From positions 1 to 37,560 of IMG/VR virus record IMGVR_UViG_3300032289_000190: a stretch of 37,560 nucleotides of DNA; one strand, given 5' to 3'. How positions within the stretch are numbered: the first letter of the stretch is position 1; every line of letters starts with the position of its first letter. The stretch comes from a virus. The notes beneath the pieces were generated by a model, which searched no databases, was not told the DNA's origin, and saw nothing but the letters and a program-made list of their open reading frames with translations. The position numbers and the translations under genes were made by a program. Positions 1-37,560 of the stretch are shown piece after piece.

Positions 1-1
1 C

Positions 2-1858
2 TTCGGTGAAACTGATTCTTCCACAGGTGTATGGAAGCCCAAGGCTTACTCTGGCACATACGGCACTAACGGGTTCTACCTAAAGTTTGCAGACAACTCT
101 GGCACGACCAGCACAACGCTAGGCAAGGACAGTTCAGGCAACGGTAACAACTGGACACCTAACAACTTCTCGGTGACCGCTGGTGCTGGCAATGACTCGA
201 TGGTGGATTCACCTACGGCATACGGTACAGACACAGGTGTTGGTGGTGAGGTGCGTGGGAATTATTGCACCATGAACCCTCTTGGTCAATCATCTAGCCT
301 TATTACTACTAATGGCAACTTAGATGTAACCTCATCCACTGCAGCTTGGTTCTCAACAAGTTCAACAATAGCCATTCCAACATCCGGCAAGTGGTATTGT
401 GAGTTTACTATTAACACGCTTGGAGCAAGCCCGTTTATCGGTATTTCAAAGACCAGTAACTTTGCAACTGGAACGATTCTTGGGTATTCGGCTACTAGTT
501 ATTCTGTAAATACATACAACGGAGAAAAGGCTAACAATTCTTCAGCAACTTCATACGGCTCTGCTTATTCAAGCGGTGATGTTGTAAACATTGCTGTTGA
601 CATGGATGCTGGAAAAATCTGGTTTGGCAAGAACGGAACTTGGTTTGCTAGTGGTTCGCCAGCGTCAGGCACAAATCAGGCGTTCAGCGGACTTTCTGGT
701 GAATACTATGTATCTGCGTCTGTTTATTCTGGTATTGTTTTAACAGTCAACTTCGGTCAACGTGCCTTTGCCTACACAGCCCCCTCTGGCTTTAAGGCAT
801 TGTGTACAACTAATCTGCCTACGCCGACCATCGGTGCTACTAGCACTACACAGGCGAATGATTACTTTAATGCGGTGCGGTACACAGGAACAGGTTCTAG
901 CCAAAGCGTAACAGGCGTGGGATTTCAGCCCGATTGGGTATGGATTAAAGAGAGAAACGCTGCGGCTGACCACGGACTCTACGATGCAGTCAGGGGTGTG
1001 CAGAAACAATTAGAGAGCAATACCACTGATGCGGAAACCACCGAAGCCACGGGTTTGACTGCGTTTGGTTCTGACGGGTTTACCGTGGGTGCGCTGGCAC
1101 AGTTAAACACAAGTGCGGATACCTACGTAGCATGGAACTGGAACGCTGGCGGCTCAACCGTAACAAACACTAGCGGAACAATATCGGCACAGGTCAGGGC
1201 AAATACGACTAGCGGGTTCTCCATCGTTACTTGGACGGGTAACGGAACAAACGGAGCAACAATCGGTCACGGTTTAGGGGTTGCGCCTGTATTTACAATC
1301 ATAAAGTCAAGAAGTGGCATAAACGGTTGGTACACTTGGCATCAAAATTTATCTGGCAGCAATTATGGGTTGTCTCTAAACGCCACTACTGCTCAAGACG
1401 TTTTTACATTCGGAAACTTGGGGACAAAAACAAGTACAACTTTACAACTTGTAACAGGCTCTAACGGCTCGGATAACGTGAATTTGAATGGCCGAACTTA
1501 TGTAGCCTACTGCTTCGCCGCAGTAGCGGGGTATAGCGCCTTTGGAAGTTACACAGGTAATGGTGCTGCTGATGGGCCGTTTGTGTACCTTGGCTTCCGT
1601 CCTCGTTTCGTCCTGATGAAGTACACCAACACCACCTCGTATTGGATAATCTTTGATACGGCGAGAAGTACTTACAACCTAGTGACTGCAGGACTGCGAC
1701 CAAACGATTCCGCTGCAGAAAACACTAATTTGTTCGCTATTGACGTTTTATCTAACGGATTTAAAGTTCGAGACGGCGGTGGCCTTAACGGCTCAGGGGA
1801 TACTACAATCTACGCCGCCTTTGCCGAGTTCCCCTTCAAATTTTCTCTCGCACGCTAG
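2..1858 (+). CDS. Receptor-binding tail protein, C-terminal part (5' truncated by window edge)
   Basis: The frame is open from base 2 to the TAG at 1856-1858, so the first visible ATG (173) is not the start. The first ~55 residues end in the linker KDSSGNGNNWTPNNFSV, which in phage tail proteins follows a LamG-like (concanavalin) domain. Next comes a SPRY-like domain (about 320-790 bp: KWYCEF, then a DMDAGKIWFGKNGTW core), and then repeats of the DUF7483 type (about 870-1840 bp: GFQPDWVWIKER, later GFRPRFVLMK). These domains suggest a surface-exposed adhesin or receptor-binding protein of the tail. The matching N-terminal end appears to be the open frame at 37321-37560, with the intervening piece missing. 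The domain names rest on motif recognition only, and the specific ligand is unknown. Confidence 0.8.
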   Translation, partial: FGETDSSTGVWKPKAYSGTYGTNGFYLKFADNSGTTSTTLGKDSSGNGNNWTPNNFSVTAGAGNDSMVDSPTAYGTDTGVGGEVRGNYCTMNPLGQSSSLITTNGNLDVTSSTAAWFSTSSTIAIPTSGKWYCEFTINTLGASPFIGISKTSNFATGTILGYSATSYSVNTYNGEKANNSSATSYGSAYSSGDVVNIAVDMDAGKIWFGKNGTWFASGSPASGTNQAFSGLSGEYYVSASVYSGIVLTVNFGQRAFAYTAPSGFKALCTTNLPTPTIGATSTTQANDYFNAVRYTGTGSSQSVTGVGFQPDWVWIKERNAAADHGLYDAVRGVQKQLESNTTDAETTEATGLTAFGSDGFTVGALAQLNTSADTYVAWNWNAGGSTVTNTSGTISAQVRANTTSGFSIVTWTGNGTNGATIGHGLGVAPVFTIIKSRSGINGWYTWHQNLSGSNYGLSLNATTAQDVFTFGNLGTKTSTTLQLVTGSNGSDNVNLNGRTYVAYCFAAVAGYSAFGSYTGNGAADGPFVYLGFRPRFVLMKYTNTTSYWIIFDTARSTYNLVTAGLRPNDSAAENTNLFAIDVLSNGFKVRDGGGLNGSGDTTIYAAFAEFPFKFSLAR

Positions 1859-1867
1859 GAGCAATAA

Positions 1868-2389
1868 ATGTTTTTACTCAATAACGTAGCAATCTCAATT
1901 GACTCTGAACAAGTCATTAATGGTGTCCGCTACCCACACCTGCGTGACCCTGCCCTGCGTGAGCAACTAGGCATTGTAGAGGTATCAGACCCAGAGCAGT
2001 ACGACCAGAGGTTTTACTGGGGCGTAGGCAATCCCAAACTTCTAAACGACCGTGAGGAAGTAGACCAAGACGGCAATCCCATGTACGTCAAAGTCTTGGG
2101 TGTGGTCAACGGACAACCTGCGATGGTTGACTCCACAGAGCGTCTGGTGACCAAGGGACTCAAGAGCCAATGGACTTATCAGATCAAAGACACGGCAGGT
2201 AAGTTACTAGCCCAGACTGACTGGATGATAGTCCGCAAGGCAGAGCGTAACATTGATGTGCCTGCTACTGTAGCTGCCAAGAGAGCTGCTATCGTGGCTG
2301 AGTGCGACAGGCTAGAGGCTGCTATTGCAGGCTGTGCAGATGTAGAAGCGTTGATTGCTGTAATCGGTAACCAAAACTGGGGTGAATAA
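1868..2389 (+). CDS. Tail-fibre assembly/accessory-like protein
   Basis: This 173-residue protein starts 9 bp after the large tail protein, with GGAGCAATAA as ribosome site. The N-terminal half holds the pattern NGVRYPHLRDPALREQLGI and a Tyr/Trp-rich stretch (RFYWGVGNPK). The C-terminal third is a helical, Ala-rich segment (AAKRAAIVAECDRLEAAIAG) ending in NQNWGE. This two-part design is common in small proteins encoded just after tail fibres, where they act as assembly chaperones or minor fibre parts. The stop codon overlaps the next ATG (TAATG), indicating coupled translation. The function is inferred from position and general build. Confidence 0.6.
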   Translation: MFLLNNVAISIDSEQVINGVRYPHLRDPALREQLGIVEVSDPEQYDQRFYWGVGNPKLLNDREEVDQDGNPMYVKVLGVVNGQPAMVDSTERLVTKGLKSQWTYQIKDTAGKLLAQTDWMIVRKAERNIDVPATVAAKRAAIVAECDRLEAAIAGCADVEALIAVIGNQNWGE

Positions 2390-2556
2390 TGTCAACAGTA
2401 GACCAAGTCAAAGGCCAACTTGATACCCACGAAGCAGTCTGCGCTGAACGCTATGCAGGCATCAACGCTAGGCTGAAAAGACTAGAACAGATCCTGCTAG
2501 GAACTACTGGTTTTATCGTGGTTCTATTACTCAGCTTAGTTCTTAAAGTAGGTTAA
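2389..2556 (+). CDS. Small membrane protein with coiled coil and one TM helix (XhlA-like)
   Basis: A 55-residue gene whose ATG overlaps the preceding stop (TAATG). Residues 1-35 form a charged helix (HEAVCAERYAGINARLKRLEQ). Residues 38-52 are a hydrophobic membrane span (TTGFIVVLLLSLVLK), leaving a very short C-terminal tail. An N-terminal coiled coil followed by a single TM recalls XhlA-like and other small lysis- or infection-associated membrane proteins often found beside tail genes. It lies far from the holin/endolysin pair at 13.1-14.0 kb, so a role in lysis is only one option. Other possibilities are a spanin-like role or a membrane-contact role during DNA entry. Confidence 0.7.
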   Translation: MSTVDQVKGQLDTHEAVCAERYAGINARLKRLEQILLGTTGFIVVLLLSLVLKVG

Positions 2557-2557
2557 T

Positions 2558-2914
2558 ATGAGCAGAAAGATTAGTGTTGGTGGTTCTTTAACACCAAATA
2601 CAAAAACAACAGTATACACTGTTCCTACAAAGAACTCTGCTTATTGGCAGTTATTATTTCTATCTAATCATATTGGAAGTGATAAGTCAGTAAGTGCTTG
2701 GTGGTATAATAAACACAACAATACTGAAGTAACTATTTTTGATGCAGTTAACGTAGATGCTAAAAAAACATTACAGTTTGGTGGTAATGCAAATGAGACT
2801 GTTGTTCTTGAAGAAGGAGATGAGATTAGATTGTTAGTTGAAACTGGTTCTAGTTTTACCTATATTGTTACTTTAGATATCACCCCAAAGAGCGCAGTAC
2901 AATTTAATGTTTAA
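2558..2914 (+). CDS. Putative beta-rich virion protein
   Basis: A 118-residue protein that starts just after the small membrane gene. It alternates short beta-type stretches (TKTTVYTVPTK, TYIVTLDITPK) with polar turns. It has no cysteines and no obvious enzymatic motif. Similar small all-beta proteins in this part of podovirus genomes are usually minor structural or tail-decoration proteins. I cannot assign a family. The base composition here is more AT-rich than in the flanking genes, which may indicate a separate origin. Confidence 0.6.
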   Translation: MSRKISVGGSLTPNTKTTVYTVPTKNSAYWQLLFLSNHIGSDKSVSAWWYNKHNNTEVTIFDAVNVDAKKTLQFGGNANETVVLEEGDEIRLLVETGSSFTYIVTLDITPKSAVQFNV

Positions 2915-2924
2915 GGAGAATAGT

Positions 2925-3110
2925 ATGCCAATGGTAGATGGAAAGAAATACCCTTACACTAAGAAGGGCAAACAAGAGGCAGCTTCGGCTAAGATCAGCA
3001 AGCTTCGTAAAGAAGGTATGCCACAGAAACAAGCAGTAGCTGTTGGTCTATCGATGACTGGTATGTCTAAGAAGAAGAAAGCTAAGAAAGGATCTTCTCG
3101 TGGTTACTAA
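2925..3110 (+). CDS. Small Lys-rich protein 1
   Basis: 61 residues. The start chosen is the ATG at 2925, preceded by AAGGAG at a 6-base distance. An upstream in-frame ATG at 2907 lies inside the previous gene and lacks a ribosome site. The sequence reads MPMVDGKKYPYTKKGK, then a helix with KISKLRKEGMPQKQAVAVGLSM, and ends in a cluster KKKKAKKGSSRGY. It is strongly basic throughout. This kind of tiny protein is conserved next to tail-tube genes in many aquatic podoviruses. No function is established to my knowledge, and DNA contact or virion-internal packing is possible. Confidence 0.7.
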   Translation: MPMVDGKKYPYTKKGKQEAASAKISKLRKEGMPQKQAVAVGLSMTGMSKKKKAKKGSSRGY

Positions 3111-3249
3111 GCCCGGCCTCTATGCCAACATCAATGCAAAGCGTAAACGGATAGCAGAGGGATCTGGTGAGAAGATGCGTAAGGTTGGCTCCAAAGGTGC
3201 TCCTACTGCTAAGGCATTTAAACAAGCTAAGAAGACTGCGAAGAAATAA
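3100..3249 (+). CDS. Small Lys/Arg-rich protein 2
   Basis: A short reading frame of 49 residues that starts at GTG 3100, overlaps the end of the previous gene by 11 bases and shares TAATG with the next. The protein reads VTKPGLYANINAKRKR, then SGEKMRKVGSKGAPTAKAF, and ends KQAKKTAKK. The KPGLYANIN...KRKRIAEGSGEKMRKVGSKGAPT pattern is one I recognise from small conserved phage proteins, which supports it as a real gene despite its size. It is highly basic and could bind nucleic acid. Its biochemical role is unknown. Confidence 0.75.
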   Translation: MVTKPGLYANINAKRKRIAEGSGEKMRKVGSKGAPTAKAFKQAKKTAKK

Positions 3250-3494
3250 TGGTAAAGAAAGTATATCAGAACCCAGAAGGTGGCTTAAATGCTAAAGGCA
3301 GGGCATACTTTAAGAACAAGGAAGGCGCTAACCTGAAGCCTCCTGTGTCCTCTAAAGAGGCTGCAAAGTCTCCTAAGAAGGCTGCTCGTAGGAAGTCATT
3401 CTGTGCTCGTATGAGTGGTGTACCGGGGCCTATGAAGGATGAGAAGGGTAGACCAACAAGGAAAGCATTAGCACTTAGGAAATGGGATTGCTAA
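3249..3494 (+). CDS. Small basic protein 3 (DUF6321-like)
   Basis: 81 residues, with its ATG overlapping the stop of the preceding gene. Characteristic stretches are GGLNAKGRAYFK, a middle KSPKKAARRKS, and a conserved end FCARMSGVPGPMKDEKGRP followed by TRKALALRKWDC. The CARMSGVPGPMKD segment is a hallmark I associate with a small phage family (DUF6321). It is very basic, with two Cys residues. It forms a three-gene run of Lys/Arg-rich micro-proteins just before the tail-tube gene. Function unknown. Confidence 0.75.
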   Translation: MVKKVYQNPEGGLNAKGRAYFKNKEGANLKPPVSSKEAAKSPKKAARRKSFCARMSGVPGPMKDEKGRPTRKALALRKWDC

Positions 3495-4151
3495 ATGGCA
3501 AACAAAACTTATCTAGAACTTGTCAATGATGTACTGGTTAGGCTTCGTGAGAACGAGGTTACTTCAGTCAACGACACAGCATACTCCAAACTAATTAGCA
3601 AGTTCGTTAATGACGGTAAGAGGCAGGTAGAAGACGCATACAATTGGAATGCTCTGTCTGAAACCCTAACCGTTTCTACTACTGCTAACCTGTTTAACTA
3701 CGTCCTAACTAATGCTGGCATTCGATTTAGGGTATTTGATGTTTTAAATGACTCTAGTAATTGGTTTTTAGAAAACGCTTCTACTAGTGACATGAACAAT
3801 TGGTTTTTAAATCAAGCCCCCGAAGTCGGATCTCCTCGTTATTTTAACTTTAACGGTGTAGACTCAAATGGCGATACTCAAGTAGACTTGTATCCTATTC
3901 CTAATGCCAACTATATTATTAACTTTAATATTATTAAACCACAGGCACAACTAGCTCTTAACTCAGACCAGATAAAGGTTCCTGATGAGCCTGTTATATT
4001 CTTGGCCTATGCAAAGGCATTAGCAGAGCGCGGAGAAGATGGTGGGTTAAGCAGCTCTGAGGCTTATGCTTTATATCAAACATCCTTAGCAGATCATGTG
4101 GCAAACGAAGGCAATCATTATCCAGATGAATTTACTTGGGACGCTGTCTAA
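3495..4151 (+). CDS. Tail tubular protein A-like / head-tail adaptor
   Basis: A 218-residue protein directly abutting the previous stop. The N-terminus (TYLELVNDVLVRLRENEV, then DGKRQVEDAYNWNAL) and the C-terminal VPDEPVIFLAYAKALAERGEDGG are typical of gp11-like tail tubular A / adaptor proteins of podoviruses. The length fits (T7 gp11 is about 200 residues). It should form the ring that connects the portal to the nozzle. It is followed, with a TAATG overlap, by the nozzle protein, matching the usual A-B order. Confidence 0.75.
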   Translation: MANKTYLELVNDVLVRLRENEVTSVNDTAYSKLISKFVNDGKRQVEDAYNWNALSETLTVSTTANLFNYVLTNAGIRFRVFDVLNDSSNWFLENASTSDMNNWFLNQAPEVGSPRYFNFNGVDSNGDTQVDLYPIPNANYIINFNIIKPQAQLALNSDQIKVPDEPVIFLAYAKALAERGEDGGLSSSEAYALYQTSLADHVANEGNHYPDEFTWDAV

Positions 4152-6004
4152 TGGCATCTCCATCACAAACGGCTAGTATTGCAGCACCGGGATTCTTTGG
4201 ACTAAACATCCAAGAGTCTGCAGTGTCTCTGTCTTCTGGCTTTGCGCTAGAGGCTAACAACTGCGTGGTTGATAAGTATGGTCGTATCGGTGCTCGTAGA
4301 GGTTGGACACCTGTAAACACAGCAGTCAACACAGACTTAGGCGCTGCTAACCCAGTAGGGTTTATGTTTGAGTTAACGGATAATGGGTCTAGTCAGTTCC
4401 TTAGTGCTGGTAACAATAAGCTGTTTACTGGCACTACAACGATGACTACCAAGGCTGTACGAAACCAAGCTAACAGTGCAGACCTAACCTACACAATCAC
4501 TGGTAACAACTGGCAGGGAGCTGCTCTGCCTTACGGCGATGGGTCTGCTGCAGAGCCTCATGCATACTTGGTTCAGTCTGGTCATCCTATGCTGATGTAC
4601 CATCGTATGGCTACTCCGGGAACTGGAGCTACGTTTACAGTTTCTACTGTCTCTAGCGGTGCTATCACTGGTTTGACTATTACTGCTGCTGGCTCAGGAT
4701 ACAATGTAGGAGATATCCTAACCTTGTCTGGTGGAACTACTGCTGCTACTGTGACTGTGGCTACACGATCTGGTACAGGCATCGCTACTGTAACTATTAC
4801 CACTGGTGGAGCTGGTTATTCAGTATCTAATACGCTGACCAGCACAGTAACAACCACTGCTAACCCACACTCTCACACAGGCTCATTTGGCTTCCAGAGG
4901 CTTGGTGATGTAGGGACCATGCCCTTGGGGTATTCTGTTGGTGACTTCGCTCCTAACTGCTCTCTAGCGGCTTATGGACGTATCTGGGTGGCAGACATTG
5001 CTGGAGATCCTCAGACAGTCTACTTTACTCGCTTACTGGATGGATCAGACTTCCAAGGTGGAGACTCTGGATCTATATCATTAAATTCTGTCTTTCCTAA
5101 TTCAGATAAGATTATAGCTTTAGCGGCTCATAACGGATTCCTAATTATCTTTGGTCGTAATAACATTGCTGTTTATGCTAACCCAATCGATGTAACTGAG
5201 CTAACCTTAGCAGACTATATTCCTAATGTGGGCTGTATCGCTAGGGACTCTGTTCAGAGCACTGGTACGGATATTATCTTCTTGTCTGATTCTGGGGTTA
5301 GAAGCCTTCAGCGGGTTATTCAGGAGAAGTCCTTGCCTATGCGGGATATCTCCAAGAATGTACGGGATGAGTTGATGACTAGCGTGGCCTCTGAGACAGC
5401 GGCTAATATCAAGTCTATCTACTATGACAGGGATGCTTTTTATCTTCTTAGTCTGCCGATTACTAAGTCAGTCTACTGCTTTGACATGAGGACTCCTCTG
5501 CAGGATGGTGCTGCTAGGGCTACCACATGGAGTGCTATAGAGCCTAAATCCTTTATTGTGACTAACTCCAAAGAGCTATACCTTGGTAAACCCGGATACA
5601 TAGGAAAGTACTTTGGTCACACAGACAATGGGACTAACTATCGGTTTAGCTACTACACCAACTACTTCGACTTTGAGCAGCCTACCATAGAGAAGATCAT
5701 GAAACAGATTGGATTCGTGGTCATCGGGGGTTCTAACCAGAACGTAGCTGTTAAGTGGGGCTTTGATTATAACGAAAATTACTTTGCTTTTACGAAAAAG
5801 CTTGACACGGCGGTAGTTTACGAGTATAATATAGGAGAATATAATATTGCTGAGTTCTCAGACGGTATTGTCCTAGATAAGTTTAAGATACAGGCTGGCG
5901 GTACAGGGTCTGTTATGCAGATTGGACTAGAGGCTGAGATCAATGGTAACCCTATCTCTATTCAAAGGATTGACATCTATATTAAACAAGGAAAACAAGC
6001 ATGA
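4151..6004 (+). CDS. Tail tubular protein B-like nozzle protein
   Basis: 617 residues. The ATG at 4151 overlaps the preceding stop. An upstream in-frame start at 4136 would add five residues from the previous gene's tail and is not preferred. The N-terminus (IAAPGFFGLNIQESAVSLSSGFALEANNCVV then DKYGRIGARRGW) is the standard opening of podoviral tail tubular B / nozzle proteins, and the middle and end are beta-propeller-like (NIAVYANP, FLSDSGVRSLQRV). Residues ~153-237 look like an inserted two-repeat module (AGSGYNVGDILTLSGG, then GGAGYSVSNTLT) of the kind more often seen in tail fibres. The stop overlaps the next ATG (ATGA). A consensus promoter lies inside its 3' part. Confidence 0.75.
   Translation: MASPSQTASIAAPGFFGLNIQESAVSLSSGFALEANNCVVDKYGRIGARRGWTPVNTAVNTDLGAANPVGFMFELTDNGSSQFLSAGNNKLFTGTTTMTTKAVRNQANSADLTYTITGNNWQGAALPYGDGSAAEPHAYLVQSGHPMLMYHRMATPGTGATFTVSTVSSGAITGLTITAAGSGYNVGDILTLSGGTTAATVTVATRSGTGIATVTITTGGAGYSVSNTLTSTVTTTANPHSHTGSFGFQRLGDVGTMPLGYSVGDFAPNCSLAAYGRIWVADIAGDPQTVYFTRLLDGSDFQGGDSGSISLNSVFPNSDKIIALAAHNGFLIIFGRNNIAVYANPIDVTELTLADYIPNVGCIARDSVQSTGTDIIFLSDSGVRSLQRVIQEKSLPMRDISKNVRDELMTSVASETAANIKSIYYDRDAFYLLSLPITKSVYCFDMRTPLQDGAARATTWSAIEPKSFIVTNSKELYLGKPGYIGKYFGHTDNGTNYRFSYYTNYFDFEQPTIEKIMKQIGFVVIGGSNQNVAVKWGFDYNENYFAFTKKLDTAVVYEYNIGEYNIAEFSDGIVLDKFKIQAGGTGSVMQIGLEAEINGNPISIQRIDIYIKQGKQA
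5802..5830 (+). promoter_or_regulatory. Full-consensus sigma-70 promoter inside nozzle gene
   Basis: TTGACA (5802-5807), a 17-base spacer, TATAAT (5825-5830). Both hexamers match the bacterial consensus exactly. Transcription would start near 5837 and serve the tail-collar gene at 6001 and the ejection protein genes that follow. It is embedded in coding sequence, so its activity is a prediction. Confidence 0.6.
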
Positions 6005-6756
6005 GTAACTATGTAAAAGCTACTAACTTTGCGGTCAAGGATGGCCTATCTACTGGAAACCCAGCCAAGATTATCAAAGGTACAGAGATTGATACCGAAT
6101 ATAACGCTATCGCCTCAGCTATCTCGTCCAAGGCAGACCTAAACAGTCCTACCTTTACAGGTACTCCAGCTGCTTCTACGGCCTCTGCAGGGACCAGCAC
6201 TACTCAGATAGCTACCACGGCCTTTGTGACCACGGCTATAGCGGCTGCTACGGCTGCTCTGGTCCCTTCAGGCATGATCATGATCTGGTCAGGCTCGGTA
6301 GGCTCTATCCCTACTGGATGGACGCTCTGTAACGGCTCTAACAGCACCCCAGACCTACGGGATAAGTTTGTTATAGGTGCTGGCTCAACCTATGCAGTCA
6401 ACGGTACTGGTGGCTCTTCCTCTGTAACACCGTCTGGTACGATTAGCGTGACTGGTACTGCCCTGACTGAAGCGCAGATGCCAAAGCACTTCCACTCTCT
6501 GCGTGGTCCTAATGGTCCGTTTAGTTCCACTGTTCCGTCTGCTACTGCGTCTGGTAGTGGTAACTACGGTGGTGGTACGCCTGATGACGGTACTGAAGCA
6601 TACGGTACTAACTCTACTGGTGGTAATTCTGCCTCTGGTACGGCTGGTACAGGAACAAGCAACGGAGATACACACACCCACTCAGCTACATTTACTGGTA
6701 CTGCAGGAACTGTTCTACCTCCGTACTATGCTCTTTGCTACATTATGAAGACCTGA
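6001..6756 (+). CDS. Tail fibre with Phage Tail Collar domain
   Basis: 251 residues, with ATGA overlap to the nozzle gene. The N-terminus (NYVKATNFAVKDGL, GTEIDTEYNAIASAI) is a typical virion-attachment segment of short podoviral fibres. It is followed by a repeat-like NSPTFTGTPAA linker, then a Tail Collar domain at about residues 90-140 (SGMIMIWSGSVGSIPTGWTLCNGS and DLRDKFVIGAG). The distal part is Gly/Ser/Thr-rich with His pairs (PKHFHSL, DTHTHSATF), as in metal-binding fibre tips. It ends LPPYYALCYIMKT, the usual collar-domain terminus. It probably contacts the host surface. Confidence 0.85.
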   Translation: MSNYVKATNFAVKDGLSTGNPAKIIKGTEIDTEYNAIASAISSKADLNSPTFTGTPAASTASAGTSTTQIATTAFVTTAIAAATAALVPSGMIMIWSGSVGSIPTGWTLCNGSNSTPDLRDKFVIGAGSTYAVNGTGGSSSVTPSGTISVTGTALTEAQMPKHFHSLRGPNGPFSSTVPSATASGSGNYGGGTPDDGTEAYGTNSTGGNSASGTAGTGTSNGDTHTHSATFTGTAGTVLPPYYALCYIMKT

Positions 6757-7040
6757 TGTATAAGTTTCCAGTAGTAAATAGACAAGAATATATAATGTAC
6801 TTGGAGTTGTTTAGTAACTTATACTGGCTTCATACCGATGTGTTTAAGTGGTCAGCAGAAACAAAGAAACATTATATTAAAGATTTAAACCAGCTTCAAT
6901 CACTACTTAATGCTCCTTTATATGGCTTAGTAGATAATGATAAGTTAGGTAGGTTTGGAGAAACATTAGGGTTTAAATATACTAAAGACTTATTAGGAAA
7001 TGATGGACAAATGTATATGATATATACGAGGAGTTTATAA
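6756..7040 (+). CDS. Small protein of unknown function, possibly acetyltransferase-like
   Basis: 94 residues, with the ATG at 6756 sharing TGATG with the preceding stop. It is AT-rich and aromatic (NLYWLHTDVFKW). The C-terminal half (NDKLGRFGETLGFKYTKDLLG) has the feel of the end of GNAT-type acetyltransferases, where a GF-x-Y strand closes the fold. Podoviruses often encode a small GNAT-like or gp13-like protein at this position. The match is weak, so treat the function as unknown. It ends directly on the ATG of the next gene. Confidence 0.55.
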   Translation: MYKFPVVNRQEYIMYLELFSNLYWLHTDVFKWSAETKKHYIKDLNQLQSLLNAPLYGLVDNDKLGRFGETLGFKYTKDLLGNDGQMYMIYTRSL

Positions 7041-8062
7041 TGGGTAAGTTTATTGGCGGCATCACTGATGCAGTTGGTTTAACCGACATCAAAGGAACAC
7101 AACAACGAGGTGAACAAGCTGCTGCTGCACAACGAGAAGCTGCTCGTTTAGGCGCTCAAGTGTCTGCCTTCCGTCCTGTTGGAATGACCTCACGATTTGG
7201 TTCAGGTTCTTTTGACATTACGGATGTTGGAGGAGTTCCTCGTGTTACTGGAGCTAGCTACACAGTAGCCCCTGAGTTACAGGCGATTCAAGATCAGATA
7301 ATGGGATTGACAGGCGGTGCTGTCACAACTGCTCAAGAAGCTCAGATGGCTGCACAGCCTTTAGGAGCGGCTGCTCAACGTCTGTTTAATCTTGGCGGTC
7401 AGTATATTTCTGAATCTCCAGAGGCTGCTCGTCAGCGTATCTTTAATCAACTACAAGAAGCAAGGATGCCAACACAGCTTCAAGAAGAACAAAGACTAGC
7501 ATCTGGTGCTTTTGGTCGTGGACGTGCTGGATTAAATATTGGTGGTATTGGTCAGCCTGAACTGTATAGTTTAGCCCGTGCTCGTGAGGCACAACGTGCT
7601 CAAGATATTGTCTCAGCAGAACAGCAAGCACAACAACAAGTTCAGTTTGGTGGTGGTCTGTTTGGCTTAGGCGCTCAACAGCTTGGTCAACAGTACGCTA
7701 TCCCAACACAGGCTCTTGGTCCTTTACAATCCTACCTTGGGACTGTTGGAACTCTTGAACAGCTTGGACAGCAACCATTTCAACTTGGCTTACAGGTTGG
7801 AGGTGCTGCCCAGTCTGGTGCTAATATTGGTTCTCAGCTTTTGCAGTCTGGTCTGTCCAGTGCTGCAACAACTCAGCAACGTGCTGGCGATGCTGCTTCT
7901 CAACAACTTAATAGCTTTATGAGGCAAGCACTAGGTTCTGCTGTTGGGGGATTTGCTGGTGGGTTTGGTGGCGGTGGTATGGGGCCAACAACAGGGCAAA
8001 TTTATGGAAGAATGGGTCCACAAGCTGCTCAAGGTTTTGCTTATTGGGGCGGGTCTGATTAA
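7040..8062 (+). CDS. Internal virion protein (Gln/Ala/Gly-rich, gp14-like)
   Basis: 340 residues. It starts on the last base of the preceding stop and has AGGAG 7 bases upstream. It begins MGKFIGGITDAVGLTD, a Gly-rich hydrophobic patch, followed by Gln/Ala-rich helices (AAAAQREAARLGAQ, EQQAQQQVQFGGG) and a Gly-rich membrane-active-looking end (LGSAVGGFAGGFGGGGMG). This composition is typical of the first ejection protein of short-tailed phages, which helps build the channel for DNA entry. It is followed by three or four larger candidate ejection proteins in the same operon. Confidence 0.65.
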   Translation: MGKFIGGITDAVGLTDIKGTQQRGEQAAAAQREAARLGAQVSAFRPVGMTSRFGSGSFDITDVGGVPRVTGASYTVAPELQAIQDQIMGLTGGAVTTAQEAQMAAQPLGAAAQRLFNLGGQYISESPEAARQRIFNQLQEARMPTQLQEEQRLASGAFGRGRAGLNIGGIGQPELYSLARAREAQRAQDIVSAEQQAQQQVQFGGGLFGLGAQQLGQQYAIPTQALGPLQSYLGTVGTLEQLGQQPFQLGLQVGGAAQSGANIGSQLLQSGLSSAATTQQRAGDAASQQLNSFMRQALGSAVGGFAGGFGGGGMGPTTGQIYGRMGPQAAQGFAYWGGSD

Positions 8063-8074
8063 TTAGGAGAAGAT

Positions 8075-8785
8075 ATGGGAATGTCAGCACAACAAATATT
8101 ACAGAGTGATCCAGAGTATCTGCGTAGACAGATGGCTCAGCAGGAGATGCAGCGACTAAACCCTACAGGCGAGGCAGCAGGAGCTATCGGTGCTTTGCTT
8201 GGTAGGGGTATTGGTAATCTAGCTTCTGGGCGTAGCTTTATGGACACTGGAGATGCTGGTCTTCGTAGGGTTTCTGAGGTTCAAAGTATTATGAGTAGTG
8301 TTCCTTTTGATCCTGAGAACCCTGCTGCTTATTATGAGGGAGTTGCTACTGCATTAAAACAGTCTGGTTATGGAGACTTAGCTGTGTCAGCTTTAAAAGA
8401 AGCAGCATCTGCTAGGACACAAGCTAAAGAACTAAGTCTCAAAGAACGAGAGATTGGTACACGAGAAAAAGCAATTAATACTTTTGACTCTCTTAATTTG
8501 TTAACAAAAGACGGAAGACCAGTAACTATGAACAAAGCTACTGGAGCTTTAGAGACAATAGACAAAGAGAGTAAACAGCGCAGAGCTTTTGATCCTACAA
8601 AAGATACGCTTGAGTACAAGCCAACAGGAGAAGATCCATTAAAAGCAGCGATTGCTGCTCTTATTGGTGGAGGGCTGTCTCAAGGAGGAACTGCTCCAAA
8701 AGCTAAGCCTTCTGAATCTAAGAAAGATGACAAGAAGAAACCTACTGGTCCTTTAAACCCTGCTGAATATGAAGTAAAACCTTAA
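8075..8785 (+). CDS. Virion-associated protein, probable ejection protein
   Basis: 236 residues, ATG preceded by TAGGAGAAGAT. It opens with helices (SAQQILQSDPEYLRRQMAQQ), a short Gly-rich stretch (AIGALLGRGIGNLASG), a Lys/Glu-rich central helix (KELSLKEREIGTREKAI) and a disordered basic end (KAKPSESKKDDKKKPTG). It contains no enzyme motif. Position between two internal virion proteins and its helical, disordered build suggest a minor capsid-internal or scaffold-like part. I do not recognise a named family. Confidence 0.6.
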   Translation: MGMSAQQILQSDPEYLRRQMAQQEMQRLNPTGEAAGAIGALLGRGIGNLASGRSFMDTGDAGLRRVSEVQSIMSSVPFDPENPAAYYEGVATALKQSGYGDLAVSALKEAASARTQAKELSLKEREIGTREKAINTFDSLNLLTKDGRPVTMNKATGALETIDKESKQRRAFDPTKDTLEYKPTGEDPLKAAIAALIGGGLSQGGTAPKAKPSESKKDDKKKPTGPLNPAEYEVKP

Positions 8786-8787
8786 CA

Positions 8788-10359
8788 ATGTCTAACATAT
8801 TTAATCTTCCAAAAGCATTATCGGACGGTTATAGTTATACAGATGTAGCGGAAGCTTTAGCAAAGCAAAAGAATTTTAATCTTGCTAAGGCAAGAGAAGA
8901 TGGTTACGATGACCGAACCATTGCTGCTACCCTGTCACTAGGTAGACCGATTACTGCCAGCGAGTCTTTCTTTAAGAACCTTGAACAGGGTTTAATATCT
9001 GATTACGCAGGGCTTGCTCAACTTGCTAAGCCTGTGTCTGAAGGTTTAAAGAAGATAGGCATCGATACCTCTGCTACTGAACAGACTGGTATTGAACCTG
9101 AAGGCTATTCCGATCCTACATCATGGATGGCAGGAACACCTGTCTCTCCTGAAGCTGAAGCACGTACACAAAAGAATGCTCTTCGTAATGAATTAGAAGC
9201 ACGTATCTTAGCAGATGAAAAGACTGGTGCTGCTATTGCTGGGCGTATTACTGGTGCTCTAACTTCTCCAATCAATCTTCTTCCTGTTGGTAGAGTTGCT
9301 ACCACTGCTGAGAAAGTGCGTGGCTTTGGAATTGCTGGTGCTCTTGGAGGTGCGTTAGATCCTGTGTATGAAGAACTAGGAGACACAGCAATAACCACAA
9401 GGGCTGAGAATATTGCACTTGGTGCTACACTTGGCGGCGCTCTTGGTGGTGTAATTGGTGGAGGTAAGGCTGTAATAGGAAGGATATTCTCTAAGAAGGG
9501 CAACGAGCTAGCTGACGTTACTGACGAAGTAGCGCAAGGTACTGCCGATCTAACCAAGCCACACTTCAAATACAAAGGTGTTGATGAAGAAGGTAAACCA
9601 CTTTTTGAACAAGTTGGAACCAAGGCTACAACACCAGCCCCAACAAGGACAGCAGATGATGACCTTATTGAGGAAACGCAAAACGTATTTGATGTTACAC
9701 AATTACCAAAACTTCCACAATACCTAAGCGGATCTAGTCCTAGCTTTGGAAAGTCTTCCTTGTCTTTTGAGACAGACTTAGATAAAGCCTTGTATATTGT
9801 AGGACGTTCTGATTCTAAGTCAACAAGGCACGAAGACTTTGTTCAATATCTACAACAATCTTTAGGCGTACCTAGAGATGAAGTGTTGCGGATTGCAAGA
9901 GAAGCTCGTGACGAAATGGTAGGTTCAATGAAGGTATCTCAAAGGGAGTTAGGAATAAGGAACCTTCCACAAGATTCTCTAAAGGTTTCCTTGTCCAAAA
10001 CACTTGACAATATCTTAAATCCAGTAGATAAAAACCTTGACAATTTTAGTAAATCAGTGTATAATTATGGTAAGACTTTACCTGTCAATGAAGCTGGCAA
10101 GTTTGTAATATCTCCTTCTATCCTAAAATCTGAGGGTTTTCAAAAGCTAAGTACTGCTGTGCGTCAATATATGCCGAAAGCTTCTGACTCAGATAGTCTG
10201 GTTATGATTAAAGGATATCAAGACATGATGGATAAGCTTAAGGAAATTGATGGTAGAAATTTTAAGGCAAGGTCCTTTGAAGATATGTTGAAGAATAAAG
10301 ACATGAACGAAGACTTAAGAATTAAACTATATAATTCTGGAGAGTTTGATGGCTGCTAA
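8788..10359 (+). CDS. Large internal virion protein, N-terminal ORF of a three-ORF set
   Basis: 523 residues, starting 2 bases after the previous stop. It begins with a repeat-like pair of helices (SDGYSYTDVAEALAKQKNFN / AREDGYDDRTIAATLSLG), then a Gly/Ala-rich hydrophobic segment at ~170-230 (GIAGALGGALDP, ALGATLGGALGGVIGGG) that could insert in a membrane, then a long helical region. It ends EFDGC and overlaps the next ORF by 11 bases in another frame. In related podoviruses this region is often one protein of more than 1000 residues, so this could be one third of a split ejection protein. An internal consensus promoter lies at 10037. Confidence 0.65.
   Translation: MSNIFNLPKALSDGYSYTDVAEALAKQKNFNLAKAREDGYDDRTIAATLSLGRPITASESFFKNLEQGLISDYAGLAQLAKPVSEGLKKIGIDTSATEQTGIEPEGYSDPTSWMAGTPVSPEAEARTQKNALRNELEARILADEKTGAAIAGRITGALTSPINLLPVGRVATTAEKVRGFGIAGALGGALDPVYEELGDTAITTRAENIALGATLGGALGGVIGGGKAVIGRIFSKKGNELADVTDEVAQGTADLTKPHFKYKGVDEEGKPLFEQVGTKATTPAPTRTADDDLIEETQNVFDVTQLPKLPQYLSGSSPSFGKSSLSFETDLDKALYIVGRSDSKSTRHEDFVQYLQQSLGVPRDEVLRIAREARDEMVGSMKVSQRELGIRNLPQDSLKVSLSKTLDNILNPVDKNLDNFSKSVYNYGKTLPVNEAGKFVISPSILKSEGFQKLSTAVRQYMPKASDSDSLVMIKGYQDMMDKLKEIDGRNFKARSFEDMLKNKDMNEDLRIKLYNSGEFDGC
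10037..10065 (+). promoter_or_regulatory. Full-consensus sigma-70 promoter inside ejection-protein gene
   Basis: TTGACA (10037-10042), 17-base spacer, TATAAT (10060-10065), an exact match to both consensus hexamers. Start of transcription expected near 10072, which would supply the two downstream ejection ORFs and the lysis genes. Intragenic location means activity is predicted only. Confidence 0.55.
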
Positions 10360-10987
10360 GTGTAAGCTACCATTCTATAAAAACTTCTTACCTGAGAAAC
10401 GAGTTGCGCCTTTAACTGAAAGGCAGATTGATTTACTCAGTAAAATGAGTCCTGAGCGACAGTTTAAATACTTAGGTGCTACTTCCAAGTATCTTAATGA
10501 TGATGTTATTCAGATTGTAAATAAGTATGGACAAGTATCAGATAGACTAAGTTCTAAAACTAGACTTGGTCAGAGTATGTCTGAAACAGAAAAGGAACTG
10601 TCGCAGGCTGCAGATAGATTAAGAAATCAAGTAGGCGCTGATTCACTACAAGGTGCAGAACAGTTTGCTGAATCTTTAGCAGCGTCTTATAAGAAGGGTG
10701 ATATCCTAGAAGCAGGGCAGCGAGAGTTGTTATACCCTGTCGTTGCTAAACAGCTTGATAATCTTCAGCCTATCTTTGCTGCTTTAGATTCTGCTACGGC
10801 TAAGGGTGATAAGCAAACATCTGCATACCTAGCTATGGAACTGCAAAAGACTGTGATGGGACTTGGTGCTGTCATTGGAGATAAGAACGCTGTCTCCATA
10901 GCCATGAGTTCTTTTAAAAGATTAAACAAACTATTCGAGACTGGTGGTAAGATGGATCGGATATTTATGAATGGTGATTGTCTATGA
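10349..10987 (+). CDS. Internal virion protein, middle ORF of a three-ORF set
   Basis: 212 residues. The ATG at 10349 lies inside the end of the previous gene, with a usable GGAG 7 bases upstream. It begins MAAKCKLPFYKNFLPEKR and continues as an almost wholly helical protein (SPERQFKYLGATSKYLNDDV, DRLRNQVGADSLQGAEQFAE). The stop overlaps the next ATG (ATGA). Reading frames go 1, 2, 1 across the three ORFs, so two compensating shifts would fuse them into one chain of ~1400 residues. Both junctions have good overlapping starts, so they may be truly separate genes. Confidence 0.6.
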   Translation: MAAKCKLPFYKNFLPEKRVAPLTERQIDLLSKMSPERQFKYLGATSKYLNDDVIQIVNKYGQVSDRLSSKTRLGQSMSETEKELSQAADRLRNQVGADSLQGAEQFAESLAASYKKGDILEAGQRELLYPVVAKQLDNLQPIFAALDSATAKGDKQTSAYLAMELQKTVMGLGAVIGDKNAVSIAMSSFKRLNKLFETGGKMDRIFMNGDCL

Positions 10988-13035
10988 TTGAATTGTCAGC
11001 AAAGTGTATGCAGTTTCTCCGTCAGCTTGGAAAAGTTGCTACGGATATGTATTCTAATCCTAAGTTAAATAAACAAGCTGTTGACCTTGCAATAGGAAAA
11101 AGTTTAGTTGACGCTGCAACTACTCCGTCCTTACGTGCTCAGCTATCTACAGTTATCAGAAACAACTATTTAAGTGCTCTGCCTACGTTTGTTAAAAACT
11201 TTGCTGGTAACTTTGGTAGATTAATTGAAGCACCGTTAGCTAGAATTGCTGGCGGTAGGCCAAGCGAAGCAGTAGATATGATTGTTGGATATGCTAAAGC
11301 ATTTACTAAAGTGTTCCCTCGTTTTGCCGAAGGCTTTTCGAATAAGAGCATTGAGTTAGACGGACGCACAGCAAAAGAATATGATATCTATTTAAAACTT
11401 CCGGGGCAAGACCCTAATAAGTTTTTAGATATGATCAATAGACCTATCAATGCTGTGTTAACATTTCCTCAGTCAGTGCAACGAGGAGGTGATGAGTTCT
11501 TTGCTGTCATGTTTGAGCAAGCACAACTTGAAGTATTAAAGAATAGAGCTAAGAATAGTAAATTAATGCCTGACTCTTTCTTTACAAACAGAGGGATTAC
11601 TCGTGATGAGTGGATGCGTCAGGTTGAAGATGCTCTTGCAAATGGAGACACACGCACTCCTTTATGGAAAACATTTCAAGACATAGAGCCACGATTAGCT
11701 GCAGAAATAGAAGACTTTCAAAAGTATGGAACATATCGGTCTGACCTTGGCTCTTCTATAATTGATAGAGCAACAAGAAGTTATTCTAACTTTGCAAAAG
11801 ATAATCCACTAGCTTCTTTGTTTACTCCTTTTATTATTACTCCTACTAACATTGCTAAGTTTGGTGCTGGTTATGTTCCCGGCTTAGGGCTACTTAGATT
11901 TAAACAAGGTTTAAAAGATATTGATGTTCTTAGAACTGACATTGATGATTTAATTGTGAAACAAGCAGAAGCTAAAACACCTAAGTCAGCAGAGAGAATA
12001 GGGCGTTTGATTGAAAAGAAACAAGGTCAGTTAAATTTTAAAAAAGATTTAAACAGAGATTTTATTGGGCAGCAAATACTAGGTACTGGTTTAGTTGCTT
12101 ATGCTTATGGACTAGTAGCAGATGATCGTTTAACTGGTGAATACTCTTTAGATCCAGAGATACGTACTCGTCAGATTGCTTCTGGCAAACCACCCTCGTC
12201 TATCCGTTTAGGAGATAGATGGGTTGGCTTTGCTGGTATCGAACCACTTCACACTATTTTATCATTGACTGCTAATACACTAGAGGCAGTTCGTGATGGG
12301 CAATTAAAAGGTCAAGAACTAACTGCATATGCTGGAGACTTTGCTAAAGTTATTAAGGCAGCGTTCTTAGATAAAACTTTTACCGAAGGTTTGTCTAATG
12401 TTATGGGCGCGATGGAAGACCCTGATAAAATACCGTCTACACTTGTAGCCTTAACTAATGGACTAACTCCTAATATTTTAAACAACATCGCACGTATAGA
12501 AGACAAAGTTGCTCGTGAGGTAAGAGACCCTGAATTAAGCACATGGATTTTAAATAATCTTAAGTCTCGTCTACCGGGACAAAGGGCAGATGTTCCAATT
12601 CAGTATGATGTAGCTGGACAACCAAGGCAATTAGGATCTACTGGTGAACTACTTACTGGTTTTATTAATCGTCCTGCAGAGCAGACCATAGCACAATCAT
12701 TCTTTAATAACCCAGAGTTAAAGATTAAGATGCCTTCTCGTACACTATACGGGGTAGAACTTCGAGGTGAGCAGTATGAGCGTATGTCTAAGATGATGGG
12801 TGAGATGTCTAACACGGTTGCTACTTCCTTTGCATCTAACCCCGGCTTTCAAAGACTGCCAGATTCTCTGAAGGCAGAGTTGTTTACTAATGTGGTAAGC
12901 ACAATTCGAAGTAATGTTAGACTTATGATGTTGCCTGAGATCGTACAAGATCCTAAACAGAGGCTTAAGTTTATTGCAGAAGAGTTTCAAAAGCGTGGTC
13001 TAAATCCGTATAGCATGGGAATAAACATTGAATAA
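10984..13035 (+). CDS. Large internal virion protein, C-terminal ORF
   Basis: 683 residues, ATGA overlap with the previous ORF. The start at 10984 is preferred over a TTG two codons upstream. It is helical, with no catalytic motif seen. Features include a conserved-looking hydrophobic helix (LPTFVKNFAGNFGRLIEAPL), FTPFIITPTNIAKFGAGYVP, which resembles a membrane or channel segment, and a C-terminal end rich in Arg and Leu. The length and position just before the lysis genes fit the largest ejection protein of a podovirus (T7 gp16 counterpart), but no transglycosylase motif is visible in any of the three ORFs. Confidence 0.65.
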   Translation: MIELSAKCMQFLRQLGKVATDMYSNPKLNKQAVDLAIGKSLVDAATTPSLRAQLSTVIRNNYLSALPTFVKNFAGNFGRLIEAPLARIAGGRPSEAVDMIVGYAKAFTKVFPRFAEGFSNKSIELDGRTAKEYDIYLKLPGQDPNKFLDMINRPINAVLTFPQSVQRGGDEFFAVMFEQAQLEVLKNRAKNSKLMPDSFFTNRGITRDEWMRQVEDALANGDTRTPLWKTFQDIEPRLAAEIEDFQKYGTYRSDLGSSIIDRATRSYSNFAKDNPLASLFTPFIITPTNIAKFGAGYVPGLGLLRFKQGLKDIDVLRTDIDDLIVKQAEAKTPKSAERIGRLIEKKQGQLNFKKDLNRDFIGQQILGTGLVAYAYGLVADDRLTGEYSLDPEIRTRQIASGKPPSSIRLGDRWVGFAGIEPLHTILSLTANTLEAVRDGQLKGQELTAYAGDFAKVIKAAFLDKTFTEGLSNVMGAMEDPDKIPSTLVALTNGLTPNILNNIARIEDKVAREVRDPELSTWILNNLKSRLPGQRADVPIQYDVAGQPRQLGSTGELLTGFINRPAEQTIAQSFFNNPELKIKMPSRTLYGVELRGEQYERMSKMMGEMSNTVATSFASNPGFQRLPDSLKAELFTNVVSTIRSNVRLMMLPEIVQDPKQRLKFIAEEFQKRGLNPYSMGINIE

Positions 13036-13074
13036 GCGAACCAGTAACCCAAGTTACAAACCTTAAGGACCGCT

Positions 13075-13560
13075 ATGATTACCCTACTTTCTACCCTTGC
13101 CTCCTTCTTGGCTGGTGGGCTACCTAAGTTCCTAGACTTTTTCCAAGATAAGTCTGATAAAAAACACGAATTAGAGCTAGCCAAATTGCAGATGGCTAGG
13201 GAATTGGAGATGGCAGATAAGGGGTTCCTAGCTCAGGCTAGGGTGGAGGAGATAAGGACTGACCAAATTGCAATGCAGACTGCAGTTCAGGAGAGAGAAG
13301 CCCTATATGCTCACGACATTGCCATAGGGCAGGGAGCCAGTAGGTGGGTCATAAACCTAAGAGCTAGCGTCAGACCAGTCATAACCTACGGTATGTTCTT
13401 TATGCTGGTGATGGTCAATGTGTTTGGTTTCTTCTATGCTTGGAAGCAGAACGTCCCATTTGACCAAGCCTTAAACCTGCTTTGGGATGAGGACTCAGCT
13501 ATTATTTTCTCATCTATCATAGCATTCTGGTTTGGGTCACAGACTTTCAATAAGAAATGA
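13075..13560 (+). CDS. Holin, three-transmembrane GTA-type
   Basis: 161 residues, with AAGGACCGCT before the ATG. Residues 1-22 form a hydrophobic N-terminal helix (TLLSTLASFLAGGLPKFLDFF). A long charged helix (30-80) follows, then two membrane spans at ~100-122 (PVITYGMFFMLVMVNVFGFF) and ~139-156 (SAIIFSSIIAFWFG). This arrangement, with RASVRPVITY before the first span, matches the 3-TM holin family first described for gene transfer agents (PF11351). It would permeabilise the inner membrane for the endolysin encoded next, whose ATG overlaps this stop (ATGA). Confidence 0.8.
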   Translation: MITLLSTLASFLAGGLPKFLDFFQDKSDKKHELELAKLQMARELEMADKGFLAQARVEEIRTDQIAMQTAVQEREALYAHDIAIGQGASRWVINLRASVRPVITYGMFFMLVMVNVFGFFYAWKQNVPFDQALNLLWDEDSAIIFSSIIAFWFGSQTFNKK

Positions 13561-14048
13561 AAGTATCAAAGGAATGCATAGAGATGATCAAGCACCACGA
13601 AGGAGTGAGGACAAAGCCTTACAGGTGTCCAGCTCTTCTGTGGACTGTGGGTGTTGGTCATGTGATAGACCCCAACCATATCAGGGTTCCTTTTGAGGAA
13701 CGCAAAAGCCTCGCAATACCCAGTGGGTGGGACAGAGTGCTATCAATGGGTGAGGTCAACGACATCCTCGCCAAAGACTTGGTCACGTTTGAGAGAGGTG
13801 TACTACGACTGTGTCCTACTGGTCTTACTCAGTCTAGGTTTGATGCACTCGTCAGCTTTAGTTTTAATGTGGGACTTGGTAACCTCCAGCGTAGCACCAT
13901 AAGACAGCGACATAACCGTGGAGACTTTGAGGGAACTGCAGAAGCTTTCATGGACTGGACGAAAGCTGGGGGAAAGGTCCTTCCCGGACTTGTTAAGCGC
14001 AGGAAGGACGAAGCAGCATTATATCTAGAAGCTGACAAGCAATCTTAA
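13557..14048 (+). CDS. Endolysin, GH24 lysozyme
   Basis: 163 residues. The glycoside hydrolase 24 triad is visible with the exact family spacing: E15 (KHHEG), eight residues, C24 (in place of the Asp of T4 lysozyme, a known variant), five residues, T30 (WTVGVGH). The rest (FDALVSFSFNVGLGNLQRST, GGKVLPGLVKRRKDEAALY) is standard for phage lysozymes. No signal peptide or SAR helix is evident at the N-terminus, so export should depend on the upstream holin. The last 24 bases overlap, antisense, a small ORF from the opposite operon. Confidence 0.9.
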   Translation: MKVSKECIEMIKHHEGVRTKPYRCPALLWTVGVGHVIDPNHIRVPFEERKSLAIPSGWDRVLSMGEVNDILAKDLVTFERGVLRLCPTGLTQSRFDALVSFSFNVGLGNLQRSTIRQRHNRGDFEGTAEAFMDWTKAGGKVLPGLVKRRKDEAALYLEADKQS

Positions 14049-14147
14049 GAATGCAAAGTCTACTACAATATACCTTTCATCTTCTAGAGTTTCTACATAC
14101 TCAAAACCAAACATCAATCCAGATATAAAAATTAAGTCTATAGTCAT
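14025..14147 (-). CDS. Small hydrophobic protein after RNR
   Basis: A 40-residue frame that starts one base after the RNR stop (TAA-T-ATG). The protein reads MTIDLIFISGLMFGFEYVET then LEDERYIVVDFAF and LRLLVSF. The GLMFGFEYVE...YIVVDF.F pattern recalls small proteins found at this position in other phages. It is partly hydrophobic and could be membrane-associated. The tight spacing with RNR supports expression as the last gene of the leftward operon. Its 3' end overlaps the endolysin gene on the other strand. Function unknown. Confidence 0.55.
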   Translation of the reverse strand: MTIDLIFISGLMFGFEYVETLEDERYIVVDFAFLRLLVSF

Positions 14148-14148
14148 A

Positions 14149-16038
14149 TTAGATCTCGCAATGTCCAGCTACACAGGCTAACGTCTGAGCACCTTCAACA
14201 TTGTCTTCCTCTTCCTTAAGATTATCCCAATCAATTGTCTCAGGCATCTTAGCCTTTAACTCCTCATACTGTTCTTTAGTACACTCCTCGTAAGGAGCTT
14301 GTCGATAAGAGCCTCCATCCCAAGGCAGGAAAGAGATGCCACTAATCTCATCGAAGTTCCTCCACACCCACGCTCCTACGTCCATCCACTCATCCTCCTT
14401 GACAGAGATAGTGACAGAGGGTTTGTGCTCACACCAGTGACGCTGATACATAAGCCACAAGTCTAAGTGCTGCATAGCTGTTAAGTGCTCACGAGTACGA
14501 GAAGACTCTGGTGCTTTCACTGGGAAAGAAAACACAGCAGTGCTGTCAGGTCTCATGACACAGTCCTCTGTAGGGATACCTGAGTCTGTTAAGAACTTCG
14601 TGAGAGGATCTTTCTTATCTCCACGCACCCGGCGAACATAATACTCACTATGTCTAGTATGAATACCAGAGGCAGAATTAACAAGTTGAGACACAGTGCC
14701 ACTAGGTTTGACACAAGTAATCGCAGCAGACACAGGAATTCCCAACCGTGTTGCAAACTCATTATTGGTAGTAATCGAGACATCTCGTAAGTATTCAAGA
14801 GATTGCGTAGTGCTTTCACATACCCTCCCCATCCAAGGATTATCTAAGATACCAGTTAATGATACACCCAATAGACGCTCCTCCTCAGTGTTCTTCTGCC
14901 AAATCTTACGAAGATATGGGAAGTGCGTCAGAGTGCTCTGGAACGTGCCTAAGATTGTGGCGATGCGTACTTTATTAGCCAAGTCTGCAACGGTATCTTC
15001 GGCCCGTACAACGACTTCTGTGAGGTTACAGAACTGGTATGGACGTAAGATAATTTCTGAGCAGGGGTTCGTACCAAAGTCGTAATCTGAATCACGTCTC
15101 CCATTCTTTGCAGCTTGAGTTTTGCTTGCTGCTCGTGAGAAGATTCCTCGCTCTCCAGAGTGACTGTTATAGAGGCTAGTCCACTCTTGGAGAAACTGTC
15201 CAATATCGGGTTTACTAATGTAAGAAGCTGAGTTGTTAGCCAAAGCTCGTTGTGCGTTGTGTTCCCACCAGTTTCCACTCTTTGCGCTCCTCATACGGTC
15301 ATCTTCGAGATCAGACAGACTGATCATTGCACTCCTTCGTACTCCACCCACAACGACAACTTCCCCGATCTTGCAGAGAATATCATGACATTCGAGTGAT
15401 GTAAGTTTCCTACCCACTGCTCCTTTGAACTTGTCGGTAACAAATCTAAAAAGTTCATCCAAAGGTCCGGGACCAGAGGCACGTCCTCCAAAGGTTCTGA
15501 GTCTGGCTCCTGCAGGTCTAATTTTGGATAGGTCATACCTTGCCATTTCCCCAGAGTATAGTAGAGCGATGAGCTGGCGTAATGCCTTGGCCCATCCTTC
15601 TTTCGAGTCCGCAACAGAAATAGTAGTTTCAGAATCAAACAACTGATCTGGCACTTCAGGTAATTGAGTAACATACTTATGCTCCACAGAAAAGCCTACA
15701 CCTGTGCCACACAGGAGAATGTACATAGCCTCATCGAATGCTTTAGGGTCATCGATAGGCAGATAGCTGCAGTTATAACCAGCAGTGTTGTCACGGTCCA
15801 GTGCCTTGCCTGCAGTCATGATAGCCCTCATAGATGGCATAACATCTAGATTCTTGACAGCATTGATAAGCTCTAGGCGTAGGTCATTGTTAGGAGAGAA
15901 CTTATACTTCTCTTCCAAGTGGTTAAACATAAAAGTAAAGTAACGGTCTACTGATTCTTCCCAGTGTTCACGGCGATTCTTCTCAGGTAGAAACCTGCTG
16001 TAACGACTCTTTGCAATAAACTGTTGATAGTAATCCAT
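14149..16038 (-). CDS. nrdJ: Adenosylcobalamin-dependent ribonucleoside-triphosphate reductase (class II)
   Basis: 629 residues, reducing ribonucleotides to deoxyribonucleotides for phage DNA synthesis using host B12 coenzyme. It matches the monomeric Lactobacillus-type RTPR. N324-P-C326-S-E328 carries the thiyl-radical Cys with its Asn and Glu partners. C337 lies 11 residues later and pairs with C90 as the active-site disulfide. VKPSGTVSQLVNSASGIH (443-460) is a phosphate-binding loop. The C-terminal C622-x4-C627 is the shuttle pair that takes electrons from thioredoxin. It is about 110 residues shorter than the Lactobacillus enzyme, consistent with trimmed peripheral segments, but all catalytic residues are present. 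It sits at the promoter-distal end of the leftward operon. Confidence 0.93.
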   Translation of the reverse strand: MDYYQQFIAKSRYSRFLPEKNRREHWEESVDRYFTFMFNHLEEKYKFSPNNDLRLELINAVKNLDVMPSMRAIMTAGKALDRDNTAGYNCSYLPIDDPKAFDEAMYILLCGTGVGFSVEHKYVTQLPEVPDQLFDSETTISVADSKEGWAKALRQLIALLYSGEMARYDLSKIRPAGARLRTFGGRASGPGPLDELFRFVTDKFKGAVGRKLTSLECHDILCKIGEVVVVGGVRRSAMISLSDLEDDRMRSAKSGNWWEHNAQRALANNSASYISKPDIGQFLQEWTSLYNSHSGERGIFSRAASKTQAAKNGRRDSDYDFGTNPCSEIILRPYQFCNLTEVVVRAEDTVADLANKVRIATILGTFQSTLTHFPYLRKIWQKNTEEERLLGVSLTGILDNPWMGRVCESTTQSLEYLRDVSITTNNEFATRLGIPVSAAITCVKPSGTVSQLVNSASGIHTRHSEYYVRRVRGDKKDPLTKFLTDSGIPTEDCVMRPDSTAVFSFPVKAPESSRTREHLTAMQHLDLWLMYQRHWCEHKPSVTISVKEDEWMDVGAWVWRNFDEISGISFLPWDGGSYRQAPYEECTKEQYEELKAKMPETIDWDNLKEEEDNVEGAQTLACVAGHCEI

Positions 16039-16043
16039 ATTTA

Positions 16044-16208
16044 TTATTCTTCCCAGTTAACTAAGTTTTGTAATCTGTCTGCTTGGTCTTCTATTATATC
16101 ATCAAATCTTTCTACTATATCTTCAGACCTTAACGCTAGTTCTTCTACTAAGGTTATCTCATCCCACCTTTTAAGTCTCTCCTTAATCTCTTCTAATGTT
16201 AGGGTCAT
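16044..16208 (-). CDS. Small acidic helical protein
   Basis: A 54-residue frame between the glycosyltransferase and RNR genes. The protein begins MTLTLEEIKERLKRWDEITL, continues LRSEDIVERFDDIIEDQADR and ends LQNLVNWEE. It is acidic and fully helical. The LEEIKERLKRWDE...SEDIVERF pattern is one I associate with small conserved phage proteins. There is no Shine-Dalgarno. The start is 3 bases after the preceding stop, and an extended -10-like TGATATAAT overlaps the end of the upstream gene, so it may rely on coupling. Function unknown. Confidence 0.65.
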   Translation of the reverse strand: MTLTLEEIKERLKRWDEITLVEELALRSEDIVERFDDIIEDQADRLQNLVNWEE

Positions 16209-16211
16209 ATA

Positions 16212-17201
16212 TTATATCATACTTTTCTTAGATTTACTACTCTTTTTACGAACTACTTGTGGCAGATAACTAACTGCCTTCTCTAGGCCAGTATCCCAGT
16301 CAGAGTAATTATCCCACCATACTGTAGTCATATTGTCGTACCAGTAGGTTTTCTCAGCAACAGGATACCATCTCCAGCAGGCCATGCTCTCGTCACCTAT
16401 TAGGTTCAGAGTCTTAACGCCAACACTTGCAGCACAGTGGGCGATAGCAGAATCCACAGAGATAACGGCATCTAGTGTTTGGATTTTGTCTGCTGTATCA
16501 ACCCACTTAAAACTATCTAAGAACCCTTCTCCAATCTGCAGAGATACAAAATCATACTCAGGATGTCTTAGCACAAACTTATCTACTACTTCTTTAGGAA
16601 TCTGTTTTGCTATCATATTCCAAGACTTGTTATCAGTATTATAAAAGATACCAACCAAAGGCTTGCTGCGCTTAGGAGCTACTATCTCAGGGTTACGGTA
16701 CAGACCTTCTGCACCAAACCACCGATCAGTGGGTGCGGCAGGTAACAGACCATGCTCCATCAGAAGATAAGGCATAGACATCATCTTTATCCTAAACACC
16801 GAAGGAGGGCACTCGCTAGAGTTTTTACTGAACCCTGCCTTGGTATCCAGCCTACGCAGAAGTGGAATGATCTCTTCAGGATAGACACAGAACACATTGT
16901 TTGTAAGCTGGTTAATTATAGGAATGAAGCGCGAGAACTGTAGCATATCTCCCCAACCAGCCTCTGACCAAACTATTACATTACGTCCTTTGATGTTCTG
17001 TCCCGGCATCCAGACAGCAGCCTTATGAAAGTTATTCCTAACTCCGGGGAACTTAGCATTAGCATTCCAAAAGGCATCTGGCAAGGACCGAAGTTCGTGC
17101 AGTTTAAACCCGTTTGCCCAGTCTCCTTCACGGATTAAGTTCTGCCCTTTCTTATAGTCCTTATCAGCACTAGACCAGTTTATCTTTAGTGTTCCCGTCA
17201 T
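16212..17201 (-). CDS. GT-B fold glycosyltransferase-like protein (GT9 / TPR-linked GT type)
   Basis: 329 residues from the ATG at 17201. Five codons of in-frame sequence upstream begin with TTG but lack a better ribosome site. The N-terminus has the GDWANGF..HELR pattern that precedes the catalytic part in TPR-linked glycosyltransferases. SEAGWGDMLQFSRFIP (about 79-94) is the typical G-x-GD-x-x-QF-x-R donor-domain motif, and DAVISVDSAIAHCAASVGV (about 244-262) is the D-x-S-x-x-H-x-A-x-x-x-G sugar-nucleotide-binding motif. The C-terminus is Lys/Ser-rich (KKSSKSKKSMI). It could modify phage DNA bases, virion proteins or host surface glycans, and the sequence does not decide between these. It is in the metabolic operon, not beside tail genes. 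Confidence 0.75.
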   Translation of the reverse strand: MTGTLKINWSSADKDYKKGQNLIREGDWANGFKLHELRSLPDAFWNANAKFPGVRNNFHKAAVWMPGQNIKGRNVIVWSEAGWGDMLQFSRFIPIINQLTNNVFCVYPEEIIPLLRRLDTKAGFSKNSSECPPSVFRIKMMSMPYLLMEHGLLPAAPTDRWFGAEGLYRNPEIVAPKRSKPLVGIFYNTDNKSWNMIAKQIPKEVVDKFVLRHPEYDFVSLQIGEGFLDSFKWVDTADKIQTLDAVISVDSAIAHCAASVGVKTLNLIGDESMACWRWYPVAEKTYWYDNMTTVWWDNYSDWDTGLEKAVSYLPQVVRKKSSKSKKSMI

Positions 17202-17499
17202 AATACTTATCACCAATCTTATCGTAGTTGTCTATCATAAACTCTAGGTAGTGCTTAGCCTTCTCAAGGTCTTGCTTGCCTGCTTTCTTGCGATGACGGG
17301 CAACATACTTAATTACATTACAAGCCCAAGGGTCTAAGCCCCAGTCAAGGAATACATCCCAAGGTTCGATGTTAGCCTTGTAATGATCGCCTCCAATCTG
17401 CTTAGACTTAATGTAGTCACCTAATGTTTTATCATCAAATTTAGAATTACGATGGTAGGCTACATACCAGTCATTAGGGCTTGCGTTATCAATGCTCAT
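17170..17499 (-). CDS. DUF3310 protein
   Basis: 109 residues with the family core: KQIGGDHYKANIEPWDVFLD, then LDPWACNVIKYVARHRKKAG and DLEKAKHYLEFMID. DUF3310 proteins are common in T7-like and other phages, sometimes annotated as nucleotide kinases without strong proof. A role in nucleotide metabolism or host takeover is suspected. Ribosome site AGGAAGAAGT precedes the ATG. The gene overlaps the metallophosphatase by 11 bases and the glycosyltransferase by 32 bases, a tightly packed operon. Confidence 0.85.
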   Translation of the reverse strand: MSIDNASPNDWYVAYHRNSKFDDKTLGDYIKSKQIGGDHYKANIEPWDVFLDWGLDPWACNVIKYVARHRKKAGKQDLEKAKHYLEFMIDNYDKIGDKYYDGNTKDKLV

Positions 17500-18256
17500 A
17501 CTTCTTCCTTAAATAGTTTAGAGATACTGGCATCTCATCGAAGCTCCCATTGTTAACCTCATGCAACATCCAGATACCACGCCAGTACTTGTTACCCTGA
17601 CTACCTAGATAGTCCTCATCATGCAGGTAGCAACAACCACTAAACAACCCAGTAATCTGTGAACCATCAGCACGATTGGCATAAGCTATCTGCCTATTCT
17701 GCACATGACCCATTACTGCAGACATATGCTTCTTAGATAGCAGCGCAGCGGCAGAAGTTACAGCACGCCCCATAACGCCAGAAGTAAAATAATGAGCGTA
17801 CACAACCCCATCAATGACAATAGGTTCAAGGTATGGTATAACTTCCCAACCACAATGTTCGTAGTTAAGGTCGCTGAGACCAATAGTTCCATCAAGTTTA
17901 GGGTCTCCTTCGATAGCTCTGGAAATTCTTTCTTCATGGTTTCCAAGGGTAAGCACCATTCTTGGTCTGTATTGTTTCTCTTTGTTTCTCTTTGCTCGTT
18001 CATTGTATTCCTTAATTGGTGCTAACAACATCTCCATTGCTTTGTTAGTAACATCGATGTCTGTTTTATAACGCCTGCCCTCGAAGCACTTGCGTCCTAC
18101 GTCATAGCTAGACAGGCTAGGCATATCGGCAAAGTCACCAATCTGTACGATAACATCAGGTTTCTTCTCTGCTAGATACTTACCTACCCATGTCAGGTAA
18201 CTAAGATCAACACCGTCCTTGACTTGACAGTCTGGGATTATGGCATGAACAGTCAT
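17489..18256 (-). CDS. Calcineurin-like metallophosphoesterase
   Basis: 255 residues with the metal-ligand series of the family in order: D9-x-Q11 (PDCQ, Gln replacing the usual His), G40-D41 (IVQIGDFAD), G105-N-H-E108 (LTLGNHEER), H155 (VYAHYF) and G183-H-x-Q186 (VMGHVQ). It should hydrolyse phosphoester bonds in nucleotides or nucleic acids. Phage members are often annotated as DNA-repair or phosphatase proteins, and the substrate is unknown. It starts with TAATG overlap after the gene at 18256-18573, preceded by AAGGATGC. Confidence 0.85.
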   Translation of the reverse strand: MTVHAIIPDCQVKDGVDLSYLTWVGKYLAEKKPDVIVQIGDFADMPSLSSYDVGRKCFEGRRYKTDIDVTNKAMEMLLAPIKEYNERAKRNKEKQYRPRMVLTLGNHEERISRAIEGDPKLDGTIGLSDLNYEHCGWEVIPYLEPIVIDGVVYAHYFTSGVMGRAVTSAAALLSKKHMSAVMGHVQNRQIAYANRADGSQITGLFSGCCYLHDEDYLGSQGNKYWRGIWMLHEVNNGSFDEMPVSLNYLRKKYEH

Positions 18257-18573
18257 TAGTTAGCATCCTTATCTTCGTTGTCTAAAGGTTCTGCCTTTTC
18301 CATAAACTCATCTGTTGCAATGTACTGGTTAGGTCCAATAGTTTCAAACAAACCATCTCTCTCCATGTTGTAAGGATCTTTTAAAACAACACGTTCCATC
18401 ACACCGTTGTAGCCAGTAGCTTCCAAGAACTTACAGAACTCGTGGAGAATCGTAGGCCATGCAGTGAAGTCTGCAAAGTAGTGGCGTACATTAACAGTTG
18501 TAGCCTCTGGATATGTCGTAGGCTCTTCAGTGTCAAACTCAGAATCATAAATGAATCGATAAACTTTACTCAT
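18256..18573 (-). CDS. Conserved hypothetical early protein
   Basis: 105 residues, acidic. It reads MSKVYRFIYDSEFDTEEPTT, then YFADFTAWPTILHEFCKFLE and VLKDPYNMERDGLF. Similar short proteins containing TWP-x-I-L-x-EF-x-F-L-x-A-x-GY occur in early regions of other podoviruses, but I know no function. It overlaps the nuclease gene by 8 bases upstream and the phosphatase by one base, so it is translationally coupled in the replication operon. Confidence 0.65.
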   Translation of the reverse strand: MSKVYRFIYDSEFDTEEPTTYPEATTVNVRHYFADFTAWPTILHEFCKFLEATGYNGVMERVVLKDPYNMERDGLFETIGPNQYIATDEFMEKAEPLDNEDKDAN

Positions 18574-18907
18574 GCTTGCTCCTTAATAGTTCAAAAAAGT
18601 AATCTGCGTCTACCACAGCCAAGGGCTTATCTCTGTTTTGTTTGATGATGCAAACAGGTTCGTATCCTCCTGCGTTTCCTCTGGCTTGTTCGTAATAACC
18701 GTATACTGAGATAGCTGCTCTGGACTTGCATTCCAAACTAATTGGCAAGACCCGTCTGGCTGCTGGACTGAGTAGCAAATCCTCCCCGGAGACGCCCATA
18801 CTAACTGAGCGAACATCGTCTGCCTCCAGATTGAACTTGGCTAGTATTAGATCTCTTACCCACTTTTGCAGGTGTCTTCCTTTGGACTTGGCGCTGCTCG
18901 GCTTCAA
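18566..18907 (-). CDS. Putative PD-(D/E)XK nuclease, Holliday-junction-resolvase-like
   Basis: 113 residues. The start is a TTG at 18907 with AGGA 8 bases upstream, since no suitable ATG exists. A short basic N-terminal helix (KGRHLQKWVRDLIL) precedes E42-D43 (VSGEDLLLSP), E59-x-K61 (PISLECKSR) and a downstream Q74 (YYEQARG). That is the layout of small PD-(D/E)XK endonucleases such as junction resolvases and the T7 gp3 functional class. It likely resolves branched replication intermediates before packaging or degrades host DNA. It is encoded beside the 5'-3' exonuclease. Confidence 0.7.
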   Translation of the reverse strand: MKPSSAKSKGRHLQKWVRDLILAKFNLEADDVRSVSMGVSGEDLLLSPAARRVLPISLECKSRAAISVYGYYEQARGNAGGYEPVCIIKQNRDKPLAVVDADYFFELLRSKHE

Positions 18908-19157
18908 GTGTTATGTCCTTTCTTACTTTAATCCACTGCTTAGGTAGATGCATACGGGCATTGCTGTTGTCCATAGAGACTGTATTAGCAATGCATAATG
19001 CGTCATCCGTTTCGTCAATAATCCAACCAATGCTGTGACAGAGGTGAACTTCCGCTTTAACATCTTCTTGCCATTCCACATCTGCTACTGCGTCAACCCA
19101 CTGGATGTACTGCAAAGGGCAGGTGACCAAATCTGGTTTTCGTTTCTTCGTATCCAT
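18801..19157 (-). CDS. Conserved hypothetical early protein overlapping two nucleases
   Basis: 118 residues. The core IQWVDAVADVEWQ, then HLCHSIGWIIDETDDALCIA and NARMHLPKQWI, is a pattern I know from small phage proteins near nuclease genes (usually 70-90 residues). The start at 19157 lies 73 bases inside the exonuclease gene, and the end overlaps the resolvase-like gene by 107 bases. Its C-terminal basic tail (RQVQRKTPAKVGKRSN) lies over that overlap and may be an extension forced by the overlap. Function unknown. The overprinting is unusually heavy. Confidence 0.65.
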   Translation of the reverse strand: MDTKKRKPDLVTCPLQYIQWVDAVADVEWQEDVKAEVHLCHSIGWIIDETDDALCIANTVSMDNSNARMHLPKQWIKVRKDITLEAEQRQVQRKTPAKVGKRSNTSQVQSGGRRCSLS

Positions 19158-19789
19158 AACAATTGTCCATTCTCCAAGACTCTAGTTTCATCGTTGTCGT
19201 ATGCTTCGAGTACTGCTTTGTACATATCGGCTTCGGTAATACAGTCCTCTAGAATCTTTGCTGCCTTCTTTGGACCTATTCCTTTTAGACCAACAATATT
19301 ATCAACCCTATCGCCAGTAAGTATCTGCGTATAAAAATGTTTGATAGCTTCTTGGTCATCAATCAAATACTTCTTATCCTTAATAAAGTTATAGTGCCAA
19401 CCACGAATCATATCAAGGTCCTTATCGATAGACATGATGATATACTCTTCAATGTCTCCAATCTCATAAGCCTTTATACCAATAGCGTCATCAGCTTCCT
19501 GTCCTTCTACAACCTCACACGCCCATGCTTTATGTAAGTACTCTCGAATAAGCTCATAGTGTTTGGGTTTAGCTGATACTCGATTTCCTTTGTATGGTGC
19601 TGTTACTGCTATGTCTTTTCTGTAGTTGTTGGAACCAGTGAGATAACCTTGATAGTCCCTCACCCAAGGTTTCATCACTAGCTCCTCCATAAACTCAGCA
19701 CATCGTGCCAAGCATAGCTTGTCGTTAACATCTTCGGAAGCAAATCCAATTCTGTAACAGACGATGTCGGCATCGATGAGTGCTAACAT
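19085..19789 (-). CDS. 5'-3' exonuclease (T7 gp6 / FEN-like)
   Basis: 234 residues. Acidic metal ligands are visible in order: D6-x-D8 (LIDADIV), E98-x-D100-D101 (GQEADDAIG), D122-x-D124 (SIDKDLD), and G159-D160-R-V-D163-N. These are followed by the helix-hairpin-helix GLKGIGPKKAAKIL (167-180). Together they define the flap-endonuclease/T7 exonuclease family, which removes RNA primers and degrades host DNA to nucleotides. It is a little shorter than T7 gp6 (about 300 residues). The ATG overlaps the upstream stop (TAATG). Confidence 0.9.
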   Translation of the reverse strand: MLALIDADIVCYRIGFASEDVNDKLCLARCAEFMEELVMKPWVRDYQGYLTGSNNYRKDIAVTAPYKGNRVSAKPKHYELIREYLHKAWACEVVEGQEADDAIGIKAYEIGDIEEYIIMSIDKDLDMIRGWHYNFIKDKKYLIDDQEAIKHFYTQILTGDRVDNIVGLKGIGPKKAAKILEDCITEADMYKAVLEAYDNDETRVLENGQLLWIRRNENQIWSPALCSTSSGLTQ

Positions 19790-20022
19790 TACTTCTTGAG
19801 AAACGCAGCCATAGCTTCGAGTGCCTGTGCTGCCTGCTTCTTACTAGAGAACTCATTGTCGTTGATAGTAACAGAACCATCAGAGGACACAGAGAACTTG
19901 AAACATTCTCCTCCCCAGAATGAGGCAGGTAATCCATCAACCTCTACTTCAAACACAGTCTCTACTGGTGATACCTTCACATTAAACTTAGGTGTTGGCG
20001 CTGTTAATTTCTTTGTTGTCAT
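19789..20022 (-). CDS. Small early protein of unknown function
   Basis: 77 residues, ribosome site AAAGGAAAG 5 bases before the ATG. It is beta-rich for 60 residues (KFNVKVSPVETVFEVEVDG, ECFKFSVSSDGSVTIND) and then has one helix (KKQAAQALEAMAAFLKK). No family recognised. It lies between the SSB-like gene and the exonuclease. A near-copy of the TAGATA-NN-TATCTA palindrome sits directly upstream of its ribosome site, which may control its translation or transcription. Confidence 0.65.
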   Translation of the reverse strand: MTTKKLTAPTPKFNVKVSPVETVFEVEVDGLPASFWGGECFKFSVSSDGSVTINDNEFSSKKQAAQALEAMAAFLKK

Positions 20023-20033
20023 CTTCTTTCCTT

Positions 20034-20047
20034 TAGCTAATTATCTA
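20034..20047. repeat. TAGATA-NN-TATCTA palindrome, one-mismatch copy
   Basis: TAGCTA-AT-TATCTA, one mismatch from the family. It lies between the SSB-like gene and the 77-residue gene, and on the minus strand it directly abuts the AAAGGAAAG ribosome site. The same placement is seen for three perfect copies. Confidence 0.55.
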
Positions 20048-20048
20048 T

Positions 20049-20450
20049 TTACAGAACGTCATCATCAGCAGTAACGCCATCAGCACCTACGTATTCAATA
20101 AGCTTTGTTACTGTAAGCTTGTTGATACCAGCACTAACACCACTCTTACCATTCTTGTTGTAAGCATAAGGCTTAATCAAAGCAACGCCTCGTGAACCAT
20201 TAGCTACCTTACACGTCACTCGATTACCTTCTGCATCAACAGTGGTGATAGGATAGTTCTTAGACTTAGCAGTAATGAAAAAACCTTTTTCTTCTTTATT
20301 GCGAACTGATATACCAACTTCCTCCAGTGCCTTGATAGCAGGCTTGGATAGGTTGCATAGGTCTACCTGATACTTACCCGACATCTGATTAGGGGTATCA
20401 AGAAACGCCCACATTAAATCAGCTTCAATCTTAAGAGGTTTTAAATCCAT
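20049..20450 (-). CDS. Putative single-stranded DNA-binding protein (gp2.5-like)
   Basis: 133 residues with a beta-rich OB-like core (KYQVDLCNLSKPAIKALEEV, GFFITAKSKNYPITTVDAEG, GSRGVALIKPYAYNKNGKSG) and a short acidic, hydrophobic-ended tail (ADDDVL), the usual interaction tail of phage SSBs such as T7 gp2.5. The N-terminus (LKIEADLMWAFLDTPNQMSG) resembles phage SSB-like proteins of this type. Position between polymerase and exonuclease fits a replisome part. A strong consensus-like promoter lies just upstream, as expected for a protein needed in high amounts. Confidence 0.7.
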   Translation of the reverse strand: MDLKPLKIEADLMWAFLDTPNQMSGKYQVDLCNLSKPAIKALEEVGISVRNKEEKGFFITAKSKNYPITTVDAEGNRVTCKVANGSRGVALIKPYAYNKNGKSGVSAGINKLTVTKLIEYVGADGVTADDDVL

Positions 20451-20499
20451 AATAATGTTCTCCTGAACAAGTTAAGTTAAAAGTTACAGCTACCATAAT

Positions 20500-20527
20500 A
20501 TTATAGCACATCAATGTAGTTTGTCAA
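20500..20527 (-). promoter_or_regulatory. Strong sigma-70 promoter for SSB-like gene
   Basis: On the minus strand: TTGACA (20527-20522), a 16-base spacer ending TGTGC, then TATAAT (20505-20500), giving an extended -10 (TG-C-TATAAT). Transcription would start near 20493 and reach the ATG at 20450 through a ~45-base leader with CAGGAGAAC as ribosome site. It overlaps the 3' end of the 67-residue gene. Confidence 0.75.
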
Positions 20528-20714
20528 TACCCGGCTGTTTCACCTTATGAAATGTTGCCATCATCAGGGCAGTGCTGAAGACAGATTGAAGTTCGTCCAT
20601 GTCCTGTACTGAAGTCTTCATGTGGATCGTCTTATCCTTTCGTATACAAAGGAGGACAACGTCTTCCATTCCTTCCCAAAAATCATCGTCCTTATCTAGT
20701 GGGTGTTTGCCCAT
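20511..20714 (-). CDS. Small protein after DNA polymerase
   Basis: 67 residues, starting inside the last codons of the polymerase gene with AAAGGAAAATC before the ATG. It reads MGKHPLDKDDDFWEGMEDVV, then LLCIRKDKTIHMKTSVQDMD and ELQSVFSTALMMATF. It is mixed alpha/beta with no recognised family. Co-translation with the polymerase suggests a replication accessory role, which is only an inference. A promoter for the next gene overlaps its 3' end. Confidence 0.6.
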   Translation of the reverse strand: MGKHPLDKDDDFWEGMEDVVLLCIRKDKTIHMKTSVQDMDELQSVFSTALMMATFHKVKQPGIDKLH

Positions 20715-22354
20715 GATTTTCCTTTCTTGTATTCCCCATCAAGTGGGCAACGTAACTTCAACACTGTGCCTGCTTCCCTAATACTCTCTACTGCTAGAGT
20801 CCCTACCTTGTCAGCTTGATCAGCTAAACATTCTATCTGCCACTCGTCATGCACGTTAGCTACAAACTTAGCTGACAGCTTAGCCTTTCGTAGCTTGTCG
20901 TACAGTAAGACAAGAGCCTGCTTCATTACTATTGCACCAGCACTTTGAAGCAATGTGTTGAGTGCGCTGTGCTGGGAACGTATCTGTAGCTTGCGTCCAT
21001 CAAGACCCTCAAGCGTCCCTCCTTCTGATAACATTTCAACCTTTGCCCTAAGCTTTTGTAAGCTTGGAGTGTTCCGAAGAAAAGCACTCGTGAGTTCCTT
21101 GCCTTCCTTTGCTCCACCACCAACAATCGTCCCGATCTTGGCAGGTCCTGCGCCATATAGTAGGGCATAGATAAACGTCTTGGCTTGCGCCCTCGTAGCA
21201 AGTCCTGCAGCTCTCTGGTTCTTCGTGTGGACATCGGTTCCCAACTCTTGCGATCCCTCTGTGACTGTCTTGACATACTCTTGATCCTTCATATAGTGAG
21301 CAAGCATCCTAAGTTCTAGGGCGCTAGCGTCTGCGCCTACCAATAGATAGTTATCTATTACTGTCCAGCAATCCCTACACTCATGTCCCCAAGGACTACT
21401 ACTGCTAGGAACCTGAGCCATGTTAGGACTGTGGTGTGTCATACGTCCCGTGACTGCTCCGTTGGTGATGACCTTACCGTGAACCCTTCCGTCCTCAGAT
21501 ACAGCAGTAAGCCACGACTTAACCTGAGCCACCCGTTTCTGAATGAGTAGGTATTCGGCAATGAGTTTTGCTTCTGGTATATCAACTCCATCCAAGACTG
21601 ATTCATCTACTATCACTGCTCCCTTGTCAGTATGCTTAGTTGGTTTCCATCCCTTGCTCATCAGACGCTTAGCTATCTGCTGACGAGATCCGGGATTAAA
21701 TACTTCAACGTCATCCTTTAACTGCTTGCCTGTCTTATCACTAACTCGTTGGGTGATAATGGGTGGGAAAATAGTTTGGAGTTCGTGTTCAATCTCGCAA
21801 AGCCTATGCTCCCATTGTCCTACTAAACTCATTGCTTTAGGTATATCTAGTTTAAAACCATTGCGTTCCTGCTCAGCAATAATACGCTGAACCTTGTGCT
21901 CAAGTTCAATGGACTGCTCAGAGAACCCATGCAATTCTTTAGTCAAATACAAATATAACTCACCGCATATGCGTACATCTTCCTTACAGTACTCCAGCAT
22001 TTCGTCTGTCAACCCGCTGTCGAAGTTGTCGTATTCTTTTTTCTCCTTTCCCACCAGCGTGGCTAGTCTTTTTAGGCTGTGTCCGTTCTCTCTTTGAGGA
22101 TTTGATAGTCTTGACATAACCAGTGTGTCCCGAACTTGGTTCATATGAATAGTAGTATTCCAAACCCTGTTTAGTACTGGAAAGTCGAAAGCTATCCCGT
22201 TGTGAGCTACTATCAGACTGGCTTTCTGAATAAACTGGTTGAAACTTCCTGCCTCTGTCCATGCTACCACTTCCTTAGTATCTAGATTGTAAGTACAGCA
22301 ACACCAAATAGTATTGTGGCTAAGATTAGTTTCGATATCAAGTGCGATTCTCAT
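20696..22354 (-). CDS. DNA polymerase I-type (family A), T7-like
   Basis: 552 residues. A 3'-5' exonuclease domain (about 1-140) has D6-I-E8 (ALDIETN), HNGIAFD57F and YCKED126 (Exo I-III). The polymerase domain has motif A D342-A-S-A-L-E-L-R, motif B R388-x3-K392-x3-Y396 (RAQAKTFIYALLYGAG) and motif C VH502-D-E504. The residue matching E. coli Pol I position 762 is Tyr396, as in T7, a state associated with lytic phages. It is ~150 residues shorter than T7 gp5, and I see no obvious thioredoxin-binding loop. A palindrome copy lies inside the gene just before motif A. The start has no Shine-Dalgarno but a -10 box 6 bases upstream. Confidence 0.95.
   Translation of the reverse strand: MRIALDIETNLSHNTIWCCCTYNLDTKEVVAWTEAGSFNQFIQKASLIVAHNGIAFDFPVLNRVWNTTIHMNQVRDTLVMSRLSNPQRENGHSLKRLATLVGKEKKEYDNFDSGLTDEMLEYCKEDVRICGELYLYLTKELHGFSEQSIELEHKVQRIIAEQERNGFKLDIPKAMSLVGQWEHRLCEIEHELQTIFPPIITQRVSDKTGKQLKDDVEVFNPGSRQQIAKRLMSKGWKPTKHTDKGAVIVDESVLDGVDIPEAKLIAEYLLIQKRVAQVKSWLTAVSEDGRVHGKVITNGAVTGRMTHHSPNMAQVPSSSSPWGHECRDCWTVIDNYLLVGADASALELRMLAHYMKDQEYVKTVTEGSQELGTDVHTKNQRAAGLATRAQAKTFIYALLYGAGPAKIGTIVGGGAKEGKELTSAFLRNTPSLQKLRAKVEMLSEGGTLEGLDGRKLQIRSQHSALNTLLQSAGAIVMKQALVLLYDKLRKAKLSAKFVANVHDEWQIECLADQADKVGTLAVESIREAGTVLKLRCPLDGEYKKGKSWANTH
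21342..21359. repeat. TAGATA-NN-TATCTA palindrome inside DNA polymerase
   Basis: AATAGATA-GT-TATCTATT: 8-bp perfect arms around a 2-base centre. On the minus strand it encodes polymerase residues V-I-D-N-Y-L-L just before motif A. It is a perfect match to the six other full copies. Confidence 0.85.
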
Positions 22355-22360
22355 CCTAAT

Positions 22361-22366
22361 ATTATA
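22361..22366 (-). promoter_or_regulatory. Possible -10 box for a leaderless polymerase transcript
   Basis: Minus-strand TG-A-TATAAT (extended -10) ends 6 bases before the polymerase ATG, with no convincing -35. If active, transcription would begin on or next to the A of the ATG. No Shine-Dalgarno is present at a normal distance, which fits a leaderless start. The box overlaps the helicase stop codon. Confidence 0.35.
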
Positions 22367-23947
22367 TCACAGTTCTTTGTCTTCGTGTGTCTCTGTCATA
22401 CGCCCAGTGATGCGGTCATAGTACAAAGCACAGGCAGGACCAGTCAGACCACTGAATCGATTCTTAAGAACCCTGACTCGTGTGGTGTGTCGCTCCTTGA
22501 GATCCTCTGACTGACCATTACGTTCAAGACCTAGCACCATGTCAGACAACTGGCCAATGGAACCTGACCCACGCAAGGCAGACAAGGACGTAGCTGCTCC
22601 TTCCTCATGGCCCTTACCATCAGGACGCTTAAGGTGCGAGACACAGAATAAACTAATGCCAGTCTCCTGTACAATCATGCGAAGCTTGGTCATGATCTCG
22701 TCTAGAGCTTTACGTTCATCTCCATTGTCTTGTGCAGATACCACAATAGACACGTGGTCAAGGAAAATAAACCTGCACTCAAGAGCCTTAGCCATAAAGC
22801 GGACTCTGTTGATAATGTTGTCGATTGCAGTAGACCCAAAGTGATCAAAAAGAAACACACGTCCAGTACCCAAAGTGCTGTCAAAAGCAGACTTAAGTTC
22901 GTCATCTGTTACCTCAGTATCAGGTAGGTGCAATGGTTTATTGGCTGCTAAACTCATGATGCTCTTAGCAGTACGCTTCACAGACTCTTCAAGGAACAGT
23001 AACCCAATGTTATCTTGACTGTTGTTGAGGATATGATAGACAATCTCTCGAAGAAACTGTGACTTACCAAGTCCAGATCCTGCAGTGATTGTAACTAACT
23101 CACCCTCACGCACACCATAGGTCAGATCATTCAGACCAGAGAAAGGATACTGAACCTTAGCTAGCTCGACTGGTTGGTTGACCAAATCCCACAACCCAGC
23201 ACCATCGATGATACCATCAGGCGTGAAACGCTCAGCCTTCCACCACAGGTCTACGAATTCCTTCCCTTGTCCTTGCCCATTGTATTCGCAGGCATCCTTA
23301 ACATCTTTGGTTCCTTTAAATATCTTGGCTTTAGTTCCAAGGATTTCAGCAACTTGTGCAGCAGCAGTTCTGCCTGCATCATCATTGTCAAAACATATGA
23401 CGATGTTCTCGAAGGAGTCGAGCCATTCGTAGTTCGTCTTGATATCCTGTACTGCATTACCTGCACCATTCCTAACAGAAACCACAGGGTACTTAGAACC
23501 CAGCATCTGATACGCTGCCGCAGCGTCAAACTCGCCTTCCGTGATTGTAACATACTTCCCTCCTTTGGTAAACAACTGCTGCCCAAAGAGAGTTCCTTGT
23601 TGCCATGTCCCTTCGATGCTAAATCGTTTATCGTCTGTGTTGCGCTTCTTGTATGCTACTAAGCTATCTCCGTTGTAGTAGGGGAAGTAATAGTAGTTAT
23701 CCTTTACACCAATACCATAGGTCAAGCAGGTATCACGAGTCAGTCCTCGATCAACCACAGAGCCATAGATTAGGTCATGTACGTTAGTCATCTTTGATTG
23801 AACCTTGGTTAGGTTTGGTTTCATATCGCCCTTGGTTGACTTCTTCTCACCACACTTGAAGCAAAGACTACCCCAGTCATAGTAGGTAAGTGCATCACTA
23901 CTACCACAGTCAGGACAAGGTTGGTGTGCCTTCAGTTGTTCAGCCAC
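22367..23947 (-). CDS. Primase-helicase (T7 gp4-like)
   Basis: 526 residues from a GTG at 23947, chosen because AGGAG lies 7 bases upstream. A longer frame from a TTG at 23974 has no ribosome site. Domains in order: a zinc-binding domain with C11-x2-C14 and C29-x2-C32 (PCPDCGSS, LCFKCG); a TOPRIM primase with E137 (TEGEFDA) and D187-x-D189 (FDNDDAG); and a DnaB/RecA-like helicase with Walker A GSGLGKS (290-296), Walker B FIFLDH (about 394-399) and the sensor region FCVSHLKRP. It unwinds DNA and makes primers ahead of the family A polymerase encoded next. The start overlaps the upstream small gene by 8 bases. Confidence 0.95.
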   Translation of the reverse strand: MAEQLKAHQPCPDCGSSDALTYYDWGSLCFKCGEKKSTKGDMKPNLTKVQSKMTNVHDLIYGSVVDRGLTRDTCLTYGIGVKDNYYYFPYYNGDSLVAYKKRNTDDKRFSIEGTWQQGTLFGQQLFTKGGKYVTITEGEFDAAAAYQMLGSKYPVVSVRNGAGNAVQDIKTNYEWLDSFENIVICFDNDDAGRTAAAQVAEILGTKAKIFKGTKDVKDACEYNGQGQGKEFVDLWWKAERFTPDGIIDGAGLWDLVNQPVELAKVQYPFSGLNDLTYGVREGELVTITAGSGLGKSQFLREIVYHILNNSQDNIGLLFLEESVKRTAKSIMSLAANKPLHLPDTEVTDDELKSAFDSTLGTGRVFLFDHFGSTAIDNIINRVRFMAKALECRFIFLDHVSIVVSAQDNGDERKALDEIMTKLRMIVQETGISLFCVSHLKRPDGKGHEEGAATSLSALRGSGSIGQLSDMVLGLERNGQSEDLKERHTTRVRVLKNRFSGLTGPACALYYDRITGRMTETHEDKEL

Positions 23948-24173
23948 TGGTCTTCTCCTGATAGGGACGTACAAACCACAGAGGACAGACAGTGACAGTA
24001 CAATGCTTCACCTCGTCAGTGTCTCCATGACAGCAGTCGTAGCACTTGGCGTTGATGCTTTTGCGTAGGCTAGTCTTGTCTTCCTCCCAGTGTTGGACTG
24101 GTGTCTTATGCTTGTACCCAGCCTTCTTTGCAGCGTTAGCTTTTGCTAGGTTTAAAATCAGTTTCTCTTGCAA
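23940..24173 (-). CDS. Small Cys-rich zinc-binding-like protein
   Basis: 77 residues. There is no ATG in the open frame. The TTG at 24173 is chosen because GGAG lies 6 bases upstream. An upstream TTG at 24185 would overlap that site. After a basic helix (LAKANAAKKAGYKHKTP) come five Cys residues in NAKCYDCCHGD and HCTVTVCPLWFVRPYQ. This layout fits a small zinc-binding protein of the type often encoded before phage primases. Its leader begins with a perfect copy of the palindrome, right before the ribosome site. Function unknown. Confidence 0.7.
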   Translation of the reverse strand: MQEKLILNLAKANAAKKAGYKHKTPVQHWEEDKTSLRKSINAKCYDCCHGDTDEVKHCTVTVCPLWFVRPYQEKTSG

Positions 24174-24186
24174 TTTGAACTCCAAA

Positions 24187-24202
24187 ATAGATAGTTATCT
24201 AT
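24187..24202. repeat. TAGATA-NN-TATCTA palindrome upstream of the Cys-rich gene
   Basis: ATAGATA-GT-TATCTAT: 7-bp perfect arms. On the minus strand it is followed at once by TTTGGAG, the ribosome site of the gene at 23940-24173. A weak promoter-like pair (TTGCAT at 24244-24239, 17 bases, TATATC at 24221-24216) lies upstream, placing the palindrome about where transcription would start. Confidence 0.85.
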
Positions 24203-24257
24203 GGTTAGGTATTCGGATATAAAGGGACAGCACATGAAATGCAAGCCAAGGTGCAAT

Positions 24258-24449
24258 TCAAAAGGCTACATCGCCTAATTGACTGAAGTCATTGACACGC
24301 TTATCTAACTCCTTGCGTTGCTCTAACAGGACAGCCACATCTTTTATGACTTGGTTTGTCCCTAGTAATTCTACATAGTCTGCCACGTCATTGAGACAGA
24401 ACCAGTAGTGTGCTTCTTCTTGAATCTGCTGTTGCTCTTGAGAGTTCAT
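24258..24449 (-). CDS. Small acidic helical early protein
   Basis: 63 residues with AAGGA before the ATG. It reads MNSQEQQQIQEEAHYWFCLN, then DVADYVELLGTNQVIKDVAV and LLEQRKELDKRVND. It is helical and has a possible coiled coil at the C-terminal half. No family recognised. It is the first gene behind the strong promoter at 24516-24544, and it is separated from it by a ~65-base AT-rich leader. Confidence 0.65.
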   Translation of the reverse strand: MNSQEQQQIQEEAHYWFCLNDVADYVELLGTNQVIKDVAVLLEQRKELDKRVNDFSQLGDVAF

Positions 24450-24515
24450 ACTAAAGTATCCTTATTAAGATAATAATAATATTAAAGAACTACTTAATAC
24501 TTAGTACTACATAGT

Positions 24516-24544
24516 ATTGTATCATACCTGTTCTTCGTTGTCAA
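24516..24544 (-). promoter_or_regulatory. Sigma-70 promoter driving the replication genes
   Basis: On the minus strand: TTGACA (24544-24539), 17-base spacer ending in TATGA, TACAAT (24521-24516), with an extended -10 (TG-A-TACAAT). Start of transcription expected near 24509. It overlaps the last codons of the 69-residue gene and lies upstream of the 63-residue gene, the Cys-rich gene, primase-helicase and polymerase. Confidence 0.7.
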
Positions 24545-24731
24545 GATCATAGTTGATACACCCATCATCGACTTCCTCACCGTCATCTAAGTCTGCTCTG
24601 TCGATAGTTAACACATCATCACTAATAGTATAGTAGCAATTGTTACACAAGTCAAGAAACTCTTCAGTCTTTAGGGTCTTTCGAGTAGCTTCGAAGTCAG
24701 TTAGTGCTGCGTTGCAGCTAAGACATCTCAT
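24522..24731 (-). CDS. Small zinc-finger-like acidic protein
   Basis: 69 residues. The two pairs C3-x2-C6 (MRCLSCNA) and C29-x2-C32 (DLCNNCYY) form a likely treble-clef or zinc-ribbon site. The C-terminal half is very acidic (RADLDDGEEVDDGCINYDLD), a DNA-mimic-like composition. Small proteins of this type are frequent in phage early regions, where they may bind host enzymes. No tested function is known to me. A promoter on the same strand overlaps its end. Confidence 0.7.
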   Translation of the reverse strand: MRCLSCNAALTDFEATRKTLKTEEFLDLCNNCYYTISDDVLTIDRADLDDGEEVDDGCINYDLDNEEQV

Positions 24732-24746
24732 TTAGTCACCCACTCT

Positions 24747-24938
24747 TTATTCGTACTTACCATAATATTCCTCACGTTCTTTAAGTGTCTCTAACAATTG
24801 TAGCTTATCTTTCCTGCTCATGTAAAACCAATTCTCTATCTCCATCCTTGATCTGTGACAACCATAGCATAGCTTAGTATCAAAGTCAATCTCGCATACC
24901 TCGATACAAGGTGACTTAATTTCAGGTTCGTTAGTCAC
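24747..24938 (-). CDS. DUF1289 family protein
   Basis: 63 residues. The family signature is complete: C11-I-E-V-C15-E-I-D, then C24-Y-G-C27-H-R-S, followed by ENWFYMSRKDK. DUF1289 proteins are short Cys-rich, probably metal-binding proteins of Proteobacteria that are also carried by phages. GTG start at 24938 overlaps the stop of the upstream small membrane gene (GTGA), with GGAGG 7 bases before it. Role in infection unknown. Confidence 0.85.
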   Translation of the reverse strand: MTNEPEIKSPCIEVCEIDFDTKLCYGCHRSRMEIENWFYMSRKDKLQLLETLKEREEYYGKYE

Positions 24939-25081
24939 TTCATAGCCTCCAGTGTCAAACCCACGTTTCCCACAGCGTAACCTATAAAGGCTATGCCTAG
25001 TCCAGTGTTGCCTTTAGTAAGTAAGTCAACGCTCACCACTGCGTACACAATACCAATTCCTGCGATAAGCCATGCGCTCAT
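24935..25081 (-). CDS. Small two-helix membrane protein
   Basis: A 48-residue frame: MSAWLIAGIGIVYAVVSVDL, then LTKGNTGLGIAFIGYAVGNV and GLTLEAMK. Two hydrophobic helices (3-21 and 27-44) flank a short KGN turn, forming a hairpin in the membrane. The pattern, with GYA-x-GNVGL near the end, is familiar from small phage proteins. It starts in ATGA overlap with the 28-residue peptide gene and ends in GTGA overlap with DUF1289. It could be an early membrane effector or an anti-superinfection protein, but this is unproven. Confidence 0.7.
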   Translation of the reverse strand: MSAWLIAGIGIVYAVVSVDLLTKGNTGLGIAFIGYAVGNVGLTLEAMK

Positions 25082-25164
25082 AGATGACCTGCCGTATAAA
25101 AGATTAGATATATAAACACAATAGGAAATGATAGACCCAAGATAAACTGTATGAGTCTATACAT
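25078..25164 (-). CDS. 28-residue single-span membrane peptide
   Basis: Reads MYRLIQFILGLSFPIVFIYL then IFYTAGHL. It is almost entirely hydrophobic, consistent with a single TM helix. AAGGAA precedes the ATG, it overlaps the end of the previous gene by 8 bases and the start of the next by 4 (ATGA). The continuous overlapping starts support real translation despite its size. Function unknown. Confidence 0.5.
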   Translation of the reverse strand: MYRLIQFILGLSFPIVFIYLIFYTAGHL

Positions 25165-25447
25165 TATTTTCCTTGTCTTTGTTTAACAACTGCCTAGCCT
25201 TGACAAACACAGTTGCTGAGTGTAAGCCAATGATATACTCTAGCTTACCAACAACAGCCCAAGCCTTTGCTTCAATCGCAGTGTCTTGTAGATCAATAAT
25301 CTTGGAGAGGATAAAGACTTCATCATCCTCAGCATTCTTAGCGTTCTCCTCAAGTTCACTGATTCTTGCCTCAAGGTTTTCTACCATCTCCATAGGCACG
25401 CCTTGCTGGTCGGCATCATTCCAATCATCATAATTATATTCTCTCAT
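25157..25447 (-). CDS. Acidic early protein of unknown function
   Basis: 96 residues from the ATG at 25447, which has AAGGAG 7 bases upstream. A longer open frame extends to 25603 but would overlap the next gene on the same strand and has no ribosome site. The protein starts MREYNYDDWNDADQQGVPME, has a coiled coil (MVENLEARISELEENAKNAE), then helices (KAWAVVGKLEYIIGLHSATV). It is acidic and probably oligomeric. No family recognised. Confidence 0.65.
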   Translation of the reverse strand: MREYNYDDWNDADQQGVPMEMVENLEARISELEENAKNAEDDEVFILSKIIDLQDTAIEAKAWAVVGKLEYIIGLHSATVFVKARQLLNKDKENNV

Positions 25448-25475
25448 AGGTTTCTCCTTATGTTTACCTGCGCCG

Positions 25476-25730
25476 CTACGCTGTGCGTACTTGGCTACAA
25501 AGTTGCGCTGTTTCATCACACTCCACCTCTGCCTGTGTTTCAATCCAGACATGAGCGCCGCATGACAGTGGCTTATCAGGACTGTAAACGATTTCCGAAG
25601 CACCGTGTATCTTCACACGATGAGCATACATATTACTCTTATAAGTCTTAACTGTCAAGACAGGGAAGTTGTAACCAGTCTTGCGGTTATGTTTAATAAT
25701 GTGTTGGTTTACATGGATTATAGTTTTCAT
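25476..25730 (-). CDS. Conserved hypothetical early protein
   Basis: 84 residues, in ATGA overlap with the upstream gene and AAGGGATT before it. It reads MKTIIHVNQHIIKHNRKTGY, then PVLTVKTYKSNMYAHRVKIH and IVYSPDKPLSCGAHVWIETQ. This IHVNQH...RKTG..PVLTVKTYKSN...YSPDKPLSCGA-x-VWIET pattern is one I recognise as conserved in many phages, without a known role. Beta-rich and small, it may be a binding protein. Confidence 0.75.
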   Translation of the reverse strand: MKTIIHVNQHIIKHNRKTGYNFPVLTVKTYKSNMYAHRVKIHGASEIVYSPDKPLSCGAHVWIETQAEVECDETAQLCSQVRTA

Positions 25731-26065
25731 ATGAATCCCTTCGCTATAATAAAGAATGCAGGTATGAATGTTACCATCTTTTTAAGGTTTGTCAAGGATA
25801 TTTTAGGGGCAATACTATTACCCTCCCTATCAACGCCTAACACTAGTGCCTTGCCACACAGTGGTTGAGAGTAGCCCTTAATCATAAAGAATTCTGGGTT
25901 GTCTTTATACAGCCCTTCATCATCAACATATAATGTATCTTCCCCGTTAAACCCTACACAGTCAAAGGTCTGACAGTCAATAAGTTTGTAGATATCCTCA
26001 TAGTTTCCTGAGTAGTCTACCTTAGTGATGCTGTGCTCATACGGGTCAATCAAATATGCTTTCAT
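25727..26065 (-). CDS. DUF3846-like early protein
   Basis: 112 residues. The opening MKAYLIDPYEHSITKVDYSG, the YEDIYKLIDCQTFDCVGF segment and DTLYVDDEGLYKDNPEFFMI, ending in QPLCGKALVLGVD, match the general layout of DUF3846-type phage proteins. The last 20 residues are unusually hydrophobic (MVTFIPAFFIIAKGFI) and could reach a membrane. A perfect palindrome copy abuts the GGAG ribosome site. Function unknown. Confidence 0.7.
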   Translation of the reverse strand: MKAYLIDPYEHSITKVDYSGNYEDIYKLIDCQTFDCVGFNGEDTLYVDDEGLYKDNPEFFMIKGYSQPLCGKALVLGVDREGNSIAPKISLTNLKKMVTFIPAFFIIAKGFI

Positions 26066-26079
26066 AGTTCGCCTTCTCC

Positions 26080-26095
26080 TTAGATAATTATCTAA
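26080..26095. repeat. TAGATA-NN-TATCTA palindrome upstream of the DUF3846-like gene
   Basis: TTAGATAATTATCTAA, a perfect 16-base palindrome. On the minus strand it runs straight into GGAGAAGG, the ribosome site of the gene at 25727-26065. It also contains the TAG stop of the gene at 26092-26334. Confidence 0.85.
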
Positions 26096-26334
26096 AACCC
26101 AATACGCTCTAGTTGTTCCTTAAGCTTGATCTGCTGAGGAGTATGCTCGATAGGAAACCACTGGTCAGCAATCTTGACATGAGAGATGTCATGTGAATAG
26201 ACAGACCCCATCTCAGTAAAGTCACCATACACAGTAGCCATGCGAGTGTTGCCCTTCATATTGTCAGCAATCTCTGCCTCCCAGCCATTGGACAGTTTGA
26301 TGCGACTGCCACGCTTTAGGTCATTAGTCTTCAT
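26092..26334 (-). CDS. Conserved hypothetical early protein
   Basis: 80 residues: MKTNDLKRGSRIKLSNGWEA, then ADNMKGNTRMATVYGDFTEM and SVYSHDISHVKIADQW. The DLKRG-x-RI-x-LSNGW-x-A-x-I-x-DN-x-KGNTR-x-A-x-VYG-x-x-T-x-x-GS-x-Y-x-HDI pattern is one I recognise from many phage genomes. It looks like an SH3-like or small beta-barrel fold. ATGA overlap with the upstream 56-residue gene. Function unknown. Confidence 0.75.
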   Translation of the reverse strand: MKTNDLKRGSRIKLSNGWEAEIADNMKGNTRMATVYGDFTEMGSVYSHDISHVKIADQWFPIEHTPQQIKLKEQLERIGF

Positions 26335-26501
26335 ACAGTCTCCCTGATAGAATACAAGTCATCACAACGAATCTTCATAACAGCATCCCGCAGTGAGCGA
26401 TACGCCACGCGAATGTCTACCTCTGAGTGCTCTGTGAAACCACCATTCTCAATCTCTTCGATTAAGTCTTGCATATGATACAGCATATCTTTTGTGTCCA
26501 T
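26331..26501 (-). CDS. Small helical protein
   Basis: A 56-residue frame starting at ATG 26501, 3 bases after the Gp88-like gene, ending in ATGA overlap with the next. It reads MDTKDMLYHMQDLIEEIENG, then GFTEHSEVDIRVAYRSLRDA and VMKIRCDDLYSIRETV. Two or three amphipathic helices. The overlapped end and the absence of a gap on either side support it as a real gene. No family recognised. Confidence 0.65.
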   Translation of the reverse strand: MDTKDMLYHMQDLIEEIENGGFTEHSEVDIRVAYRSLRDAVMKIRCDDLYSIRETV

Positions 26502-26503
26502 GA

Positions 26504-27145
26504 CTATCCCTTTATCTGAATGAGTTTAATAACCTTAGCCTTTGACTTCCCGTGGTACGGATATGCAACCACAGGAGTCATCTTATCCCAACATTGCCTA
26601 CAAGTCAAGCACTTTCCACCTTGTTTATACGCAGGACATACATAAGCCTCAGTCTTATAGTCTCTATCGGGTATGATAGTGCTAGAGTTTAGATAAGTAT
26701 CTAAAATAGACCCGTCAACATCATCGCTAGAAGCTCTGACTGTAACATTAGACAGCCCATGCATAGACCTAAGTATAGCCTGAAACTTAGGAAACTTATA
26801 CATCCTAGTGGGTAACCAGTGCTGACAATTGGGTGTCCTATTCATAACTGCATAGATCTTCTCAGCCAATTGAATATGATACATATCGCCTGAGTCAAAC
26901 CATCTAAAGAATTTCTGCTTAGATAGTGATGAAACCATACGATCTACCCAGTCTGAATTGCGCCAGTCTTGCAAATTGAAAGCCCTAACTGCTTTGACAT
27001 TAGGCATATGATACATACCTTGTCGGGCATAGCACACTTTGCAAGCAGGGACTGCTTCACCCGTGGAATCTTTAGACCCCGGACAAGTGTCCCAAGCCTG
27101 AAGACTCCACGAATAACACCCTAACTTGGATGTTCTTGATAACAT
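26504..27145 (-). CDS. Gp88-like Cys-rich protein
   Basis: 213 residues. The N-terminal part (SKLGCYSWSLQAWDTCPGSK, then VPACKVCYARQGMYHMPNV) and FFRWFDSGDMYHIQLAEKIY match the general pattern of the phage GP88 family, which has C-x-x-C-Y-A and an FR-x-x-x-SGD motif. A second Cys cluster (YVCPAYKQGGKCLTCRQCWD) lies near the end. The Cys arrangement suggests an Fe-S or zinc site. Some relatives have been likened to radical-SAM or tRNA-modification-like folds, but no activity is established to my knowledge. A palindrome copy lies inside the gene. Confidence 0.7.
   Translation of the reverse strand: MLSRTSKLGCYSWSLQAWDTCPGSKDSTGEAVPACKVCYARQGMYHMPNVKAVRAFNLQDWRNSDWVDRMVSSLSKQKFFRWFDSGDMYHIQLAEKIYAVMNRTPNCQHWLPTRMYKFPKFQAILRSMHGLSNVTVRASSDDVDGSILDTYLNSSTIIPDRDYKTEAYVCPAYKQGGKCLTCRQCWDKMTPVVAYPYHGKSKAKVIKLIQIKG
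26688..26705. repeat. TAGATA-NN-TATCTA palindrome inside the Gp88-like gene
   Basis: TTTAGATA-AG-TATCTAAA, 8-bp perfect arms. On the coding strand it encodes I-L-D-T-Y-L-N. Confidence 0.85.
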
Positions 27146-27146
27146 A

Positions 27147-27383
27147 TTAGACAGACTCCGTCTTTAAGTGGATGAGGTGGTCAGCACACACGAAACGCAC
27201 TGACCAATTCTTGACACGAAACACTTGACCATCAGATGCACGCTGAATCTTAGCATAGAATGGGTTAGTAGACAACACCTTACCATTTAACTTGTCACCT
27301 TGACGATACACAGTCAGGAACCTGCCACCACGATTTTTTAACACACGATTGAAACGGATTGAGATGCGGACTAGATGAAACAT
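27147..27383 (-). CDS. Small basic early protein
   Basis: 78 residues from the ATG at 27383, chosen because AAGGAGAG lies 6 bases upstream. A longer frame to 27428 would run through the palindrome. It reads MFHLVRISIRFNRVLKNRGG, then FLTVYRQGDKLNGKVLSTNP and IQRASDGQVFRVKNWSVRFV. It is basic and beta-rich, like a small nucleic-acid-binding barrel, which is inference only. It is controlled by its own promoter (27446-27474) with a palindrome between promoter and ribosome site. Confidence 0.65.
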   Translation of the reverse strand: MFHLVRISIRFNRVLKNRGGRFLTVYRQGDKLNGKVLSTNPFYAKIQRASDGQVFRVKNWSVRFVCADHLIHLKTESV

Positions 27384-27398
27384 TTTTAACTCTCCTTT

Positions 27399-27412
27399 TA
27401 GATAACTATCTA
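27399..27412. repeat. TAGATA-NN-TATCTA palindrome upstream of the 78-residue gene
   Basis: TAGATA-AC-TATCTA. On the minus strand it is followed directly by AAAAGGAGAG, the ribosome site. About 27 bases downstream of the expected start of transcription from the promoter at 27446-27474. Confidence 0.85.
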
Positions 27413-27445
27413 TTGACAAAACACACAATTACTAACCACAACCAC

Positions 27446-27474
27446 ACTGTAACACAACACAACCGATTTGTCAA
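27446..27474 (-). promoter_or_regulatory. Sigma-70-like promoter after the terminator
   Basis: On the minus strand: TTGACA (27474-27469), 17-base spacer, TACAGT (27451-27446). Start expected near 27439. It begins a new transcription unit right behind the terminator at 27479-27512 and feeds the 78-residue gene, the Gp88-like gene and the following small genes. Confidence 0.6.
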
Positions 27475-27478
27475 GCTT

Positions 27479-27512
27479 AAAAAAAGGGAGAGGGATTTCT
27501 CCCTCGCCTCCC
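27479..27512 (-). terminator. Rho-independent terminator after the 167-residue gene
   Basis: On the minus strand, directly after the TAG stop: GAGGGA-GAAA-TCCCTC, a perfect 6-bp GC-rich stem with a GAAA tetraloop and extra outer pairing (GGGA with TCCC), followed by seven T. It closes a one-gene transcription unit. Confidence 0.85.
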
Positions 27513-28015
27513 TAGATTGTTGCGGGTTCCACCTGCTCTTCGACTACTTCGCTGGCGATTACCATCAGGCGCTCGGCTAGATCGAACCGCCCGTGGTGGT
27601 GCAAGTGCTGAGCTATCCGATCCAATTCTGCCGAGATATCGCCCAAGCTTAGCAGGGTTTCTTCTTTTACTGAATCGTCCTGCCCGTCTTCGTCTTCGGG
27701 TTTTTCCTTCTTGTTTAGATCTCTAGCGTACTTCGCCAACAATTGCACCGATTTCGTGGTGTAATCGTAAAGCTTGGTTCGTTTGTCTAATTCCTTCCAA
27801 TTCTTTACAATCGCCTTGACTCTAGACCTGTAATTCTTGGCTTCCTTCTCATCCTCGCCTTGCGAGACTCGGTAATTTAGATAACTATCTAAAAACTGAT
27901 CCATCTGGTCATCCGAAGTGATACTAATGAGACAATCCTTAATCAGTGCCACAGCTTTAGTGCCTGCGCCAGTCTCAATCTTGGCGAGTTCTTTACCGCT
28001 ATTCTCAAAATTCAT
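27512..28015 (-). CDS. Unknown acidic protein in its own transcription unit; candidate regulator
   Basis: 167 residues, GGAGG 7 bases before the ATG. It is mostly helical: SDDQMDQFLDSYLNYRVSQG, then EAKNYRSRVKAIVKNWKELD, a charged linker (KKEKPEDEDGQDDSVKEE) and a C-terminal helix pair with a His patch (IAQHLHHHGRFDLAERLMVI). No known family or clear helix-turn-helix. It is the first gene of the leftward side and has its own promoter, a palindrome at +4 to +19, a second palindrome inside the gene and a strong terminator. That arrangement fits an autoregulated early protein that might bind the palindromes. The regulator role is an inference. Confidence 0.65.
   Translation of the reverse strand: MNFENSGKELAKIETGAGTKAVALIKDCLISITSDDQMDQFLDSYLNYRVSQGEDEKEAKNYRSRVKAIVKNWKELDKRTKLYDYTTKSVQLLAKYARDLNKKEKPEDEDGQDDSVKEETLLSLGDISAELDRIAQHLHHHGRFDLAERLMVIASEVVEEQVEPATI
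27876..27893. repeat. TAGATA-NN-TATCTA palindrome inside the 167-residue gene
   Basis: TTTAGATA-AC-TATCTAAA, 8-bp perfect arms. On the coding strand it encodes F-L-D-S-Y-L-N. Confidence 0.85.
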
Positions 28016-28044
28016 GGTGAATCCTCCGATTAGTTAGTTAATGA

Positions 28045-28060
28045 ATAGATAACTATCTAT
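28045..28060. repeat. TAGATA-NN-TATCTA palindrome at the promoter of the 167-residue gene
   Basis: ATAGATA-AC-TATCTAT, 7-bp perfect arms. It begins 10 bases after the predicted -10 box, so it covers the expected start of transcription region, a classical operator position. Confidence 0.85.
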
Positions 28061-28070
28061 CCATAGGCGT

Positions 28071-28098
28071 AGAATAGCACGAAAACCTGATCTGTCTA
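28071..28098 (-). promoter_or_regulatory. Promoter of the 167-residue gene
   Basis: On the minus strand: TAGACA (28098-28093), 16-base spacer, TATTCT (28076-28071) with TGC before it (extended -10). Start near 28064, adjacent to the palindrome at 28045-28060. Weaker match than the other promoters listed. Confidence 0.5.
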
Positions 28099-28137
28099 CC
28101 TAGGGATAACCCTAATGTATTTTTATACAGTACCCTG

Positions 28138-28276
28138 TGTTGTTTTTTAGAGACACTTTGTAGGGTGCATCATAGTCTCTTTCTATCGCCTGCTCAGCCT
28201 CGATAGTCTCTAACTATTGGCACAGATCTTGCATAGCAAGAAGCATGCCAGCAAAACTGTTGTATTTTAGAGACAC
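28138..28276. repeat. AGAGAC box cluster with 19-base direct repeat
   Basis: TGTTGT-T/A-TTTTAGAGACAC occurs at 28138-28156 and 28258-28276 with one mismatch. The inverted core GTCTCT occurs at 28175-28180 and as GTCTCTAA at 28206-28213. Four boxes in alternating orientation within 140 bases suggest a protein-binding array. Confidence 0.6.
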
Positions 28277-28369
28277 GGGGGAGGGGGTATTTCACATTAT
28301 GGAGTTGCGGAGTACCCTACAGCACACAACAGAAGGCAAAATAGCAATTAAATAGTGGGAAAACTGCCC

Positions 28370-28509
28370 TAAATAGTACAAAATAGAACAGTAAAAAGAC
28401 TATAGAAATCAAATACTTAGGAATTTACAGGACTTTGTAAGTAAAGGAGGTAGAATCTGTACACTATAAAGCTGCTAATCTGTACACTTTAGCTTCTAAA
28501 TAGTACAAA
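28370..28509. repeat. Paired direct repeats before the rightward promoter
   Basis: TAAATAGTACAAA at 28370-28382 and 28497-28509; AATCTGTACACT at 28454-28465 and 28477-28488 (23 bases apart). They lie just upstream of the -35 box of the rightward promoter, where an activator or origin-binding protein could sit. Confidence 0.6.
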
Positions 28510-28513
28510 GTAC

Positions 28514-28542
28514 TTGACTTTTTAGAAAAAGTATGCTATAAT
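28514..28542 (+). promoter_or_regulatory. Rightward promoter P1 for packaging genes
   Basis: TTGACT (28514-28519), 17-base spacer, TATAAT (28537-28542) with TG-C before it. It shares AAGTACTTGAC at the -35 and AAAAGTATG-N-TATAATAAAT at the -10 with the promoter at 33256-33284, so the two should be controlled alike. Confidence 0.8.
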
Positions 28543-28560
28543 AAATGTATTAAGAACAAA

Positions 28561-28621
28561 CTATGTAGAAACTAAATACAATAATCATAATAATAATTCT
28601 TAATAATTTAAAACTACATAG
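28561..28621 (+). promoter_or_regulatory. Possible long-range stem in the P1 leader
   Basis: CTATGTAG (28561-28568) and CTACATAG (28614-28621) are perfect inverted repeats with an AT-rich 45-base loop. The second arm ends 5 bases before the AAGGAG of the small terminase gene, so folding could affect its translation. It also contains a TAGATA half-site. Confidence 0.4.
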
Positions 28622-28642
28622 ATAATAAGGAGAAACACAAAA

Positions 28643-29053
28643 GTGTCCTTAGAAACTCAAGGTGTTACCCTGTCTCCCCCTAAAAAAAGAGGCAGACCCA
28701 GAAAAGCTGATGTCGAATCCAAGAAAAAGCGAGGCGTGGTAGGACGTCCTCCCGGCGAAGCAGCAAGAATAAAAGAATTTTATGCAAGACTTCTGTCCAC
28801 CAGCGGAGAAAAGGTCATAGAGACTGTGCTCCGCAAGGCTATGGACGATGATGACAAAGATCAGGTGGCTTGTCTTAAGATGTGTATCGATAGGTTACTG
28901 CCTATTAGTCATTTTGAAAAGCAGGGACAGGGCAGGTCTAACGCAATACAGGTACAGATTGTTACCACAGGTACTCCTCAGATAGCTGCAAGAGAAACTG
29001 AAGAGATAGGATACGAAGTTATAGACGTAGAGGACTCTGGTGGCAAATCTTAG
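28643..29053 (+). CDS. Putative terminase small subunit
   Basis: 136 residues, GTG start with AAGGAG 10 bases upstream. The N-terminus carries two AT-hook-like motifs (KKRGRPRKA and VGRPPGEAA) suited to minor-groove DNA binding. The central helices (IKEFYARLLSTSGEKVIETV, KDQVACLKMCIDRLLP) resemble small terminase oligomerisation cores. It lies directly before the large terminase with a 14-base overlap, the usual order. It would select phage DNA for packaging. The call rests mainly on position and DNA-binding motifs. Confidence 0.75.
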   Translation: MSLETQGVTLSPPKKRGRPRKADVESKKKRGVVGRPPGEAARIKEFYARLLSTSGEKVIETVLRKAMDDDDKDQVACLKMCIDRLLPISHFEKQGQGRSNAIQVQIVTTGTPQIAARETEEIGYEVIDVEDSGGKS

Positions 29054-30302
29054 AGTCGAACTACATCCTAAACAGACGGAAGTATTTAATGATAATCACC
29101 GTTTTAAAGTGGTTGCTGCAGGACGAAGATTTGGAAAGTCTCGTCTCGCTGCTTGGACCCTCATCATTGAGGCATTAAAATCTAAAGAGAAGGATGTCTT
29201 CTATGTTGCTCCAACTTTTCAGCAAGCTAAAGACATTATGTGGACGGTTCTTAAGGAACTTGGACATGAAGTTATCAAAACTGTCCACGAGAATACGGCG
29301 GTAATAACTTTAGTAAATGATAGAAAGATTTACCTTAAAGGATCTGATCGTCCTGATACTATGCGCGGTGTTGGTCTTGCTTACGTTGTAATTGACGAGT
29401 ATGCGGACATGAAGCCGCAAGTGTTTGAGCAGATCCTTAGACCAGCACTGTCAGATGTAAAGGGCGGCGCACTGTTCATTGGAACCCCAAAGGGCAGGAA
29501 TCACTTCTACGAGTTGTACCAGATGGCCCAAAAGGATGAAGATGAAGATTGGTCCTCGTTTCACTTTACTTCTTTTGATAACCCTCTACTCGATCCTAAA
29601 GAGATTGAGGCTGCAAAGAAGTCAATGTCTTCCTTCAGTTTTAGACAGGAATACCTTGCTAGTTTCGAGGCCGCCTCGTCAGAGTTATTTAAGGAAGAAT
29701 GGATACACTATGTTGATAGCGATGATACTCCTAGTGACGGTCAGTATTACATCGCTGTTGATTTGGCTGGCTTTGAAGATGTAAGCAAGCAGGCTAGTAA
29801 CAAAAAGAAGCATCTAGATGAAACCGCAATTGCCGTAGTCAAGGTTACTCTAGATGGATGGTTTGTAGATACTATAGTGTTCGGACGATGGGATATCAAA
29901 GAAACCGCCAACAAAATATTAGAAACAGCAAGAAGTTACGATGTGCGGCTAGTAGGTATAGAGCGGGGAATGGCACGGAACGCCGTACTCCCGTACCTAC
30001 AAGACTTGATGAAGAAGAAGTCGTTTTTCATCTCAGTGACAGAACTGACACATGGCAACAAGAAGAAGACGGACCGAATAGTATGGGCTTTACAGGGTCG
30101 CTTCGAGCATGGAAGGATTAAGCTAGTTAGAGGCGAGTGGACTAAGCAGTTCGTGGATCAGCTCCTTAACTTCCCTAACAGCGCAGTACATGATGACTTA
30201 ATTGATGCCTTAGCCTATATCGATCAGATTGGTATCACAGAGTTTACAGATATGATGGAAGATGACGAGTACGAACCTTTAGACACAGTATCAGGATACT
30301 AA
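29040..30302 (+). CDS. terL: Terminase large subunit
   Basis: 420 residues, GTG start inside the end of the small terminase. ATPase domain: Walker A G28-RRFGKS34, adenine-binding KQTEVF near residue 11, Walker B VVIDEY (116-121), coupling motif GTP (148-150). Nuclease domain (RNase H-like): D241 (YIAVDLAG), E308 (GIERG) and D385/D386 with D389 (HDDLIDALAY). It translocates DNA into the prohead and cuts concatemers. Its length is typical of short podoviral TerL. The stop is followed within 2 bases by the next gene. Confidence 0.93.
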   Translation: MANLRVELHPKQTEVFNDNHRFKVVAAGRRFGKSRLAAWTLIIEALKSKEKDVFYVAPTFQQAKDIMWTVLKELGHEVIKTVHENTAVITLVNDRKIYLKGSDRPDTMRGVGLAYVVIDEYADMKPQVFEQILRPALSDVKGGALFIGTPKGRNHFYELYQMAQKDEDEDWSSFHFTSFDNPLLDPKEIEAAKKSMSSFSFRQEYLASFEAASSELFKEEWIHYVDSDDTPSDGQYYIAVDLAGFEDVSKQASNKKKHLDETAIAVVKVTLDGWFVDTIVFGRWDIKETANKILETARSYDVRLVGIERGMARNAVLPYLQDLMKKKSFFISVTELTHGNKKKTDRIVWALQGRFEHGRIKLVRGEWTKQFVDQLLNFPNSAVHDDLIDALAYIDQIGITEFTDMMEDDEYEPLDTVSGY

Positions 30303-30303
30303 C

Positions 30304-31263
30304 ATGGCTATAGCCCGCTTATTCAAAGGTTTATTAGAAATACCAGAGGAATTTGTTTCTGCCTCCAGTAAAGGGGGAAGGTCTCTATTTGACGAGAAAC
30401 CACCAAAGCTTACCCGTCCTGAGATTATCGGAGGGCAGAAAGCTTTAATGAACTACCTTGGTTCTGCCTCTGATGAAGAGACTGAGCTTATGGAAAGTAG
30501 TATGAAACTAGCAAAAGAGATGGCTAAACGTGGTGCTAGTTTTGAAGACCAAGTAACTAGAACTGGTATGGGTTATGGACCAGATGATAAGTTAAGGTTT
30601 GAGATTCCTGATACAGACGCAAGACTTACAATACCTGTAGATATGCTTGAAGAAGGTGAGACTTATCGAGTAAAAGATTTGTTAAGCCACCCAAAGCTAT
30701 ATGAGTTTTATCCAGACTTAGCTAATAGAGAAGTCAGGATGCTGAATCAACCAGACAAACCTTTATCATTTGGTGCGTATAACCTAGACAGTAAAGTAAT
30801 TGATCTTAATATTGGTTCAAATCCATTTGTTAAAAAAGACCCAGTAGCTGTTATTTCTGGCTTGCTTCATGAGTCACAACACTATGCCCAGCAAATAGAA
30901 AACTTCCTACAGGGAACAAATAAAAATAAATTCTTAAAGAAGTATACTGACAAGTCTTGGGATAAAGCTTCTAAGTCTGATAAAGAAAAAGCTACTCGTG
31001 ATTATTTAAAAGCATATGGTGAGGCTGAAGCACGCAACGTACAACTACGATTTGAAGATCCTTTCTTTGCACGTACTTCTGGTTCAAAAGATAAAACTAA
31101 AGGTAAAGTATTTCCAACAACAATGGGACAAGACAAAGATACAATGGCAGCATTTAACCGTCCTCTAGGGCCAACTGAATTTACCGACACAGAAGGCGGC
31201 GCTGTTGATGCAAGACTTGACTATGTTAATCCGTTTCCTAGTACAGTAGAGGATATGCAATGA
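30304..31263 (+). CDS. Zincin-like metallopeptidase domain protein (polyvalent-protein LPD type)
   Basis: 319 residues, between large terminase and portal. A HExxH motif H189-E-S-Q-H193 (VISGLLHESQHYAQQIENF) is followed by G239-EAEARN (a Glu-rich third-ligand region). Upstream lies TGMGYGPDDKLRFEIPDTDA, SHPKLYEFYPDL and a strand pair FGAYNLDSKVIDLNI. This order matches the zincin-like large polyvalent-protein-associated domains (LPD) of phage proteins, normally one domain within a giant protein. Here it stands alone. Possible roles are capsid maturation protease, cleavage of a scaffold or portal, or an effector ejected with the DNA. The peptidase activity is inferred from motif only. It overlaps the portal gene by 4 bases. 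Confidence 0.7.
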   Translation: MAIARLFKGLLEIPEEFVSASSKGGRSLFDEKPPKLTRPEIIGGQKALMNYLGSASDEETELMESSMKLAKEMAKRGASFEDQVTRTGMGYGPDDKLRFEIPDTDARLTIPVDMLEEGETYRVKDLLSHPKLYEFYPDLANREVRMLNQPDKPLSFGAYNLDSKVIDLNIGSNPFVKKDPVAVISGLLHESQHYAQQIENFLQGTNKNKFLKKYTDKSWDKASKSDKEKATRDYLKAYGEAEARNVQLRFEDPFFARTSGSKDKTKGKVFPTTMGQDKDTMAAFNRPLGPTEFTDTEGGAVDARLDYVNPFPSTVEDMQ

Positions 31264-33251
31264 GTGACTTTCAAGAAGACCCAGTATCTGAATCAGATAA
31301 AGAGTTAGTAGCCTTTATTATTGATCATTGTGATCGGTGGAAAGAACACCGTGATAATAACTATCAGGCTAAGTGGGATGAGTATGAGCGCCTCTACTAT
31401 GGCGTATGGTCTGATGAGGACAAGACTCGTGACTCAGAGCGCAGCAGACTTGTATCACCTGCTATCCGTCAGGCAGTGGAGAACAAAACCTCAGAGATCA
31501 TTGAGGCTACTACAGGGCGTGGTGAGTTCTTTGAGATGGAAGACGATGCTGCTGACCAGCAAGAGATGGATATCGAGATGGTTAAGCGTCAGCTTCATGA
31601 TGATCTAAAGAAAGATAAGGTAGACAAAACTTGGGCAGAAGTAAACCGTAACGCTGAAATCTTTGGCCTTGGTGTAGCTGAAGTTCAAATTAAATCTACA
31701 GTTGAATTACAGCCAGCGATGCAACCAATGCCTAATGGGACTGGTGCGGCTATTGGAGTTATGGAAGTTGATCGTGTATCTGTTCCTGTCAAGTCGGTAC
31801 ATCCTCGTAACTTTGTTTGGGACCCTAACTCTGAGACTGTGGACGATGCATTGGGTGTAGCTGTCGAGGAGTACACCAGCCTCTTTAAAGTAGTTAAAGG
31901 GATTGAAGATGGGATCTACAGAAAAGTTAATATTGGTCCTGAGTTTAGTGATGCTGATCTCATCCCAAATCAACTGGACTCACTCTACCAAGAAGATAAG
32001 GTACGAGTCCTTCGTTACTACGGGTTAGTTCCTCGTGAGTACCTAGAGGATCTAGAGAATGAAGGTGGTGAGGTAGCTGACCTGTTCCCAGAGGACAGCG
32101 ATGCAGACAAATACGCAGACATGGTGGAGGCTGTAGTTGTTATCGCTAACAACCAGTACCTGCTTAAAGCAGAAGCTAACCCATACATGATGAAAGACCG
32201 TCCTATTGTGACCTATGTACCTGAAAAGGTATCAGGTAGGTTAGTAGGCATGGGAACCGTGCAAAAAGGCTACAATATGCAGAAAGCTATTGATGCCCAG
32301 CTCCGTAGTCATCTGGACTCTCTAGCACTGACTACGGCTCCTATGATGGCAGCAGACGCTACAAGGCTTCCTCGTGGTGTGTCTTACAAGGTACAGCCCG
32401 GAAAGACTCTGCTTACCAATGGTAATCCTAACGAGATCCTATTCCCGTTTAAGTTTGGATCTACTGACGCAGGCAATATCTCCACGGCTAAAGAGTTTGA
32501 GACTATGCTTTTGCAGGCTACAGGAACTCTAGATAGTCAGGCGATGACCCGCTCTGTGGCCCAAGGCGATGCTGGTGGAGCTTCTATGTCCCTTGCTATG
32601 TCTTCTATCATTAAGAAGAATAAGCAAGCACTCATGAACTTCCAAGATGACTTCTTGATCCCTCTGATTAAGAAGGTAGCATATCGCTATATGCAGTTTG
32701 ATCCAGATCGTTATCCATCTCAAGACTTTAGATTCACACCAGCCTCCACCCTTGGCATGGTAGCTAGGGAGTATGAGCAGCAACAGTTTATTGGGCTACT
32801 CCAAACCCTTGGTCCTAATAGCCCTGTACTTCCCTTGATCTTAAAAGGTATCATTAAAGGCTCAAGTCTGTCCAATAAGGAAGAGCTTGCAGCAGCCTTA
32901 GATCAAATGAACCAACCTAACCCAGAAGCTCAGGCTATGCAGCAGGCTCAGATGCAGGCCCAGATCCAACTGGTTCAAGCTCAGATTAACGAACTTAACT
33001 CTAGGGCAGCAGAGTCTCAAGCCGATGCTCAAGAGGCAATGGCTAAGGCACAAAAGACTATGGTTGAGGCTCAACTAATGCCAGAAGAACTCCGGGCTAA
33101 GGTTATTCAGTCAGTGTCCGCTAACTTAGATGGTTCAAGCCAAGGGGAGTTTGAGCGCCGTGCTAAGGTAGCTGAGCTTATCTTGAAGGAACGGGAGATT
33201 GAGACTAAGGAAAACATTGTCGAAGCTCAAATGAATAGAAAAGTTCAATAA
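31260..33251 (+). CDS. Portal protein
   Basis: 663 residues, ATGA overlap with the upstream gene. Characteristic pieces are YQAKWDEYERLYYGVW near the start, SRLVSPAIRQAVENKTSEII, VKSVHPRNFVWDP, and a long C-terminal Gln/Ala coiled coil (AQAMQQAQMQAQIQLVQAQI). The build fits portal proteins of podoviruses of P22/T7-like size. It forms the dodecameric vertex ring to which the tail tubular proteins bind. It is followed by a promoter placed in the short gap before the next gene. Confidence 0.85.
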   Translation: MSDFQEDPVSESDKELVAFIIDHCDRWKEHRDNNYQAKWDEYERLYYGVWSDEDKTRDSERSRLVSPAIRQAVENKTSEIIEATTGRGEFFEMEDDAADQQEMDIEMVKRQLHDDLKKDKVDKTWAEVNRNAEIFGLGVAEVQIKSTVELQPAMQPMPNGTGAAIGVMEVDRVSVPVKSVHPRNFVWDPNSETVDDALGVAVEEYTSLFKVVKGIEDGIYRKVNIGPEFSDADLIPNQLDSLYQEDKVRVLRYYGLVPREYLEDLENEGGEVADLFPEDSDADKYADMVEAVVVIANNQYLLKAEANPYMMKDRPIVTYVPEKVSGRLVGMGTVQKGYNMQKAIDAQLRSHLDSLALTTAPMMAADATRLPRGVSYKVQPGKTLLTNGNPNEILFPFKFGSTDAGNISTAKEFETMLLQATGTLDSQAMTRSVAQGDAGGASMSLAMSSIIKKNKQALMNFQDDFLIPLIKKVAYRYMQFDPDRYPSQDFRFTPASTLGMVAREYEQQQFIGLLQTLGPNSPVLPLILKGIIKGSSLSNKEELAAALDQMNQPNPEAQAMQQAQMQAQIQLVQAQINELNSRAAESQADAQEAMAKAQKTMVEAQLMPEELRAKVIQSVSANLDGSSQGEFERRAKVAELILKEREIETKENIVEAQMNRKVQ

Positions 33252-33255
33252 GTAC

Positions 33256-33284
33256 TTGACAAATTAAGAAAAGTATGATATAAT
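33256..33284 (+). promoter_or_regulatory. Rightward promoter P2 for capsid genes
   Basis: TTGACA (33256-33261), 17-base spacer, TATAAT (33279-33284) with TG-A before it. Nearly identical to P1 at 28514-28542 from AAGTACTTGAC through TATAATAAAT. Start expected near 33291, right at a hairpin leader. Confidence 0.8.
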
Positions 33285-33292
33285 AAATTATA

Positions 33293-33310
33293 TGTTGTAG
33301 AAATACAACA
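33293..33310 (+). promoter_or_regulatory. 5' leader hairpin with GNRA tetraloop
   Basis: TGTTGTA-GAAA-TACAACA: perfect 7-bp stem, GAAA loop, located at the very start of the predicted P2 transcript. This could stabilise the capsid mRNA or be a processing site. It precedes a CCTAGATAGGAG ribosome region. Confidence 0.65.
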
Positions 33311-33331
33311 CAGTCCTAGATAGGAGAAACT

Positions 33332-33574
33332 GTGGATAAAGACATTCAAGAATACTATGAGGCTAGGTTTGACATGATGGCCTCCAAAGGATGGAAAGAT
33401 TTTATTGAGGATACCCAGAAAATGCTGGATGCCTATAATAAGATCGAAAGATTGACTGGTGTTGAGGACTTATACTACGCCAAAGGACAGTTAGATATCC
33501 TAAACTGGGTAATAAACCTTAAGCAAACTTCGGAAGAAGCCTATAGGGAGTTAACAGATGAAACGGATATTTGA
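33332..33574 (+). CDS. Small conserved protein after portal
   Basis: 80 residues, GTG start with TAGGAGAAACT before it. It is helical: EYYEARFDMMASKGWKDFIE, then NKIERLTGVEDLYYAKGQLD and LNWVINLKQTSEEAY. Proteins of this type with an F-D-x-M-x-S-x-G-W-K-D-F pattern occur next to portals in other podoviruses and may help in capsid assembly. No activity is known to me. It overlaps the next gene by 17 bases. Confidence 0.7.
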   Translation: MDKDIQEYYEARFDMMASKGWKDFIEDTQKMLDAYNKIERLTGVEDLYYAKGQLDILNWVINLKQTSEEAYRELTDETDI

Positions 33575-33791
33575 GTTCAGGTGTGCTAAAGACCACCTCA
33601 CCGAAAAATTGGTCGATGATGAGGTACGCTCTATAGAGTGTCCGCATTGTCGCAATGAAGCTTCTCGTATTATCTCGTCACCCCGCATCAGTCTGGAGGG
33701 CATCACAGGTGCGTTTCCTTCAGCACATGAAGCGTGGGCAAGAAAGCACGAAGAAGCAACTAGAGTCGCTTACAAGAAACAGCAAGCCTGA
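33558..33791 (+). CDS. Small zinc-ribbon-like protein (FmdB-like)
   Basis: 77 residues. N-terminal MKRIFEFRCAKDHLTEKLVD and IECPHCRNEASRIIS give a C9...C28-x2-C31 site with H13 as possible fourth ligand, like small FmdB/zinc-ribbon proteins with a reduced first knuckle. The second half (FPSAHEAWARKHEEATRVAY) is a charged helix. Such proteins sit between portal and scaffold in other T7-like phages. Role unknown. Confidence 0.7.
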   Translation: MKRIFEFRCAKDHLTEKLVDDEVRSIECPHCRNEASRIISSPRISLEGITGAFPSAHEAWARKHEEATRVAYKKQQA

Positions 33792-33843
33792 TTCCAAGTG
33801 ACATTTTAAAGTTCCTAGAATCCGTTGTGGACAGGAGGATAAT

Positions 33844-34659
33844 GTGGCAGCATCTTTTACCGAAGCGCAAGAAGAGTTATTTGAAGCAAGTGATATTACT
33901 CAGCAAGAGACTCAGCAAGTAGCTGAAGAACCTCAGACTGAAACCGTACAGGAAGCAGTTCCTGAAGAGGATAACCTTCCAACCAAGTATAAGGGCAAGA
34001 GTCTTGATGAAATTATCAAGATGCACCAAGAGGCTGAGAAGCTTATTGGTAGACAAGCTCAAGAAGTTGGCGAAGTACGAAAGCTTGCGGATGAACTAAT
34101 CAAGCGACAACTCGACAATAAGAAAGAAGTTGAGGTCACAAAAGAAGACGAGATCGACATCTTTGAAGATCCAAAGAAGTATGTTCGTCAGGCGGTAGAG
34201 AATCATCCTGCAATTAAAGAAGCCAAAGAACAAACGGCTGAAATTAAAAGGGTGCAAACATTAAACAGGCTTAAGACAGAGTTTCCTGACTTTGAGTCTA
34301 CTGTAGGAGACCCGGCATTTGCTGAGTGGATAAAAGCCTCTCCAGTTCGTTTGCGTTTATACGCAGCGGCTGACGCAAATCTGGATTATGATTCTGCAGC
34401 AGAACTTCTTAGTAATTGGAATTATGTTAAACCTAAAGCGGTAGCTCCTTCAGCTTTTGCTTCTGCGCCAGAGATTAAAGCGGCACAGAAAGCAGCAGTT
34501 AAATCAGCTACTGTAGATGTTGGCTCTAACACTGGTGCTACTTCTGCTAAGGTCTATCGAAGAGCGGATCTAATCCGTTTACAACTGGAAGACCCAGATC
34601 GTTATTACCAGCTACAAGATGAAATTATGGCTGCATACGCTCAGGGTCGAGTTAAATAA
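33844..34659 (+). CDS. Scaffolding protein
   Basis: 271 residues, GTG start with GGAGG 5 bases before it. It is acidic and helical, with a low-complexity N-terminus (EAQEELFEASDITQQETQQV), a coiled-coil middle (RQAQEVGEVRKLADELIKRQ) and a basic C-terminal end (VYRRADLIRLQLEDPDRYYQ, then AAYAQGRVK), as expected for a scaffold that binds coat through its C-terminus. Position just before the major capsid gene agrees. It should leave the prohead before or during packaging. Confidence 0.8.
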   Translation: MAASFTEAQEELFEASDITQQETQQVAEEPQTETVQEAVPEEDNLPTKYKGKSLDEIIKMHQEAEKLIGRQAQEVGEVRKLADELIKRQLDNKKEVEVTKEDEIDIFEDPKKYVRQAVENHPAIKEAKEQTAEIKRVQTLNRLKTEFPDFESTVGDPAFAEWIKASPVRLRLYAAADANLDYDSAAELLSNWNYVKPKAVAPSAFASAPEIKAAQKAAVKSATVDVGSNTGATSAKVYRRADLIRLQLEDPDRYYQLQDEIMAAYAQGRVK

Positions 34660-34683
34660 ACTTAATCATTTAGGAGATTTAAA

Positions 34684-35628
34684 ATGGCTCTTGGTACTGA
34701 TCACGTAACAAAAACAACAGCGGATAAATTTATCCCTGAGATTTGGTCTGATGAAATCATCGCTGCTTACAAAAAGAACTTGGTTGCTGCTAACCTGTTC
34801 TCGAAAATGTCTTTCAAAGGCAAGAAGGGTGATGTCCTTCACATTCCTAAGCCCACCCGTGGTGACGCTGCGCTCAAAGCTGCATCCAGTCAGGTAACTC
34901 TGATTGCTGCAACTGAGACTGAAGTTCTTGTTAACATTAACAAGCACTATGAGTACAGCCGCTTGATCGAAGATATTGTCGAAGTTCAGGCTCTCTCTTC
35001 GCTGCGCCGTTTCTACACGGACGATGCTGGTTATGCACTAGCTAAGCGTGTTGACATTGACTTGGTTCAGCTTGGTCGTGGTGTTAATGGTGCTACCATT
35101 GGTACGAATGACTACGCAACTGCTGCTGCAAGCACGAACGCTTTCATTGGTTCGACTGGCGCAACGGTGTACAACTCCAGCACGTCTAACGCTGCTGCTC
35201 TTGGCGAGGCAGGTATTCGCCGTTCAATCCAGCGTCTTGATGACCAAGACGTTCCGATGACGGATCGTTTCCTGATTGTTCCTCCTTCAAGCCGCAACAC
35301 GTTGATGAGCATTCAGCGTTTCACAGAGCAGGCTTTTGTTGGCGAAGCTGGTTCCGCTAACACAATCCGTAACGGTCAAATCGGTGACGTGTTTGGTGTT
35401 AAAGTATTTGTAAGCACCAACGCTGACACTGCTGCTGGTGGTTCTGGCACAGACCGTATCTGCTTGTTAGCACACAAAGATGCATTTGTGTTAGCTGAGC
35501 AGATGGGTGTTCGCTCACAGACTCAGTACAAACAAGAGTATCTTGGTACTCTGTTTACCAGCGATATGCTGTACGGTGTTGCTGAGTTGCGTGATGGCTC
35601 TGCTGTTGCTCTCGCAGTTCCTGCCTAA
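34684..35628 (+). CDS. Major capsid protein
   Basis: 314 residues, AGGAG before the ATG. N-terminal TADKFIPEIWSDEIIAAYKK, then ANLFSKMSFKGKKGDVLHIP, LVNINKHYEYSRLIEDIVEV and near the end YKQEYLGTLFTSDMLYGVAE are standard elements of HK97-fold coat proteins of podoviruses. GC content is higher and codon use is more biased than in its neighbours, as usual for a highly expressed gene. A strong terminator follows. Directly preceded by the scaffold gene. Confidence 0.92.
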   Translation: MALGTDHVTKTTADKFIPEIWSDEIIAAYKKNLVAANLFSKMSFKGKKGDVLHIPKPTRGDAALKAASSQVTLIAATETEVLVNINKHYEYSRLIEDIVEVQALSSLRRFYTDDAGYALAKRVDIDLVQLGRGVNGATIGTNDYATAAASTNAFIGSTGATVYNSSTSNAAALGEAGIRRSIQRLDDQDVPMTDRFLIVPPSSRNTLMSIQRFTEQAFVGEAGSANTIRNGQIGDVFGVKVFVSTNADTAAGGSGTDRICLLAHKDAFVLAEQMGVRSQTQYKQEYLGTLFTSDMLYGVAELRDGSAVALAVPA

Positions 35629-35648
35629 GGCTTTATAAGCTAGTGGCT

Positions 35649-35682
35649 CTCCTCAGCCTCACAAGGGCTGGGGAGTTTTCTT
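35649..35682 (+). terminator. Rho-independent terminator after major capsid gene
   Basis: CTCCTCAGCC (35649-35658), 7-base loop, GGCTGGGGAG (35666-35675), a 10-bp stem with one G-T pair, followed by TTTTCTT. It limits the capsid transcript from the tail-fibre genes. Confidence 0.9.
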
Positions 35683-35722
35683 AAGCAGATACTGTCTGTT
35701 TAAGCAAACTAACGGAGATTAA

Positions 35723-36901
35723 ATGGCTATCTATCGTGGTCCCGGTGGTCCCGGTGATGCAACAGCAGATGCAGCCAATGCTGCTGCACTAGCTCTACAG
35801 TACGCTTCTCTAGCTGCTGATAGAGCCGCTGACGCTGCTGACAGTGCTGACGCTGCTGAGAATGATTCTACTGGCGCAATAGCTGCTGCTGCGGCTGCTC
35901 AGGCTTCTGCTGCGGCTGCTGCAACTGCAGAGACTAACGCAGAAACTGCAGAGAATAATGCAGAAGCTGCTCAAACTGCTGCTGAGGCTGCTCGTGATGC
36001 TTCAGTCAACATGGCTACTGGCTTTTCTGTTACAGCCACTACGTTATCTGCAGGTTCCTCTGCTACAGCCTCTTATAATAACACTACCTTTGCACTAACA
36101 TTAGGCGTACCTACAGGCGCAACGGGTGCAACAGGTGCTACAGGGGCCACAGGAGCTACTGGCGCAACTGGAGCCACAGGTTCTGCAGGACCAGCTAACA
36201 CGCTGTCTATTGGTACGGTCACCACTGGCTCTGCTGGATCAAGTGCCAATGCAACTATTACTGGTACTTCTCCTAGTCAGACTCTAAACCTAACTATTCC
36301 TCGTGGTGATACTGGAGCAACAGGTGCTACAGGCTCGACAGGTTCTGCTGGGGCTGCTGCTACGATTGCTGTAGGCACTGTCACAACAGGCGCAGCAGGT
36401 TCTTCAGCGACTATCACTAACTCTGGTACTAGCTCTGCAGCAGTATTCGACTTCAGCATACCTAGAGGAAACACTGGGGCAACAGGCGCAACAGGTTCTA
36501 CAGGAGCCGCTGCTACGATTGCTGTAGGTACTACGACAACTGGTGCTCCGGGTTCTAGCGCAACAGTAACTAACTCAGGCACTAGCTCTGCAGCAGTGTT
36601 TGACTTTAGCGTTCCTGCTGGTGTTGGTATTGTTGCTGGTGGAACCACTGGTCAGGCTTTAATTAAAAACTCTAACACAAACTACGATGTAACTTGGGGC
36701 AATGTAGACGCACTACCGTCACAAACAGGGAATAACGGTAAGTATTTAAAAACCGATGGCTCTGCTGCTTCTTGGTCAACTATTCCAACTAAACTACAAA
36801 TCTTAGTTCGTGCTGGCACAACCACAGATGTTTCACTAGCCAACGGCTATTTACCTGTTACAAACAGGGCTGGTTCAACAATTCAAGTATCAATCGTCTA
36901 A
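35723..36901 (+). CDS. Tail fibre with collagen-like repeats
   Basis: 392 residues. N-terminus MAIYRGPGGPGDATADAANA is a common start of phage fibre proteins, followed by an Ala-rich coiled coil (about 15-95). Three collagen-like blocks of Gly-x-x triplets (131-153, 191-209, 246-260) alternate with two near-identical 50-residue beta modules (TIAVGTVTTGAAGSSATITN, then SGTSSAAVFDFSIPRG). The end (QTGNNGKYLKTDGSAASWST) is a typical fibre tip. It should form a trimeric fibre. The DNA repeats make it prone to recombination. It lies between the capsid terminator and the 137-residue gene. Confidence 0.8.
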   Translation: MAIYRGPGGPGDATADAANAAALALQYASLAADRAADAADSADAAENDSTGAIAAAAAAQASAAAAATAETNAETAENNAEAAQTAAEAARDASVNMATGFSVTATTLSAGSSATASYNNTTFALTLGVPTGATGATGATGATGATGATGATGSAGPANTLSIGTVTTGSAGSSANATITGTSPSQTLNLTIPRGDTGATGATGSTGSAGAAATIAVGTVTTGAAGSSATITNSGTSSAAVFDFSIPRGNTGATGATGSTGAAATIAVGTTTTGAPGSSATVTNSGTSSAAVFDFSVPAGVGIVAGGTTGQALIKNSNTNYDVTWGNVDALPSQTGNNGKYLKTDGSAASWSTIPTKLQILVRAGTTTDVSLANGYLPVTNRAGSTIQVSIV

Positions 36902-36910
36902 GGACAAAAC

Positions 36911-37324
36911 ATGGCAAATAGATACCCTCTAGTTCTTAACGGAACAACTGTACAAGAACTTCAGTCTGGTGATGACTTAATTGGTTTGACTAACTGGGGC
37001 GCACTAGATACAGATCAAACATGGTCTGGCGCACAGCGTGGCACAGTCACTACGGACAATGATGGTTCATTCGACATGAATGTAACTAATAACTTTAAGT
37101 GTACACCCACAGGTAGTTTTACCCTGACCTTTACTAACATCACTGCTGGTCAGTCTGGGTTTATCTTACTAGTCAACGGATCTAACTACACAGTCTCTGC
37201 CCATGCTAACACCAAGGTAGCCACTGGTGCTTTGACAGCTATATCAGCCACTGGTACATACCTGCTTAGTTACTTCTCTGACGGTACTAACGTATTTGTA
37301 GTCAACTCAGGAGCACTAGCTTGA
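36911..37324 (+). CDS. Putative tail-fibre associated beta protein
   Basis: 137 residues. Begins MANRYPLVLNGTTVQELQSG, which is common in phage fibre-associated proteins, then beta-rich (DMNVTNNFKCTPTGSFTLTF, SGFILLVNGSNYTVSAHANT). No catalytic motif. It probably caps or extends the fibre encoded upstream. The last base of its Ala codon and the TGA stop overlap the TTG start of the next gene. Confidence 0.65.
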   Translation: MANRYPLVLNGTTVQELQSGDDLIGLTNWGALDTDQTWSGAQRGTVTTDNDGSFDMNVTNNFKCTPTGSFTLTFTNITAGQSGFILLVNGSNYTVSAHANTKVATGALTAISATGTYLLSYFSDGTNVFVVNSGALA

Positions 37325-37560
37325 GCGTCTTACCAGTAGGATTTGGCTCTGCAGCTGGCGGTACACCTGCTGGTGCAGTAGAGCGCAGTCTGCGGTTTAA
37401 CAGAGCAGATTCTGCGTATTTAAATAGAACGCCCGGCTCTGCTGGTAATAGAAAAACGTGGACTTTTTCGTGTTGGTTTAAAAGAGGGCTTTTAAGTGGT
37501 AGCGACCTACCAATATTCAGCGCACAAGCTGCAACTTACTACGACTCAATTAGATTTAAC
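37321..37560 (+). CDS. LamG-like tail protein, N-terminal part (3' truncated by window edge)
   Basis: TTG start at 37321, AGGAG 8 bases upstream, open to the window edge. The visible 80 residues include RSLRFNRADSAYLNRTPGSA and KTWTFSCWFKRGLL, the opening of a LamG/concanavalin-like domain, which the left edge of the window appears to continue. The two pieces are not simply joined end to end, because the direct junction gives a stop after two codons. A missing stretch is needed. Confidence 0.75.
   Translation, partial: MSVLPVGFGSAAGGTPAGAVERSLRFNRADSAYLNRTPGSAGNRKTWTFSCWFKRGLLSGSDLPIFSAQAATYYDSIRFN

Follow-up and report, generated by a model that had tools for sequence, protein, structure and literature searches.

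The Locus and Its Genomic Setting

The window, that is, the whole stretch of DNA analysed here, is a single virus record of 37,560 bases. Its rightward genes, which correspond to packaging, head, tail, internal virion and lysis functions (TerL, portal, capsid and endolysin among them), flank a leftward arm carrying the replication genes, namely those for a primase-helicase, an ssDNA-binding protein, an exonuclease, a ribonucleotide reductase and a polymerase. The polymerase is 49% identical to that of Pelagibacter phage HTVC103P, the best among the matches listed, and no near DNA match to positions 26000-37560 was found among phage records. Among the 39 genes (of 49) covered by family scans, no integrase or partition gene was recognised; one of the ten genes outside these scans is the polymerase, which was identified separately. 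The early arm also includes a glycosyltransferase family 9-like gene (16212-17216, minus strand), present in contig G012 and not found in G001 and G002. In G002 (46,360 bases), packaging-gene matches of differing identity lie near both ends, which suggests that a genome of roughly 38 kb was assembled redundantly or as a chimera.

The first leftward gene past the control region encodes a protein of 167 amino acids (Table 1). An initial annotation of the locus had described this gene as a stand-alone, possibly autoregulated unit, with a promoter, a palindrome over the transcription-start region, another within the coding sequence and, directly after the stop codon, a terminator, and all these elements are present. 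The promoter is weak when compared with the consensus (9/12), although -35/-10-like hexamers could be recognised by eye at its position in 11 of 11 aligned sequences, the window included. The first palindrome would cover about +5 to +18 relative to the start inferred from the -10. The terminator hairpin is readable by eye in relatives, with stem letters partly changed and a poorer T run in L010-L012. Since the gene has its own promoter and terminator, and the next gene a promoter of its own, it looks like a single-gene transcription unit. In this respect the earlier description stands, but it proved too narrow in another: because the palindromic site recurs across about 8 kb of the early arm, the 167-aa gene is better viewed as the head of a regulon.

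Table 1. Window positions of the 167-aa gene, its putative transcription signals, neighbouring elements and the palindromic sites.
Feature	Position	Strand	Basis or remark
Separate conserved palindrome, TAGGG-N4-CCCTA	28101..28114		Just upstream of the -35
Promoter of the 167-aa gene, TAGACA-16-TATTCT	28071..28098	-	Motif match; TG before the -10
Site 1, sense TAGATAGTTATCTA	28046..28059		Just past the predicted transcription start of the 167-aa gene
167-aa gene (P0001), proposed regulator	27512..28015	-	ATG start
Site 2	27878..27891		Within the 167-aa gene, codons L-D-S-Y-L
Terminator-like hairpin, then T run	27484..27505	-	Directly after the 167-aa stop
Second leftward promoter, TTGACA-17-TACAGT	27446..27474	-	Motif match and alignment; TG before the -10
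Site 3	27399..27412		Leader of the 78-aa gene
78-aa gene	27147..27383	-	Downstream of site 3; start moved to ATG
Site 4	26690..26703		Within the GP88-like gene (26504-27145)
Site 5	26081..26094		Between the 80-aa and DUF3846 genes; abuts the ribosome-binding site
Site 6	24188..24201		Upstream of the 81-aa gene
Site 7	21344..21357		Within the DNA polymerase gene, directly ahead of motif A
Site 8, imperfect (TAGCTA variant)	20034..20047		Between the ssDNA-binding and 77-aa genes
Site 9, weak candidate, TAGATACTTACCTA	18173..18186		Metallophosphatase gene

Other repeated elements lie in the vicinity. Upstream of the promoter there is a very conserved block (28101-28133) that reads ACTGTATAAAAATACATTAGGG-N4-CCCTA; six array-bearing sequences were searched for the palindrome TAGGG-N4-CCCTA and have one copy apiece. 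The stretch near 28115-28133 is reminiscent of a LexA box. The control region (28138-28290) contains the direct repeats GTGTCTCTAAAA-ACAACA and AGAGACTATC, partly kept in relatives, and an imperfect palindrome, AGAC-RGANTCY-GTCT, is found twice in the early arm, 950 bases apart (26198-26213 and 27148-27163).

The 167-aa Protein

Homologues of the 167-aa protein are 53-99% identical. Searches of PHROGs, Pfam, NCBIfam and PDB sequences, with the protein or with alignments, gave no significant match to a known family; no homologue was found in 50,697 phage records or in a scan of GTDB genomes, and no report of the protein or of the palindromic site was found in the open-licence literature. The protein is predicted to be all-helical, but confidence in the two AlphaFold models is low, the mean pLDDT being 68 for the full-length protein and 69 for residues 1-106. 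With these low-confidence models, Foldseek returned no match at E 0.001 and VIA-align nothing above Z 5.8, TetR-family chains appearing at background level only (1sgm, E 1.9; NemR, Z 3.3). The whole protein is acidic (25 K/R, 34 D/E), whereas residues 57-103 are basic (15 K/R vs 5 D/E) and include many invariant columns, which makes this segment a candidate DNA-binding surface; a conserved C-terminal hairpin is a candidate dimer contact.

Weak matches to λ Int with phmmer and hhalign, including PDB profile matches at E 0.44-0.99, raised the possibility of a SAM-like integrase core-binding domain, and a TerL control was near zero. However, when 69 chosen λ and P22 proteins were ranked with hhalign, λ Int came 1/69 and the held-out P22 Int 42/69, and the resemblance is not relied upon here.

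A Dispersed Palindromic Site in the Early Arm

The palindrome TAGATA-NN-TATCTA is present in seven exact copies in the window, all in the leftward early arm. The expectation is about 0.007 copies per sequence, as judged from 150 length-matched order-1 Markov sequences that gave one match in total, and a reversed control pattern has no copy in the window. Five of the exact copies (sites 3 to 7) are additional to the two reported in the initial annotation, and two copies with one mismatch were also found (sites 8 and 9). Site 8 is exact in G001, G002, L014, L094 and L066, and site 9 may be a coding coincidence. The long genomes G001 and G002 have eight exact sites each, and across these two and the window 23 of the 23 exact sites fall in the early arm. 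Their places are largely equivalent in the three genomes, comprising the leaders of the 167-aa, 78-aa, DUF3846, 81-aa and 77-aa genes and intragenic positions in the 167-aa, GP88-like and polymerase genes. A counterpart of site 1, exact or variant, lies within about 120 nt upstream of the gene in 14 of 17 testable homologues; L015, L386 and L389 have no site within 120 nt upstream of the 167-aa start.

In the window, the sites are 168 to about 2,900 bases apart and only sites 1 and 3 stand behind a promoter match, the stronger leftward promoter matches (20527 and 24544) lying away from sites. Of 53 unique sites, 23 have GT and 18 have AC as the two central bases of the sense strand, near-equal use of the kind that would follow if the dyad is read on DNA. 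The same holds for the half-sites: one-sided TAGCTA/TATCTA pairing is tolerated (site 8 of the window, L098, L010 and L012), and L005 bears the symmetric TAGCTAATTAGCTA. Beyond the palindrome, pairing of the flanks modestly exceeds expectation at the first two positions (29/45 vs 21.9 and 24/45 vs 16.8) and does not at the third (9 vs 11.0). Sites with a three-base spacer (N3) occur in L015, L387-L390 and L392.

Selection on the Sites as DNA

The codon position of site 2 is kept in 17 of 18 homologues, several of which are near-copies (16 exact and one with a one-base change), L389 being the one whose 167-aa gene has no intragenic site. Among 11 sequences with identity down to 64%, the sole identical run of at least 10 nt in the gene is one of 16 nt at the site. 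Moreover, a single codon is used in four of the five site codons, as compared with 9 of the gene's 77 invariant degenerate columns; the hypergeometric value is 4.4e-4, with no correction for shared descent. In the GP88-like gene, the position of site 4 is empty in L012 and L015, both of which have a site in the GP88 leader; L015 carries an additional site elsewhere inside the gene.

The polymerase provides a further case. At site 7 the window encodes VIDNYLLVGA where relatives have [VAT][DP][ED]GK-L[VIL]G, and site-bearing polymerases read CWTVIDNYLLVGADAS (19 fetched loci, duplicates included). Residues of the DEGK-, PEGK- or EKGY-like type are found instead in the array-bearing L014, L094 and L012, in close phages devoid of the array and in HTVC103P. 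The palindrome took the place of five polymerase codons with the length unchanged. In the 77-aa leader of G009 and G011, which have no 167-aa protein, the element is cleanly missing between the stop codon and the ribosome-binding site; the start of the 77-aa gene in G009 is nearly identical to that of the window despite the missing element. Selection thus acts on the DNA of the sites.

Co-Occurrence of the 167-aa Gene and the Sites

For the co-occurrence count, 277 viral loci were merged into 218 distinct ones, leaving out fragments of the window (L001-L004), repeats of G001/G002 (L023-L027) and loci from bacterial genomes (L226-L344), as well as L373; TerL relatives had been fetched without regard to the 167-aa gene (best 80 of 526). 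Sites conforming to TAG[AC]TA-N2/3-TA[TG]CTA were found in all 16 distinct contigs with the 167-aa gene (2-10 each) and in none of the 17 contigs that span the locus and lack it, with the proviso that the contigs are related and come from the matches listed, so that these counts are neither independent nor exhaustive. The minus class was defined by the presence of TerS plus one early gene, several of its members reaching just 1-2 kb into the early arm and three (L191, L208 and L218) being distant, with TerL 62-68% identical. Three distinct contigs with sites and no gene (L062, L392 and L094) fall short of spanning the locus and were placed in neither class. Additionally, 11 whole records of TerL relatives, with loci from which the 167-aa gene is missing, have no exact site. 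In the gene-less phages examined, no substitute palindrome with 6-base arms was repeated three or more times.

The coupling, strict in the contigs examined, does not track terminase descent. Some phages devoid of both gene and sites have terminases 96-99% identical, the TerL of the window being 99% identical to that of one of them (L147). In a TerL tree of 25 rows the plus and minus classes interleave, with at least two changes forced by well-supported branches and four by parsimony.

A second set, selected by neither the 167-aa gene nor the site, came from a scan with the 80-aa gene, for which 32 loci were newly fetched. Nine of these carry the 167-aa gene and all nine have sites (3-10 each), adding five new contigs (L386-L390) whose proteins are 53-65% identical. 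Three others (L380, L384 and L385) span the locus and possess the 80-aa and 78-aa genes, the 167-aa protein and the sites being missing; L374, L377, L379, L382 and L392, which have sites and no gene, start within or beyond the GP88-like gene and so do not reach the locus.

These comparisons allowed other genes to be discarded as determinants of the sites. The 80-aa and 78-aa genes both occur without sites, the DUF3846 and 56-aa genes are missing from the site-bearing L386-L390, TerS, primase and polymerase are common to both classes, and the remaining listed early-arm genes were likewise ruled out by co-occurrence. Several late genes, also present in G001 and G002 and missing from G012, the one long minus contig compared, stay candidates on this test, and the same is partly true of the late gene for a 319-aa protein. 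Wherever a contig with the 167-aa gene was seen to extend that far, the 319-aa gene is there, and it is missing from 9 of 11 portal-reaching minus contigs; a homologue is present without sites in L159 and L160, which are short contigs. The view that the 167-aa gene and the sites form one module is well supported by sequence comparison. The suggestion of the initial annotation that the gene codes for an early regulator, and that its product is the foremost candidate for binding the palindromes, is supported by the gene/site coupling (16/16 vs 0/17), a test that the other early-arm genes fail.

The 319-aa gene (30304-31263, plus strand) has an LPD23 match, and the HExxH motif of its product is kept in the window and in 12 compared loci (31-82% identical). 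The protein may act as a peptidase of the virion or as an antirepressor.

Proposed Mechanism and Alternative Explanations

Taken together, the data make it reasonably probable that the 167-aa protein is an early autoregulatory DNA-binding regulator, with operators at promoters and stoperator-like sites at promoterless places; that this protein is the one binding the sites is, as a separate claim, quite likely. In the model that we favour, the protein would bind, probably as a dimer, the dyad TAG[A/C]TA-N2(or N3)-TA[T/G]CTA, the N3-spaced sites implying that such a dimer needs to be flexible. Binding near or downstream of the start would cut initiation or promoter escape at two promoters, that of the 167-aa gene itself and the one behind its terminator. 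At the remaining sites, which have no promoter match and lie at gene junctions close to ribosome-binding sites or inside the GP88-like and polymerase genes, the likely action would be the halting or slowing down of the host RNA polymerase, in the manner of mycobacteriophage stoperators. The expected outcome is a brief early burst of transcription that is shut down as the 167-aa protein accumulates. We infer binding by this protein, its dimerisation, repression over activation, roadblocking and the time course, with repression plus roadblocking as the most probable mechanism.

The sites might alternatively act as RNA, with a hairpin UAGAU-ANNU-AUCUA near ribosome-binding sites being bound by the 167-aa protein or an RNase and controlling translation or mRNA processing. 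Many leader sites do end 0-6 nt before a GGAG-like ribosome-binding motif, those in the leader of the 167-aa gene being an exception (16-18 nt or more); each of four single strands examined is able to fold (-1.9 to -7.2 kcal/mol), and N3 spacers would merely enlarge a loop. However, the use of both GT and AC centres means that the orientation of the sites is not kept, the one-sided TAGCTA/TATCTA changes break an RNA stem while obeying the DNA half-site rule TAG[A/C]TA, the listed intragenic copies have no adjacent gene start, and there is no Rfam match in 26000-29200 at the gathering threshold, all of which leaves this explanation with a low probability. It is also unlikely that another protein, either a host regulator or the product of another phage gene, binds the sites and that the 167-aa gene is only linked to them. 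Such a binder would agree with the fact that no DNA-binding fold could be assigned to the 167-aa protein, with the almost equally good co-occurrence of the 319-aa gene and with the comparison of some late genes with one minus contig only. Yet the distribution of the 80-aa, 78-aa, DUF3846 and 56-aa genes, of TerS, polymerase and primase, and of the 319-aa homologues in the short contigs L159 and L160 speaks against these genes, and a host factor leaves unexplained why sites are absent wherever the 167-aa gene is absent.

Even if the 167-aa protein is the binder, it could activate or antiterminate early transcription. In favour of this, the sites recur along the early arm, close behind promoters and beside gene starts, an arrangement that loading sites of an elongation factor could show. 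We regard this as improbable: phages without the protein and the sites retain the early-arm replication genes, so that an activator is not required there, the 167-aa gene ends in a terminator and the gene behind it is preceded by a separate promoter, and site 1 overlaps the initially transcribed region, which is the position of a repressor. Finally, a function in DNA replication, looping, segregation or packaging instead of transcription seems very remote. Although an oligomer could bridge dispersed dyads and the sites are in the arm of the replication genes, in the three long genomes they are confined to transcribed early genes, two of them occupy promoter leaders and several gene junctions, and their spacing of 168 to about 2,900 bases is unlike that of clustered origin iterons.

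Comparison with Known Systems

The arrangement that we propose, repression by the 167-aa protein from operators and promoterless sites, is closest in layout to that of Cluster A mycobacteriophages such as L5 and TipsytheTRex, whose repressor is described as having sites at promoters, in its own upstream region and at many promoterless places in short intergenic spaces (PMC9283540, PMC6550527). Here too, one short site is repeated at promoters and promoterless places (seven exact copies, two of them behind promoter matches). The stoperators of these phages are 13-bp asymmetric sequences oriented with transcription and read by a helix-turn-helix (HTH) monomer (PMC9283540, PMC6550527), whereas the present sites are palindromic dyads, sometimes intragenic and with no kept orientation. 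In addition, the 167-aa protein has no HTH match, although the low-confidence models may hide a distant HTH, and no integrase was recognised among the 39 of 49 genes scanned.

Dispersion of a repeated element through a phage genome is also reported for SPbeta, where the regulator MrpR binds SPBRE repeats (PMC10516654). MrpR is described there as a protein of over 300 residues with a tyrosine-recombinase fold (PMC10516654). The proposed regulator shares with it the dispersed element, but its weak likeness to λ Int was not reproduced with P22 Int.

At the level of the recognised letters, a further comparison is with RptR of E. coli defence islands, an all-helical autorepressor encoded first in its operon (PMC12255303). 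RptR recognises TAGCTA, with a C/A redundancy that predicts TAGATA, TATCTA and TATATA and not TAGGTA, and the agreement with the half-sites TAG[A/C]TA is striking. RptR is a 79-aa protein with a four-helix dimer fold and invariant Glu58 and Lys61 in helix 4, and needs two sites arranged as 9-bp direct repeats (PMC12255303). In contrast, the present protein has 167 residues, the hexamers form inverted pairs 8 or 9 bp apart, and Glu58 and Lys61 have no evident counterpart, no TE-x-SK-like element being visible by eye in the conserved block. No RptR entry was found among sequence matches up to E 10 (the PDB set searched may be without 9R2Z), the RptR fold is not among the listed fold matches of the low-confidence 167-aa models, and a search for RptR through its repeat in genomes gave none by residue pattern among the matches listed. 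Triple TAGCTA repeats with a 9-bp period were seen in bacterial genomes (L232, L234, L253, L256, L274, L336 and L340), just preceding antitoxin genes named by eye as Phd/YefM-like, so the hexamer may serve more than one family of regulators.

The logic of the proposed circuit recalls Cro of phages λ and P22, the first early gene product, which shuts off its own early promoters. P22 cro is annotated as a Cro-type early turn-off, and the 167-aa gene is likewise first in its early arm and is proposed to shut its own early promoter. Nevertheless, Cro is an HTH protein of temperate phages that acts on few operators, all at promoters, and the sites described here are dispersed. We file the system as a variant of stoperator-like control outside the L5, MrpR and RptR families.

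Implications

A more far-reaching proposal would be that the 167-aa protein represents a novel repressor family governing a palindromic stoperator regulon, a module gained and lost by lytic-looking podoviruses, with operators selected into the polymerase gene. Taken as a whole we consider this doubtful. If true, it would allow for a repressed carrier state or for superinfection immunity without integration, and the 319-aa late protein could serve as an antirepressor protease, in the way that ImmA acts on ImmR.

With the reading adopted here, namely early repression by the 167-aa protein, an unknown reading frame becomes a regulator whose predicted binding site can be put to the test. This concerns a group of phages for which 50,697 phage records offer no close match to either the late half or the regulator. 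Phages in which no integrase is recognised would join actinobacteriophages and SPbeta among those with stoperator-like control, here exerted by a protein of no known family. The existence of close phages with and without the module, their terminases being up to 99% identical, allows asking what such control is for. In turn, the operator that overwrites polymerase codons would be an unusually clear example of regulatory DNA imposing itself on a protein sequence.
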